Below are positions 1-64,000 of a stretch of 64,000 bases of DNA, piece after piece; position 1 is the stretch's first letter; every line of letters starts with the position of its first letter. Position numbers and translations under genes: made by a program. The stretch lies in assembly GCF_024713975.1 (NCBI RefSeq), contig NC_091116.1, forward strand, positions 3,496,463-3,560,462, read 5' to 3'. The notes under the pieces were generated by a model, which made no database searches, was not told the DNA's origin, and saw only the letters and a program-made list of their open reading frames with translations. This DNA comes from Paralichthys olivaceus (taxonomy: Eukaryota > Chordata > Actinopteri > Pleuronectiformes > Paralichthyidae).

Positions 1-200
1 TTACTGCTGTCCGTGATCCTTCTCGTGGTCGTTTCCTTTCCAATGTCGGCATTCTTTGTCGGTTGCTGCATCTTGCCGTTGTCAATGATCCTGCAGGTGG
101 TGGTGGTCTTTCCCTGGTCAGTATTCTTAGGCGATCTCTGCTCCATGCCGTTTTCCATATTCTTTGTCGTTGTGCTTGCCGGTCCGCTGTCAGCTGCCAT
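1..200 (-). CDS. Partial ORF of a putative retroelement, open at the window edge
   Basis: An ATG at 198-200 on the minus strand opens a 66-codon frame that runs off the window without a stop. The product is polar and rich in Thr, Asn, Lys and Asp. It contains two imperfect copies of a roughly 24-residue unit, also visible as two ~73-bp DNA repeats. I recognise no domain. It follows a leader that starts inside a broken 5S rRNA gene (448-491), so it may be the first ORF of a non-LTR element that uses 5S DNA as a target, as described for fish Tx1-clade elements such as Mutsu and Dewa. That assignment is inference from position only. No signal peptide or membrane segment is seen. Confidence 0.35.
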   Translation of the reverse strand, partial: MAADSGPASTTTKNMENGMEQRSPKNTDQGKTTTTCRIIDNGKMQQPTKNADIGKETTTRRITDSS

Positions 201-447
201 GAGATCTGTCCTACTCCTCTCTACTCGCTCTCTCCTCTCTTTGACGTCACTCATTCAAAACACACACACCCTCAAAAAAAGAGATGTTCCCCCGAACAGC
301 AAGCTGCTGGGGGAATAAAATCGAACACAAAAAGTAAAAAAACACTCTCACTCACTTTCAATCTAGCCCAAAAAAACAAAAGAATTCCTCCTGCTCTCTC
401 CACCTGCTCTCTCTGCTCCTTCACTGCCTGGTTGCACACCTGAACGC
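201..447 (-). other. Leader-like sequence between 5S fragment and ORF
   Basis: On the minus strand this runs from the 5S fragment to the ATG at 200. It has purine-rich GAGAG runs, long T runs and a GC-rich inverted repeat around 291-316 (CCCCGAACAGC pairing with GCTGCTGGGGG). It is absent from the two other 5S copies in the window, so it is specific to this insertion. I read it as a 5' untranslated region of a mobile element. No gene is seen in it. Confidence 0.35.
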
Positions 448-491
448 AATCAGACGTGATCAGTTGTGTTCAGGGTGGTATGGCCGTAAGC
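448..491 (-). pseudogene. 5S rRNA gene fragment (5' ~44 nt)
   Basis: The minus strand matches the first part of 5S rRNA. The first ~25 nt match exactly, from GCTTACGGCCATACCACCC onward, and then the match becomes imperfect. Similarity stops near 448, inside the gene, before the internal promoter boxes. The same upstream flank as the intact gene at 8947-9066 follows on the right. This is a broken 5S copy with foreign sequence joined at its 3' side. Confidence 0.8.
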
Positions 492-793
492 GATAGACTC
501 CAGCCACAATACCTCCTTTATACATGTGAATCATCACTCACTCGCAGTTTTGAATCTCTCTTCTGAAATCTCAAAGGACCCCTAGTAGCAAATTCTTTGC
601 AAATAGATTTGGCTCCTCTCAGAAAACGGCTTATGGGACTCTGGTTGGTTATGGTGTATTTACCAGTGTCAGGCCCTGGGGATTCACTGTTCGTCAGTGT
701 CTGTAGTGTAGTGGTTATCACCTTTTCTTAACACGTGAAAGGTCCTCAGCCTGAAACTGGGCAGAAACAACTTCTGTCTCAAAAAATGTCTAT

Positions 794-867
794 TGCATTA
801 GCCGGGAATCGAACCCGGGCCTCCCGCGCGGCCCTCGAGAAAAGTTTAGCTAAACCGACCTAAACGC
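794..867 (-). pseudogene. Degenerate tRNA-Gly(GCC)-like gene
   Basis: The minus strand ends with a perfect tRNA-Gly 3' half: an anticodon-stem side with GCC, the T arm GGTTCGATTCC, and an acceptor side ending in CTAATGCA. The 5' half is poor. The D arm is replaced by a GTTTAGCTAAAC palindrome and the 5' acceptor side (GCGTTTA) pairs badly with the 3' side. The A box is lost while the B box is intact. It may be a tRNA pseudogene or the head of a tRNA-derived repeat. An identical copy sits at 9369-9442. Confidence 0.6.
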
Positions 868-1076
868 TTTTTAACATGCATTTCAATGATAGTGCTGAAC
901 CACAGTGTGGATGTAATATTCTTTTGGCCACTCTTCCGGCTGTGGCGCTGTTCCGACTTTTTCTATAGACTCTCGGTCCTCCGATATTTCTTTTTTTCCT
1001 TCAGGCAAACCGGCAGACGGTCATAAAAGCGTGCATATTCACTGTCTATTGTTGATGTCATTACGTGTTCTTACAG

Positions 1077-1122
1077 GGGCTGTGCATCATTCAAACATTC
1101 AAGTCATTTTCATTCGTCAAAG
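1077..1122 (+). other. Candidate 5' untranslated exon of the transposon-like gene
   Basis: A pyrimidine-rich acceptor ending TTCTTACAG precedes a 46-nt block that ends in AAAG|GTAAGA, a strong donor. A matching acceptor (TTATGGTAG) lies 6 nt before the ATG of the ORF at 2751. Together they suggest a spliced 5' leader for that gene. The same signals are kept in copy 2. No transcript evidence is available. Confidence 0.3.
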
Positions 1123-1685
1123 GTAAGACACGTTGTTTTATTTTCATAAAAGTTAGCCTGCTTTCTGATAACATTAGTTCGCTGCTGCTGCTTATTCGCT
1201 TGGTTGATGCGATAGAACTGCCCGGAATTAAGTTTGGGGTAATTATGGACTAAATAATGAATGAACATCATGCTATTTGTTGAGATTGTGTGTGGTTTTT
1301 AGGTTGTTGCTTAATATTATATATTCGTCAGCGCGGTATTGACAGTAATGTCGTGTCAGCAGTTGCCTAGCACCACTCGCAGGGTAACGCAGAAGATTTG
1401 TGGTGAAATAACACGTCAAAGTATGAATGGACATGATCGTTTTATATAGCTATATGCATAGTTTTCATGACGTGACGTTAAATAGTCTTGTCAGTCCGTT
1501 TATATCAATCTTTTGTTGATAAGTTAACTATAGCCTACCTCAGCATTGCTCACTTGCTAAGAGACTGACGCTACAAACGTGTGTTGAAATTACGTGATAA
1601 CATGATTGTATTTCATATTTTTGTGTATCTGGTTTTGATGTCGTGATGTTAACTCATCTTTACACCATGGATCTGTTACTCCTAA

Positions 1686-2204
1686 AGCCTAGTTTATGCT
1701 TCTGCGTCACGTCGACGCCGTAGCTACGGCGTAGCTACGGCGTAGACGCAGACCCCTACGCCGTATCCTGACGTGCGCCTCCCAAAAATCCTAACTACGC
1801 GGACGTCGACGCAGACCGTAAGCGCTGTGATTGGTCCGCTCAGAACGTAAGTTCCGGCGGTTGCTTTTCCGGTCTTTCTCCCTCGTCGTAAAAAACACCT
1901 CCGCAAACGTTTTCTTTGTAGCTTGCGCTTCAACATTTGCAATATAAGCATTTGTTCTTCAATATTGATGAGCTCCAACAACAAATACAGCTGCTCCACC
2001 TCGGTCGCCATTGTTTAACTGTTGTTTACTTTACGGAAGAAAAAGCGAGGATTCGGCTATAACCACACAAACACACCGCTACACCCCCTAGCGGCATGGC
2101 GGTGAATTGCAGAGCAACGCGTTCCCTCGACGCAGAACTTCGAATGCTGAACGACCTACGGCGTAGGTACGGCGTAGACGTGACGCAGAAGCATAAACTA
2201 GGCT
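1686..2204 (-). mobile_element. Harbinger-like non-autonomous transposon (519 bp)
   Basis: Long terminal inverted repeats begin AGCCTAGTTTATGCTTCTGC and continue for ~35 bp. The element is flanked by TAA on the left and TTA on the right, and the orthologous position in copy 2 (near 10259) has the uninterrupted site CCTAAGATG. A minus-strand reading frame starting at 2011 encodes MATEVEQLYLLLEL followed by an Arg/Lys-rich stretch, resembling the N-terminus of fish Harbinger/ALP1-like transposases, and then stops at the inverted repeat. No catalytic DDE region is present, so the element depends on transposase supplied in trans. A relative lies at 60552-60955. Confidence 0.8.
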
Positions 2205-2426
2205 TTAGATGTCTGACTAGTTAGGCTACATATTGCATCAACTAAAACAGCTGTACTACTAAGGGATTGATACCATCTCTTTTTTTAAAATACAAATGTG
2301 ATATTAATATGTTCAAATTCATTTGGCAGAACTAGTAGTGCCAGAGTAGACTTTCAGACAAGCAACAGATTGTCAAGAGAGTATTAATCAAGTGTAATAA
2401 GACTTTGATCTAGGCATTCACTTCTC

Positions 2427-2640
2427 CTACCCCCCCCCTCCCCCTCTCTCACACACACATAACTGCTCTCCAACTCCTGCTGCGAAGACCGTCCCACCCC
2501 CCTGTTGTTTTCGCGCCCACACACACACACACACACACTGTGAGTAGATAAGGATCAGAGAGGTGTGATAAACTATTGTCTTGACCCTATGAACTATTTC
2601 ACTGCAAGCCCCCACACACACACACGCACACACTGTACTT
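2427..2640. repeat. CA/TG-rich microsatellite cluster
   Basis: Several (CA)n tracts and C-rich runs are separated by a repeated AGAGGTGTGA...AACTATTG phrase seen twice (about 2558 and 2655). Reading frames across it are cysteine/valine artefacts of the dinucleotide repeat. Copy 2 carries the same block at 10481-10700. Confidence 0.8.
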
Positions 2641-2750
2641 CCTCCCAGACTCAGAGGTGTGAGAAACTATTGCCTTTACCCTCTGAACTATTTGACTGAA
2701 GTTCATAGAAGATAACCCAAACTTATGTTTTTACTTTATGGTAGGTCAAG

Positions 2751-4330
2751 ATGCAGAGGGCGGTGTTCTTCCCAGGTAAGCTCAGTGTTGTGTTCCGCAA
2801 GGGACCAGGTGGATTTCTCTTACAGGAACCCTCTGCAGAAGCCAGACGGATCAAGGATGACCCCACTCGTCAGGACAGGTCTGCCCTGAGAGAGGACCTC
2901 GTGCGGCAGAATGCCCTGGCTGCGGTTCGTCAGAGAGGGGGTGATGCCTCAGACAGGACGGAGGTGCTAGGAGACTACATCCTGCAGTTTGGCATGTATA
3001 AAGGGAAGGCTTTCAGGTGGCTTTTGGAGAATGATGTTGGCTATACATGTTACCTTGTCAAGGATATGCGTAAGGAGGAGGCTGCAGGTCGTTTCAGGCC
3101 CGAGGGGCATAGCAAGGATAGTCTACTGTCCTTTGTGAATTATGCTCTGAGTTTTGCAGAGATCCAGTCTCTCCTCGCCTACGAGGCCAGGGGAGAGGGT
3201 GTGGTGACAGCCACATCAGAGGACGACCAGCTGGTTGGCTTTGGCGACAGGGCCAAGAGCACCTGGAAGGAGGAAGAGACAAGACCCACAACCAGACCCA
3301 CAACCACACCCACAACCAACAGTCCGCCTCTGCAGATTCTGCCGCTTGGAACTGAAACAGGGACCAAACAGCCCTCACATTCACACGGGCTTCCCTGGAG
3401 TGGCAGGGAAATACATTCAAGGATATGTGTTCCTCCCAACCGCAATAAGACTCTACAACTCATCTCCCTCTGTCAGAGCCACCATCACAGAACTGCACTA
3501 ACATACCTGTCACCTTTGCACCATGTACCCTGCACTACACTACGTGTGTTAATTTAAACCACTTTAATATTACAGACCTTTTTATACAATAATATTGTCT
3601 TTTGCACATCCAGTCCACGTATTCTTACACTGCCAGTATATTGTATAGTCAAGTACTGATATTTATACCCTATTATATATTAAATATCATATCATATTAT
3701 ATCATACTCTGCATATTCTCTGTATATTCTTCGGATTTACAAGTCTATATACACATATTTATACATGTGTACATGCTATTATTATATTATTATTATCACT
3801 ACTACTACTACTATTATTATTATTATATATACTATTGCTGCCATTATTACTATATACTGCTATTATATTGGTATAATTACTGTCTATATAAATATATATT
3901 ATGTTATATTGTATACTATATATATATATATATAAATATATACTGTACTAATATTCTTATATACTGTCTAACAATAACATTACCATCATATCATTATTAC
4001 TATTATCATCATATTGCCACTGCACTATTTGTCTGCCTATTCATCTTGTGTTTCTGTTTTGTTCTTTTTACCTAAATGTTTTGTTTTGTTTTGTTCTATT
4101 GCATTGTGTTTTGTTGTGTTCCGATACACAAGCTGCTATGACACCTTAATTTCCCTCCGGGGATGAATAAAGTACTCTATCTATCTATCTATCTATCTTA
4201 TTGCCCATCAAAGGTGTACTCTTTGTACAGAGATAAGGGCATGGCCAAGGAGATGAGCTGGCCCGAGTTTCAGCAGTCTCCTTTCTATGAGGCTGAGAGA
4301 CAAAGAACTGTGGAAGAAAGGAAGAAATGA
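2751..4330 (+). pseudogene. Transposon-associated gene with WLLENDxGY module, broken by a LINE insertion (copy 1)
   Basis: An ATG at 2751 opens a frame through about residue 160. Its clearest part is a conserved-looking module (residues ~74-145) with FGMYKGKAFRWLLENDVGY. This resembles the GKYKG...WLLENDPGY pattern of short bacterial DUF3820-type proteins and of an abundant unnamed fish protein family. Near 3290 a (ACCCACAACC)n tract shifts the frame. In the next frame a CRFCRLELKQGPNSPH segment continues to GVAGKYI, where the LINE tail enters. After the LINE the original frame resumes (4204-4330) with CPSKVYSLYRDKGMAKEMSW and ends at TGA 4328-4330. The ancestral gene therefore probably had a Cys-pair C-terminal domain. 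Function is unknown; a role in a mobile element is inferred from copy number and setting. Confidence 0.55.
3417..4199 (+). mobile_element. 5'-truncated Rex1/CR1-like LINE 3' end
   Basis: The segment encodes the last ~20 residues of a reverse transcriptase ORF (PTAIRLYNSS...ATITELH), then an AT-rich 3' UTR with many TATA and TAT microsatellites. It ends with CCTCCGGGGATGAATAAAGTA and (CTAT)n. The same sequence forms the 3' end of the longer minus-strand element at 18241-20157. It interrupts the host frame just before CPSKVYSLY. The insertion is present in both tandem copies, so it is older than the duplication. Confidence 0.85.
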
Positions 4331-5340
4331 TTTCCCTGTATACCCATTGTTTAGACCCATTTTATTTGATTTTATTTCATTATTTTATTTCATTATTGTT
4401 TATTTAATTATTGTTCTTAATGTTTCTTATTTGACTTGTGTATATGTCTCTAGACGTACAGGTTCTTTGTCTGTGTATATGTAAATAGACTACAAATTAA
4501 TAGTTGTAAAACAAAGTGTACATATATTGTTTTTCTTTTCTTTTTTTCTTTTCTTTATGTGTGAATGCGTGAAAATGTACACACCAGAAACTAGTTTGGT
4601 TTGTTTGTTGTGTTCTTTTTTTTAAAATTTCTTTCTTTATTTTACAAATGTCTGAATGTATGAATGTGTGAAAGGTATATATGCCAGTATGTAGAAACTT
4701 GATCTTTTGTGCATAGTTTGGACTGTTTGTTGTACAGATGTACTTAGTGCTCTGTTGTTAAAAATCGTTTGGATGTAAATAAGTCAATGCTTCTGTCTAG
4801 TCTTCTGTATGAAAGTAAATAGATTGTAAACATGAAAAGGTTCATATGTTATTAGGTTATTATGTTAATTGTTCTGCATGGTTATATGTCTATAGATCAT
4901 AGGTTCTTTAGACTTCTGTTGAGCTGAATATAGCTGTATAGTTTTTTCTTTCTTTTTTTTTTCTTTTACTTAATTTTTTTACTTACTTTAACATTATTGC
5001 ATGACCAGAAACACCAGTTTTCTACTTGTCATATTAACCAGCACTGTATCTATCACTGTATACTCCCCCTCCCTATGTATGTACTGTGTCATTGTCATAT
5101 CTAATTGTTGTCTTAAATTATCTATATTATTTCTAAAACTTTACTTACAGCCCAATTATTTCATTTGTCATATATACATTATTTCACATGTTCATAAATA
5201 AAACTGGAACTTTCTTTGAAATATTGCACACTGCCCTTTTGTCCTGCTTAAATAAAAACAATATAGTGGTCATAGTAGTCATGAGTCCTAAGAATTAATT
5301 GTTAATCTCCACGTATTTTCAATGCTTTTTACTCAGAAAT
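4331..5340 (+). other. AT-rich region, probable 3' UTR of the transposon-like gene
   Basis: No coding frame worth calling. The stretch is T-rich with repeated TTTCTTTT tracts. AATAAA occurs at 5197-5202 about 870 nt after the stop codon, followed by a GT-rich patch, which fits a polyadenylation signal for the gene ending at 4330. Copy 2 has an internal duplication of part of this region (12763-13110). Confidence 0.4.
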
Positions 5341-5481
5341 ATCACGTTCAATAACACCGCGATCGGGATGCGAACCCCGTCTTTTGGGGAATCGGAAATA
5401 AATAAATAAATGAACGGACCCAGAGAGAATGCTTCGATCCTATTGGCTTGCTGGACTGGTCCAGTATTCTCGACTGGCCCC

Positions 5482-5592
5482 CGCGCGGCAGCCGTGGTTA
5501 GTTTAGCTAAACGGCCCTGAACACTTTCCCATTCATTGTCTATGGTAGGACTAAACTACTATGGACGTAATGCTCCTCGTGGCCACTGAACA
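5482..5592. repeat. Diverged second copy of the tRNA-Gly-adjacent segment
   Basis: Aligns with 820-930. Shared features are CGCGCGGC, the palindrome GTTTAGCTAAAC, a CATT...CAATG-type middle, and a GTAAT...GGCCACT end. About 100 bp to the left there is also a tRNA-like fragment (GCGAACCCCG). Each tandem unit therefore carries two related segments about 4.6 kb apart, and copy 2 repeats the arrangement. Confidence 0.5.
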
Positions 5593-5612
5593 TGTTGGGG
5601 CTGTTTTTAGCT

Positions 5613-7853
5613 TCATCTCCAGTTCTCTTCCTCGATTTCTCTTTTAACTTCAAGGACTGACTGAAGAAGAAGCATCAGGAGTATTGATCTCAACAACAAC
5701 TTTATGTGTCTGTTTTCACCAACAAAGGTAAGCGATTCCGCTGTCCTGACATTGTTCGGGAGTTTGTTCATCCACTGAGGTGCCAAAACAGAGAAGAGTC
5801 GCAACTTCGCTGAGCGGGCTTTGTTTGCTCTCAGCGATGGGGGTACCAGTCGGCCAGCTGATGAACGAAATGCTCTCGCTGGGGCATGTGGTCTGACCAG
5901 TGTTTGGAGGTAGATGGGTGCAGTTCCATTGACCGCCTTGAAGGCCAGCACCATCATCTTGAATCGGATGCAGGCCCCAACAGGAAGCCAGTGGAGGTCA
6001 CGGAGGAGGGGGTCACATGGGAGAATTTGGGAGAGGCTGGGAGTACAGCCAAGAGGGAGTTGCAATAGTCCAGGTGGGAGATGACCAGCACTTGGACCAG
6101 GAGTTGTGTTGTGTCTTTTGTGAGGAAGGACCGGATCCTGCAGATATTGTAGAGGGCAAACCTGCAGGATCGGGCCACATCAGTGATGTTGGGGGTGCAG
6201 GACAGTCCATTGTCGAGGATTACGCCCAGGTTCCTTGCCGTCGACGAAAGTGATACCGTGACATCCTCGACAGTGACTGACAGGTCCATATGAGGGCAGT
6301 CTTTCCCCGGGATGAAGAGCAGTTCAGTTTTCTAAGGTTGAGTTTGAGGTGATGCGCAGCTGTCCAAGCGGAGATGTCTGCCAGACATTCCGAGATGCAC
6401 GTCACAACGTGAGTGCTGGAGGAGTATGTGGGAAAAGAGAGGAACAGTTGGGTGTCGTCGGCATAACAGTGGTAAGAGAATCCATGCGATGTGATTGCAG
6501 AGCCTAGTGATCTAGTGTATAGTGAAAACAGAAGTGGTCCTAATACTGAGCTTTGAGGGACACCAGTTTCCAGAAGGCAGGGATTGGACAAGGTGCCGTT
6601 TCATGTGACCTGAAAGGTGCGATTTGTCAGGTATGATGTGAACCAGGTCAGAGCAGAGTCAGCAATGCCAAGTTCAGCCAGAGTGGAGAGGAGGATTTGG
6701 TGGTTGACTTTGTCAAACGCAGAGGATAAGCCGAGGAGAATGAGGACTGACGAGATGGACGAGGCTCTGGCGGCACAGAACGACTCAGTCGCCGTGAGGA
6801 GGGCCGTCTCAGTGGAGTGACCAGTCCTAAAGCCTGACTGATTAGGGTCAAGGAGGTCATTTTCTGTAAGATAGGAGGACAGTTGGTTGTAGACTGCACG
6901 TTCCAGTGTTTTAGAGAGGAATGAAAGAAGAGATACAGGTCTGTAGTGACGGATGTCAGCTGTGTCGTGAGAGATGTCTTGGAGAAGGGAGGAGGGAATC
7001 GGGTCAAGGGAACAGGTGGTGGCACGGTTAGACGTCACTAGCGTGAGAACATCTTCAGAGGAGAGAGGGCTGAAGCAGGTAAGGCCATCAGAGGTGAGGT
7101 TTGGGGGAGGTGCTTTCTGGATGGGCATAGGAGTAAATGAGGAGCTGATGTCTTTTACTTTCTTGGTAAAGTAAGTTGGAAAGTCATCAGCAGTGAGGAA
7201 GGAAGGAGGGGGAGGAGTAGGAGGGGTGAGAAGAGAAGAGAAGAGAATAAGGAAAATAGTTTCCTGGGGTTGGAGGCAGAGGAATTGATCGTTGACAGGT
7301 AGAAGGCAGATTTAGCTGCTGATACTGTTGAGGTGAAGTCAGAGAGGAGGTGGTGGTAATGGGCAAGGTCATCAGGATGATGTGATTTTCTCCATTTTCT
7401 CTCTGCTGCTCGTAGCACCGATCTATTGGTTCGCAGAGATTCAGACAGCCAGGGAGGGGGGAGATGATCCTGCCGGTAGGGAGGTGAGAGGACAGAGAGC
7501 ATCTAAAGAGGACACCTCTTTAGATGCTCTCTGTCCTCGCGAGGGATGATAGCAGAGTGGAGGAGGCTTCCTCAGTAGATATTAGTGAAAATTGGTCTGT
7601 AGATGGTAGTGAGGAAAGAACAGTAGAGGCGAGAGCAGAGGGAGAGAGGGATTTCAGATTGCGGCGGGTGTTGACCGTGTGAGCTCTGGGGGCGAGGGAG
7701 GTGGTGAATTTTAAGGGGAGAGAGAAAGTGACAGTGTGGTGGTCAGACACAGTGAGTGGGGTAACAGAGAGTGCCGAGGTACTACAGGACCTTGTGAAGA
7801 CAAGATCGAGTTGATTCCTGGACCGGTGGGTCAATGAATTCAGAGGAGCGCAG
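5613..7853 (-). mobile_element. Degenerate L2-type LINE, copy 1 (endonuclease end to reverse transcriptase)
   Basis: Read on the minus strand. First comes the C-terminal part of an APE-type endonuclease (NQLDLVFTR and TVSDHHTVTFSLPL near 7834-7730). Then a linker (SESLRTNRSVLRAAERKWRK), then reverse transcriptase with HYRPVSLLSFLSKTLER, SGFRTGHSTETALL, an S-x-AFDKVNH motif, and [11 protein letters not shown] holding the catalytic DD. It ends with [10 protein letters not shown] and a C-terminal HWLPV/NRTAPIYL-type tail. Frameshifts at about 7505, 6595 and 6220, plus missing internal bases, make it non-functional. It is 5'-truncated next to tRNA-Asp. The family is fish L2, recognised from these motifs. 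Confidence 0.85.
7488..7538. repeat. Perfect 24-bp inverted repeat with 3-nt loop
   Basis: Left arm 7488-7511 and right arm 7515-7538 are exact reverse complements around an ACA loop. It lies at the point where the LINE endonuclease frame should join the reverse transcriptase frame. The flanks read as if only one arm belonged to the original element. Copy 2 carries the same hairpin at 15821-15871. Confidence 0.9.
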
Positions 7854-7894
7854 CTTCTCTGGGGGGATGTTGAAGAGTGTCAAGAAGAATGCTT

Positions 7895-7966
7895 CTCCCC
7901 GTCGGGGAATCGAACCCCGGTCTTCCGCGTGACAGGCGGAGATACTGTCCACTATACTAACGAGGA
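7895..7966 (-). tRNA. tRNA-Asp(GTC)
   Basis: A 72-nt minus-strand gene with a full cloverleaf. The acceptor TCCTCGT pairs with the 3' side ACGGGGA. The D arm carries TAGTATAGTGG (A box), the anticodon loop reads CTGTCAC with anticodon GTC, and the T arm GGTTCGATTCC is a good B box. There is no intron and no encoded CCA. It differs from the usual vertebrate gene by a few changes (ACAGTATCTC where GAGTATCCC is common). It lies just upstream of the L2 fragment. Copy 2 lost the corresponding stretch in a deletion, so this is the only copy in the window. Confidence 0.9.
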
Positions 7967-8156
7967 TTGGTGCAATAAGCACGTCGACAGGACGGTGGCG
8001 CTGTTCTCTTAAGGATAAGTCATTGTGTGTTGTGGCCTTGTACAGTGATCTGGAATTTGAAAAGTAATTTCCACTGAGGCCTAACATTGATAAGTTTGTG
8101 TTCCCTGTATTTATCTTTTTAATTTCCAACAGCCCCATCAATGAACAACAACGCAA

Positions 8157-8945
8157 TTTTGTCGTATCGTTGCAAGAAAAAAATCATTACAATTTTCAAA
8201 AATTTCCTTCAGCAATATTGTCAGTGTTTCGTATCCAGTTGCTTCCTTGATGCAGAGTAAACTCCCTGCTCTTTCATCTCTCTCTGCAAATATGACATTT
8301 TGAAAATGATGTGTTAATAAAATATGAATAAAGTAGTGTTTTGACTACATATGGTCTTTTGAATGCTCACTTTCTTCCTTCAGTGATGATGCGAGGGTTC
8401 CGTATCCTTTTTTTTCTTTGATGAACAGTCTTTCCTGCTCTTTCCAAGATGTGTCTCCTCTGAAGCAGAAGCAACTGCACCATCTGCTGGCGGCAAAGAG
8501 AATCATCACCCTAATCCACAGTTTTGCTACTTTGTGACCATTGACACTCTGGAGTTCCTTCAACTGTTTTATTGTGCAGGGAAAATAAACTGAAGGTGTC
8601 ATTTTGTCCTAGTATTGCAAGCCAAAAAAAAATCATTTGAATTTTCAATCATATCCTTCATTAACTATGTCAGGGTTACATAAACTGTTTTTTCCTTGAT
8701 GCTGAGTAAACTCACCGCTCTCTCCAAATATGACATTTTGAGACTGACATGTTGAAATGACACGGATAAAGTAGTGTTTTGACTACATATGGTCTTTTGA
8801 ATGCTCACTTTCTTCCTTCAGTGATGATGCGAGGGTTCCATATCCTTTTTTTCTTTGATGAATAGTCTTTCCTGCTCTTTCCAAGATGTGTCTCCTCTGA
8901 AGCAGCAGCAACAGCGCCCTCTGCTCTTTGCAATGTAAAGTCTAA
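8157..8945. repeat. Tandem pair of ~430-bp repeats before the 5S gene
   Basis: Unit A (about 8157-8597) and unit B (about 8598-8945) share AAATATGACATTTTGA, GAATAAAGTAGTGTTTTGAC, TCAGTGATGATGCGAGGGTT and CCAAGATGTGTCTCCTCTGAA. Unit B is shorter and leads into the 5S terminator. A third, rearranged version lies at 16263-16760. No coding potential is seen. The block may be spacer DNA of the 5S locus. Confidence 0.8.
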
Positions 8946-8948
8946 AAA
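8941..8948 (-). terminator. RNA polymerase III T-run terminator of 5S
   Basis: On the minus strand the 5S 3' end runs straight into five T residues (8948-8944), the standard pol III stop signal. This supports an active or recently active gene. Confidence 0.8.
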
Positions 8949-9066
8949 GCTTACAGCACCTGGTATTCCCAGGCGGTCTCCCATCCAAGTACTAACCAGG
9001 CCCAACCCTGCTTAGCTTCCGAGATCGGACGAGATCGGGCGTGTTCAGGGTGGTATGGCCGTAAGC
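8947..9066 (-). rRNA. 5S ribosomal RNA, full length (120 nt)
   Basis: The minus strand gives a complete 120-nt 5S rRNA starting GCTTACGGCCATACCACC and ending GCTGTAAGCTT. The terminal stem pairs (GCTTACGG with CTGTAAGC). The internal promoter is intact: the A-box region AAGCTAAGCAGGGTTGGG lies at about nt 50-67 and the C-box region TACTTGGATGGGAGACC at about nt 80-97. There is a TATA-like element ~28 nt upstream and a T-run downstream. It is the only complete 5S gene in the window; the other three copies are truncated. The product is a component of the large ribosomal subunit, transcribed by RNA polymerase III with TFIIIA. Confidence 0.97.
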
Positions 9067-9091
9067 GATAGACTCCAGCCACAATACCTCC

Positions 9092-9097
9092 TTTATA
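9092..9097 (-). promoter_or_regulatory. TATA-like element upstream of 5S
   Basis: The minus strand reads TATAAA at -26 to -31 relative to the 5S start at 9066, the position where external TATA-like elements of 5S genes are often found. The same flank precedes the broken copies at 491 and 16127. Confidence 0.6.
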
Positions 9098-9368
9098 CAT
9101 GTGAATCATCACTCACTCGCAGTTTTGAATCTCTCTTCTGAAATCTCAAAGGACCCCTAGTAGCAAATTCTTTGCAAATAGATTTGGCTCCTCTCAGAAA
9201 ACGGCTTATGGGACTCTGGTTGGTTATGGTGTATTTACCAGTGTCAGGCCCTGGGGATTCACTGTTCGTCAGTGTCTGTAGTGTAGTGGTTATCACCTTT
9301 TCTTAACACGTGAAAGGTCCTCAGCCTGAAACTGGGCAGAAACAACTTCTGTCTCAAAAAATGTCTAT

Positions 9369-9442
9369 TGCATTAGCCGGGAATCGAACCCGGGCCTCCC
9401 GCGCGGCCCTCGAGAAAAGTTTAGCTAAACCGACCTAAACGC
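9369..9442 (-). pseudogene. Degenerate tRNA-Gly(GCC)-like gene, copy 2
   Basis: Same sequence as 794-867: an intact 3' half with B box and a degenerate 5' half containing the GTTTAGCTAAAC palindrome. Unlikely to fold as a functional tRNA. Confidence 0.6.
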
Positions 9443-10804
9443 TTTTTAACATGCATTTCAATGATAGTGCTGAACCACAGTGTGGATGTAATATTCTTTT
9501 GGCCACTCTTCCGGCTGTGGCGCTGTTCCGACTTTTTCTATAGACTCTCGGTCCTCCGATATTTCTTTTTTTCCTTCAGGCAAACCGGCAGACGGTCATA
9601 AAAGCGTGCATATTCACTGTCTATTGTTGATGTCATTACGTGTTCTTACAGGGGCTGTGCATCATTCAAACATTCAAGTCATTTTCATTCGTCAAAGGTA
9701 AGACACGTTGTTTTATTTTCATAAAAGTTAGCCTGCTTTCTGATAACATTAGTTCGCTGCTGCTGCTTATTCGCTTGGTTGATGCGATAGAACTGCCCGG
9801 AATTAAGTTTGGGGTAATTATGGACTAAATAATGAATGAACATCATGCTATTTGTTGAGATTGTGTGTGGTTTTTAGGTTGTTGCTTAATATTATATATT
9901 CGTCAGCGCGGTATTGACAGTAATGTCGTGTCAGCAGTTGCCTAGCACCACTCGCAGGGTAACGCAGAAGATTTGTGGTGAAATAACACGTCAAAGTATG
10001 AATGGACATGATCGTTTTATATAGCTATATGCATAGTTTTCATGACGTGACGTTAAATAGTCTTGTCAGTCCGTTTATATCAATCTTTTGTTGATAAGTT
10101 AACTATAGCCTACCTCAGCATTGCTCACTTGCTAAGAGACTGACGCTACAAACGTGTGTTGAAATTACGTGATAACATGATTGCATTTCATATTTTTGTG
10201 TATCTGGTTTTGATGTCGTGATGTTAACTCATCTTTACACCATGGATCTGTTACTCCTAAGATGTCTGACTAGTTAGGCTACATATTGCATCAACTAAAA
10301 CAGCTGTACTACTAAGGGATTGATACCATCTCTTTTTTTAAAATACAAATGTGATATTAATATGTTCAAATTAATTTGGCAGAACTAGTAGTGCCAGAGT
10401 AGACTTTCAGACAAGCAGTAGATTGTCAAGAGAGTATTAATCAAGTGTAATAAGACTTTGATCTAGGCATTCACTTCTCCTACCCCCCCCCCTCCCCCTC
10501 TCTCACACACACATAACTGCTCTCCAACTCCTGCTGCAAAGACCGTCCCACCCCCCTGTTGTTTTCGCGCCCACACACACACACACACACACTGTGAGTA
10601 GATAAGGATCAGAGAGGTGTGATAAACTATTGTCTTGACCCTATGAACTATTTCACTGCAAGCCCCCACACACACACACGCACACACTGTACTTCCTCCC
10701 AGACTCAGAGGTGTGAGAAACTATTGCCTTTACCCTCTGAACTATTTGACTGAAGTTCATAGAAGATAACCCAAACTTATGTTTTTACTTTATGGTAGGT
10801 CAAG

Positions 10805-12385
10805 ATGCAGAGGGCGGTGTTCTTCCCAGGTAAGCTCAGTGTTGTGTTCCGCAAGGGACCAGGTGGATTTCTCTTACAGGAACCCTCTGCAGAAGCCAGA
10901 CGGATCAAGGATGACCCCACTCGTCAGGACAGGTCTGCCCTGAGAGAGGACCTCGTGCGGCAGAATGCCCTGGCTGCGGTTCGTCAGAGAGGGGGTGATG
11001 CCTCAGACAGGACGGAGGTGCTAGGAGACTACATCCTGCAGTTTGGCATGTATAAAGGGAAGGCTTTCAGGTGGCTTTTGGAGAATGATGTTGGCTATAC
11101 ATGTTACCTTGTCAAGGATATGCGTAAGGAGGAGGCTGCAGGTCGTTTCAGGCCCGAGGGGCATAGCAAGGATAGTCTACTGTCCTTTGTGAATTATGCT
11201 CTGAGTTTTGCAGAGATCCAGTCTCTCCTCGCCTACGAGGCCAGGGGAGAGGGTGTGGTGACAGCCACATCAGAGGACGACCAGCTGGTTGGCTTTGGCG
11301 ACAGGGCCAAGAGCACCTGGAAGGAGGAAGAGACAAGACCCACAACCAGACCCACAACCACACCCACAACCAACAGTCCGCCTCTGCAGATTCTGCCGCT
11401 TGGAACTGAAACAGGGACCAAACAGCCCTCACATTCACACGGGCTTCCCTGGAGTGGCAGGGAAATACATTCAAGGATATGTGTTCCTCCCAACCGCAAT
11501 AAGACTCTACAACTCATCTCCCTCTGTCAGAGCCACCATCACAGAACTGCACTAACATACCTGTCACCTTTGCACCATGTACCCTGCACTACACTACGTG
11601 TGTTAATTTAAACCACTTTAATATTACAGACCTTTTTATACAATAATATTGTCTTTTGCACATCCAGTCCACGTATTCTTACACTGCCAGTATATTGTAT
11701 AGTCAAGTACTGATATTTATACCCTATTATATATTATATATCATATCATATTATATCATACTCTGCATATTCTCTGTATATTCTTCGGATTTACAAGTCT
11801 ATATACACATATTTATACATGTGTACATGCTATTATTATATTATTATTATCACTACTACTACTACTATTATTATTATTATATATACTATTGCTGCCATTA
11901 TTACTATATACTGCTATTATATTGGTATAATTACTGTCTATATAAATATATATTATGTTATATTGTATACTATATATATATATATATTAATATATACTGT
12001 ACTAATATTCTTATATACTGTCTAACAATAACATTACCATCATATCATTATTACTATTATCATCATATTGCCACTGCACTATTTGTCTGCCTATTCATCT
12101 TGTGTTTCTGTTTTTGTTCTTTTTACCTAAATGTTTTGTTTTGTTTTGTTCTATTGCATTGTGTTTTGTTGTGTTCCGATACACAAGCTGCTATGACACC
12201 TTAATTTCCCTCCGGGGATGAATAAAGTACTCTATCTATCTATCTATCTATCTTATTGCCCATCAAAGGTGTACTCTTTGTACAGAGATAAGGGCATGGC
12301 CAAGGAGATGAGCTGGCCCGAGTTTCAGCAGTCTCCTTTCTATGAGGCTGAGAGACAAAGAACTGTGGAAGAAAGGAAGAAATGA
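10805..12385 (+). pseudogene. Transposon-associated gene with WLLENDxGY module, copy 2
   Basis: Virtually identical to 2751-4330. The 268-codon frame from the ATG at 10805 runs into the same LINE insertion, the same ACCCACAACC-repeat frame change lies near 11345, and the downstream coding remnant ends at TGA 12383-12385. Both copies carry the same lesions, so the gene was already dead before the unit duplicated. What is visible is the FGMYKGKAFRWLLENDVGY module and, in the shifted frame, the Cys-pair segment. I do not recognise a named function. Confidence 0.55.
11471..12254 (+). mobile_element. 5'-truncated Rex1/CR1-like LINE 3' end, copy 2
   Basis: Copy of 3417-4199 ending in the (CTAT)n tail. 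Minor differences in the TATATA tract only. Confidence 0.85.
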
Positions 12386-12762
12386 TTTCCCTGTATACCC
12401 ATTGTTTAGACCCATTTTATTTGATTTTATTTCATTATTTTATTTCATTATTGTTTATTTAATTATTGTTCTTAATGTTTCTTATTTGACTTGTGTATAT
12501 GTCTCTAGACGTACAGGTTCTTTGTCTGTGTATATGTAAATAGACTACAAATTAATAGTTGTAAAACAAAGTGTACATATATTGTTTTTCTTTTCTTTTT
12601 TTCTTTTATTTATGTGTGAATGCGTGAAAATGTACACACCAGAAACTAGTTTGGTTTGTTTGTTGTGTTCTTTTTTTTTAAATTTCTTTCTTTATTTTAC
12701 AAATGTCTGAATGTATGAATGTGTGAAAGGTATATATGCCAGTATGTAGAAACTTGATCTTT

Positions 12763-13110
12763 TGTAAGTCAATGCTTCCGTCTAGTCTTCTGTATGAAAG
12801 TAAATAGATTGTAAACATGAAAAGGTTCATATGTTATTAGGTTATTATGTTAATTGTTCTGCATGGTTATATGTCTATAGATCATAGGTTCTTTAGACTT
12901 CTGTTGAGCTGAATATAGCTGTATAGTTTTTTCTTTTACTTATATTTTTTACTTACTTTAACATTATTGCATGACCAGAAACACCAGTTTTCTACTTGTC
13001 ATATTAACCAGCACTGTGTATGTAGACACTTGATCTTTTGTGCATAGTTTGGACTGTTTTGTTGCACAGATGTACTTAGTGCTCTGTTGTTAAAAATCGT
13101 TTGGATGTAA
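12763..13110. repeat. Internal tandem duplication (~345 bp) specific to copy 2
   Basis: The segment from AAGTCAATGCTTCCGTCTAG through CATATTAACCAGCACTGT appears here and again immediately afterwards (about 13112-13380). Copy 1 has it once (about 4780-5050). A slightly different poly-T tract distinguishes the two. It arose after the large duplication. Confidence 0.75.
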
Positions 13111-13944
13111 ATAAGTCAATGCTTCCGTCTAGTCTTCTGTATGAAAGTAAATAGATTGTAAACATGAAAAGGTTCATATGTTATTGGGTTATTATGTTAA
13201 TTGTTCTGCAAGGTTATATGTCTATAGATCATAGGTTCTTTAGACTTCTGTTGAGCTGAATATAGCTGTATAGTTTTTTCTTTCTTTTTTTTTTCTTTTA
13301 CTTAATTTTTTTACTTACTTTAACATTATTGCATGACCAGAAACACCAGTTTTCTACTTGTCATATTAACCAGCACTGTATCTATCACTGTATACTCCCC
13401 CTCCCTATGTATGTACTGTGTCATTGTCATATCTAATTGTTGTCTTAAATTATCTATATTATTTCTAAAACTTTACTTACAGCCCAATTATTTCATTTGT
13501 CATATATACATTATTTCACATGTTCATAAATAAAACTGGAACTTTCTTTGAAATATTGCACACTGCCTTTTTGTCCTGCTTAAATAAAAACAATATAGTG
13601 GTCATAGTAGTCATGAGTCATAAGAATTAATTGTTAATCTCCACGTATTTTCAATGCTTTTTGCTCAGAAATATCACGTTCAATAACAGCGCGATCGGGA
13701 TGCGAACCCCGTCTTTTGGGGAATCGGAAATAAATAAATAAATGAACGGACCCAGAGAGAATGCTTCGATCCTATTGGCTTGCTGGACTGGTCCAGTATT
13801 CTCGACTGGCCCCCGCGCGGCAGCCGTTGATTGTTTAGCTAAACGGCCCTGAACACTTTCCCATTCATTGTCTATGGTAGGACTAAACTACTATGGACGT
13901 AATGCTCCTCGTGGCCACTGAACATGTTGGGGCTGTTTTTAGCT

Positions 13945-16076
13945 TCATCTCCAGTTCTCTTCCTCGATTTCTCTTTTAACTTCAAGGACTGACTGAAGAA
14001 GAAGCATCAGGAGTATTGATCTCAACAACAACTTTGTGTGTCTGTTTTCACCAACAAAGGTAAGCGATTCCGCTGTCCTGACATTGTTCGGGAGTTTGTT
14101 CATCCACTGAGGTGCCAAAACAGAGAAGAGTCGCAACTTCGCTGAGCGGGCTTTGTTTGCTCTCAGCGATGGGGGTACCAGTCGGCCAGCTGATGAACGA
14201 AGTGCTCTCGCTGGGGCATGTGGTCTGACCAGTGTTTGGAGGTAGATGGGTGCAGTTCCATTGACCGCCTTGAAGGCCAGCACCATCATCTTGAATCAGA
14301 TGCAAGCCCCAACAGGAAGCCAGTGGAGGTCACGGAGGAGGGGGTCACATGGGAGAATTTGGGAGAGGCTGGGAGCACAGCCAAGAGGGAGTTGCAATAG
14401 TCCAGGTGGGAGATGACCAGCACTTGGACCAGGAGTTGTGTTGTGTCTTTTGTGAGGAAAGACCGGATCCTGCAGATATTGTAGAGGGCAAACCTGCAGG
14501 ATCGGGCCACATCAGTGATGTTGGGGATGCAGGACAGTCCATTGTCGAGGATTACGCCCAGGTTCCTTGCCGTCGACGAAAGTGATACCGTGACATCCTC
14601 GACAGTGACTGACAGGTCCATATGAGGGCAGTCTTTCCCCGGGATGAAGAGCAGTTCAGTTTTCTAAGGTTGAGTTTGAGGTGATGCGCAGCTGTCCAAG
14701 CGGAGATGTCTGCCAGACATTCCGAGATGCACGTCACAACGTGAGTGCTGGAGGAGTATGTGGGAAAAGAGAGGAACAGTTGGGTGTCGTCGGCATAACA
14801 GTGGTAAGAGAATCCATGCGATGTGATTGCAGAGCCTAGTGATCTAGTGTATAGTGAAAACAGAAGTGGTCCTAATACTGAGCTTTGAGGGACACCAGTT
14901 TCCAGAAGGCAGGGATTGGACAAGGTGCCGTTTCATGTGACCTGAAAGGTGCGATTTGTCAGGTATGATGTGAACCAGGTCAGAGCAGAGTCAGCAATGC
15001 CAAGTTCAGCCAGAGTGGAGAGGAGGATTTGGTAGTTGACTTTGTCAAACGCAGAGGATAAGCCGAGGAGAATGAGGACTGACGAGATGGACGAGGCTCT
15101 GGCGGCACAGAACGACTCAGTCGCCGTGAGGAGGGCCGTCTCAGTGGAGTGACCAGTCCTAAAGCCTGACTGATTAGGGTCAAGGAGGTCATTTTCTGAA
15201 AGATAGGAGGACAGTTGGTTGTAGACTGTACGTTCCAGTGTTTTAGAGAGGAATGAAAGAAGAGATACAGGTCTGTAGTGACGGATGTCAGCTGTGTCGT
15301 GAGAGATGTCTTGGAGAAGGGAGGAGGGAATCGGGTCAAGGGAACAGGTAGTGGCACGGTTAGACGTCACTAGCGTGAGAACATCTTCAGAGGAGAGAGG
15401 GCTGAAGCAGGTAAGGCCATCAGAGGTGAGGTTTGGGGGAGGTGCTTTCTGGATGGGCATAGGAGTAAATGAGGAGCTGATGTCTTTTACTTTCTTGGTA
15501 AAGTAAGTTGGAAAGTCATCAGCAGTGAGGAAGGAAGGAGGGGGAGGAGTTGGAGGGGTGAGAAGAGAAGAGAAGAGAATAAGGAAAATAGTTTCCTGGG
15601 GTTGGAGGCAGAGGAATTGATCGTTGACAGGTAGAAGGCAGATTTAGCTGCTGATACTGTTGAGGTGAAGTCAGAGAGGAGGTGGTGGTAATGGGCAAGG
15701 TCATCAGGATGATGTGATTTTCTCCATTTTCTCTCTGCTGCTCGTAGCACCGATCTATTGGTTCGCAGAGATTCAGACAGCCAGGGAGGGGGGGAGATGA
15801 TCCTGCCGGTAGGGAGGTGAGAGGACAGAGAGCATCTAAAGAGGACACCTCTTTAGATGCTCTCTGTCCTCGCGAGGGATGATAGCAGAGTGGAGGAGGC
15901 TTCCTCAGTAGATATTAGTGAAAATTGGTCTGTAGATGGTAGTGAGGAAAGAACAGTAGAGGCGAGAGCAGAGGGAGAGAGGGATTTCAGATTGCGGCGG
16001 GTGTTGACCGTGTGAGCTCTGGGGGCGAGGGAGGTGGTGAATTTTAAGGGGAGAGAGAAAATGACAGTGTGGTGGT
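13945..16076 (-). mobile_element. Degenerate L2-type LINE, copy 2
   Basis: Same element and same frameshifts as at 5613-7853, with a few substitutions. Its 5' end is lost in the deletion that joins it to the 5S fragment at 16077. The reverse transcriptase YADDTQLF motif and the C-terminal [10 protein letters not shown] segment are recognisable. Confidence 0.85.
15821..15871. repeat. Perfect 24-bp inverted repeat, copy 2
   Basis: Arms 15821-15844 and 15848-15871 with an ACA loop, identical to 7488-7538. The hairpin predates the unit duplication. Confidence 0.9.
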
Positions 16077-16127
16077 CTTCTGAGATCAGACGAGATCGGG
16101 CGTGTTCAGGGTGGTATGGCCGTAAGC
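16077..16127 (-). pseudogene. 5S rRNA gene fragment (5' ~51 nt)
   Basis: The minus strand matches 5S from nt 1 to about 51 with two or three substitutions, then breaks into L2 sequence. It retains the same upstream flank with the TATA-like element. The 3' half, including the C box, is deleted. Confidence 0.9.
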
Positions 16128-16812
16128 GATAGACTCCAGCCACAATACCTCCTTTATACATGTGAATCATCACCATCCTCAATTGTTCTGTTGCTTTGCG
16201 ACCATGGAATCTTGAGGTGTGGGGGGGCGGGGGTTAAATTGTTCTGAAAAACAAGCTCAAGGTGCAATTTTGTCGTATCGTTGCAAGAAAAATATCATTA
16301 CAATTTTCAAAAATTTCCTTCAGCAATATTGTCAGTGTTTCATATCCAGTTGTTTCCTTGATGCAGAGTAAACTCCCTGCTCTTTCATCTCTCTCTGCAA
16401 ATATGACATTTTGAAAATGATATGTTAATAAAATATGAATAAAGTAGTGTTTTGACTACATATGTTCTTTTGAATGCTCACTCTCTTCCTTCAGTGATGA
16501 TGCGAGGGTTCCGTATCCTTTTTTTCTTTGATGAACAGTCTTTCCTGCTCTTTCCAAGATGTGTCTCCTCTGAAGCAGAAGCAACTGCACCATCTGCTGG
16601 CGGCAAAGAGAATCATCACCCTAATCCACAGTTTTGCTACTTTGTGACCATTGACACTCTGAAGTTCCTTCAACTGTTTTATTGTGCAGGAAAAATAAAC
16701 TGAAGGTGTAATTTTGTCTCCTCTGAAGCAGCAGCAACAGCGCCCTCTGCTCTTTGCAAAGACAAGTCTAAAAAGCTTACAGCACTTGGTATTTCCAGGC
16801 GGTCTCCCATCC
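16128..16812. repeat. Partial, rearranged third tandem unit
   Basis: Begins with the 5S upstream flank (to about 16172), switches to a CAATTGTTCTGTTGCTTT-containing segment, then matches 8150-8610 and 8890-8990 of copy 1 before ending in a 5S 3' fragment. Most of the unit, including all transposon genes, is missing. A GC-rich GGGGGGGCGGGGG run marks one join. Confidence 0.75.
16773..16812 (-). pseudogene. 5S rRNA gene fragment (3' ~40 nt)
   Basis: Matches the 3' end of 5S (nt ~81-120) on the minus strand, with the T-run terminator, then stops at CCATCC and passes into the flanking CATCAATTGTTCTG sequence. It has no 5' part. Confidence 0.85.
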
Positions 16813-16852
16813 ATCATCAATTGTTCTGTTGCTTTCCGACCATGGAATTTGG

Positions 16853-16854
<2 letters not shown>

Positions 16855-16909
<55 letters not shown>
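16855..16909. repeat. (GT)n microsatellite
   Basis: About 27 uninterrupted GT units at the outer edge of the 5S array. Confidence 0.95.
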
Positions 16910-16912
<3 letters not shown>

Positions 16913-17539
16913 AAAGTGTGGACCTTGATGCTGGCTGGTTTTCTTAAACTGATGTGAAATAATTGAGAGGATGTGTATTTACATGTTGATCTATTTGATT
17001 TTACTCTGTGAGAGCTATCGATGCACTGAGTTGATAACAGGCCCCGATATTCTGTGATTAAGCATTGTATTGTTGCGTGTTGTTCATGTGTTCAATGTGA
17101 TTTTACACTGCAGATAAAGGTTTCATATTTTAATTTCACTCACAGATTCATGGCTATTGAGCAGTGCTTTGTGAGTGTTGGTCGAATACGGTCACTGCTA
17201 TAACATATTAATGAAAATGCATATTATTAATATTTGTATGTGTGTATATTAAATCAATACAATTGTCAATGCTTCTGCATATGTGTTTGACTGTCTCTAT
17301 TTAATTTAATTTACTATGTTCCACTTAATAATGGGCTAAAAGGATTGGTTTATGTAATATTTATGTCTTTGTTATGCACATTAGTCATCCAATCATTACT
17401 GATTTGATGATATAGAGCTCAATTTGAATGCAGACAATTATTTCTTCAATGCAAAATATATTTTAAAAATCTTGCCTGCATTTGTTTACATATGATAATG
17501 AACAAAAATAATAACCAATGATTTTGTCTTTTTTTATAG

Positions 17540-18218
17540 ACACTATTCATTGACCCTCAGCATCCAGCCCTTCATCAATCGTGAGTGTGGCCAATAAAAA
17601 CGTTCTTGTTTGCATTACATTTATTATTAAGGATTTAGAGGGTTGTATTAAATTAGGTTAATTTAGTTTGGATTAGATTTTATTGTACATTATATAATTT
17701 AGTTTAGGTTGTCAGGCTAGTGTATGTTATGATTGAAATGAACATATTTTGTTCGTTTCTCTGTTTAGGCATCCTTCACAGCTTCTGGATTTTCACGGTG
17801 GGTTAGAGTAGACGAGAATATATACTATATAAAGGCATTAAATTGGGAAAGCACACCTGTCAGTCAAGTTACACAAACTCTTTACGTGTACCCCAAATTA
17901 TAGGCCCACAGGTGACGAGGAAGAACAGGGGCCAGTATAATATTTGTTATCTTGTAGAATATGTTGGATGCATAGATTTATAACCATCCACCTCACTGTT
18001 CTTTTCTGCTTACCTTCCTTCTTTTCTGTTGTCCCTGTGTTCGTAATCTACTGGACACAGACACTAAGAACTTGTTTGAAAGTATTGTATTATGCATTTA
18101 ATTTCCTTTTTATATTTGATTGAATACTTAATTTCGACGGACATTTCGGAACTGAATTGTTTCAGAGATGCCGAGGAAGGCGAAAGAGGTCGCAGGCACA
18201 GCCCACCCATTTTTGACC
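17540..18218 (+). other. Three short exon-like islands of unknown gene
   Basis: Three blocks look like exons by splice signals alone. They are 17540-17580 (TTTTTTATAG acceptor, GTGAGT donor, 41 nt), 17769-17797 (TTTCTCTGTTTAG acceptor, GTGGGT donor, 29 nt) and 18166-18218 (TTGTTTCAG acceptor, GTGAGA donor, 53 nt). Joined in order they keep one frame open for 41 codons (TLFIDPQHPALHQS...). A possible fourth block with good signals lies at 20233-20315, beyond the LINE insertion. I do not recognise the product. It could be a non-coding RNA, a small gene, or chance. Confidence 0.2.
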
Positions 18219-18240
18219 GTGAGATACTGAAACAATGACT

Positions 18241-18496
18241 ATATAGATAGATAGATAGATAGATAGATTACTTTATTCATCCCCGGAGGGAAATTAAGTT
18301 GTCATAGCAGCTTGTGTATCGGAACACAACAAAACACAATACAATAGAACAAAACAAAACATTGAGGTAAAAAAGAACAAAAACAGAAACACAAGATGAA
18401 TAGGCAGACAAGTAGTGCAGTGGCAATATGATGGTAATAGTAATGATGATATGATGGTAATGTTATTGTTAGACAGTATATAAGAATAGTAGTACA

Positions 18497-18536
<40 letters not shown>

Positions 18537-20157
18537 TACAATATAACATAATATATATTTATATAGATAGTACTTATACCAATATAATAGCAGTATATAG
18601 TAATAATGGCAGCAACAGTATATATAATAATAATAGTAATAGTAGTAGTAATAATATAATAATAATAACATGTACACATGTATAAATATGTGTATATAGA
18701 CTTATATATACGAAGAATATACAGAGAATATACACAGTATGATATAATATGATATGATATATAGTATATAGTAGGGTATAAATATAAGTACTTGACGATA
18801 CAATATACTATCAGTGTAAGAAAATGTAGACTGGGTGTGCAAAAGACAATATTATTGTATAAAATGGTCTGTAATATGAAAATGGTTTAAATTAACACAT
18901 ATCACAGAAGTAAATGTTCCAGTATATGGGGCGTAGTGTAGTATAGGGTACATGGTGCAAGGGTGACAGGTATGTTAGTGCAGTTCTGTGATGGTGGCTC
19001 TGACAGAGGTAGATGAGTTATAGAGTCTTATTGCGGTTGGAATGAACGATTTCCTGTATCGCTCCTTAGAGCAGCGGGGTTGGATGAGCCTGTGGCTGAA
19101 GCTGCTCTTTAGCTTGTCCAGTGTTTTGTGGAGGGGGTGAGAGGGATTGTCCATGATTGCCAGCAGTTTTGCCAGCATCCTGTTCTCCACCACCTCCTCC
19201 ATGGTGACAAGCTTAGAGCCAACCACAGACTCTGCTTTCCTTATGATTTTGTTCAGTCTGTTGGCATCCTTTGTCTTGATGCCCGCACCCCAGGACACCA
19301 CAGCAAAGAAGATGGTGCTCGCCACAACAGACTGATAGAACATCTGCAGCATCTTGTTGCAGACATTGAAGGACCCGAGCCTCCTCAGGAAGTAAAGCCG
19401 GCTCAGGCCCTTCTTGTAGACGGCCTCTGTGTGGGTGGACCAGTCCAGTTTATTGTCCAATGTGATACCCAGGTACTTGTATGCAGGTACCACCTCCACA
19501 TCCGTCCCACCGATGCAGACAGGAGAGGGCAGGGGCATGTTCCTCCTGAAATCCACCACCATCTCCTTCGTCTTCTCCACGTTGAGCTGCAGGCGGTTCT
19601 CCCCACACCACTTCACAAAGCGGTCGACCAGGTCCCTGTACTCAACCTCCCCCCCGCCCTCAATACACCCCACAATGGCCGTGTCATCAGAGAACTTCTG
19701 CAGATGACACGACTCAGTGCAGTGCTTAAAATCAGCAGTGTATGTGGTGAAGAGGAAGGGGGACAGTACAGTTCCCTGGGGGGCCCCGATGTTACTGATC
19801 AGACGATCAGACACACAATTCTGTAATCTCACAAACTGTGGTCTGCCATCATCATCGACCCAAGTGATGAAGGGAGCACTCACCCGCGTGCCCTCCAGTT
19901 TGGCCTTCAGCAGTCTGGGCTGGATGGTGTTGAAGGCGCGAGAGAAATCAAAAAACATGATCCGGACTGAGGTGTTGGGTCTGTCCAGGGAGGAGTAGGC
20001 CTTCTGCAGCAGGTAGATGATTGCATCATCAACCCCAACATGGGGCTGATATGCAAATTGCAGGGGGTCTTGTGATGGGCACACCAGCGGTCTGAGGTGT
20101 GCCAATACCAGTCTCTCCATGACCTTCATGATGTGAGAGGTCAGTGCCATATAGCTG
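18241..20157 (-). mobile_element. Rex1/CR1-like LINE, 5'-truncated, with intact partial ORF
   Basis: A minus-strand element with an (ATAG)n 3' tail at 18241-18268 and the TTTATTCATCCCCGGAGGGA end. Its AT-rich 3' UTR with long (TA)n lies at 18269-18974, and a single reverse transcriptase frame at 18975-20150. The 5' end, including the endonuclease, is missing. The 3' end is the parent type of the tails at 3417-4199 and 11471-12254. Confidence 0.9.
18975..20150 (-). CDS. LINE reverse transcriptase (C-terminal 391 residues)
   Basis: An uninterrupted 391-codon frame for the reverse transcriptase and C-terminal part of a Rex1/CR1-superfamily ORF2. Motifs in order: FFDFSRAFNTIQP near residue 67, GAPQGTVLSPFLF near 122, the catalytic FSDDTAIVGCI near 153, LQLNVEKTKEMVVDFRR near 188, YKYLGITLDNKLDW near 226, and a C-terminal RSFIPTAIRLYNSS. 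The FSDD form of the active site is usual for this group. The first Met is internal, because the element is truncated upstream and lacks motif 0 and the endonuclease. With no disabling mutation in ~1.2 kb the insertion is young, but it cannot mobilise alone. Confidence 0.9.
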   Translation of the reverse strand: MALTSHIMKVMERLVLAHLRPLVCPSQDPLQFAYQPHVGVDDAIIYLLQKAYSSLDRPNTSVRIMFFDFSRAFNTIQPRLLKAKLEGTRVSAPFITWVDDDGRPQFVRLQNCVSDRLISNIGAPQGTVLSPFLFTTYTADFKHCTESCHLQKFSDDTAIVGCIEGGGEVEYRDLVDRFVKWCGENRLQLNVEKTKEMVVDFRRNMPLPSPVCIGGTDVEVVPAYKYLGITLDNKLDWSTHTEAVYKKGLSRLYFLRRLGSFNVCNKMLQMFYQSVVASTIFFAVVSWGAGIKTKDANRLNKIIRKAESVVGSKLVTMEEVVENRMLAKLLAIMDNPSHPLHKTLDKLKSSFSHRLIQPRCSKERYRKSFIPTAIRLYNSSTSVRATITELH

Positions 20158-20384
20158 AATTTGACATGATTGTCCTAATGTAATGTAAATATATTGTATT
20201 TGTATTAATTGATAAGTTTCATGTATCACCAGGCTCCCAAAGTATAAACCCCTCCGCAGCCAGGAAATGTTTGGAGGACGGTTAGTCCACTGGCTCCCAT
20301 TCTCCTGCAAACAAGGTGAGCTTTTTTATTTCCCACACTGAGGCACATCTATAAAATACAATATTTTTCTGATGTTCTTTATTC

Positions 20385-20490
20385 CATGTGGCTGCTATTG
20401 CACTTCTGTCCGTCCTGGGAGGGGGACATGTGGCTCTCTGTGATTTGTGAATATGGGCTATACAAATACAATTTGGTTGACTTTGATATA
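20385..20490 (+). mobile_element. L2 3' UTR fragment
   Basis: Contains GCACTTCTGTCCGTCCTGGG and GTGATTTGTGAATATGGGCT followed by ACAAATACAATTT, the same 3' tail seen in fuller form at 24310-24535. Confidence 0.65.
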
Positions 20491-21162
20491 ATAAGTGTCA
20501 GGTCCCTCCCACCAGGAGCCATTTTAACAAGCTCTGATAGTATTTGAGCAGGTTTGTAATCACAGTATCTCACTACTGTGTGGAGTTCACATTAAAAAGC
20601 ACATTCATAAGGTAACACTGTAGTGACATCTTTTATCCTCAGTGAGCCTGTTGATTCATTCAGCTTAAAATCATTCTTCCAGGTGTCTTGAATCATTTAA
20701 AAAGATAGAAGATATGAGAGTTGGCTTTCAAACATCTGGGCGATATATCCTCAAAATTATATCACGATATTTCAGTGACATTTGCGATAACGATATGTAT
20801 GACAATATAAAAATAATTACTAAACACAGTTTATTGGTGATTGCTGCTTGCAGGCAGCAGTGCAAACAAAGGGAATTTTCCATAATTCTATTCCAATGAG
20901 CTACTGTCATTGATGAATTATGACGGCAGTGTAGATCTATTGCCACAAGGTGGGAGCAGTAGTAGCATTATAGTGCAACAGCAGCAGTGACACAGCATCA
21001 AATGTAAGTACAAAAGTAGCACAACATAAACACAATTTAAAATTGATCTCAAATTTTAAGTGAAAATGTTCACAAACAGCAGCAATCCAAACAAGCCTGA
21101 GTTTAAAATGTAAACACTCACTGCTTATAAAAATAAATAAAAATGCTGTTAAAACTTAAATA

Positions 21163-21500
21163 TCAGTTCAAGTAGCTGTGTTGTTCAGCTGTGATCTTCC
21201 TCTCTGTTGCTGTGCCCTTGAAAACGCCGCCAAGGATCTTCTTTGGTCTCTTGGAGGCACCTTGGGTCAGTTGGGTGTCTTCTGCTTGTTCCAAGAGATA
21301 GAAGGGATTCCACTTGTCCAACTGCTCTGGCTTGGATGGCTTCGCTCTCACTTTGGCTCATGTATTCAGTGCAGACGCATGGGTCAAGCAGAGTTGCCAG
21401 ATTAATCAGTTCTCTAGTCATGGTGTCTCCATACTTGCTGTTCATGGAGTCCAGTACTGACTTTTTAATTGTCTTTGTGAGGTCTGTGTAATCTCCTTTG
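21163..21500 (-). mobile_element. hAT transposase remnant
   Basis: The minus strand encodes LDSMNSKYGDTMTRELINLATLLDP and EYMSQSESEAIQARA. These are recognisable as the conserved region before the dimerisation domain of fish hAT/ZBED1-like transposases. A CGATATAT-rich stretch at 20735-20810 may be part of the same element. Stops and frameshifts follow; nothing functional remains. Confidence 0.6.
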
Positions 21501-21728
21501 CTTGTAGGATGTTACTACTGTTGTGATTATACTCCCTTAAGCATGGCACCATTAAATGGGCATAAATAAATAAATAAATACATATAAATACCACCCTTCA
21601 AAAGGAAGGGAAAAGATAGCCAATTTATTGATTAAGTCTAAGAAATTACTGACTGCAAATTTGGAATTAATAATTAAACAAATAACTATAACCAAAATTA
21701 CCACATCAGTAGGTAGCAAAGATCAACT

Positions 21729-21760
21729 ATCACGTACATGTGAGATCACATGTACGTGAT
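21729..21760. repeat. Perfect 15-bp palindrome with 2-nt spacer
   Basis: Arms ATCACGTACATGTGA (21729-21743) and its exact complement (21746-21760) flank GA. It contains two CACGTACATG-type cores. It may be a hairpin at a transposon end or a chance palindrome. Confidence 0.8.
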
Positions 21761-22029
21761 AAGTTTGTGGAGATGAGTGTGTGAGTTGTTGGTGCCAGGT
21801 TAAAGAAAGTAGTTAGATGCATGCAAAGAAAGTGATCAGCATAACAGAACTAACATTAACTTTCAAATAACATATTACAAAATATCACAACACAAGTCAA
21901 ACTTATAAACATCACATGAAATAGAAATAGGATTAAACAGTCCTTTGCTTAGCCTACCGTAACCAAGACCAGTTGTGTTACCCGTCCATGAAAAAGGGGG
22001 AAAGATCGTTTTTGATGTGCTGTTCGAAG

Positions 22030-22410
22030 TCCAGTGAAGTGGTCTTTTTGGTTTGTGACCTCTGTTGTGCATCTGCTGGTCAGACCTTGTGTCTTGTGTC
22101 TATCTTGTTCTGAAAAAACAATGACCTCACTCTCTGAAATAGTAATTATTGTGTAGGTGCTCTTAGAAAACAGGCTTATGGTGGATCGCGAATCAGAGAT
22201 CGTGATCACAATGGCGGATCCTGTATCGTGCTGGCATCTGATAGTAGCGGTGGACCATGATGGAGTTGGCAGCTGATTTTGGATCCTGATGGCTGCAGTG
22301 GATCATGTCGATGGATAGGGCAGAGGATGTAACATCTTGTTAAAGCCCTATGAGACATATTGTGATTTGTGAATATGGGCTAAACAAATACAATTTGATT
22401 GACTGATTGA
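22030..22410 (+). repeat. GGATC-rich repeat joined to an L2 tail, copy A
   Basis: Shares GGATCGCGAATCAGAGATCG, GGATCCTGTATCGTG and TGGCATCTGAT phrases with 24030-24195. It ends in TTAAAGCCCTATGAGACA...GTGATTTGTGAATATGGGCT plus (TTGA)n, the L2 3' end. Confidence 0.65.
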
Positions 22411-22799
22411 TTGATGTGTTGACTGACTATTTCTTAGACCACTCCCACTATTTCTTGTTCAGTAAGAGAAGTGAGCTCTAGCTTGTCCTGCCAAGATTAA
22501 ATTGGGACTTGTATTGTTTGGTTTTGTTTGACATTGCTGCTTTTAACAATCACTCCATACCGATTTTTGAACTGCCCCTCGGAAGAATAAACATGTAATA
22601 GGATGTCTGCTTTTTATTAAAAACTTTTTTTGCCATTTGCTGCTCATCAGAATTCACATATTTGATTGACGAAGTAGCATCACGTGAGATGAGTTGCAAT
22701 GCATACTAGCGGTTTGTGACTTTCCTGGCCTTCTAAACCAGTGCTGTGCTGACTGTTGTAGAAAATACACCTTAAATGAGCTTTAAATGAATTGAAAAT

Positions 22800-22805
22800 T
22801 TTATT
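22800..22805 (-). promoter_or_regulatory. Candidate polyadenylation signal of slx9
   Basis: AATAAA on the minus strand about 240 nt after the slx9 stop codon. Confidence 0.4.
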
Positions 22806-23044
22806 ATTGCGAAAAAATGTGCATAAGCCACCATTTTGACATTTGACTCAATGCCACCAGTCTTTGCATCTTTATTAAGTACTTGTCAGTATCCTCAGCA
22901 TCCGATGTGTAACTGACAAGAGTACCAGTTTTCAGGTTCTTCCTCTTCTTTAACTAGAGAGGACAGGGTCCTGTTGGGATTCAATGATTTGAGTCTGTGG
23001 AAGCGCTTTATTCTCTCCCAGTTTAACATTTGCTGTTGCTGCTG

Positions 23045-26000
23045 TTAGCACGGACTGTGCTCTTCCTCCTGCCTCATCCTCTTCCTTAACTGCTCACCAA
23101 TATCAGCCAGAGGGTTCGTTTTTCCACAGAGTGTCTTTATAACGTCACTGAAGCGGCTGCTCTCGGTTTCTCTGTAATAACAGCAAAACATACCACTTTT
23201 AAGAGGTTTGGAAATTCACTGCTATTTGTGTAGGAATTTGGAATGAACCACAGAGTGAAGAAAAAAGGAGGAAAAAGCTGCTTACAGGAGTTTGCGTTTT
23301 TGTGACTGCTTCATCTGACTGAAATCGGTTGGCTCAGGCCTCTTCACTGGCCTGACGAGAGAGGGGACACAGGAAAATGATAACAGAGAGAACTAAGACA
23401 TGGGATATGACATCATACAGATGTCTTTAACATGTGTATTGAAGACTGATACATTTAGGATACATATGAACAAACTGTTAATGGGATATGATTTGCCTCT
23501 ATTACAATGCTGTGAGAAATAATTAATTATCAAACTGCTCTCATTCTAGGAGCATCAAATGTCACCACTTTGTCAGACCCCTTAGTGTCTCCTACAGAGG
23601 CACAAAGCTTCCCATGCTTGAATTAAATAATGCTATTTCAGCCAATTCACTTATTAAGATTAAGATTCCTTTTCATCTTAATAACAGCCTCCTGAAACTA
23701 CTAGTAGCTTTAGTGAGCTCCTAGTACCCCATGTGTATGGGAAAGCTGTGTGTTACAAAATTAATGTTAAATGTCAAATTGGGGGGTGAGAGTGTGATGT
23801 AATCAATATTCTGACATTGTTGTAATATTTTTGTTATGTTTTAATAACAGTGTCTAAGCAATGTTTTATATACTTTCTTTTACTTCTGACACATGGAGCT
23901 TCTCTGTCCTCTTCTCCCTCCTTATCACGTTACAGAATTGAATGTCTCTTCATTACATACATTATTACTGTGCCCCTACGCCTTATCGTTTGCAGATCCA
24001 GGGTCGCAACTGCGGGCGGCCACATCGTGAATTAGGATGTTGGATCGCGAATCAGAGATCGTGATTGTAATGGCAGATTCTGTATCGTGCTGGCCGATCA
24101 TAATAGTAATGGTGGATCCTGTATCGTGTTGGCATCTGATGGTGGATAGTGGTGGTGGACCATAATCGAGGTGGCAGGTGATCGTGGACTGATATACAAT
24201 ATGTCTACTCAGGTACTCTACCATTATTAACAATAATTCCACAATTAATGTACCTTCCATTACGCTACACACTGTTTATTCTAGTCAATGCTGTAACTAC
24301 TTCTGATGCTCTCAATTACATGTGGCATCTATTGCACTTCTGTCCGTCCTGGGAGAAGGATCCTCACATGTGGCTGTCTGAGGTTTCTACATTTTTTCCC
24401 CCTTTTTTTGGGGTAGTCTTATTCTTGTTGAGGGTTAAGAACAGAGGATGTCACACCTTGTTAAAGCCCTATGAGACAAATTGTGATTTGTGAATATGGG
24501 CTATAGAAATACAATTTTATTGAATTGAATACAGGTTTAGAATCTAAGAAAAAGTATTTCTACTGTTTAACAAAGTATAGCCTTTATCTGACATGATGAT
24601 TTTTAGATAATTGTAAAGGTTAATTGAGATTTATGCTTTACTGGGGAGTAGAATTTTCGACAACTCTTCAGAAATGTGCACTGAATGCCAACTGCATTGA
24701 ATCGACATAAACCTGACAGCCTGGGGTTTGCAACCAATGTCAAGGTGCATTACCATCTACTGTGCTGTTGCACTATTTCTGCAATACCAGGCAGATGCAT
24801 AGATTTTCCAAATTCCTTTCCTTCTACTTCTGCTCGGCTTATTGGTGGGTGGCAACCAACATCAAGATGCATTACTGCCATTGGATCAGCCTCTTCTTAC
24901 TGAATGCTCGACCAATCTCTCCACGTCTCTGGTTTTGTTTTTTTAGTTTTTTCAAGGTGCATTACCACCATCTACTGATTTGTATCCTTCTTCTCCTGTG
25001 TGGTTTATTGGTGGCAACCAATGTCAAGGTGCATTACAGCCATCTACTGGATCTGCTTCTTCTTCTTCCCCTTCTTAGTCCATTGCCAATTGCACCCATC
25101 AGGGAGCATGTTCTTCTTCATTCTTTTCTACTTCTTCAGTCAAGTTATCAGAACTATGGATTTTAATTTCTTCCTTCTCTTCATCAGACACTGCTGCATC
25201 CTTCCCCATCTTCAGTACTGCATACTACCATTCCCTTCTGATTCCCCTCATGCTCCCCTTATATTCTGCATAGTATGAGTTCTTCTTAAGATCCTGAGAG
25301 CTTCTTTCCTCTCTTTCACTACTTTGCCAGTCATCTGTCCATCAAGGAACTGCCTTTGTCTTCATACTTCCTTTACTGCTAGAAATTGACTGCTTCACAG
25401 AGCATCTACAATTACTGTTTTAAAATGTTTATCAATCTCCTCAAAATCTCAATCTAAGTCTATTTTATCCATGTATTTCTCAAATATATACACTGGAAAA
25501 ATTATCACTGCCTTCCTCTGATTCATCCCACTTGCATATTCCTGCTACATTCATTGATATCAAGGTAAGTTCTCGTGCTGATGTGTTCCCTGTGTGTACA
25601 TCTAATCTAGTCCCTTTACCTTCATTTGGACAAACCATACCTTTTCCTTCTAGCAATTCTTCAAAAATCTCCCACTGTTTTCCCTCCCCACAATGCACTA
25701 TGAGCATTAAAGTCCACACATACCAACACCCTGTTACAATCCAGCCCTTCAATTTGCTTATCCAACTCTTGAATTAAAAAATGATTGTAATAATTAATAA
25801 CAAACTCTCACTCACTTGTCTGTATGTCTACTGTAATATATTCTTGCTCATTCCCTACACTTATCTCCCTAAATGACATATCTTCCCTTATAAATGTAGC
25901 ACACCTACTCCTTCCCTCCTATCAAATCTAACAGTAGCATATCCAACTATTCTGAAATCCAAATTTAGTCCCAACCATGTTTTTACACAAATAACGTTGC

Positions 26001-28306
26001 AACAACAACTTTTCTGTATACGCAGTATGTGCTGCTGTCTGAAAACGCCTTTTTACTTTTTTTGTGTTATCCCTAGTCTTAAGGACAAAAAATGTGAGAA
26101 TTATGGAGGACCATGCATGGAAGTCAACAGCTGACACTGACACTTGATGTCTACTGAGTGGCACTCACATTTTGTTTTTTCTGCTCATGCGACGAGCAGT
26201 GGAGATTGTGGCAGTAGTTGGGCCATTAAATGGACAGAGATCTGGCAGGGCGTCTACCAGCGGTCTCAGGTCTCCAACCACGGGCATGGCCTGCCTGTGG
26301 GCCTTGGCTGCCTGCTCCTGTTGGGCCTGTTTGATGAAGCTGATCTCTGACAGTACAAAGAGAGGGAGCAAATTACCTTGTAGAATAAACACCAAAATTA
26401 GAGATGAAGCCGTGGTGAATGTCAGTGAAATTCTTCAATTGGGTATTTAGCGTTTACAAAAGCTGTGTTCAAATACAGCTAATAAAGAGCCTCCCTGCGT
26501 CAGTGACCATAATAGAATCATCTGATAAATTTTACTTTTTGGTATAATCCAGGTAGATTTGAATGAAGACGGACTGATTGGCAGCTCATGAAGGGCCCCC
26601 AGTTTGACAGCAGCCTCCTGCAAATGGGATTATGGCAGTGGTTCTCAAACCTTTTCTGTCATGCCACACTTTGGAGGAAGAATATTTTTCATGCCCCACC
26701 TGTGCCCCAACAAAATAATGCTAAAATGGTTTGACTTAATAATAACATACACATGAACATTACATTCAGTAATTTCTTTGCTACAAAGATAACAATAGAG
26801 TTCAACTTAATTTAAGTAGTTTTTGTGACATTTCTCACTACATTTCTCCATCAGTCTGTACTTTTTCAAAAATAGGGAAGAAATAAATTACGTTTACAAT
26901 CACTTTGTGAATAAAGTTCAATCTGCAACCAAAAAGAACACATGCTGTTTTCCCTCCCCACAATGTGAGAACTCAAGCCATATCACTGCATAAGTGCAAT
27001 GAGACAGTTTTGCACTGCACATCTTTTCAAAACAGGGTTGTAGGCTTGATAATGCCACTCTTAAGTCATGTTTAATGTTGAGCCTAGCCCTCTGCTCTAT
27101 GAGTGGATGCTCCCTCTTCACACAAAGCCAGAATTCACTCAGTGTCTGTGCTGTAAACCTCAGCCTCAGGGTGGCGTCAGATGTCATCTCAATGAACTGG
27201 TCCTCTTCATTAGAGCTGAATTAGCTTACATTCATTATTGAGAGTGTCTGTGAATGCTAAATGTCTGATAAAGGGAACTAAAGCAATAAAAAAGTAGAGT
27301 AGGGTAGAAATACCCAGAAGCAAGGATGTCAAGTCAAACATATTGGAATTTAATACATCCCTCCTGAAGTGCAGGGTGTTGATAAAAACTTACTTTTCAG
27401 CCACTTCTCCCTTCTCTCATTCATTTTTTCTTTCTTGGCTGGCTGACGCCCTATCAGAGCTCTGTCAGGACCTGTGACAATGAGAAAATGATAAGCATCA
27501 TGGCAAATGTCAAAAAAAAGGAAAACAGATAAAGAATGTCTAATTTTCCCATGAACCATCACAGAGCAGATTACTGATTTTCAAGATGTTTAAAGAAAAC
27601 AAAACTAAATAACATTACAGATATTCCGTTTTTTCTCTGTGGGCTGTGACGAAGCCTAATAAAACAACATCCAACTGGAATACTTAAAAAAAATAGCAAA
27701 TGTTAAAAAATCACAACAAACGAATGAGGACAGGGACAAAAAAACAATTACAAAATTTGTGTTTAATGATTTAGTTTAGATTTAGTTTTAAGATGTTTTA
27801 AATGAATTATTCTCTGAGAAATCAATGAAAATGTTGAAAACATTCTCCTTTAGTTTTGTGTACTGCCAGTCATTACTGGCAGCATCAGGCAGCATCTGCA
27901 GCCCAATCAGGTTGCACAGGTAGTCCAGCTCCTCCAGGAAGGCACATTCACACGTGCGGTCGCAAGAGGGTTTGCTGTGTCTCCCAGCACAATCTCAAGG
28001 GCAAGGAGGAGATACCAGGACACCGGCAGTAACACAAGGAGAGCTGAACAGGGCTGTAGAAGGGAATCAACCCAGCAGCAGGACCAGTATCTGCTCCTTT
28101 GTGCGAGGAGGAACAGGAGGAGTGCCAGAGCCATACAAAATTACCTCCAGCAGGCTACAGGTGTGGATTGCAGGTATTCCTGTCAGAAACAGTCTCCATG
28201 AGGGTGGCATGGGATTGTTGGGATTAACCGGTTTTGCGATAGCCGCAGTTCGTATGTAATCGTAAGAATTTTAAAACTTACGATGTCTAACTATGGTGTC
28301 CTGCCT

Positions 28307-28337
<31 letters not shown>

Positions 28338-31300
28338 CAGGAACAGCTGACACACACCCCCCTCTCTCTCTTCTTATTAACCATTATACAAGTAGCCGAG
28401 AATTTAATTCACCTATAATGAAAGGTAATAGTATAATAAGGACATGAAGAATGTGGCTTGAACCAGGACATGTTTAGTTTTTCAAAACTAGTCAAAATTC
28501 ACTCCCATAACAGAACAACTTCTGTTGCTGACCCTACAAAATAAAACTCCCATACAGATACACAGCTTATGACAGGAGAACACAAATTTAGTGACCAACC
28601 TTCCACAATAAGGCAACTAAATAAAATAGCTTACATAAATTACTTTTAAATAGATAAACGTTACACTATAAAAACTAACTGGATAAAGTTGATGAAAATA
28701 AGCTATATTATTAGCTATCTATTAGCTATATATTGCTTGTTGTGAGTCTTTTTTCTTCTATAGTATCGACAATAGTGGCACCAAAATTTCATATCATGAC
28801 ATCCCTAGTTGTGTGTCTTTTTCCTTCTATAGTGTCAATAACATATCGTAGAATATCGTGAAACCGTGATATTTCCTCTGACAATAATGGTGGCACCAGA
28901 ATTTCATATCGTGACATCCCTAGGCCCGACAACCTCTAGTAGGTCCTGTGCTCACAGCCCAGCACCGTGCAGCTTGACTGGCATTTGCCAAAGAACATCA
29001 GAATAGGCAGGTCTGCCATTGGAGCCCTGTTCTCTTCATACACTGGTGCAGTGGGCCCCGGGTTCTTCCTGGTGCAGGACAATGCCCGGCCTCATGTGGA
29101 CAGAGTGTGTAGGCAGTTCCTTGATGACGAAGGCATCTATGCCATTGACTGGCCCTCTCGTTCCCCTGACCTAAATCCAATTGAGCGTCTATGGGACATT
29201 ATGTATTGGTGCATCCAACGCCGCCAAGTACCGCCAAAGAGTGTGCAGGAGCTCAGTGATGCCCTGATCTAGGTCTGGGAGGAGATCCCCCAGGACACCA
29301 TCAGCCAACTCATCAGAAGCATGCCCAGATATTGTTGTGTGTGCTTACAGGGATGTGGGTGCTTTCAGTGTATTTTAAGAGCTGTTGCTCATGCTTTTAT
29401 GTAAATGGTTAAATGGTAAATGGTTTGTATTTATATAGAGCTTTTCTAGTCTTGATGACCACTCAAAGCACTTTACAGTACAGTTTGCCATTCATACCCA
29501 CATTCTTACAGTGCATCTATTAGCAGCACTTTTTTGTTCTATAAGGGGCAATACAGGGTTCAGCATCTTGCCGAAGGACACTTCGGCATGCAGATGGGAA
29601 AAGACTGGGGAATTGAACTGCCGACCTTCTGGTTGGAGGATGACCACTCTACCGCTCAGCCAAAGCTTGTGTCTCTATAGTTTTCACAACCACAATTTGT
29701 CTGTATTTTCAATGCTTTTATTCTTAACATATGCACTTTTATTGCCTACCCAGGGACTTCAGATGAAAATTAGCCTCATTGGCTGACTGTGGCATATTTT
29801 CAGAAATGTTATTTATATGGATTAACTGACATTCGAGTGCATTAGAGACACCTTACAGCTGTGATTGGTAGTTTTTCATCGGGAGCTCTGTATTCTTGCA
29901 AACGGCATTCGAGGCAGGAGGAGCCAAAAGATTGTTTCACAGATTATCTGTCTTTTATACAGTAAGAGTTTGAAGATATAGTGACAGTTATTTAATGTAA
30001 TATTATTTTCATAAATCCTATCTATTCAACCCTTAAATGTCAATTTCTTGATTTATTTGAGCAACTTTAAAGGGATAGTTCGCCGAAAAATGAAACTTCA
30101 CTCATTATCTAATTGAAGTAACTGGTGACCGAGACTTCAGACGTAATAAAACAACAGAAAACACATAACATGCCTCCATGCTGCTTGTGTGATGTCATAC
30201 AAGTGTCCGCAAGCCCCAACATTCACATTTGAATCAAAACGAGTTCATTTACACCATGTTTTTAGCTTAAGTTAGTTTCATTTTTGGGTGAACTACCCCT
30301 TTAATCCCTGACAGCAAGGATGCTGTTTGCAATTTTGCATTAATAATGATAAACGTCGCACATCTTACCTTCTCTGCCAAGTTTGGGTGTATCTGGAGTT
30401 TCCTTACACTTCAGGGTTTGTACCAGAGCTTCTGGGGTGATTTTAGTGCCAGCAAAGATTCCAGTCGGGAAGTGGCTCTCTGCCAGGGGCTGTGGGGTTA
30501 TGTAAATTACAGATAAACATCATCTGTACTCCGTGCAACTTCATAATAAAACTCTACGAGTTAAATAAGTAGTTGAAATAGTTGTGTAATAATGGAATTC
30601 CACGCTGAAAGTACTTTGTAATTTCATAGAAATGTCTGGCATTGTGTGTGTATATGTAGCCTACAACGTGTTTAATGCATGTATTCCAGTGCAGTGTTCC
30701 CTCGTCTACGGCTTGTGTGGTGCCCCCCACCCCTTAGAATCCTCCAGTGTTGGACAGATCTCATTAACACACCCCAGCCACAACCCTAACCATAAACTTT
30801 CATGCTGGCAAAATTGAGCCAAAAACAGATCATTTTAATTAATTGTAAAATCCACATGTCCAACTCAATGGAACCTGCTTTTGTTTTTGGCAAATAAGTT
30901 ATGTTCATGGATAAATGGGATTTGACTTTGATTTTAGGTGTGGTTTTGAATCCTGCCCTTAATGGGTTGATGATTTTGTTTCCATTGACCGTTGTTACGT
31001 CATTTTGTTCTCAACAAATTACACAATGTTCAATCAGTAAAGATTTTAAAGTTGAACAATTCATTCATCAAGATCTGATGTGTGATTTCATTGTTCCATT
31101 CATTTTTTGGAGCAGTGTATTATGCACGGCTCACTGGCTCACTGTACTATACAATATGTGCTTTGCTCCGCACCATGCTGCATTTTGTTGTTTATTTGTA
31201 ATGCATTACTTGTGATTTTTATCTGCCTATTCTTGTTCCTGTTCTGTTTTGTGTCTGCAGGTTCTGCTGCGCCACACACATGCACGCATGCAAACACACT

Positions 31301-33643
31301 CGATTAGTCTTATAATGTCCATTCACTAATAACCTATTCGTAATATCTAAGCAGACATATGTTTATTACAGGAAACACACCTTTCAGAATCTGACTACAC
31401 TACATTTAAATCACCACAAATGAATACTCTATTCTCAGCTCACAACAATGTTCAACACGCCACCATTCCAGATCCAGGGGGAAGTTTGTAATTACAGAAA
31501 TATTTATCAATTTTTTAACTTTTACTCATTAGAAAAGGACCCAAATCAGGAAGACGTCAAATCATTTCTCAATAACATTGATTTACCACTTCTTAATAAC
31601 AAACAAACCAACATACTTGATTTACCTATAACACAGAATTAACTCCTCACTGCTCTCAATCATATGCCCAATAATAAATCACCAGGAACCAGTGGCTTCC
31701 CTGCTGAGTTCTAGGAACAGTTCTGGTCCATTCTAGTACCACTCTTCAACAGAATGATAAATGCAACAAAATAAAAAAATGTCATCAAACAAGACCCCAC
31801 AAATAAGATTGGCAAATTTAGAAAAACCCTAACAGAAGGAGGACTTTAAGCACAATATTTTTATCACTACTGCCTGGCAAATCAACTTTAGTACACGTTG
31901 GATCCATCCGAATCAATCAGATAAAACATGATTAGAGAGTGAACCAACAAGGATATTCACATTTCAGATTTACCATTTCTCAGTCTATCAAAACAGCCTG
32001 GTGGAAATTCCACAAAATCCCAAACACTGCTATTGCAAAATTATATTATTTTATTCCAATCTGGAAAAATCTTGACTTTTTAAACAATCAACCTCCGCAC
32101 ATGGAATGAAAAAGGCATCAGACATTTGTTCCATATTAATACACTGATCTTTTTTCATCACCAAATTTTGCAGGCGGGCGTAAGGTCCACAGAAAATGTA
32201 CGTATTTTAAGGTGGTTGGGAAAGTGCATCTATAAATGGCTTTTCAATGACGGGGTCTCTATTCATTTACTTTCGCCGAGAGAAATAGAATTTGGCGCAC
32301 ATGTGTATCATGCCAAGACACACAAAAAATCCTCATGACACTCTTCACTACACCCACCATGAAGTCGGGCATTTTGGATTGAACAAACAAATCTGGCGTG
32401 AGTTTTAGCGTTTTGACACCTGCTACAGATTTCATCCAATCGACTTCAAATTTGGTCATGACTTTTCAATAAGTTATATTTTCACTGACTTTTTTTGTCA
32501 GGGGGTGAAATTTCAATGATTCGCCAGAAAAAAAGAATGTGCTTATAACGTCCAATCTGCCTCAAAATGTACCACAATTATCCCACACTGAATAGATCCA
32601 TATTGATAATATTTAATACTAGTCGTAGTGCCCACTAGTTCTAACAGGAAATGTCGTTTTGCATTTTGGTGTTCTGTGGCTAGTCCATTTACTCACCCCA
32701 AGTGAAATTTGGTTAGGAGAGCCTAAAAGAGTTGGTGATGCCATACAATAAAAGTTCTTCTGTTTTCCCCAGGGGCCGTGTCCTAAGCATGGTGGCGAAA
32801 CAAGATGTCTCGCCATTAAATTTCAAGTAGCTGTGCCTTCCATGTCTTTACTCCAATCACTATGTGTTATACTGTAACATGCAATGCCCCCATTTTTTTC
32901 ATTTGATCCACATCAAAATTGACAAACATTGGCAAAGCCATATTATGGCACTTAAAATGAATAAGCCCATCTTAAAAAGCAATCAATCAAAAAATTTGAT
33001 TATAAATTATTTATTTATGTGAAATTTAACCTACAAGTAATATTGTTTGTAATTCATATATTGTATAATATCTCATTCTAATCATTACTGTTATTATTGT
33101 ATTTGCAGTTTGACTGGGTTTTTATTTATTACCGTAACACCTCATATAGACAGCCATATAATTTATTTTAAAGCAACGGCTGGCTGGACCTGGTCTTCAG
33201 TCTTCACAAACGACTCGTCTTGCAAACAGTTTATATTTATGTATGGTTGTGGCATTTTTAACGTGAGTATTTTGCAAGCCTAATTTTCATAAATATGTCG
33301 AATCTGCGATTATGTGGCGCTGGCATTTACATCGAAAAGCTCACAAGAAAACAAAGTTCACAAGTTAAATTGGTACACTAGCCGGTAACACACTGATTAA
33401 CTTCACAACTTCCGCCACTTGTTCTTTGATCACTAATATCAAAGTCAGTTCGGTGGCACAGTTCTTGGAACAGACCTGATTGCCCGTCCAGTGGTTCTCT
33501 GGACGTGGATGGACCATGTGGTGTTTGTCCTGGGTTTTCCGAGACAACGCTAAGTCGGTGGGCGCATCGTGACTGCAACACTTGTCCAGCTTCACTGCCT
33601 CGTGGTGAAGCTTCTGGCGGACATGTCTTATCTTCAAAGCCAT
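23045..33643 (-). CDS. slx9: SLX9 ribosome biogenesis factor (FAM207A), complete, six exons
   Basis: Coding exons on the minus strand: 33476-33643, 30369-30489, 27394-27471, 26169-26346, 23286-23351, 23045-23171. All have GT-AG borders and matching phases, giving 738 nt and 245 residues (human about 230). The start ATG at 33641-33643 gives [19 protein letters not shown], the basic N-terminus of the family. Then come [38 protein letters not shown], the hallmark [17 protein letters not shown] (exon 4), [17 protein letters not shown], and [20 protein letters not shown] near the C-terminus. SLX9 is a nucleolar protein associated with pre-40S particles in yeast and humans. Introns 1-4 are filled with transposon remnants; intron 5 is only 114 nt. 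No lesion is seen in any exon, so the gene looks functional. The fit of exon 1 rests on its sequence and phase. Confidence 0.9.
24030..24535 (+). repeat. GGATC-rich repeat joined to an L2 3' UTR, copy B
   Basis: The left part repeats the GGATC-rich phrases of 22030-22320. The right part (24310-24535) is a fuller L2 3' UTR: GCACTTCTGTCCGTCCTGGG, TTGTTGAGGGTTAAGAACAG, TTGTTAAAGCCCTATGAGAC, and a terminal hairpin plus (TTGAA)n. Confidence 0.7.
24690..25780 (-). mobile_element. Degenerate I/Nimb-like LINE fragment
   Basis: On the minus strand 25480-25770 encodes an APE endonuclease segment: [16 protein letters not shown], then in the next frame [16 protein letters not shown] and [11 protein letters not shown]. 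At 24700-25060 a phrase like GGCAACCAATGTCAAGGTGC recurs three or four times, as in LINE leader repeats. Multiple frameshifts. It lies in slx9 intron 4. Confidence 0.6.
26636..27195 (-). mobile_element. hAT-Charlie-type transposon remnant
   Basis: CAGTGGTTCTCAAAC at 26636 matches the classic Charlie terminal inverted repeat. The minus strand from 27190 encodes [20 protein letters not shown] and [18 protein letters not shown], the C-terminal part of ZBED5-like hAT transposases, with the core dimerisation motif deleted. Lies in slx9 intron 3. Confidence 0.65.
27860..29390 (+). mobile_element. Tc1-like transposon, transposase interrupted
   Basis: 27930-28212 encodes the paired-like DNA-binding region ([40 protein letters not shown]). 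After a ~710-bp insertion, 28925-29320 encodes the catalytic end with [19 protein letters not shown] and [18 protein letters not shown], including the DE active-site region. Several in-frame stops and frameshifts are visible. Lies in slx9 intron 2. Confidence 0.85.
28214..28923. mobile_element. hAT-like MITE nested inside the Tc1 element
   Basis: The left end reads GGGATTGTTGGGATTAACCG and the right end ATCGTGACATCCCTA, imperfectly inverted in the way of fish hAT MITEs. The insertion splits the Tc1 reading frame between GGM and ARQPLVGPV. It contains a (TG)n tract at 28311-28337 and a duplicated TTCTATAGT...TTTCATATC segment near its right end. Confidence 0.6.
29405..29665 (-). mobile_element. 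tRNA-derived teleost SINE
   Basis: On the minus strand it starts TGGCTGAGCGGTAGAGTGG (A box) with GGCAGTTCAATTCCC as B box. It continues through CGAAGTGTCCTTCGGCAAG, and ends at a body with TATATAAATACAAACCATTT. Related fragments are at 48700-48895 and 63000-63065. Confidence 0.75.
30071..30300. mobile_element. TTAA-flanked MITE (230 bp)
   Basis: The inverted ends AGGGATAGTTC / GAACTACCCCT are directly flanked by TTAA on both sides (30067-30070 and 30301-30304), the target duplication of piggyBac-like elements. No ORF. Same family as the longer foldback element at 46205-46719. Confidence 0.75.
31080..31123 (+). mobile_element. Tc1-like terminal repeat fragment
   Basis: TGATTTCATTGTTCCATTCA followed by TTTTTTGGAGCAGTGTA is the typical end of a fish Tc1 element. 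The remaining 30860-31080 may be its degenerate body. Confidence 0.45.
31365..32180 (+). mobile_element. L1-clade LINE fragment
   Basis: Encodes, with stops and frameshifts, [33 protein letters not shown] and [17 protein letters not shown], the N-terminal reverse transcriptase region of fish L1 elements. A later frame gives [16 protein letters not shown]. Lies in slx9 intron 1. Confidence 0.7.
32181..33475. other. slx9 intron 1 remainder, no gene seen
   Basis: AT-rich intronic DNA with repeat-like phrases but no recognisable element and no coding frame. The stretch 32190-32760 has the look of an interspersed repeat. Confidence 0.4.
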
Positions 33644-34135
33644 CTCAAAACAAAAAATTCTCTGTTTAAGAGTTCCAGTCGTGTCGCTTGCTCCCTGGGT
33701 CAAGTCAGCTACAATATCACCGGAAATTCATCCGTCACAGACCATTCTAGAGTTGAACGTCTTATACAAATATACTTATGGAACAGTGGTTTACAATCAA
33801 ACGTTGACTCCATTTGATTCGATGTTTTATTTACAGAGAAAACTCTTTTGTAACTGAAACACATGCACAGATCATATGACTATTCGAGGCTTTTATTGTG
33901 GAAAAATATTAACAACAGAGGCTGCTTCCGGAGAACACGGTAGCGTAACTGGTGTACCGAAGCTAAAGACTCGGTTACAAACAGCACAGAAGAATGGTTC
34001 CGCCCTCCAAATATTGATTAAGTGATTAAGTAACATGACCAACTATTACTCTGGTCAGAGAGCAGGGAAGAATAAACTTACAATGACATAGGTATGTTTG
34101 ACAACTTATGTATTTACATTTGAAAACAAATATTT

Positions 34136-34138
<3 letters not shown>

Positions 34139-34173
<35 letters not shown>
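34139..34173. repeat. (AT)n microsatellite
   Basis: About 17 AT units between slx9 and a MITE. Confidence 0.9.
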
Positions 34174-34176
<3 letters not shown>

Positions 34177-34381
34177 AATGCTGAAACTGATTTCTGTGTT
34201 GTGTATCAATACTACACTGATTTACATTACAAGTCAGAGTCCTGCATTATAACTGCTGTGTTTTATGGTATATAATTATAATAGACTGACCAGTATCACC
34301 ACATTAGTATTGATTAGAAACAGGAAGTAGTAGAGTCATAAAGAACTGTCATCAGAAAGTAATGACAATTTTAAATGTTAA

Positions 34382-34723
34382 AGGTCCAGTGTGTAAGATT
34401 TAGGTGAAAGGGAACTATTGGCAAAAATTTAATGTAGAATAATCCTCATGATGTTTCACTAGTTTGTTTCATCTAAATTGTATGAATTGTAGTTTTTCTT
34501 TATCCCAGAAAAGACCCTTTATATTTAAATACTTTATATTTACATCGAGGGGACCCTCTCTACGGAGGCCGCCATGTTTTTTACATGAGTCCAGACTGGA
34601 CAAACTAAACACCTTTTGAGTTTTTATGACAACTGAAGCTATCACAGGTTCTTTTTCATGTTTAGAAAGAGAGGGTGAGGTGAGGGGTGTTCAGCTGCAA
34701 CATGCAATCTACACACTGTACTT
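34382..34723. mobile_element. TTAA-flanked MITE with CAGTGTGTA ends (342 bp)
   Basis: Ends AGGTCCAGTGTGTAAGATTT and TCTACACACTGTACTT are inverted and flanked by TTAA (34378-34381, 34724-34727). Internal GGCCGCCATGTTTTTTACAT and ACTAAACACCTTTTGAG recur at 38946-39130 and 49930-50225. Confidence 0.75.
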
Positions 34724-34769
34724 TTAAGTCAGTATTACTTGGGGGCTTATTCACATACTGTCAGTGCCT

Positions 34770-36240
34770 TGGATATTAACTCACAGAGTTAAATCACATG
34801 AATTAATCAGCGAGTACAGAACCCTGAGGAATATAGTGGTTAACTTTGTTGTGCACAGATGAATCATTAATTTGCACAAATTGGAATCGATCAGATGAAT
34901 AGGATTCTAAACAAATTAGGGCGGTGCCTTTTATGCCAATTAACTGTTCTTGCCTCTGTCATTAAATGTGATGATCCAATAGCGTCGAATGCTGCACTAA
35001 GATCTAACAGAACGAGGACAGACACAAACCCTTGATCTGAAGCTATTAGAAGGTCATTAGTAACGTTTGCCATGCTGTCTCTGTGCTGTGACAAGCTCTA
35101 AACCCTGACTGAAAGTCTTCATATACATTACTAACACAGCTGATTGGCTACAACTCTCTCTAGGATGCTGGACAGGAAGGGGAGGTTCAAGTAGGAGTGC
35201 CTTTGTCCGCTCTCCAGCCTGTGGAAGACGATCTCCTGCAGCACATCCGGAGACGCTTTGCTGCACTGGACAAGCGGTGTTCCCCAAAACAGACTTTGAC
35301 CAAAGTCGGACCAACACCAAAGCTCACACCCCCGGGTCTTGAACTCCTGGAGAGTTAAGTGGTTTTAATAGATTAATTCTTCTGGAAATAACGTGCATTA
35401 TGTCCCTTGTGTATTATGTTAAATGTCATAAATTTTAAGGGCCCGCTTAAAGCCTAGTACCGAGGTGGGGGAAAACAGCTGAGGGACCTTGATTAGATCC
35501 TCAGGTGCCTTTTATGTGCCCTGATAGCACGTGTGAGTATGTTTACTGTGGTACAATATTGTGTGTTGTGCCCTGAGGGGGTGTAGTTCCTGTGTGAGTT
35601 GCAGTGCGTAACTGTATTGTGGTGTGAATTAGATTGCCAGGACCTCATACTAGTTTTTTGCCCATGCAGGGGCACTTAGGGGGAGAGTATAGGACTCAGA
35701 CTGTGATCAGTTAACCCTGTGTTCAAAACTGTGGCTGTATGAATTAAATAATAAAGTTATAATTTTCTATTACTCCAGGTTTCCTCCTCCTTTCATTGTG
35801 TGTAAAATCCTTGTGTGCAAGCTCTCTACATTGTCACATCTGAGACAAGGTTTATTACAATATATTAGCATCAATTGAGGGCAGGAGATGGTTGATTTTA
35901 TTTATAATATTTATAATTTTATTGTTAAAGAAGTTCATAAAGAGCCTTCCCATTCAGGGAAGGAGGAATACTGGGTTCAATGGAGCTGCGACTCTCTGTC
36001 TGCCTGGCTAGAGTGTTGAAGAGAAACCTGTGGTTGTTTTTATTTTCTTCTATTAATGTGGGGTAATAGGCAACTCTTGCGTTGTGGAGTTCCTTCTTAT
36101 ATACCTTAGGACTATCTTTCCAGGATAGAAGATTTTCAACACAGTTGTCGGAGCGCCACTTCCTTTCTAGTTTTCTTGATGCTTGTTTTGTTTCACATAT
36201 GCTGGAATCATACTAGGGAGCTAATTTACTCTGTTTTGAA
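34770..36240 (-). mobile_element. Interrupted L2 LINE fragment
   Basis: Read on the minus strand. 36240-35850 encodes a linker region (NHRFLFNTLARQTESRSS, IPPSLNGKALYE). 35110-34770 encodes VTNDLLIASDQG, VLVLLDLSAAFDAI and, after frame changes, VQINDSSVHNKV-like and IPQGSVL-like pieces. The reverse transcriptase start between the two halves is missing and other sequence occupies 35115-35845. Confidence 0.7.
35115..35845. other. Unidentified insert within the L2 fragment
   Basis: On the plus strand 35150-35360 encodes an open stretch (DDLLQHIRRRFAALDKRCSP and onward to LELLES, stop). After it come a purine-rich GGTGGGGGAAAACAG tract and an AATAAA at 35747-35752. This could be the 3' end of a retroelement, for example a polypurine tract plus LTR, but I cannot confirm matching LTRs. 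Confidence 0.3.
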
Positions 36241-36604
36241 TGCCTCTTAGTTTATTATGATGATAGTTAATATGATTAAGTTTTTGATTGAAGTTGTCAA
36301 ATCTAATATGTTTTTTCAATTGTTTTATTGTTCTCATGTAATCAAGTATGGTCATGTTACCACCCTCTCAGTTGCTAGGGTTTCATCTAATATGAGACAT
36401 GGCCAAAAGGTCTATTGTTATGGAATTACGGATATGAGAAAAGGGTCCCGCCCTGAATTACAGGTAAGATTTGGCACTATACAATTAGAACTGAATTGAA
36501 TGATAAAGGTTTAAATGTGATTTGGGGTTTGAAAAGTCAATGTATGTTGATTTATATTGTGTGTTCCAATGTACATAGTAGTACATTATTTATCACTGGC
36601 CTTA

Positions 36605-36635
<31 letters not shown>

Positions 36636-37377
36636 TAATATAATGAATGCTTATCAATGATGATCATTCTGGAGAACAAAAAAGAATATAACAGAGAGCA
36701 GCCCTGGTGATTAAAAAAAAAACACTAGTTTACTCTAAAGAAGACAGAAGAAATCTTGTTGTTGTCATTACAATTTTCCTGATTAACATTTAGGTTTATC
36801 TAATTGGATTGTTTTGACTCAATAATTGTTCTAGTACGTTCAAGAAATATGTCTCATTTGTACTTGTTATTATTGTTATGCTATATTGTATTTTTGAAAA
36901 CGTCTTGAAAATTAGCAGGGCTACATTTTTTGCCAAAGAACTTTTACTCAAATTGGCCGAGAGATGTTTGCCTGCAACAGCCCCCTTTTGGGTGTTAGAG
37001 GGGGGGTCAAATGAATGCATGATGTGTGACACTTCATGTTGAATTTTCACTGTGTTTTATCCATTGTATTGTACAGTAAATGTTTTTGTTATGATGGTAG
37101 GGTTTGTGTCGATCTCATGATCAAAATGAATTTTTCACCATCCTCACACTCTACTGTACATGCCAATATTCATTATGTATACAGTGTATATTACATCACA
37201 TCTATACACAATTAGGAGAATAGTGTCTGCCCAAGGTCAGGTTATAGATAAAGGGCAAACTAGCACTGCACTCTCTCAGATGCCTAGACAGAGAGGCACC
37301 AAGTTCAACTCTTTTTTAAATTACCGCTGTTGCTCATGCTTGCTCGGTGTCAAACAAGTTGGATTTTGTCTTTTTTA
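36241..37377. other. Intergenic, no gene seen
   Basis: AT-rich, with an (ATA)n tract near 36606-36645. An L2-like GAAAAGGGTCCCGCCC... phrase near 36430-36490 may be another L2 3' end. No convincing coding frame. Confidence 0.4.
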
Positions 37378-38946
37378 AGATCTTGGACTTTTGTGCAGCA
37401 CCCTGAGACAACTGTTTGTTGTGATACCATGCTATATAAATACATTTGATTGATTGATTGATATTGTTCCACCTTCTGGTCTCTTTGATGCATCAAGTCT
37501 ACATTAAAATCTTCTGCATAAGACATCAGCTGCTCCCTGAGTTCTCCTTTCACCAGCTTCCAGAAACGTCCAAGAAAGGCTTCCAGCTCCACTGTGATTC
37601 CAGCTCCACTGTGAGGAACCTTGGAGTGTTGTTCGACCAAGACATGTCATTTGACCCCCATATTAAACTAGTGTCTTGGACGGCTTTCTTCCATCTGCGC
37701 AATATTACCAAAATTAGAAACATCCTGTCTAAGCAGGATGCTGAAAAACTAGTCCACGCGTTTGTAACCTCTAGATTAGATCACTGCAACTCTCTATTAG
37801 CAGGATGCTCCATGAAGACTGTTAAAAGTCTCCAGTTGGTCCAAAATGCTGCAGCATGAGTGCTGACAGGAACTAGAAGGAGAGATCATATCACTCCTGT
37901 CTTAGCTTCCTTACATTGGCTCCCGGTAAAATTTAGAATAGAATTCAAGATCCTGCTCCTCACTTTTAAAGCCCTCAACAATCACGCCCCCTCATATATC
38001 AAAGAGCTGATAACACCTTATTATCCAAGTAGATCACTTCGTTCCCAAAACACAGGCTCTCTAGTGGTTCCAAGAGTCTGTAAGAGTAGAGCAGGAGGTA
38101 GAACATTTAGCTATCAGGCTCCTCTCCTATGGAACCAGCTCCCACTCTGGGTTCGGGAGGCAGACACTGTCTCAGCATTTAAAGTAAAACTAAAAACCTT
38201 CCTCTTTGACAAAGCCTATAGTTAGTTCTGGATCAGGTGAGTCCTGAACCATCCCTTAGTTGTGCTGCTATAGGTTTAGACTGATGGGGGAACTCCCATT
38301 ATGCACTGAGCACTTCATCACCTCCCTCTGTCTCTCTGCCCCCCCACACCTGTTTATTTATTTATTTATTAGTTTTAACATGTCATCATGTCAAAGTGTC
38401 ACTTTGTCCTCCCATAGTCCCTCTGGCTCTTCTCTCTATCTCGTTTCAGATAACTCCGGCACCGGGACTGCAGGACAACAACGACTACCATCACCATTGT
38501 TAGCATTTATTAAAATAACTCAGTAATTCATTAATATATCTAATCCTGTTGTAGATCACTACATTGTTATTGTTATAGTCAGCCCTGATAGTGATTGGTG
38601 CCCAATTGTTCCCGGTCTCTCTCTCTCCACCTCATCTCTCTCTTCTCTCCCCCGCTTTCCACCCATCTCTCCTTTCCTCCCCCCTTACTTTCCTTTCCTC
38701 ACCCCAACCGGTCGAGGCAGATGACCGCCCACATTGAGCCTGGTTCTGCCAGAGGTTTCTCCCTGTTAATGAGGGAGTTTTTCCTCTCCACAGTCGCCTA
38801 TGCTTGCTCATTGTGGGAACTGTTGGGTTTCTCTATGTTAATATTGTTTTAAGGTCTTGACCTTTAAATGTAAAGTGCCTTGAGATAATGTAAATTATGA
38901 ATTGGCGCTATATAAATAAAATTGAATTGAATTGAATTGAATTGAA
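37378..38946 (+). mobile_element. L2 LINE 3' half
   Basis: 37378-37465 is an L2 3' tail ending (TGAT)n, into or next to which a second L2 fragment begins. 37550-38222 encodes the reverse transcriptase C-terminus: RNLGVLFDQDMSFDPHI, AFFHLRNITKIRNILS, HAFVTSRLDHCNSLL, a stop, then RDHITPVLASLHWLPVKFRI and LKTFLFDKAYS. A normal 3' UTR follows with TTTCTCCCTGTTAATGAGGG, a hairpin GGCGCTATATAAATAAA, and (TTGAA)n at 38924-38946. Only the stop at 37857 breaks the frame. Confidence 0.9.
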
Positions 38947-39130
38947 CAACCCTCACCTCACCCTCTCCTTCCAAACATCAAAAAGAACCAGTGGTAGCTT
39001 CAGTTGTCATAAAAACTCAAAAGGTGTTTAGTTTGTTCAGTCTGGACTAATGTAAAAAACATGGCGGCCTCCGAAGAGAGGGTCCCCTCGATGTAAATAT
39101 AAAGGGTATTTACTGGGGTAAAGGGTAACC
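38946..39130. mobile_element. Truncated MITE of the 34382 family
   Basis: Inverted relative to 34382-34723: ACCCTCTCCTTCCAAACATC, CTCAAAAGGTGTTTAGTTTG and AACATGGCGGCCTCCG are recognisable. The left end is cut by the L2 tail. Confidence 0.7.
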
Positions 39131-39139
39131 TGTCAAATA

Positions 39140-40115
39140 AGTCTTTCAGTGCATCACGTGGACCCACCACAACAAGCCACACATGTACAAACTGCTATGA
39201 TGACACAAATGCTACAAGGGTGCAACCTGCTAATGATGCTCATCAGGAAGATAGCACTTGCCACAGCAATAGTAGAGTCCAGTCTCCCAGTACCAGATCC
39301 TTCTGTTTTCAGTGGAGAGCCACAAAGGTTCAAAGGAAAATGTCCTTTCAAACATTAGTAGACAGGAAACACATACCAGTAAATGAGAAAATCGACCTCC
39401 GCAAGTATGTTGGCGGACCTGCAAAGAAAGCTAGTGAGAGTTACTTCCTGTTCGGAACAAATGCAGCATACTATACAGCATAGCACATCCAGGAGGAAAG
39501 GTATAGAAACTCCTTTTTTTTCAACACATGGCCAAAGATAGGACCAAATGACAGCACTGAACTAAGAGAGTTCTCAGACTTTCTTCGGGGCTGTGAAGTT
39601 GCAGTGGTGAAATCCAAAAAATGCTCACCAAGTTTCCTGATTGGTTAAGAGCCAGGTGGAACATAAAGGTCATGCAGACTGAAGAAGGAAGGAAGGAATT
39701 CCAAACGTTCAGTCCGTTTCTTTAGTTTTACACATTTGAAGTCAAGATAGTATGTAATCCAGTAATCTCTCTTCACGCTTTGAAGTCTAGTGATGGTGAA
39801 AAGGTGAAGACACCAAAGACTAGAGGTGTTGGTGCAAAAATACTGGCAAGCAGCTATGAAGTAAAGGCAGATGCTAAAGAGTGTGTCTTTTGTGAGAAGT
39901 CAAACCATGGCATTTATGCATGTAGAAAGTTGACAGACAAGAAAGACAAGCTGATAGCAGAACGAGTCAAGTTTGTGCAAACTAAAAGGTTGTGTTTTGG
40001 ATGTTTGAAACCCGAACATTAATCAAAGAAAAAAGAAATGTCTGTGACACATGTAAAAGGAAACGGTGTTTACATGAAATAGCATGCCATGGAGGACTGA
40101 GACTAAAGTGAATTT
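39140..40115 (+). pseudogene. BEL/Pao retrotransposon gag remnant
   Basis: The plus strand encodes, across frameshifts and stops, LPVPDPSVFSGEPQRF, LVDRKHIPVNEKIDLRKY, GGPAKKASESYFLFGT and ELREFSDFLRGCE. These are typical of the DUF1759-type gag of BEL/Pao elements. After a gap, 39780-40022 carries two zinc-knuckle-like clusters (CVFCEKSNHGIYAC and CFGCLKPEH). No protease, reverse transcriptase or LTR is seen. It is an old, dead fragment. Confidence 0.75.
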
Positions 40116-40285
40116 AGCAGGTACGAATAGAGGGTAGAACATTTTGTTGAAGTTTACAACTTCTGGTAAATATGTTTTTTAATGAAGCTGCTTTGGCTTT
40201 AAGAAAACAGTCCCTGCTTCACAGCTTTGCTGATGGTGTTTTTATCTAAAATGTCTGTTTTCTCACTTTTGGGCAAAGCAAAGAT

Positions 40286-43244
40286 CTAAGGCCTGTGCCT
40301 GACTTTTTCCAGCTCAAGACGAAGCTCCTCCACTGGGACACCAACAGCCCTTAGCTTGGCCTTACAGTACAGTAGCAAATCCTTGCGTGCCTGTCAGGAC
40401 CAAAAGCATGATTTTCAGTACCAAATTTTTCTAAATATCATCATTGTTTAAATAAATATGTAAATGAACCACTAACCTTGGAAATCTGATCTTTTTTATA
40501 CTGTAAGATCCTGATGGTATTATTGCTGGAGTCAAGGTTTTCCTACAAGTGAAAAATAGATGACATAAAAATAAAACCTTCTTTCATGTACAAACAGCAT
40601 AAAATTAATTTCATCAACAACCAAGAATATGAGTGACTGCTGAGGAGTAAGTCATGAGGTACCTTAATGTTCTTAATGACCTCATGAAGGGCTGTTTGGT
40701 CCATGTTAGGGGCAGAGACCACAGAGTAGAGCTGAGCATTTGTCTTCTCCAGACTGTCTGTGAGAGCTTTCAGCTTCGTTTCCAGCTGCATGTTCTTCAG
40801 ATCTGCTTTATGCTGCACCTTCTGAATAGACTGGGAGTGCGTCTTGTTCAGCTCATCCCTCTCAAGCTGAAGCTGTGCGACATGCACATACACATACACA
40901 CACACGACATACAGATGCAAAAACATTTACTTATGGCTAACACCCAAGGTGCAGACAAATCAAATAAACATTTGAGCGATTATGACTCAGTGCAACTAAA
41001 TCTTAACTTTTACCTTGTTGAATTTCTCTTTCAGCTTCTCGTGATCCCGCTTTAGATCTTTCATCTTCTTTACTGCGATCTTTTCTTTGGTGTTCTGTCA
41101 TAAATAGAGTCACTTATGTTAATGTTCAGTATGCTACACGGCAGTGACTAAAACACATTCTAAACAAATAAGCAATTAAGAAGCTGATAGCAATTAATAT
41201 AAGTGTACAAGTTGGAATTGTAAAATCGACTTTAAAGATGTAAGTACAGTTTCCATTCCGCTGCGTTTAATTTTTGCCTCCATTTCAGCGATTTCTTCTT
41301 TAGCTTTCAAGAGAAGCTCAGCAAGACGTTTGTTATCACACAAACAAAGGGTCAGGTCTTTTTCCTTCAGCTTGGTCTTCATTTCTTTAATCTGTGTCTA
41401 AAAAAGATCGTAAAATTAAACGTGAAGAAAAACATAACTGAATAAAAAATATGCTGCAACAACTAAGAGAAATCCAAAAGATATGATAATAGATGTCAAA
41501 TTGATAATCTGTCAAGACAAGGCTTCAGTAGTTTTTAGTTGTTTTTTTTTTAACCATTTTTCACTAATCGTATAGACAAAACAATTAATAATCAATAATC
41601 AACAGACTCATCAATGATGCAGATAATTTGCAGCCCCAGATGAAACATCAAGCATTTCTTTGTTTTAATTCTGAGAGGCTGAGTGTGTGAACTTGTACCT
41701 TGAGTAAATCATTCCCATCCACAACCTGTAGTAAGTCTCTACCCAGCTCACTAGCTTCATTGAGAGCTTTGTTGTGGTCTGATATGAGACCGTCAATGTG
41801 GCTGTTCCAGTGATCTTCATTCTTAATGAACCCATTGTTCTTCATGATGTCCAGCTCTTGTAGGATCAACGCCATCTTTTCCCCATACACAGCTTCAGTT
41901 TCTATTCAAAAAGCAACACAAGATGACAGCAGAGACTGTTGATTTCCAGGAGTTTTTTTTCTAACATTGCGAATTATTGGATTTTTTAAATTTTCATCAA
42001 CTTCCAAGGTAATCATTTATGGATTTTATTGATGAAAACATCAGGTACAAGGCGACCATAAGGCTTCGGCAGAGATATGCTGTCTACTGAGTGTGACTCT
42101 AGTTTACCTTTGAGTTGCTTCTCCAATTCGTCCCTCAATTTAATCATTTCTTCTGCATCTTTCTGTTGAGACAACAATCACACTGGCATTTGAAGGAAAC
42201 ACATCAGGGCAAAAGAAAATAACTGGTTTAGAAACCATGTAGACTTGGTGTATATTACAAACCAGTTTAAGCTCCTTGACAAGGCATTCATCATTAATCT
42301 TCTCGATATCAACCTTGATGCTCTTCATTCTCTTATGAAGCTCAGCCTCTATTTTTTGTTGCTCCTTCTGCTGCTTTTCTGTTGTTACTAAACTACTTGC
42401 TCTCAACTCAGTGATCATGTTCTGATGTTCACAAAGGAGGTGCTTCATCCTCTTCTTAAACACCTAGTGGGGAGAACAAAAAAGTTGAATATAAAATGAT
42501 TTGTCTTTTGATATGTCACAGTTGTTGCCGTGGCTGTGGCTATTGGATCCCATGCAACCATTCTGTAGACCTGCTTTAACAGGGCTTTTAAACTTCCTTT
42601 AAATCCTACTCTCACACAAGCAAAGATCAGATATTCAGCAGCTTTGATTTTACATTTCACCAGTGAAACTCATGAAAGGATCAGTATATCTCCATAATCT
42701 TTGCTTTTCATGAAAATCACAAAAAATCAGTCTCTTAACTCTGGATGACAGTATGTTATAATTTAATAATGTATAAAAGTGATGCATTCAAAGTGTATAT
42801 GATTAACGACAAATTGAGTGTGGGCAGATGGTAAATGTAGTTCAACGCTACTAAAGAAAGTACACAATGGATTGTGGGATAGTAAAGCTTGTCCCGACTA
42901 AGTTGTCCAAATTCAGTTAAATAAAGGTTGCATCGATTGGTTGCATTTAAAGAGCCATTAAATCTGGACCACCTTGTTTCCTGTCAAACTGAGCAGTTTG
43001 ACAGTGTATCAATCTACACCAATCCTGTATCTGTCCACTCCCTTACCTTAATCTCCGCTTGGTGGCACTGTGCATTCTTTGCTTTGTCAGTTTGTAGCAC
43101 TTGCAGTTCAGCTATTATATCCTGTAGCTCTCTCTGTTTGTTGTCAGAGATGGCGTTAATGTCTTCCTTCTCCAGCTGAAAGGAGTTTGTCTCCTCCCTC
43201 TCTCGATCCAGCTCCTCTTGAAGGCGCAAAATCTGTTCTTTCAG
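40286..43244 (-). CDS. gas8: GAS8/DRC4-like, dynein regulatory complex subunit 4 (first coding exon not found)
   Basis: Nine minus-strand exons with GT-AG borders and consistent phases: 43047-43244, 42263-42463, 42108-42162, 41699-41901, 41248-41397, 41014-41094, 40663-40872, 40477-40542, 40286-40390 (stop TAG 40286-40288). They encode about 422 residues of continuous coiled coil (human GAS8 478). Family hallmarks: EELDREREETNSFQLE at the start, KKRMKHLLCEHQNMITE, DNKRLAELLLKAKEEIAEME, LQLERDELNKTHSQ, LKNMQLETKLKAL, and a short tail ending VRHRP. GAS8 is a nexin-dynein regulatory complex subunit of motile cilia. Identity to the human protein is moderate, and the conserved W after FQLE is replaced. 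I could not find the Lys-rich initiator exon upstream, so this may be a diverged paralog or a 5'-damaged gene. Confidence 0.85.
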
Positions 43245-43689
43245 CTGAAGGAGACAGGTATATATTTTTGGTGTAGTTACAGATTATCAGATCCATACAA
43301 TTGCTAGTCGCTTTTAATTACTATAACCACCAATGTCAAACCAAGGACCCCCCCCCAACACACACGCACACACACACTTCACACCATTGGGCAAGTATGA
43401 AGAATGTGTGTGTAATAGATATTGCCTGATGGTGTCTTACATCATGGTGTAAGGCAGGCATCATGGTGTACTTTTCTCCTTCTTCTTCGGCAAAGGCAAA
43501 ACACCCACACTCTCTTGTTTCTTCTCAGATTGTATACATCTTTTACCTTTGCAACAGGTAGATTCGAGACGGACGCTGAGGCATAGAAATGCCCCAGCAG
43601 AGAAATCAAAGCAATCTAAGACTGTCCATTAAAGAAAACTGACAACAATGGATGAAAGGAATTATTTGCTTTATATGATCCTTTGTAGT

Positions 43690-43860
43690 GTTCTTTTATG
43701 TGACCACAGCTCTGGGGTGTGGATAAGCGCGGACATTTAGGCTTAAAACATAGTGTAAATTACGAATTTGAATGATGGGCTTACGGACACTTGGGTGACA
43801 CCACAGCAGCAGTATGGATGGAGCCAAACTTCTCAGGCTTGTAAAAAAAATCCCATGTGA
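43690..43860. mobile_element. Fragment of the foldback MITE family
   Basis: GGACATTTAGGCTTAAAACA and GGACACTTGGGTGACACCAC match the internal part of 46205-46719. It lies upstream of the gas8-like exons. Confidence 0.5.
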
Positions 43861-44664
43861 TTGACTACCGTAAACGCGCGACAAATTGTGCACCTGAAAA
43901 ACGACATGCGACTGACTTGACCGCAGCAATATTTACTAGTTCACTTCCTGCCTTAGTCGCCGTCATCCTCTCCTCCTGATCGCGTTTTCAACTTCCTTCT
44001 ACAATGATCGTTCACCACATTTATAACGTTTATCTGCCATGAACATAAATGTTTGAAACATTTCCTGTCGTCTGATGTTTTCAAAATAAAAGCATTTCAG
44101 CCTTTCTTTTGATTGCATGCCTGCATTTTTTTCAAAACGCTTTTATTGTGAAGTGCTGGAGCGAACTATACACGGCTTCGTACCGTTTAGTAATCGATTT
44201 TATTTCAGTACATAGGACGACATCTATACAAGAAAGTACAGTAGTCACACCAGACAACTCACAAAGGCTGTGGTGAAATTAAAAGTAAAGAACTTCCGGT
44301 GATGGGCAGTAAGCGCTCTCCATGTCTGTGCCTGTCTCTCTCTCAACCTGCGCAGGTACACAAGACTTTAATATTTCGAAACCACTCGTCAAGGATGGAA
44401 ACAAAATGCTGATGTTTAAAGACAGTAGTCTGTCTGAGGAAGAGGTTCCAATGGGCAGGTAAGGAGCAGCAAAGCTTTTTTTGAAAGAAACAGCAGCGGA
44501 CATAAGTCCTCAGGGTATTCAGGACAGACAGGCTCTACCAGGCTTAGGTTACCGGAAGTGACAACCAGGTGAGGGCTCGGCATGAGGCTCCTCCTTCGAA
44601 TGGTGTCTGTCCGTGTCATGAGTTTGTTTGGAAAGTTGGAGAGGTGGACAGCAGCTCAGGTGAG

Positions 44665-45858
44665 ATGGGGAACACAGGAAGCTTTTGGGGAGAGAAGAGG
44701 GACTCCAAGAAACAGCAGGCGAGACAAGCACCTGCCATACCAGAAATCTCAGTGACTGAAGCGTCGCCTCTTTCGAAAGAGGAATTTGTGTTCACCCTAC
44801 CCAGCCCTGTAAGGACTAGTAGCACAGGACAGGCGGATTCAGCTACTGCAGCGCATATTCAAGTTGTGAGCAGCAGCAGAAACTCTGAAGGATCCCACTG
44901 CAGATCCAGGCAGCCTGAGACAGACGACGTGGACAATGAGGGACAGTTTGATACTTGCAGTCTCAGTGGCAGTGAAGGTAACAGCAGCCGCAAACACTTC
45001 ATCCAGGTCATGATGGACACTTCCCCCCAGGTGAGGCGCAGCATGGTGCTGCGCAGGTCAGTTTACCTGTCCTCCAGGAGTGTCAGTGACTCAGGCTCCA
45101 TGCTCTCCTCCACCCTGGATGAAGACAGGACTTCAGTCACTCTGGACCCTCTGGAACATGAGTGGATGATGTGTGCTTCAGATGGTGAGTGGGACAGCTT
45201 GAACCGCCTCCTCTCCACTGAACCCAGTCTCATCCTAAGGAAGGATTTTGTCTCTGGGTTCACCTGCCTGCACTGGGCCGCCAAGCATGGCAATCCTGAG
45301 CTCATAGCGCTTATTATTAGCTTTGCCAAGCAGAACAACATTCCAATTGATATTGATGTTAGATCCAACACTGGCTACACGCCTCTACACATAGCTGCTA
45401 TGCACAACCACATGGAGGTGGTGAAGATCCTGGTGGGCGCCTATAATGCTGATGTAGAGACCAGAGACTATAGTGGAAGGAAGGCCTGCCAGTACCTTAC
45501 TGACAGTGTGAGTGTGGACATACAGGACATCATAGGAGCTTACGAGCAATCAAACTCAGAGAATGCTGACTGCAGGGACAGAGGCCTTTGGAGGTTCTCC
45601 AAGGTTCTCCAATCTAACCTGAAGCCCCTCTGGCTGCTGAACCTAAGTGACTTTGACTCTGTAGATGGGGAGGGCCGAATCAGAGAGAAACCCCTGAGGA
45701 GAAGGTCTTCTCTCAGCAGGATGAAGCCAAAACTGCAGAGGCTTCGCTTGAGGGCATCACAGATTGTCCACAGCACAACTTTCCATGATACAGTAGACTT
45801 GGAGGGGTCTGAGGAAGATTTCTGTAAGTCCAGACCTAAGACACATTTCTTTGGGTGA
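44665..45858 (+). CDS. sowahc: SOWAHC-like ankyrin repeat protein, single exon (397 aa)
   Basis: The first ATG in frame is at 44665 (MGNTGSFWGEKR); upstream in-frame sequence has no ATG, so I start here. Residues 164-170 begin the signature EHEWMMCASDGEWDSL. Two clear ankyrin repeats follow (FTCLHWAAKHG at ~199 and YTPLHIAAMHN at ~238), then ILVGAYNADVETRDYSGRKA. The C-terminus RMKPKLQRLRLR...RPKTHFFG matches the tail of SOWAHC. Human SOWAHC is about 525 residues and has an N-terminal SOWAH winged-helix domain; that domain is absent here and replaced by ~160 Ser-rich residues. The N-terminal MGNTGS fits the myristoylation consensus Gly2-x3-Ser6. Intronless structure is normal for the subfamily. 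Cellular role is poorly defined. A perfect donor-like CAG|GTGAGG at 44567 leaves open a spliced leader. Confidence 0.85.
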   Translation: MGNTGSFWGEKRDSKKQQARQAPAIPEISVTEASPLSKEEFVFTLPSPVRTSSTGQADSATAAHIQVVSSSRNSEGSHCRSRQPETDDVDNEGQFDTCSLSGSEGNSSRKHFIQVMMDTSPQVRRSMVLRRSVYLSSRSVSDSGSMLSSTLDEDRTSVTLDPLEHEWMMCASDGEWDSLNRLLSTEPSLILRKDFVSGFTCLHWAAKHGNPELIALIISFAKQNNIPIDIDVRSNTGYTPLHIAAMHNHMEVVKILVGAYNADVETRDYSGRKACQYLTDSVSVDIQDIIGAYEQSNSENADCRDRGLWRFSKVLQSNLKPLWLLNLSDFDSVDGEGRIREKPLRRRSSLSRMKPKLQRLRLRASQIVHSTTFHDTVDLEGSEEDFCKSRPKTHFFG

Positions 45859-46204
45859 GACAGAGACAGCAAAATCTTTATTCTTGATTAGGTGTAAGAT
45901 GTGTTAAAGCTCTCAGCTCCAACTACATCTATTAAATTACATCAAATGCAATTTGGACCCCTGGCACTCATATTTTATTGGTATTTATTTGAGTTTTTCC
46001 ATAATAATTGTGTTATAAATGACTAATTCACGTTCTGTTACAGTGTTTTAATGACAGGACTGATAGGATAAAAAATACTTTACTGTAACCACATTTGTTG
46101 GGAAATGATTGCAGGTCAGCCAAATTATTTTGTTCTGTCCAGAGCTGACACTAAAGCCCCTTGACCTTTACTGGACCGCTGCAGATTTCACTCATGCAAT
46201 GTAA
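45859..46204 (+). other. sowahc 3' flank, no gene seen
   Basis: AT-rich DNA after the stop codon, probably 3' UTR. No AATAAA near the stop; the first good one in this orientation that I noted is at 48041-48046. Confidence 0.4.
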
Positions 46205-46719
46205 AGCGATAGTTCAGCGCAAAATGAAAACTCCACTTCTTCAGACATAATGAAACAACTGAAAAAAAAAATGTAACGTGCCCCCTTACTGCTCGTGTGG
46301 TGTCATCCAAGTGTCTGCAAGCCCTGATTTTCATGTTCGACTCAAAGCCTCAAAGTCCACTACCAGAACATGCACCCCACGCGTGGCCTTGGGCAAGAGT
46401 GTGTGCAGTTTTCCAGTGTGCCTGTGGTTACGTGACTACTCCTCCAGGAGGATCAGAGGACACTTAGGCTGAAAACACGGTGTAAATGACGCTTTTTCGA
46501 ATATGAATGTCAGGGCTTGCGAACACTTGGATGACACCACACGAGGCATGTTATGTTTTTTCTGTTGTTTTATCATAATTGACTTCAACTGTATTGGATT
46601 TGGCTCCAATGCTGATTACCAGAAGTGTTTTGTGGACTCAAAACACTTCACCCACCCCTCCATTGGCACAGTGGTGAGTAGAAAATTTGTGATTTTTAAT
46701 TTTTGGGTGAACCATCCCC
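46205..46719. mobile_element. Long foldback MITE (515 bp) in the sowahc 3' region
   Basis: Ends AGCGATAGTTCAGCGCAAAA and TTTTTGGGTGAACCATCCCC are inverted. TTAA is intact on the right and mutated to GTAA on the left. The arms extend well inward: GTGTGGTGTCATCCAAGTGT near 46295 is inverted at CACTTGGATGACACCACACG near 46525. A transcript through it could form a long hairpin. Confidence 0.7.
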
Positions 46720-46723
46720 TTAA

Positions 46724-48699
46724 GTAAAAGGCAACGGTGGCATTGAGACACAAGGTCTAAACTTTGGTAATTTTACTTTTCATACATTAAGGGAGCAGAA
46801 TTTTGAGATGCTCCGAGGATGCCTGTGAATCTTTGTGCTGAAACGACCCCCTTTGTTCCACAGCTCTGTGGGTAAAGTTGAATGTTGAATATTTACATCT
46901 TAAATAATCTAAAGCTGCAGTCACACAACTTTACTACCCAGAGGAGCTATTTGTCTGAATGCAAATGACTGTGTAATTGGATCTGGATATTTAAGAGACT
47001 CACTTCTGCCAGCTCCCTAGTACAAAGCCTGTCATGTATTATTGAGCCTGTGTGTGAATAGAGAAAGTTATTTTCCAGATAATTCACAGCGAACAAGCGT
47101 GTGTGTGTTGAATATTTACAAATGGTTTACTTTTTGCAAAATATACAGTGTTTTATAAGTTTGTTCATGGATATTTTGCATGAGTTGGTGTATGAAAGTC
47201 AGGCTAAGGAGCAACAGTTTAATAACAGCATATTCTATATGTTTAAGAACATTGAACACTTTGTTGGAATAGAAATTCCATGTTAGGGAGGCTTGTGACA
47301 GCTAAGGTCTGAGTCAGGTATGGGGCAACATTCTGCTTCATGTCAGAACTTGACTTAAGCCTAATACTGCGAATGTTTCTCATGTCAAGCTGTAGTAAAA
47401 ACTAAGGTCCTTGGAGATGAAGGCTGATTGGTTACATTTGTGCTCATACTTTACATGATATCATTTACATCCAGTCATTATCGAGAAAGGTGGTTTTTCA
47501 GTGATACATAAATACGAAATTCCATTGGTCCCATATGAGGAATCCAAGACCTTATCTCTATCTTTGCTGTGTTACCACAAGTTTAATTTTATCAATGTTT
47601 TCTGGTATGTACACTAACCGTTTTCTGTGTATCTCTAACTAGTTCAGCTTTCAAATATTTTGTTTACGTTTGTAGACGTCTTTGTCATTTTACTTATATC
47701 CTTGCAAATTTGATCAAAAACAAGTCTTAGAATTATATGTGCATAATATCCACTCTGTAAACCTTTACTTTTAAGAAGCATGAAAGAACATTATTTAGGC
47801 TGAGCAACGCATGGAGATGTATTACAAGCCTTTATATGGTTTATGAATTAAAATGTTGTGACTAAGATCCACTGATCAGTTTATTTTAAACCTCAAAAGC
47901 ACCTTAAGGCGTCTGTGGTTCATTGTGAGTGTGGCCCAGTGAGCACTAGGCCTCATCTTTTGTCTGAACAGCAATTATTTACCTGGTGGTGTATTGGAAA
48001 ATGTTAATGCTTTGTATGGTTGATGTTTGCCCTCTAATTAAATAAAACATACATTGTGGTAATTCTATAAATGACTGTGACTGATTGACTGTTGATGCAT
48101 GCAAATTTGAAAAATATGGATGATAGTTTTTGTGAGGTAAATTAAATTAATCAAAGTGAAACGGAGTCCTAATGGTTGTCCTTGTTATAGTGTAGTTTTA
48201 AAATGTTCCCTTCACTAAATGATAAAAAGAAGAAACAAGACCAAAATTGATCTAACATATCAATCTGAAATTTCATCAAACAGCTTAAATGCTTCAACTT
48301 TGTCATTATAGGGAAATGAGTGTATGATGGTGAGGGAAAGATAATTAATTTTAGCATAAAATAAATACTTTCTGAATGCACTATGCTGTAATCTATGTCT
48401 CTGTTTAATCAAAATTATAGTAGAAGTGTAATATGGATTCTAGAATGCCTTTCTAAGACTGCACATGCAAACCGGACAAATAATATAGTGTTTGAAGCAA
48501 ATCCATTTACACCTTTCTCCATCATCCTGTTTCTTCAATTAAGAGAAATTATGTTTCTAATTAGTGTGACTTTACTTAATCATTGTGTCCCTTATTTCCA
48601 TCTAATTACATTGAATGGTGATGGAAACTAATAACAATCTATTACATTAATTCATTCATTCGTGTGCATCATGATCAACAGTTTGGTCATTTGATTTTA
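46724..48699. other. Intergenic or long 3' UTR, no gene seen
   Basis: Low-complexity AT-rich sequence without convincing coding frames or recognisable elements. AATAAA at 48041-48046 followed by a GT-rich patch (ATTGTGGTAATT) could end a long sowahc transcript. Confidence 0.35.
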
Positions 48700-48895
48700 A
48701 TACAGTTTCTAGTCTTGATGAGCACACACAGCGTTTTACAGTAAATTTTTTGCCAATCACACATACATTCAAACATCACTTTCTCTATCATACATCATGA
48801 GGAGCAGTTTGGAGTTCAGTATCCTGCCCAAGGACACCATAGGGGGAGATGGGTTTCAAACTGCCGACCTTCTGACGACTCGCTAAACCTCTTGA
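48700..48895 (-). mobile_element. Degenerate tRNA-type SINE fragment
   Basis: TTTCTAGTCTTGATGAGCAC, CAGCGTTTTACAGTA and CTGCCGACCTTCTGACGAC match the SINE at 29405-29665. The A-box end is damaged. Confidence 0.65.
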
Positions 48896-49929
48896 ACAAT
48901 AGCCTGAAAGTTATTATCACAATGTCTTATCTCGAAGAAAAACACTTTTATCCTGGACAAGATATTCATAAGCTACAATGACTGCAGCACAGATGAAGGA
49001 CAGTTCAACCTGAACACTGCTCTGGCTAAAAAAAGATTTACCAAACATATCTTCACTTAGACCTTTCCCTGAGTGGATACCGTCATGTTTAATCAAACAA
49101 ATCACAATTGATCTATTTTGCATCTTAGCAGACATGTTTTATTTTTTCTTCATATATGGAGGGCGTGTCTGAAAGGAAACATTGTTAACCGACAACTGCA
49201 GCAGAAGAGGCATGGCACATTCAAATATCAGAACTACATGTAATAAAATTGTACTAAGAGGGGTCCAGTTCCTGATCATTTAAAATAGACATACATATCT
49301 TTTCATTGTAACTCATAAATTCCAGCACCTAAAGATTCACATATATTTATTAAGTCATAATTACACTGCACAGAAAATACACTTCCAAACTGTATTAGAT
49401 GTTATAATAAATACTTAATGTTGAGTGGTTAAGGCACAAAAACTACTGCAATAATGGAATTGAAACTCGAAGAAAAGGTGGGGAAGGGGTCCAAGGAAGA
49501 ACCCATTAAATACAAGGCTTGTTGATTGCTAATATGCTACTTAATATAATTGCTGATATGTCAGTACTTACAAATTATTTTTCTTGATAATTGATAATTA
49601 GGTCACAAAAAATGTTTAAACATTCTTGAAGACAGAATATTTCTAAGAAATAGAGTTGTTCATAGACACTGCTAAAACGTTTATGTTCAACAAGTGCCCA
49701 GGCTTTGTGATTATTCAACATAAGCTGCTCTTCTATAAAAACCTTGGCATGAAACTCATATTAAAATCTGATATAGTGTCTTAAACAAGACAGGTAAATG
49801 TGGCACTTGTGTTTCATCATGAGTCATACATATAACTTGTAGAGTCACATTCATGACTCTATGACCGAGAAAATGAAAACATACAGAGCCAAGTGACATT
49901 TTAGATGTTCAAGCAGTCTGATAGGTTAA

Positions 49930-50225
49930 AGGTACAGTGTGTAGAATTTTGTGATACGTAGTGTTGAAATTGCATGTTGCAGCTGAACACCCCTCACCTC
50001 ACCCTCTCCTTCCAAACATGAAAAAGAAACTGTGGTAGCTTCCGTTGTCATAAAAACTCAAAAGGTGTTTAGTTTTTCCAGGACCCCCTGGATGTAAATA
50101 CAAAGTATTTAAATATAAAGGGTCTTTTCTGGGGTAAAGAAAACTAGTGAAAACATCATGAGGATTATTCTGCATTAAATTTCTGCCAATAGATCCCTTT
50201 CACCTAAATCTTACACACTGGACCT
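49930..50225. mobile_element. TTAA-flanked MITE with CAGTGTGTA ends (296 bp)
   Basis: Ends AGGTACAGTGTGTAGAATTT and AATCTTACACACTGGACCT, flanked by TTAA at 49926-49929 and 50226-50229. Inverted relative to 34382-34723 and missing part of the centre. Lies just downstream of dhrsx. Confidence 0.8.
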
Positions 50226-50677
50226 TTAAGTGGCCTAACATTATCTCAATTAATAGGATGTTAGATCGAAGCCAAATTGAAAGTATCCTTCTTTCCCTGC
50301 AACGGTTCAATTGTTATGCTCACTAGTTTTGCTTGATTATATTTGCATGTGTTAGGTTGGGACAACTTATAACTAGCAGAGCTATCACAGTGTATACAGT
50401 GCATGGGAACAACATGTGAAGTTATTGTTAGCATGAATGATTTTAGCATCTTTATCAGACCTGGGACATTGTTCAAAAAATATTTATATTTTTCTTTAAG
50501 GGATTTTGGCTTTTGCTACTTTGCTACAGGGACAGCAGCAAGTTTCTGTATTCAAGCTTAATCTCAAAATCAACTATAAATCTGGATATTTAAGTTTCGG
50601 AACAAAATACAGTGAGGCGGTGGCTCAAGATAGCCTATCTCAAATGACCTTCGAAGACACAGCAGAGTGTGTCAGGC

Positions 50678-53600
50678 CTACTGAAGGCCCACAAGCTCAC
50701 AACTCTTCTTCCACAGCTCTTCTTGAAGCTCAGAGTCGAAGGAAAGGTCAGAGGACTGAGTCTTCTTGCCATTATACAGGTAACAGCCCCCCACTCCCTC
50801 CATTTCAGAGGCAGCAGCAGCGTAGATGGTCACTGATGCTCCCTCTGCTGGAGTCTAAGAAACACAGATACAATATGGTGGAACAAATTAAACCAAAATG
50901 GATGGTGGTGGAGGAATCCCAGAAATCTTGACCATCTAGAGGGCCCTAAAATCCCCTGTAGAATCCTCTTGAAGTACTACTAGGAACTCCTAACATCCCC
51001 CTTCTCAACCACCTCTTGAACATTGTCACTAATCATTGAAGCTTCCAAACACACAACTACCTTCGCTCCAAGACATTTACAGATCCCAGTGTCTACGTCG
51101 GGCAAGAAAAATGCAATAACTGGGACTGGTGCAATGTAAACTATTTACATTCCACTTTTTTCAGAATTATGTATGCTATATACAGTCTATCAGACCACTG
51201 ACTCCACTGTGTGCTTTTATCTTTAATATTTAGATTTATTTTAATATGAAGATGCACCAAAGGTGGTTGTAAACCTTTGCAAACTGTTCTATTTTAAAAA
51301 TGTGACCTTTAGAATCACCAAAATACCCCTAAAAACTCCTTACTGGCCACTACATCCTCTGAAACGATCTCCACAACCCCCAAAGGACCACTAGAACCTT
51401 CCAACTGACCACTGAAACATTCTGAAGGATACTGATACAATAGAACCTTGCAAATGATCCCTTAAAATGTAAGGCTTAAACCTTTGGTTAATAATATAAA
51501 TAATGTACTGACATTATGAATGTCATTAAAGTAAACATTAAGTGTTACGTGTATAGAGACAGAAGCGTTTGATGAATTGATTTCTAATATAGATTCAGCG
51601 GATTCTTTTCAATTTTCCACTCTTCCGTGGATAAACTTGGAATAAAATGCTGCCAAGAAGGTTACTTAGATTTGAACATTTGCATACTCTGCGTTCAAAA
51701 ATGCTGATGGAACTTTACATTGCAATTATGGGTGTCATGATGTGCTGGTATTGACAACAACCATGAGATTAAAAGAAACAATAACAATTATATTTATATT
51801 AATGAAAGTTTCTATGGATATGATAATATCATTATCATACATTAAAACGTGATTGAAGTTTATGATATCCTACCGAACAGGCCTTTATCAGACACTAGGA
51901 TTTCATAACATCTTTTAAAATAGGATCTGATGGAGTTGATCTTAGCTGTTTGTCTGTTAATCTGAATGTCATTCCAGAGGGTGCTAAATTATTTTCTCAT
52001 TCATGCATACGCTGAAGAAATCTCATTTTTATTTTTCTAAACCTCACATGTGAATATTTGGTGAGTTTCATATATAGGCTGAAGGCTAATGCAAGAAGAA
52101 TATAATCAAGGATTGAGATGATGGGTGGTCCATCTGGGTTTGTTGATTTATATCCTATCTAGAAAAAAAAAAAAACGTTTTCACTAGTGGTCGTACGTTT
52201 TTGAGCTGTGGAGTGACCCCACATCTGTTCTTGGCCCTATTTTACTTGCAGTTTAGATATAGCCCTTTTTCTTTTTATGTATTTTTTCAAAGGAGAATAT
52301 CCCAGTACTTGTTTAGATTAAATAAAGGTAAAATATTTTGCATTAGCTGTCTTAAACCTTAATGTCGAGATGTCCAACTCCCTGTAGATTATATTTAAAA
52401 ATATAACAATCAAGACTCACATATATCCGTAGCTGGTGTTTGCCTAATCTTTACTCTCTTGCATGTTTGCTGGGAAGCTGTTTGTAACTTTAAGTAAGAA
52501 GTGCTATAAATAAATAAATCTGGACCTATATACTTACCAGTCAGGAAATCTAGCACCGGGTAATATATACAATTTTGTAAATTAGAACCTATTTAAATGA
52601 ATGCAGATTTGATATAATTTAGAGAATTAAATAAAAATTAATAGAATGTCATTACATGTATATGTCTACATCGTCAAAAGTCAAGATAGTTTGATTAACT
52701 GAGATGGAATAGTTATATGGCATATAGGTACACATGATAGGGGACTGTTTGTCACCTGATTCCAGGTGACTTTAATGGTTACCCAGTTACCACTGGTGAA
52801 GCCAATGGCGTGGACTAATTAGCTTATGCCTGTGCTGTACATACTTGAAGCAACTGGGGCAAACAGTTCATAAATGTATGAGATGTATTTCTTGTACATG
52901 AAATACTGAAAAAAATAATTAATTGTTAATAATTAAAATCATGGAGGAATATATCAAAAAATGGAAATCACCACCATGCTTAAAAACATTATTTTTGGTG
53001 GCTGCATTGCTTATACTTGATAGATTGTAGATTGTAAAATGAATTAGACCATGTTAACACAAAACAAGTCATATGTACCCTGAACAGAATCTTGGCCACT
53101 GGTTTCTTCAACATCTGTGCGAGGCTGTACAGGTTTTCATACAGGGCTGTGTCCACCATACCAGGGTCCACAGCATTGACAGTAACTGGAAAGCCACCAG
53201 CTGTTAGCTGCTCTTGCAGGTAGTAGGTGAAGAGGACCAGAGCCAATTTGCTTTGAGAATAGGCAGCATGGGAACTGTAGCAGATCCTAGAGGCAGAAGG
53301 TGGGGGGGATTCAGGTTAACTCACAAGTCTCCAAAATCTCAGTACGACATATCTCTTTGTTAGCTTAAAAGGATGAACCTTGGTCAATGATAAACATCTA
53401 TAATTTCATTGATGCTTTATTGTTTCTAGAGTTGGACTGTAAGTGGCATTCTTTCTCACACCACATGAAGACAACATAAATAAACTGGAGGAGAGTGAAT
53501 ATGACACAGATAGTGGACATTCTGAACAGGAGGGACACCAACCAGCAATGACAAACAAACTCGTACATAAAAGAAGGGCTACTTATGCTGTAGACTGCTT

Positions 53601-56600
53601 CAAAACTAGAAGTACTTGAAGAAAAATGTAAGGGCAATTTTGTGACCTCAAAGACACAAAGCACATGTGCGATTCAGGTTATAACAGGCTAGAAAAAGTT
53701 GATCCTAATAGGCTCAATGAATATTATGCCATTTTCAAAGCCTTCAATCACATACATAGGGATGGCTGAGAAGGTCAACGGGGTCTCACTCCCCTGCAAT
53801 GACGACATACATGTATATAGGGTGGGTTTTCCTTGTTCACCACCTGTTAGAATGCTAACATTACAGTGTTTAATAATGGCTGAGGTGTTCTTGTAGAACG
53901 TTATGATGTCAAAGTTAAGTTGACCCTGACCTTTTGGATATTAAATGTCTTAAATTCATAATTTTATCCAATTGAATATTAGTCTGACAATTATGGCCAA
54001 AATTAATACGTGAGTCCAAGTGAACCTTTGTAATGTGAAGAGAGATATCACATTCACAAGAATAGGGATGGAAAGATGAACAACCCAAACATGTAGTTGT
54101 TCCAGCCACAGCTGCTGCCCTGTATGAAAATAACAACTTGAGTAATGTTATTACTCCTGCAAATGTGCTCTGTTACTGATGAAAACTGATTATGTGCACT
54201 CATTTATACTGTGGCTGCACAGTCACAAGGCACACATGTCCTGTGCTTCAGTTTGAGTCCTCCTCTCCTCATAGAGGCATGCTCTGAATGCAGGAGAGGA
54301 TTAAATGCAACCAAGACTAGACATCTTCTGCATTTAACAAACATAAAAGTTCAGTTTGACTTTGATCAGCTATGCTTTAATTATTTTGTCAGTTCCACCA
54401 CTTACACATAACAACCATCACTCTGAAACTGTCTAGTCAAAACCAAAAATATCATGTGCTTGATTTTATTGTTGTATTGAATTGGAACCACTTCCCAGTT
54501 CCCTTCTAACATTTCATTGTAGATTATAGATGATAAGTCTCCAGGGCTCTGTATGCTTACTGTTAAAGGACATTTAAGTGATCAACTGAGTGACTGTGGA
54601 GAGAAAAAACTCATTAACCTCATTAACTGGAAGAGACCTCTAGCAGAACCAAAGTGCTGCTCATTGTGGGAACTGTGGGGTTGCTCTACAAATTTTAAGG
54701 CCTTCACCTTATTATATTATGATTTGGCCCTTAATATTGAACTGAATGAAATACCTTTTATTACAGTTCATTCATCTTTTTGCCATGGATTTTTGTGTGT
54801 GAAGTACTTTGTAGCTTTGTTTAGATAAGTGCTATACAAATAAAGTTATTATTATCTATAACTGAGGTTTTGTCTCTGCTAAAGGTTGGTACTATTTTGA
54901 ATGAATGTACCTATGTTGTGTATAACCAAATTTAAAAGCACTATCTTGTGGTAGCGCAATGACCATGAATGTAAATGAAGCAGCACAAAGAAGGTGGTTT
55001 TATATATATATATATATATATTCTGGAGCAACATCACTATTTAAACCAAAAAAAAACATGCAAACATGACAGAATAATGCTTTAAATATAAATAAAGCAA
55101 TATAATTTACACCAAAAAGACAACAAAAGTTCTAAAATTGCCAATAAAAATTAATGTTGATTGTAGTTAGGGCAGCAACATTGAATAAAATACCTGTGAG
55201 ATGCTTACACAGTCTGTGTGCCCAACACGTATACTGCACAATTTTCCTTTTTCCTCTTACCTCCGGTTTAAGTCATCCATGTCCACAACTCCTGAATAGT
55301 GTGTAGCAGAGGACATGTTGATGACTCTGGAGCAGCGGCCCTGTCGTCCTGACTTCCTCAGCAGATCCAGTAGCAGGTTGGTCAGCAGGAAGTGGCCCAA
55401 GTAGTTGAGACCAAAGTGGAACTCAAAGCCGTCCTCTGTATTACTCTCAGAAACCAGCATAGTCCCAGCTCCATGAGAGAACCACAAGTACAATATGAGA
55501 TCATCTTTTTAGAGTAAGCATAGACCATACAGGCCCTGTATCACAACTTCATGTGTTAGTGTAATTGACAATCACTGTGAAACAGCCTACCATTGTTAAC
55601 CAGAACGTGGAGTGGTAGACCTCTGTCTCTGAAAGCCTGAACAAACTGCCGCACTGATTTCAGTGAGGTCAGGTCTATAAAGACAAACTCAGCTGTGAAA
55701 TTAAAAATAGAATTTATTAAACAATTTTTAAGATAATAATGAATTTAAAACAAAAATCCCTTGAATTAATACAACTAATGTATTATAACTTCAATACTCT
55801 ATGTTGATCCTGGGGAAAAATGTTTTTTCCCGAGAAAATGCGAGACGCCATAAAAAACTGTGAAACATCAATTATCCACACAACTTCTGATAAATAAATG
55901 GACTGCATTCATTTATTGGTTTCTAATATTAGAATAAGAATATCACAGTATCAACATTTTATGGTGGTGTTTCTAAGAAATTCACAACTGAGCTAAGATA
56001 CTTTATTTGAATTTGAGTTAAACTAACTACAGTTTGACTTCTAATGAGATCGTTCTCAATCGCATTTACAGAGGAGGATGACCGAAGAAAAATATTTCAC
56101 ACAGGGAACATTCTTATTCACAATGATTCATATTTGTTTTTATCTGATTGATGGATCTAAATCATATATTCCCTTTTTCTTCAGCTCTGTTTTAGGTCTC
56201 GAACTATTTCTGATATGTCTCTGTCCAACATCTGTTGTACACTAATGGATAAGTGCAGTTTTAAAATTACTGGAGGGAACATTTAAGTTAAAAGTCCAGT
56301 TAGTACTGTGTCTCACACACAGTTAGACTAAAACAATGTTATCTTTGTAATGACATCATATGTCGGCTGTGTTAAGGAGATAATTCACTCAGTCGGAAGG
56401 TTTTACAGTTTTGTAACGCTTGTCTCCACATCACAGTATTTTCAGTACTGTTTTCAAAAGGAAACCGAATATCCATCCTCCCATAGTCCCACTTTGTCCT
56501 GTGTGAAGCATATATATTTCTCTCATATTGAATACATTATTACTTTGATTTTGGGGCCATAATTATATATAGTAAGTACATTCATTCATCTTTTTTTTCT

Positions 56601-59486
56601 CTGTATACTCAATATAGTGGGCCAGTTTTACAGGCCTCACTTTTGACATCTTGATTGAGGTGTTTAATGTGACTGCTTTAAAAGTTACTGCTTTGGCTAA
56701 ACACTGCTAAAAGGACAGAGAAAGACAGAAAAGAGAAAAGTGGAGACAGCGGGATCCTTACCTTTCCCTTCGCAGCCTTCCTCATTAATCGTCATGGCAG
56801 CTGCTGCACCCTCTTCTCTCTCATTCCCAGCTAGAGATGATGGAGAATCAGAGATACTTGGTGGACAGATGTCCAACAGATAACCACTTCAACTGAATCC
56901 TGCCCACAGCGACTCATGCCATCTTTGTTTACAATAATACGAATATTATTAATCTTCGAGGGAAAGGTGAGTGCTCAAGCTATTCTGATGACCAATAAGG
57001 AACATGTGCATCTATGAGCTTAAGTTTTAAAATTAATGTGCCAAACCAGAACATGTGAACTACATAGTTTATTAAGCATTTACATTTTATACAATGACAG
57101 TATTTCCTTCATTTATTGTCAGTAATAAGGGAAAATAAATTACATATATTTCAATTAAAGCTGAAGCACAGAGATCTAGTAACCTGCATTAATAAGGGAA
57201 AATGGGGTATATTCTGTGTACAGTAATTTAAATATTCATAAAGCCAGTAAACAGATGGAGATGCTGACTGAGTTAGTGCAGTAGCCTACCTATGACAACA
57301 TGCATGCCTAGGCTGGCCAGATGTCTTGCTGTCTCTAAACCCATTCCTCTGGTACCCCCCGTCACGATGGCAACCCTTCCATTTTGCTTGGGTAAGACTG
57401 TGGAGGAGAGAGGGCTCAAATCAGTATCAATATAATTGTGGTTGCACCAGAATCGAAAGTGTATTGTTGCCACGCTGGAAAAAGAAAAGACAGGATTAGT
57501 ATCATGCTGTAACATGGTTCACATTATGTTAAACATATCAACGGTTATTACAGTGCTGACTCGAACACCTTCACTTTATGCTTCAGCAATGAAATGTAGA
57601 TCATGGTGCAGAGGGAAAAAAAATCTGTAAAAAATTCCCTGACCTATTGCAATTCAACTGGAAACCCACAGAAACTCATGAGGCTGACCCGCGATGGTTA
57701 ACTTCCCAAACATTATCCAGATCCTAACAGGGTTCCGATTCATAGTAGCTCTGCAAGTTCTCATACAAAAAGACCTAATGATCTACTAGACCTGGAGATA
57801 TGTGGTTGCTCTTCAAAGACCTGTGGCAAATCAACTTGTTGCCGGAACACACCAATACTTTCGTAACACATTGGGGAGGGTGGGAAACAAGGCTGCATGA
57901 CTCAACCACCACAGTAAGGTCTTCATTCAGACCTAGAACTCTCTGTAATTAGTAGTTGCTCAGCTCACCTCCACCTGAGCATGCAGCTCTCCTTGGCTCT
58001 AGTCTGCATCAGAGTGACAAAATATGGCAGCCAAAGGGTTGTTAACATGGTATACTGGTTTACCAACGAACCATCCAACATCCAACACAATTTAACTGAC
58101 TATGAAAACGGAGAAGATATGTTTATCAGTCTTTCTAGTTCAACTTTGACCCGCTGTACTTGTATTGTGGCAACTTTCAACAGGAATTTTTGGAAATCCC
58201 ATAAATACCCTTTGGCCTACATTCTCTGTGAGATTATGAGCTTAAAACCCCATTTCACCACAAGGAGGCACAATTGGCTTTTTGTCTTCAAGTGTAATGC
58301 ATTATCAATTTGTCACTCTACCATCACATGATTTAACACACACTTTTCTTGATTGATGGCTTTGAATCCAAAAATATTCAAAACAGTAACAACCAAAACA
58401 CTGTTCACTTCAGAGTTAGTGTAAATGCATGAAGAGCATTACAAAGAGGGAGTTGTTCCATTGCTTTCAGAGTTTTGAAAAAATGATTTGAACTCAAGTC
58501 GGCCAGGATTACATCTTGTGGTCTTGAGCAGATAGTACGAAGTTCAACTTCAATTAAGCAAACTCTGAAAAAGCTCTAAAAAAATAAATAAGCAATACAT
58601 TTAAATATTTTTTTATCACATTACAATTTCAAGAGTCAAGGTTGAAGTTTTGTGCTCAAATTCTCAGAGTTAAGATTTCTTTGACCCCCCCCCCCAAATT
58701 ACTGAGGGTTAATGGTATCAGTCACTGGCTGGTAGACTTGAGTATAGCAAGGAAGTAACAGGAGTCATATCTAATAAAGACAGCTGCTGTTGAATAATAT
58801 CAATCTAAACAAAAAAGAAGAGAAGTGCAACCTTTTGTCCATCATAAAAATTTAAATAACAAAGAAGAGATGTGCAACCTTTTGTTATTAATATCAATCT
58901 AAAAAACAAAGGAATGAAGTGCAACATTTTGATAATAATATCAATTTAAACATCAAAGAAGAGAAGTGCAACCTTGTGTTAATAATATCAATCTAAACAA
59001 CAAAGGAGTGAAATGCAACATTTTGTTTATAATATAAATTTAAACATCAAAGAAGAGAAGTGGAACCTCTTGTTAATAATATCAATCTTAACAACAAAGT
59101 AGTGAAGTGCAACCTGTTGTTAATAATATCAAAACGACAAAAACAGACATATTGAGCATTCCAATCTCAGTCAACTGAGACACAAATTAGAAATAAATCT
59201 AAACTAACCCATATTAAAAAGAGATTTTTTCCAAACACTCTGCAGCTCCTAACTCAAGACATGAATCATGAAACAAATTACGGAGTCTGGAAAAGGAGAT
59301 GGAACACATCGTGGACAGGGGGAATAATTAAAGAAGAGAATTGATCAGACATAAATCAACGTGAAGGGAGAATGAATGAATCTGACCTGGTAAGGTAAAA
59401 GATCTGTTGAACATCTGATAAAGAAGAACCTTTACACCGCACTTATAAAATCTGAGCAGAGGTATCAACACCGACTGGAGCCACAT
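50678..59486 (-). CDS. dhrsx: DHRSX, short-chain dehydrogenase/reductase, complete, seven exons
   Basis: Minus-strand coding exons: 59387-59486, 57290-57397, 56762-56830, 55591-55692, 55261-55468, 53079-53286, 50678-50854 (stop TAG 50678-50680). GT-AG borders and phases agree, giving 972 nt and 323 residues (human 330). Exon 1 encodes a hydrophobic N-terminus [20 protein letters not shown], a signal or anchor segment. The SDR fold follows: cofactor motif TGGTRGMG at 46-53, NNAG at 125-128, [18 protein letters not shown], the catalytic Ser in [10 protein letters not shown] (~179), and YSQSK with Tyr205 and Lys209. The C-terminus ends [10 protein letters not shown]. Human DHRSX has been reported to act in polyprenol-to-dolichol conversion needed for N-glycosylation. 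In-frame codons before the ATG lack another Met. No lesion seen. Confidence 0.95.
54620..54850 (+). mobile_element. L2 3' UTR fragment
   Basis: GCTCATTGTGGGAACTGTGG, GAAGTACTTTGTAGC and GTGCTATACAAATAAAGTT with a (TTA)n tail match the L2 3' end seen at 38800-38946. In a dhrsx intron. Confidence 0.6.
58790..59137. repeat. Minisatellite, ~52-bp unit, about 7 copies
   Basis: Unit: AATATCAATCTAAACAACAA then AG-rich AGAAGTGCAACCTTTTGTT. Odd and even copies differ (ATCAAAGAAGAG versus AACAAAGGAGTG), giving a ~104-bp higher-order period. Located in dhrsx intron 1 close to exon 1. Confidence 0.8.
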
Positions 59487-60239
59487 TCTTCTGCGTCTCG
59501 AGGATTTTCTTCCAAGTTCCACTCAGTTTCACTTCAGAGTGTCCGGGTCGCAGTCCGGACGCGTTTAGGGTTTCCCTCTCCACGGGTCCTATTTAAAACA
59601 TAAAAAGACCGCCCCGTCCGCCCTCAAGAAAGCGTCACGAGATCCATTACCGCTCCCTACAATTGTATTTTCCTTCTAAGTCCTACCTTTTCCAAACATA
59701 TGTCTATATGGTGATTTCGGGTAATTTCTTGCAATTTGTGATTTTTGCGTCTTATTTCGATATCTGTTTTACATGTTAGATTTATTCTAACCACAGCAGC
59801 AGAAAGAACGGCACAGCTTTTATTGTTCTTTGTGCCAAAAAAAGAAAATTCTGCTTTAATTGGAATATCTGGAACTGGTCACTTTGTACTCAGGGACACT
59901 TGTATTGGTCAAATAAATCACCTTGCTTTATTTACGTCAATCTCAATATTTCCAAGTTTTAAAACTAATTCTGAAAATAATTGTATATTATTCATACAAA
60001 TATCATAATTCCTATTAACATGTAAAATGTCATATTTTTTTCATTAAGAACCCTATCTTAAATTAAAAAAAACTATAATGTAAATTTAAAACATTCTACT
60101 AAAGGTCAATCAGAGGAGCCACTTGTAGACGCAAGTCAGGCTTAGTGCTCCAGGCCAAAATCCCTATGTACTTTTTTTGATGAACGAATTATCACAAGTT
60201 CACTAGCTGATGACATCAGTATCTTTTTTTTTTAAATGT

Positions 60240-61046
60240 GGAAACTCCAAACCCCCGTTTTCAAAGTACGCATGCGCGAAATCCATAGCCCCCGTTCCAG
60301 ACGTACGCATGCGCAAAATCCAAACCCCCCCCGTTCCAGATGTACGCATGCGTGAATCTCCTAACCCCACCCCCCCCCCCCCCCCCGTTCCAGATTTACG
60401 CATGCGCGAAATCCACAGCCCCCGTTCCAGACATACACATGCGCGAAATCCACAGCCCTCGTTCCAGATGTACGCGTGCACGAAATCCACAGCCCCCGTT
60501 CCAGATGTACGCATGCGTGAATCTCCTACCCCCCCGTTCCAGACTTATTAAAGCCTAGTTTATGCTTCTGCGTCACGTCGACGCCGCAGTCGTTGAGCAT
60601 TCGAAGTGCTGCGTCGAGGGAACGCGTTGCTCTGCAATTCACCGCCATGCCGCTAGGGGGGTGTAGCTGTGTGTTTGTGTGGTTATAGCCGAATCCTCGC
60701 TTTTTCTTCCGTAAAGTAAACAACAGTAAACAATGGCGACCGAGGTGGAGCAGCTGTATTTGTTGTTGGAGCTCATTAATATTGAGGAACAAATGCTTAT
60801 ATTGCAAATGTTGAAGCGCGAGCTACAAAGAAAACGTTTGCGGAGTTGGTTTTTACGACGAGGAAGAAAGACCGGAAAAAGCCACTGCCGGAACTTACGT
60901 TCTGAGCGGACCAATCACAGCGCTTGCGGTCGTTGACGCGGACCGCAACTAGGCTTTACGCATGCGCGAAATCCACAGCCCCCCGTTCCAGACACACGCA
61001 TGCGCGAATCTCCTACCCCCTCCCCTTTTAGACGTATGCATAAATA
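60240..61046. repeat. GC-rich minisatellite, ~38-bp unit, about 10 copies, interrupted
   Basis: Unit: CCCCCGTTCCAGACGTACGC followed by ATGCGCGAAATCCACAGC. Copies run from about 60255 to 60547 and resume at 60956-61040 after a MITE. Most contain CGCATGCGC, close to the palindromic NRF1 site. The block lies ~750 bp upstream of dhrsx exon 1. Confidence 0.85.
60552..60955 (+). mobile_element. Harbinger-like non-autonomous transposon (404 bp)
   Basis: The left end AGCCTAGTTTATGCTTCTGC is identical to the element at 1686-2204. The right end is shorter and more degenerate (GCAACTAGGCT). The plus strand from 60733 again encodes MATEVEQLYLLLEL and an Arg/Lys-rich run. Flanked by TAA/TTA. It sits inside one repeat of the minisatellite and interrupts it. 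Confidence 0.75.
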
Positions 61047-61874
61047 AATATTCAGAAATACATATTCTTCATAAATCTCTGAAAACACTGTAGAAAACAC
61101 TTAAAGGAGCGATGCCTGCGTCACTAACATAACTTGAAATAGATACTGCACACATGGATTATTACACGTTGCATTTAAAGTGGCCCTGAAGTGTCTCAGT
61201 GTAGTTGTGTCTTTTGTGGATGCCTGTCTGCAGGGGTCACAATTAACTCATATTCTTTATAGAGTAACCAAACATCCCAAATATTGATATGCATGGTATT
61301 TCATATAAACTGTAAATTATAAATTATAGTCACCACCACTGCCATGCACTTCAGTCAGCTACTGACATTTTATTTGTTCACACAGTGTCCAATGCACGAA
61401 CATTTACTGGAAACATGGAATGACGTGTGCATATGTAACGGATGATTGCTGACTTGAAATGTTTTTATTGTGTACAACACAGACAGATGTATGCTGACCA
61501 CTGGGAGGCTCCTGATTGTGTCAGGGGTAAGGTAACAATAAACTACTGACTGACATTAATCATTCATACCACTAATTGCTTAGTATTTAGTTTTTTTCAG
61601 GTTTACTTGGATTATTATTTTGCAATACATAAGGACCTTGCCTCAGACTGACACACCCAGTCTGTTCTTTAAAATGTTTTGCAGGTTTGTTGATAATATT
61701 ATTTCACAATAAGCTATAGCTGATGTGACGACCTTGTCTCAGATCGGCACACCCAATCTCCTTTAAAAAGAAAGGGTCAGGACTGGGGTTGCATAGGACG
61801 GTTGCAGCTGCAAATTCCAGCTAGTCACAACTATCTACTCGTTTTTATTTTGCGTTGACAGAAAAGTCGTCATC
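61047..61874. other. Intergenic and putative upstream region, no gene seen
   Basis: AT-rich sequence with no coding frame. The last ~120 bp hold a TTTAAAAAG TATA-like box near 61764 and an AGCTGCAAATTCCAGCT patch, which could belong to a promoter for the exon at 61875. Confidence 0.35.
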
Positions 61875-61938
61875 ATGCAGTTTGGTGTGCGGATTGCTTT
61901 CTCTCTGCTCCTGATTGCTGCAGCAGTATCTGCAAAAG
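61875..61938 (+). CDS. Candidate first coding exon with signal peptide; rest of gene beyond the window or unrecognised
   Basis: ATG at 61875 opens MQFGVRIAFSLLLIAAAVSA followed by Lys, a clean signal peptide (short n-region with one Arg, hydrophobic core, AVSA cleavage site). It then meets a perfect donor AAAG|GTAAGG, phase 1. No second exon is obvious before 64000. A first exon holding only the signal peptide is usual for small secreted or type I membrane proteins. In humans CD99 lies next to DHRSX, so a Cd99-like gene is one candidate, but there is no sequence proof here. Confidence 0.5.
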
Positions 61939-62999
61939 GTAAGGGGACTATTGGACAAAAGTATTATTTTGACACTGTTACTTCAAATTGGTTAAAATGT
62001 ATTATGCAGTATCAATTGACTTTTCAAGTGGAGCCTAAAATGTAATTAATATAGTGCTCAAGAGGAGTGTCATTTGGTATATATATATTTTGCATTTTTA
62101 CTTATATAATATTAATGATTAGATACTATAGAATAGATACCAAGAAATGCTGTACAGCTAAGACAGACCAGTTGTACAACTTATGAGCAGCACCTGAACA
62201 CCAACTGTTGCTGTTGACACTTATTAAAACCTATAGCTGGTAGAGAACTTAAATACAGTAATGGAAAACCAAGTGATTGGCTTGTTGCAAAATGCAAACC
62301 GACGAAAAGAAATCAGAGGAAATAACCAAATAGACAAAGACAAGGCTACACACTGAAGCATGGAGGATCAGTAGCTTTATGTAATAAAGTATGTGAAATA
62401 AAATATAGAGAGGACAAGATGTTAACGCAAATATAAATTTATCATCACTCATAGTCGTATGCTTAAATGATGATAAAATGGACAAAGAAGCCATTCTGTA
62501 AACTAAATTCCAATTTTAAGAAACTGTAAATTTTATACCTTACTCAAATTTGAGAGAAACGGGTGAGGTGCAAAACCTGTATCGACAAATGCTGGCTGAC
62601 AATATCTTCTATGCTTGTATTTGTCCCAGACCACCTATTTAAAAGTTTTTAAAAAGTCATAAAAGGGTGGAAATTAGGATTTATGTTTATTTCCATTTAC
62701 TTAAAGGTAATTTTTGTTATTAAAGATAATCGTAGTGACCAAGATGTAGTGTATGACTCTCACCATCATTTGACAACAGTAAACTAACATTAACATTAAG
62801 TGCACATGCATTCAACAATTTGTAAATAACCAGAGGAATTTCCGAATTGATTGTTTTGACACTTGCACATATAAAAAGCTATTTGATATCAATATATTTT
62901 CAGTTTTTGATGTGTGCGTGTATAAAACTGTTTTAGCCTACGTGTATAAAAATTGCTTAGTACTTGTGTGTGCATAGTACATGCATTTGATAGCAGTCA
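61939..62999. other. Probable intron, nothing recognised
   Basis: AT-rich DNA after the signal-peptide exon; no second exon with convincing signals and no clear repeat. Confidence 0.35.
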
Positions 63000-63065
63000 G
63001 GGGTGAATGGCAAAAGTTTCCATCATCAAGACGAGAAAAGCCCTATATAAATACAAACCATTTAC
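63000..63065 (-). mobile_element. SINE/teleost repeat fragment
   Basis: CATCATCAAGACGAGAAAAG and CCCTATATAAATACAAACCA correspond to the body end of the SINE at 29405-29665 in opposite orientation. Confidence 0.55.
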
Positions 63066-63089
63066 TATGACACTAGACGGCATATGAAT

Positions 63090-63690
63090 ATCTGGTCCAG
63101 GCTCTTGCCATCTCACGCCTAGACTACTGCAAACCTCTCCTGGCTGCTAATGGCATCAATATTGCAGCAGCTTGACTGGTCTTCAACCAACCTAAGCTCA
63201 CTCACGCCACACCGCTCCTCTGCTTCCTTTACTGGTTTCAAAACACTAGTATTGCGTGCCGTGCTGTGAACGGATCAGGCCCAGTCTACATCCAGGACAT
63301 GGTTAAACCTTACACCCCAGCCCGTCCACTCCGCTCTGCATCTGCCAATCAGCTTGCCGCTCCCTCACTGCGAGGAGGGCACAGCTAACCACTCAACAAA
63401 ATCACGACTGTTTGCTGTCCTGGCTCCTAAATGGTGGAACAAGCTCCCCATTGACATCAGGACAGCAGAACGTCTACACATATTCTGCCACACGCTAAAG
63501 ACACATGTCCTTTGACTACACCTTGGTCAAGAAGATGATGTCAAATAACCAATAATAACAAGGAAAGGAAAATTAAGTTTAGTTAGTATGTGGTTTTGCT
63601 TTTGAAGTTAATGTACCCTCATAGTAAAATAAGTCCCTTTGGATAAAAGCATCAGCTAAATTAAATGTAATGTAATATATAATTACCCAA
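63090..63690 (+). mobile_element. L2 LINE 3' end, degenerate
   Basis: Encodes with stops LAISRLDYCKPLLAA, IACRAVNGSGPVYIQDMVKP and PLRSASANQLAAPSLR, the C-terminal part of an L2 reverse transcriptase. It ends with TTTGGATAAAAGCATCAGCTA and TGTAATGTAAT, the L2-type 3' tail. Confidence 0.8.
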
Positions 63691-64000
63691 TTATTATCTA
63701 TATTATGATGACATGTCATCAATGCTGAGAGCTGGTGGAGTAAACCAAAGATATGCAAGTCAAAACAATAGCATGCCCTGCCCTCTGTTGTTTTCTCAAG
63801 GTTTATAGTGACTGTGGTTCATAACACAGGTAAATTGTGGTGCATTTATTTGTGTTGAAACTTCAGTAATCAACAGCTTTGAAGATAATTGAACTGCTAA
63901 TAACAATGAGGTGATTCATATGTCCACAGATAATAGCCACTAGGGACATGATCGACTCCAACATAAAATAGGAAATGACCAATTTGAAAAATAATTGTGT

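Follow-up and report, generated by a model that had tools for sequence, protein, structure and literature searches.

How did 5S rRNA genes, tRNA-related sequences and mobile elements of Paralichthys olivaceus come to lie together in long repeat units at one locus, and were they amplified as a single unit, as the original prediction held? We addressed this question in a window of 64,000 nucleotides (64 kb), the whole stretch of DNA analysed here, with all positions counted from its first letter.

Results

The locus contains two long units in tandem, A (449-9023) and B (9024-16077), whose coordinates give lengths of 8575 and 7054 nt. Positions 449-7744 and 9024-16077 form a direct repeat, which BLASTN returned as three pieces of 99.1, 99.6 and 99.5% identity. 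The repeat structure is real in this sequence and, with one complete 5S gene and three 5S pieces, it bears out the predicted pair of near-identical units with 5S borders. Over the sites compared (466-1684, 2207-4710 and 4711-7743), A and B differ by 33 substitutions in 6,756 (0.49%), and their alignment contains six indels. The substitutions climb with distance from the 5S upstream end, from 1 in 1219 sites to 8 in 2504 and 24 in 3033; the low count of the first segment has p = 0.012, an uncorrected value for a segment picked after seeing the data. Self-BLASTN of the 64-kb window found no third long copy; the right-hand side, where 47 kb follow the units and a putatively ankyrin-like open frame lies at 44548-45855, lacks one, and the left side comprises 448 bases only.

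The two units do not carry equal content, which the alignment of A with B rules out. A tRNA-Val-like and a tRNA-Gly-like sequence are repeated in both; a tRNA-Asp and a 522-nt element occur in A only and a 276-nt local duplication (12752-13027) in B only. At its right end, B breaks off within an L2-like LINE and runs straight into a 5S gene, position 16077 corresponding to 7744 of A, with one shared letter at the join.

Four 5S sequences mark this locus, one complete and three broken, in agreement with the original prediction. The complete gene (8948-9066, minus strand) sits at the A/B junction and is the only one of the four to give a full-length match to the Rfam family RF00001 above the gathering score (118.5 bits against 38, positions 1-120 of 120). 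A TATA-like element, TATAAA, lies at -31 and a Pol III terminator, TTTTT, follows the gene, and this intact copy may remain a template for RNA polymerase III. The fragments, also on the minus strand, comprise the 5' 43 nt (449-491), the 5' 51 nt (16077-16127), which directly adjoin the interior of the L2-like element, and the 3' 40 nt (16774-16813), followed by the second copy of a spacer sequence, X (16811-16859). Their break points within the 5S differ. In the leftmost fragment, identity to the complete gene is limited to 466-491, positions 449-465 having diverged (12/17). All three 5' ends share a 46-nt upstream flank with TATAAA at -31 (492-537, minus strand, with copies at 9067-9112 and 16128-16173), and the predicted joins at 491, 9066 and 16127 prove to be the +1 positions of the 5S, in register. 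A 31-base stretch of this flank had 0 matches in prokaryote contigs and 0 in viral contigs, as expected, since these collections cover prokaryotes and viruses. The four 5S sequences are thus direct repeats in head-to-tail order; a tandem 5S array would consist of several such units with intact genes, and the window holds one intact gene and three fragments.

The rightmost segment (16077-16813), which had been described as a stub, resembles a short 5S unit that lacks the long block: 90 nt of spacer take the place of the 7.6 kb found in A. Its spacer (16128-16773) runs from the 46-nt flank through X (16174-16263) and a segment N (16264-16718) to the 5S 3' flank, and its N is 97.8% identical to the N of A. 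The 5S spacer of A (8153-8925) itself contains two copies of N (8156-8488 and 8601-8925) that agree in 281 of 338 alignment columns, which upholds the predicted duplication of a spacer segment. Because X resembles the sequence between the two N copies of A (30/42 columns) and has a second copy next to the final 5S fragment (45/49), we regard it as spacer. With a block-free site present in the window, the extra 7.6 kb of A, located between the 5S upstream flank and segment N (538-8152, compared with 16128-16268), can be read against the third unit and would represent an insertion. The stub would then be the ancestral form, a polarity drawn from this one unit. Letters are shared at two deletion joins, TGTC at 16715 and CCA at 16811-16813, and such short matches fit end-joining repair.

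Within the block, the only tRNA-related sequence called by both ARAGORN and Rfam is a tRNA-Asp (GTC) at 7895-7966 on the minus strand, present in A only because B stops at 16077. Two further sequences occur in both units. The first, an addition to the predicted inventory, is a degenerate, full-length tRNA-Val-like sequence (697-769, plus strand; copy at 9272-9344) that matched a vertebrate tRNA-Val at 59/73 positions with a score of 90 (tile median 14). The second resembles the 3' half of a tRNA-Gly (794-841, minus strand; copy at 9369-9416), with 41/48 columns matching a vertebrate tRNA-Gly and a score of 68 (tile median 15). Neither was called as a tRNA by Rfam or ARAGORN, the tRNA-Gly-like half giving sub-threshold Rfam matches only, and we therefore consider both to be remnants. 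The proposed unit with a tRNA-Asp and a tRNA-Gly-like sequence is accordingly correct as to their presence in A, with the tRNA-Asp confined to that unit and the tRNA-Gly-like sequence reduced to a 3' half; the tRNA-related sequences repeated in both units are the two uncalled remnants. A suspected tRNA-like half near 5361-5383 had no tRNA match and was dropped, and a weak tRNA-Gly alignment at 5442-5504 (43/64 columns, score 37) is not claimed.

Mobile elements account for other parts of the block. The 522-nt element of A (1685-2206), absent from B (site near 10259), has terminal inverted repeats, with TAA at its left end, TTA at its right end and TAA at the B site, and a related copy lies at 60549-60931. 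PIF/Harbinger-like elements are marked by terminal inverted repeats and a TWA target site, and this may be a non-autonomous one. The predicted dead transposon-like gene exists as an open frame in both units: on the plus strand of A it extends from an ATG at 2751 to 3428, where a LINE 3' end interrupts it (3429-4198, plus strand; 88% identical to 18245-19047 on the minus strand), and its copy in B starts from 10805. Its transposon-like nature found no counterpart in Pfam, with no match at E up to 1. Further along, a decayed LINE occupies approximately 5613-7879 on the minus strand, and its frame 6601-7311 (minus) matches the reverse transcriptase family RVT_1 of Pfam at 57.3 bits. A LINE is therefore present, as predicted; Pfam gives RVT_1 only, and the assignment to L2 is putative. 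Rfam also matched microRNA families at 7487-7539 and 15820-15872, with 31 bits on both strands (cut-off 95) and 30 bits on the plus strand (cut-off 79). We rejected these matches, which arise from a near-perfect palindrome of 51 nt within the L2-like element, and dismissed the remaining sub-threshold Rfam matches as chance.

Discussion

We propose that this region is probably a small 5S rDNA locus in decay, where a block in the spacer gave an enlarged unit that was duplicated once in tandem and whose copies then degenerated. We infer the following order of events. The 7.6-kb block would have come into the spacer of one 5S unit, with the tRNA-Val-like and tRNA-Gly-like remnants, the dead gene with its LINE insert, the L2-like LINE and the tRNA-Asp. 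The enlarged unit would then have undergone one tandem duplication, for which unequal exchange between adjacent 5S genes is the most likely mechanism. Later, the terminal-inverted-repeat element would have set A apart and the 276-nt local duplication B, and deletions may have broken three of the four 5S copies afterwards. The complete 5S at the inner A/B border is as expected if the exchange lay within the 5S, and the rise in substitutions away from the 5S upstream end fits later conversion from that end. Since the window holds only two long copies, 5S-driven exchange is drawn from one event. Other observations also count against this scheme. A simple exchange does not account for a leftmost 5S piece that has diverged over 449-465 and is followed by 1.1 kb of identical sequence, and the right end of B joins the L2-like LINE to the 5S with one shared letter. 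The original idea that Pol III genes and mobile elements were amplified together thus holds in so far as these sequences lie inside one duplicated, 5S-bordered unit, with two copies only in the window and with the sole called tRNA, tRNA-Asp, missing from one of them.

Other origins have to be weighed against this duplication. A and B might be alleles of one long unit that the assembler placed in series, with a wrong join in the 5S. A divergence of 0.49%, a present/absent element and a 276-nt indel are all possible between alleles of an outbred animal, and the join does sit in a repeated gene; yet the window contains no ambiguous base (letter N), divergence along the unit is uneven, and the outer flanks differ, A continuing into the tRNA-Asp, two copies of segment N and the complete 5S, and B into another 5S unit at 16077. 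We hold such a false haplotype duplication to be unlikely, though the most serious of the alternatives. Retrotransposition of the 5S is highly improbable. 5S-derived SINEs and LINE-type elements specific for 5S occur in zebrafish, and LINE reverse transcriptase fragments are present here. Against them stand the three differing break points in the 5S, the LINE that meets the 5S at 16077 cut in its interior, and the upstream, normally untranscribed flank at three 5' ends. This common 46-nt flank argues for DNA duplication and refutes, as a general explanation, an origin from 5S-derived SINEs, whose copies would begin at +1 and lack the upstream flank.

On a larger scale, the window could be the eroded edge of a higher-order 5S-tRNA array whose composite unit of 8 kb is repeated many times at other places in the genome. 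The tandem order, the complete 5S at the junction and the broken 5S at both outer edges would suit such an array, as would the concentration of 5S and tRNA genes described in the available part of a report on zebrafish chromosome 4R (PMC11075544). However, 47 kb to the right lack a third long copy (the left side offering 448 bases), just one of the four 5S copies is unbroken, and both the tRNA-Val and the tRNA-Gly sequence have degenerated, which makes this array doubtful. Equally doubtful is its mechanistic form: a genuine composite Pol III array, seen here at its edge, would move 5S, tRNA-Val, tRNA-Gly and tRNA-Asp sequences jointly as 8-kb units and homogenise them, the 5S gene serving as recombination hinge. 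Given the broken 5S copies and degenerate tRNA sequences, the locus gives no sign of selection on copy number.

Should the long unit be genuine and exist in numerous copies, the length of fish 5S spacers would reach well above the 1.2-kb class of pike, and a block-free site could be viewed next to the duplicated state. As seen, the single tandem duplication with decay is mainly a worked example of 5S loci capturing adjoining DNA, unusual in length and otherwise an ordinary type of gene-cluster rearrangement. The literature searched, which included few subscription papers and so leaves absence unproven, described no 8-kb composite 5S-tRNA-LINE unit; associations of 5S with tRNA or with transposons have already been published for fish.

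The comparisons below draw on the available portions of these sources. In Plectorhinchus mediterraneus, 5S rDNA type alpha carries a tRNA-Gln-like SINE in its spacer, claimed as the first such linkage in fish (PMC3464664). The present locus likewise has degenerate tRNA sequence within a 5S spacer; in place of one tRNA-Gln-like sequence, its 7.6-kb block combines LINEs and a dead gene with tRNA-related sequences of the Val, Gly and Asp types. In Oreochromis niloticus, 5S genes are flanked by transposable elements (PMC3503869), resembling the dispersed 5S copies that adjoin mobile elements here; the available text yielded no duplicated composite unit, and the term tRNA appears 0 times in its main text. 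The zebrafish chromosome 4R region, with its maternal 5S and tRNA gene clusters (PMC11075544), also combines both gene types in a repeat-rich region, in large clusters as opposed to the one intact 5S and one intact tRNA found here. Finally, the higher-order 5S arrays of Esox lucius, where dispersed copies form group IV (108 of 286 reads), share with this locus several spacer length classes, unique DNA between 5S blocks and dispersed 5S; the longest of their three major spacer classes measures 1153-1209 bp, as against about 8.5 kb here, in two copies only (PMC5437419).

Two near-identical 5S-bordered units

The two near-identical long units of the original prediction were recovered by self-BLASTN of the window and gapped alignment: 449-7744 of unit A (449-9023) recurs as unit B at 9024-16077. 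Of the 49 substitutions listed in the gapped alignment, 11 in the diverged first letters (441-465) and the last five, in misaligned flank past 7744, were left out, leaving 33 over 6,756 compared sites (0.49%). Of the larger indels, one is a 522-nt element confined to A (1685-2206) and the other adds 276 nt to B (12752-13027); the four others within the common part are single bases. The window contains no undetermined bases (N). Repeats of 7 kb with this identity are not due to chance, and the A/B structure is real in the given sequence. Substitutions increase from left to right (1/1219, 8/2504 and 24/3033 sites, in a three-way cut chosen after seeing the data), a rise to be expected if the 5S end anchored exchange or conversion.

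Rfam identified a single complete 5S gene (8948-9066, minus strand, 118.5 bits) and no other in the window with E up to 10, while alignment located three fragments, at 449-491, 16077-16127 and 16774-16813, matching the one complete and three broken copies expected. The complete gene and both 5' fragments share 46 nt of upstream sequence, with TATAAA at -31. The complete gene ends in TTTTT, and its minimum-energy fold pairs both gene ends (z = -2.80; 2 of 200 shuffles fold equally well or better). Judged by its sequence, this copy could be functional. The left fragment matches at 12 of 17 positions over 449-465, and is abruptly identical from 466. Since only 9 of 63,983 plus-strand positions match this 5S stretch equally well, 5S copies themselves included, 449-465 is probably old 5S rather than chance.

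Content of the unit A block

In unit A, the 5S upstream flank ends at 537 and the spacer segment N begins at 8153, with a 7,615-nt block separating them. This block carries a tRNA-Asp on which two programs agree, a LINE reverse transcriptase (minus strand, Pfam), and a dead gene whose open frame, starting with the ATG at 2751, is interrupted by a LINE 3' end and has no Pfam match. Comparison of 1-20000 with vertebrate tRNA-Val and tRNA-Gly consensus sequences added a degenerate tRNA-Val-like sequence (59/73, score 90 versus a tile median of 14) and a tRNA-Gly-like 3' half (41/48 columns, 68 versus 15); these are remnants, because neither ARAGORN nor Rfam gives a tRNA there. Segments 818-932 and 5476-5587 are related (84/117 columns), and part of the block thus has an older duplication of its own. 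Both contain a TTTAGCTAAAC core with a donor-like CAAAGGTAAG downstream, perhaps as promoter regions belonging to a single gene family.

The L2-like element of both units includes a 51-nt palindrome (7488-7538 and 15821-15871, 94% self-complementary), which on either strand attracts microRNA matches that stay below threshold. The insertion that interrupts the dead gene, in A as in B, is a relative of the 3' end of another LINE (18245-20174, minus strand). The reverse transcriptase frame of that LINE is long, at 399 aa (Pfam RVT_1, 70 bits), and an ATAG repeat occupies 18243-18268. Elsewhere, a 436-aa open frame (44548-45855, plus strand) with ankyrin-repeat-like text, which may resemble a sosondowah-type protein, is a possible synteny anchor, and a tandem array at 58788-59132 has 7.3 copies of a 47-nt unit, a 94-nt period fitting too.

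Probable origin and decay of the units

The stub (16077-16813) is more than a leftover of the long unit: it has the 46-nt flank, a 90-nt segment X, N (97.8% identical to N of A) and a 5S 3' end. X resembles the sequence between both N copies of A (30/42 columns) and recurs at 16811-16859 (45/49), suggesting that the stub represents a 5S unit form without the block, which in A stands where X is. No target-site duplication was seen at the two block junctions inspected, so the block probably arrived via recombination or end joining, not as one transposon; conceivably, the order was the reverse, 5S sequence coming to lie beside the block.

One tandem duplication of the enlarged 5S unit, followed by decay, is the most likely history. 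At the right end of B, the L2-like LINE (equivalent to 7744) joins the 5S interior directly, with one common letter, and equivalents of 7745-9015, tRNA-Asp included, are missing. Relative to A, 284 nt of the second N are gone from the stub, at a TGTC present in both, and its last 5S piece ends where the second X copy starts, CCA belonging to both matches. The 1685-2206 element has a relative at 60549-60931 and an empty site in B (CTCCTAAGATG), which would reflect gain by A after duplication, exact loss by B, or allelism. The heterozygosity-like A/B divergence calls for caution, as A and B may be misplaced alleles, an assembly artefact; the differing outer structures of A and B and the presence of a third 5S unit speak for genuine copies.

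Comparison with fish 5S systems

Published fish cases describe a tRNA-like SINE within a 5S spacer (PMC3464664), mobile elements adjoining 5S copies in tilapia (PMC3503869), unique DNA separating 5S blocks in pike, where the longest of three major spacer classes spans 1153-1209 bp (PMC5437419), and a region of zebrafish 4R where 5S and tRNA genes occur together (PMC11075544). The main ingredients of the A/B unit are thus already covered by these cases; measured by them, their combination in one duplicated unit of such size is unusual, although the kind is known.
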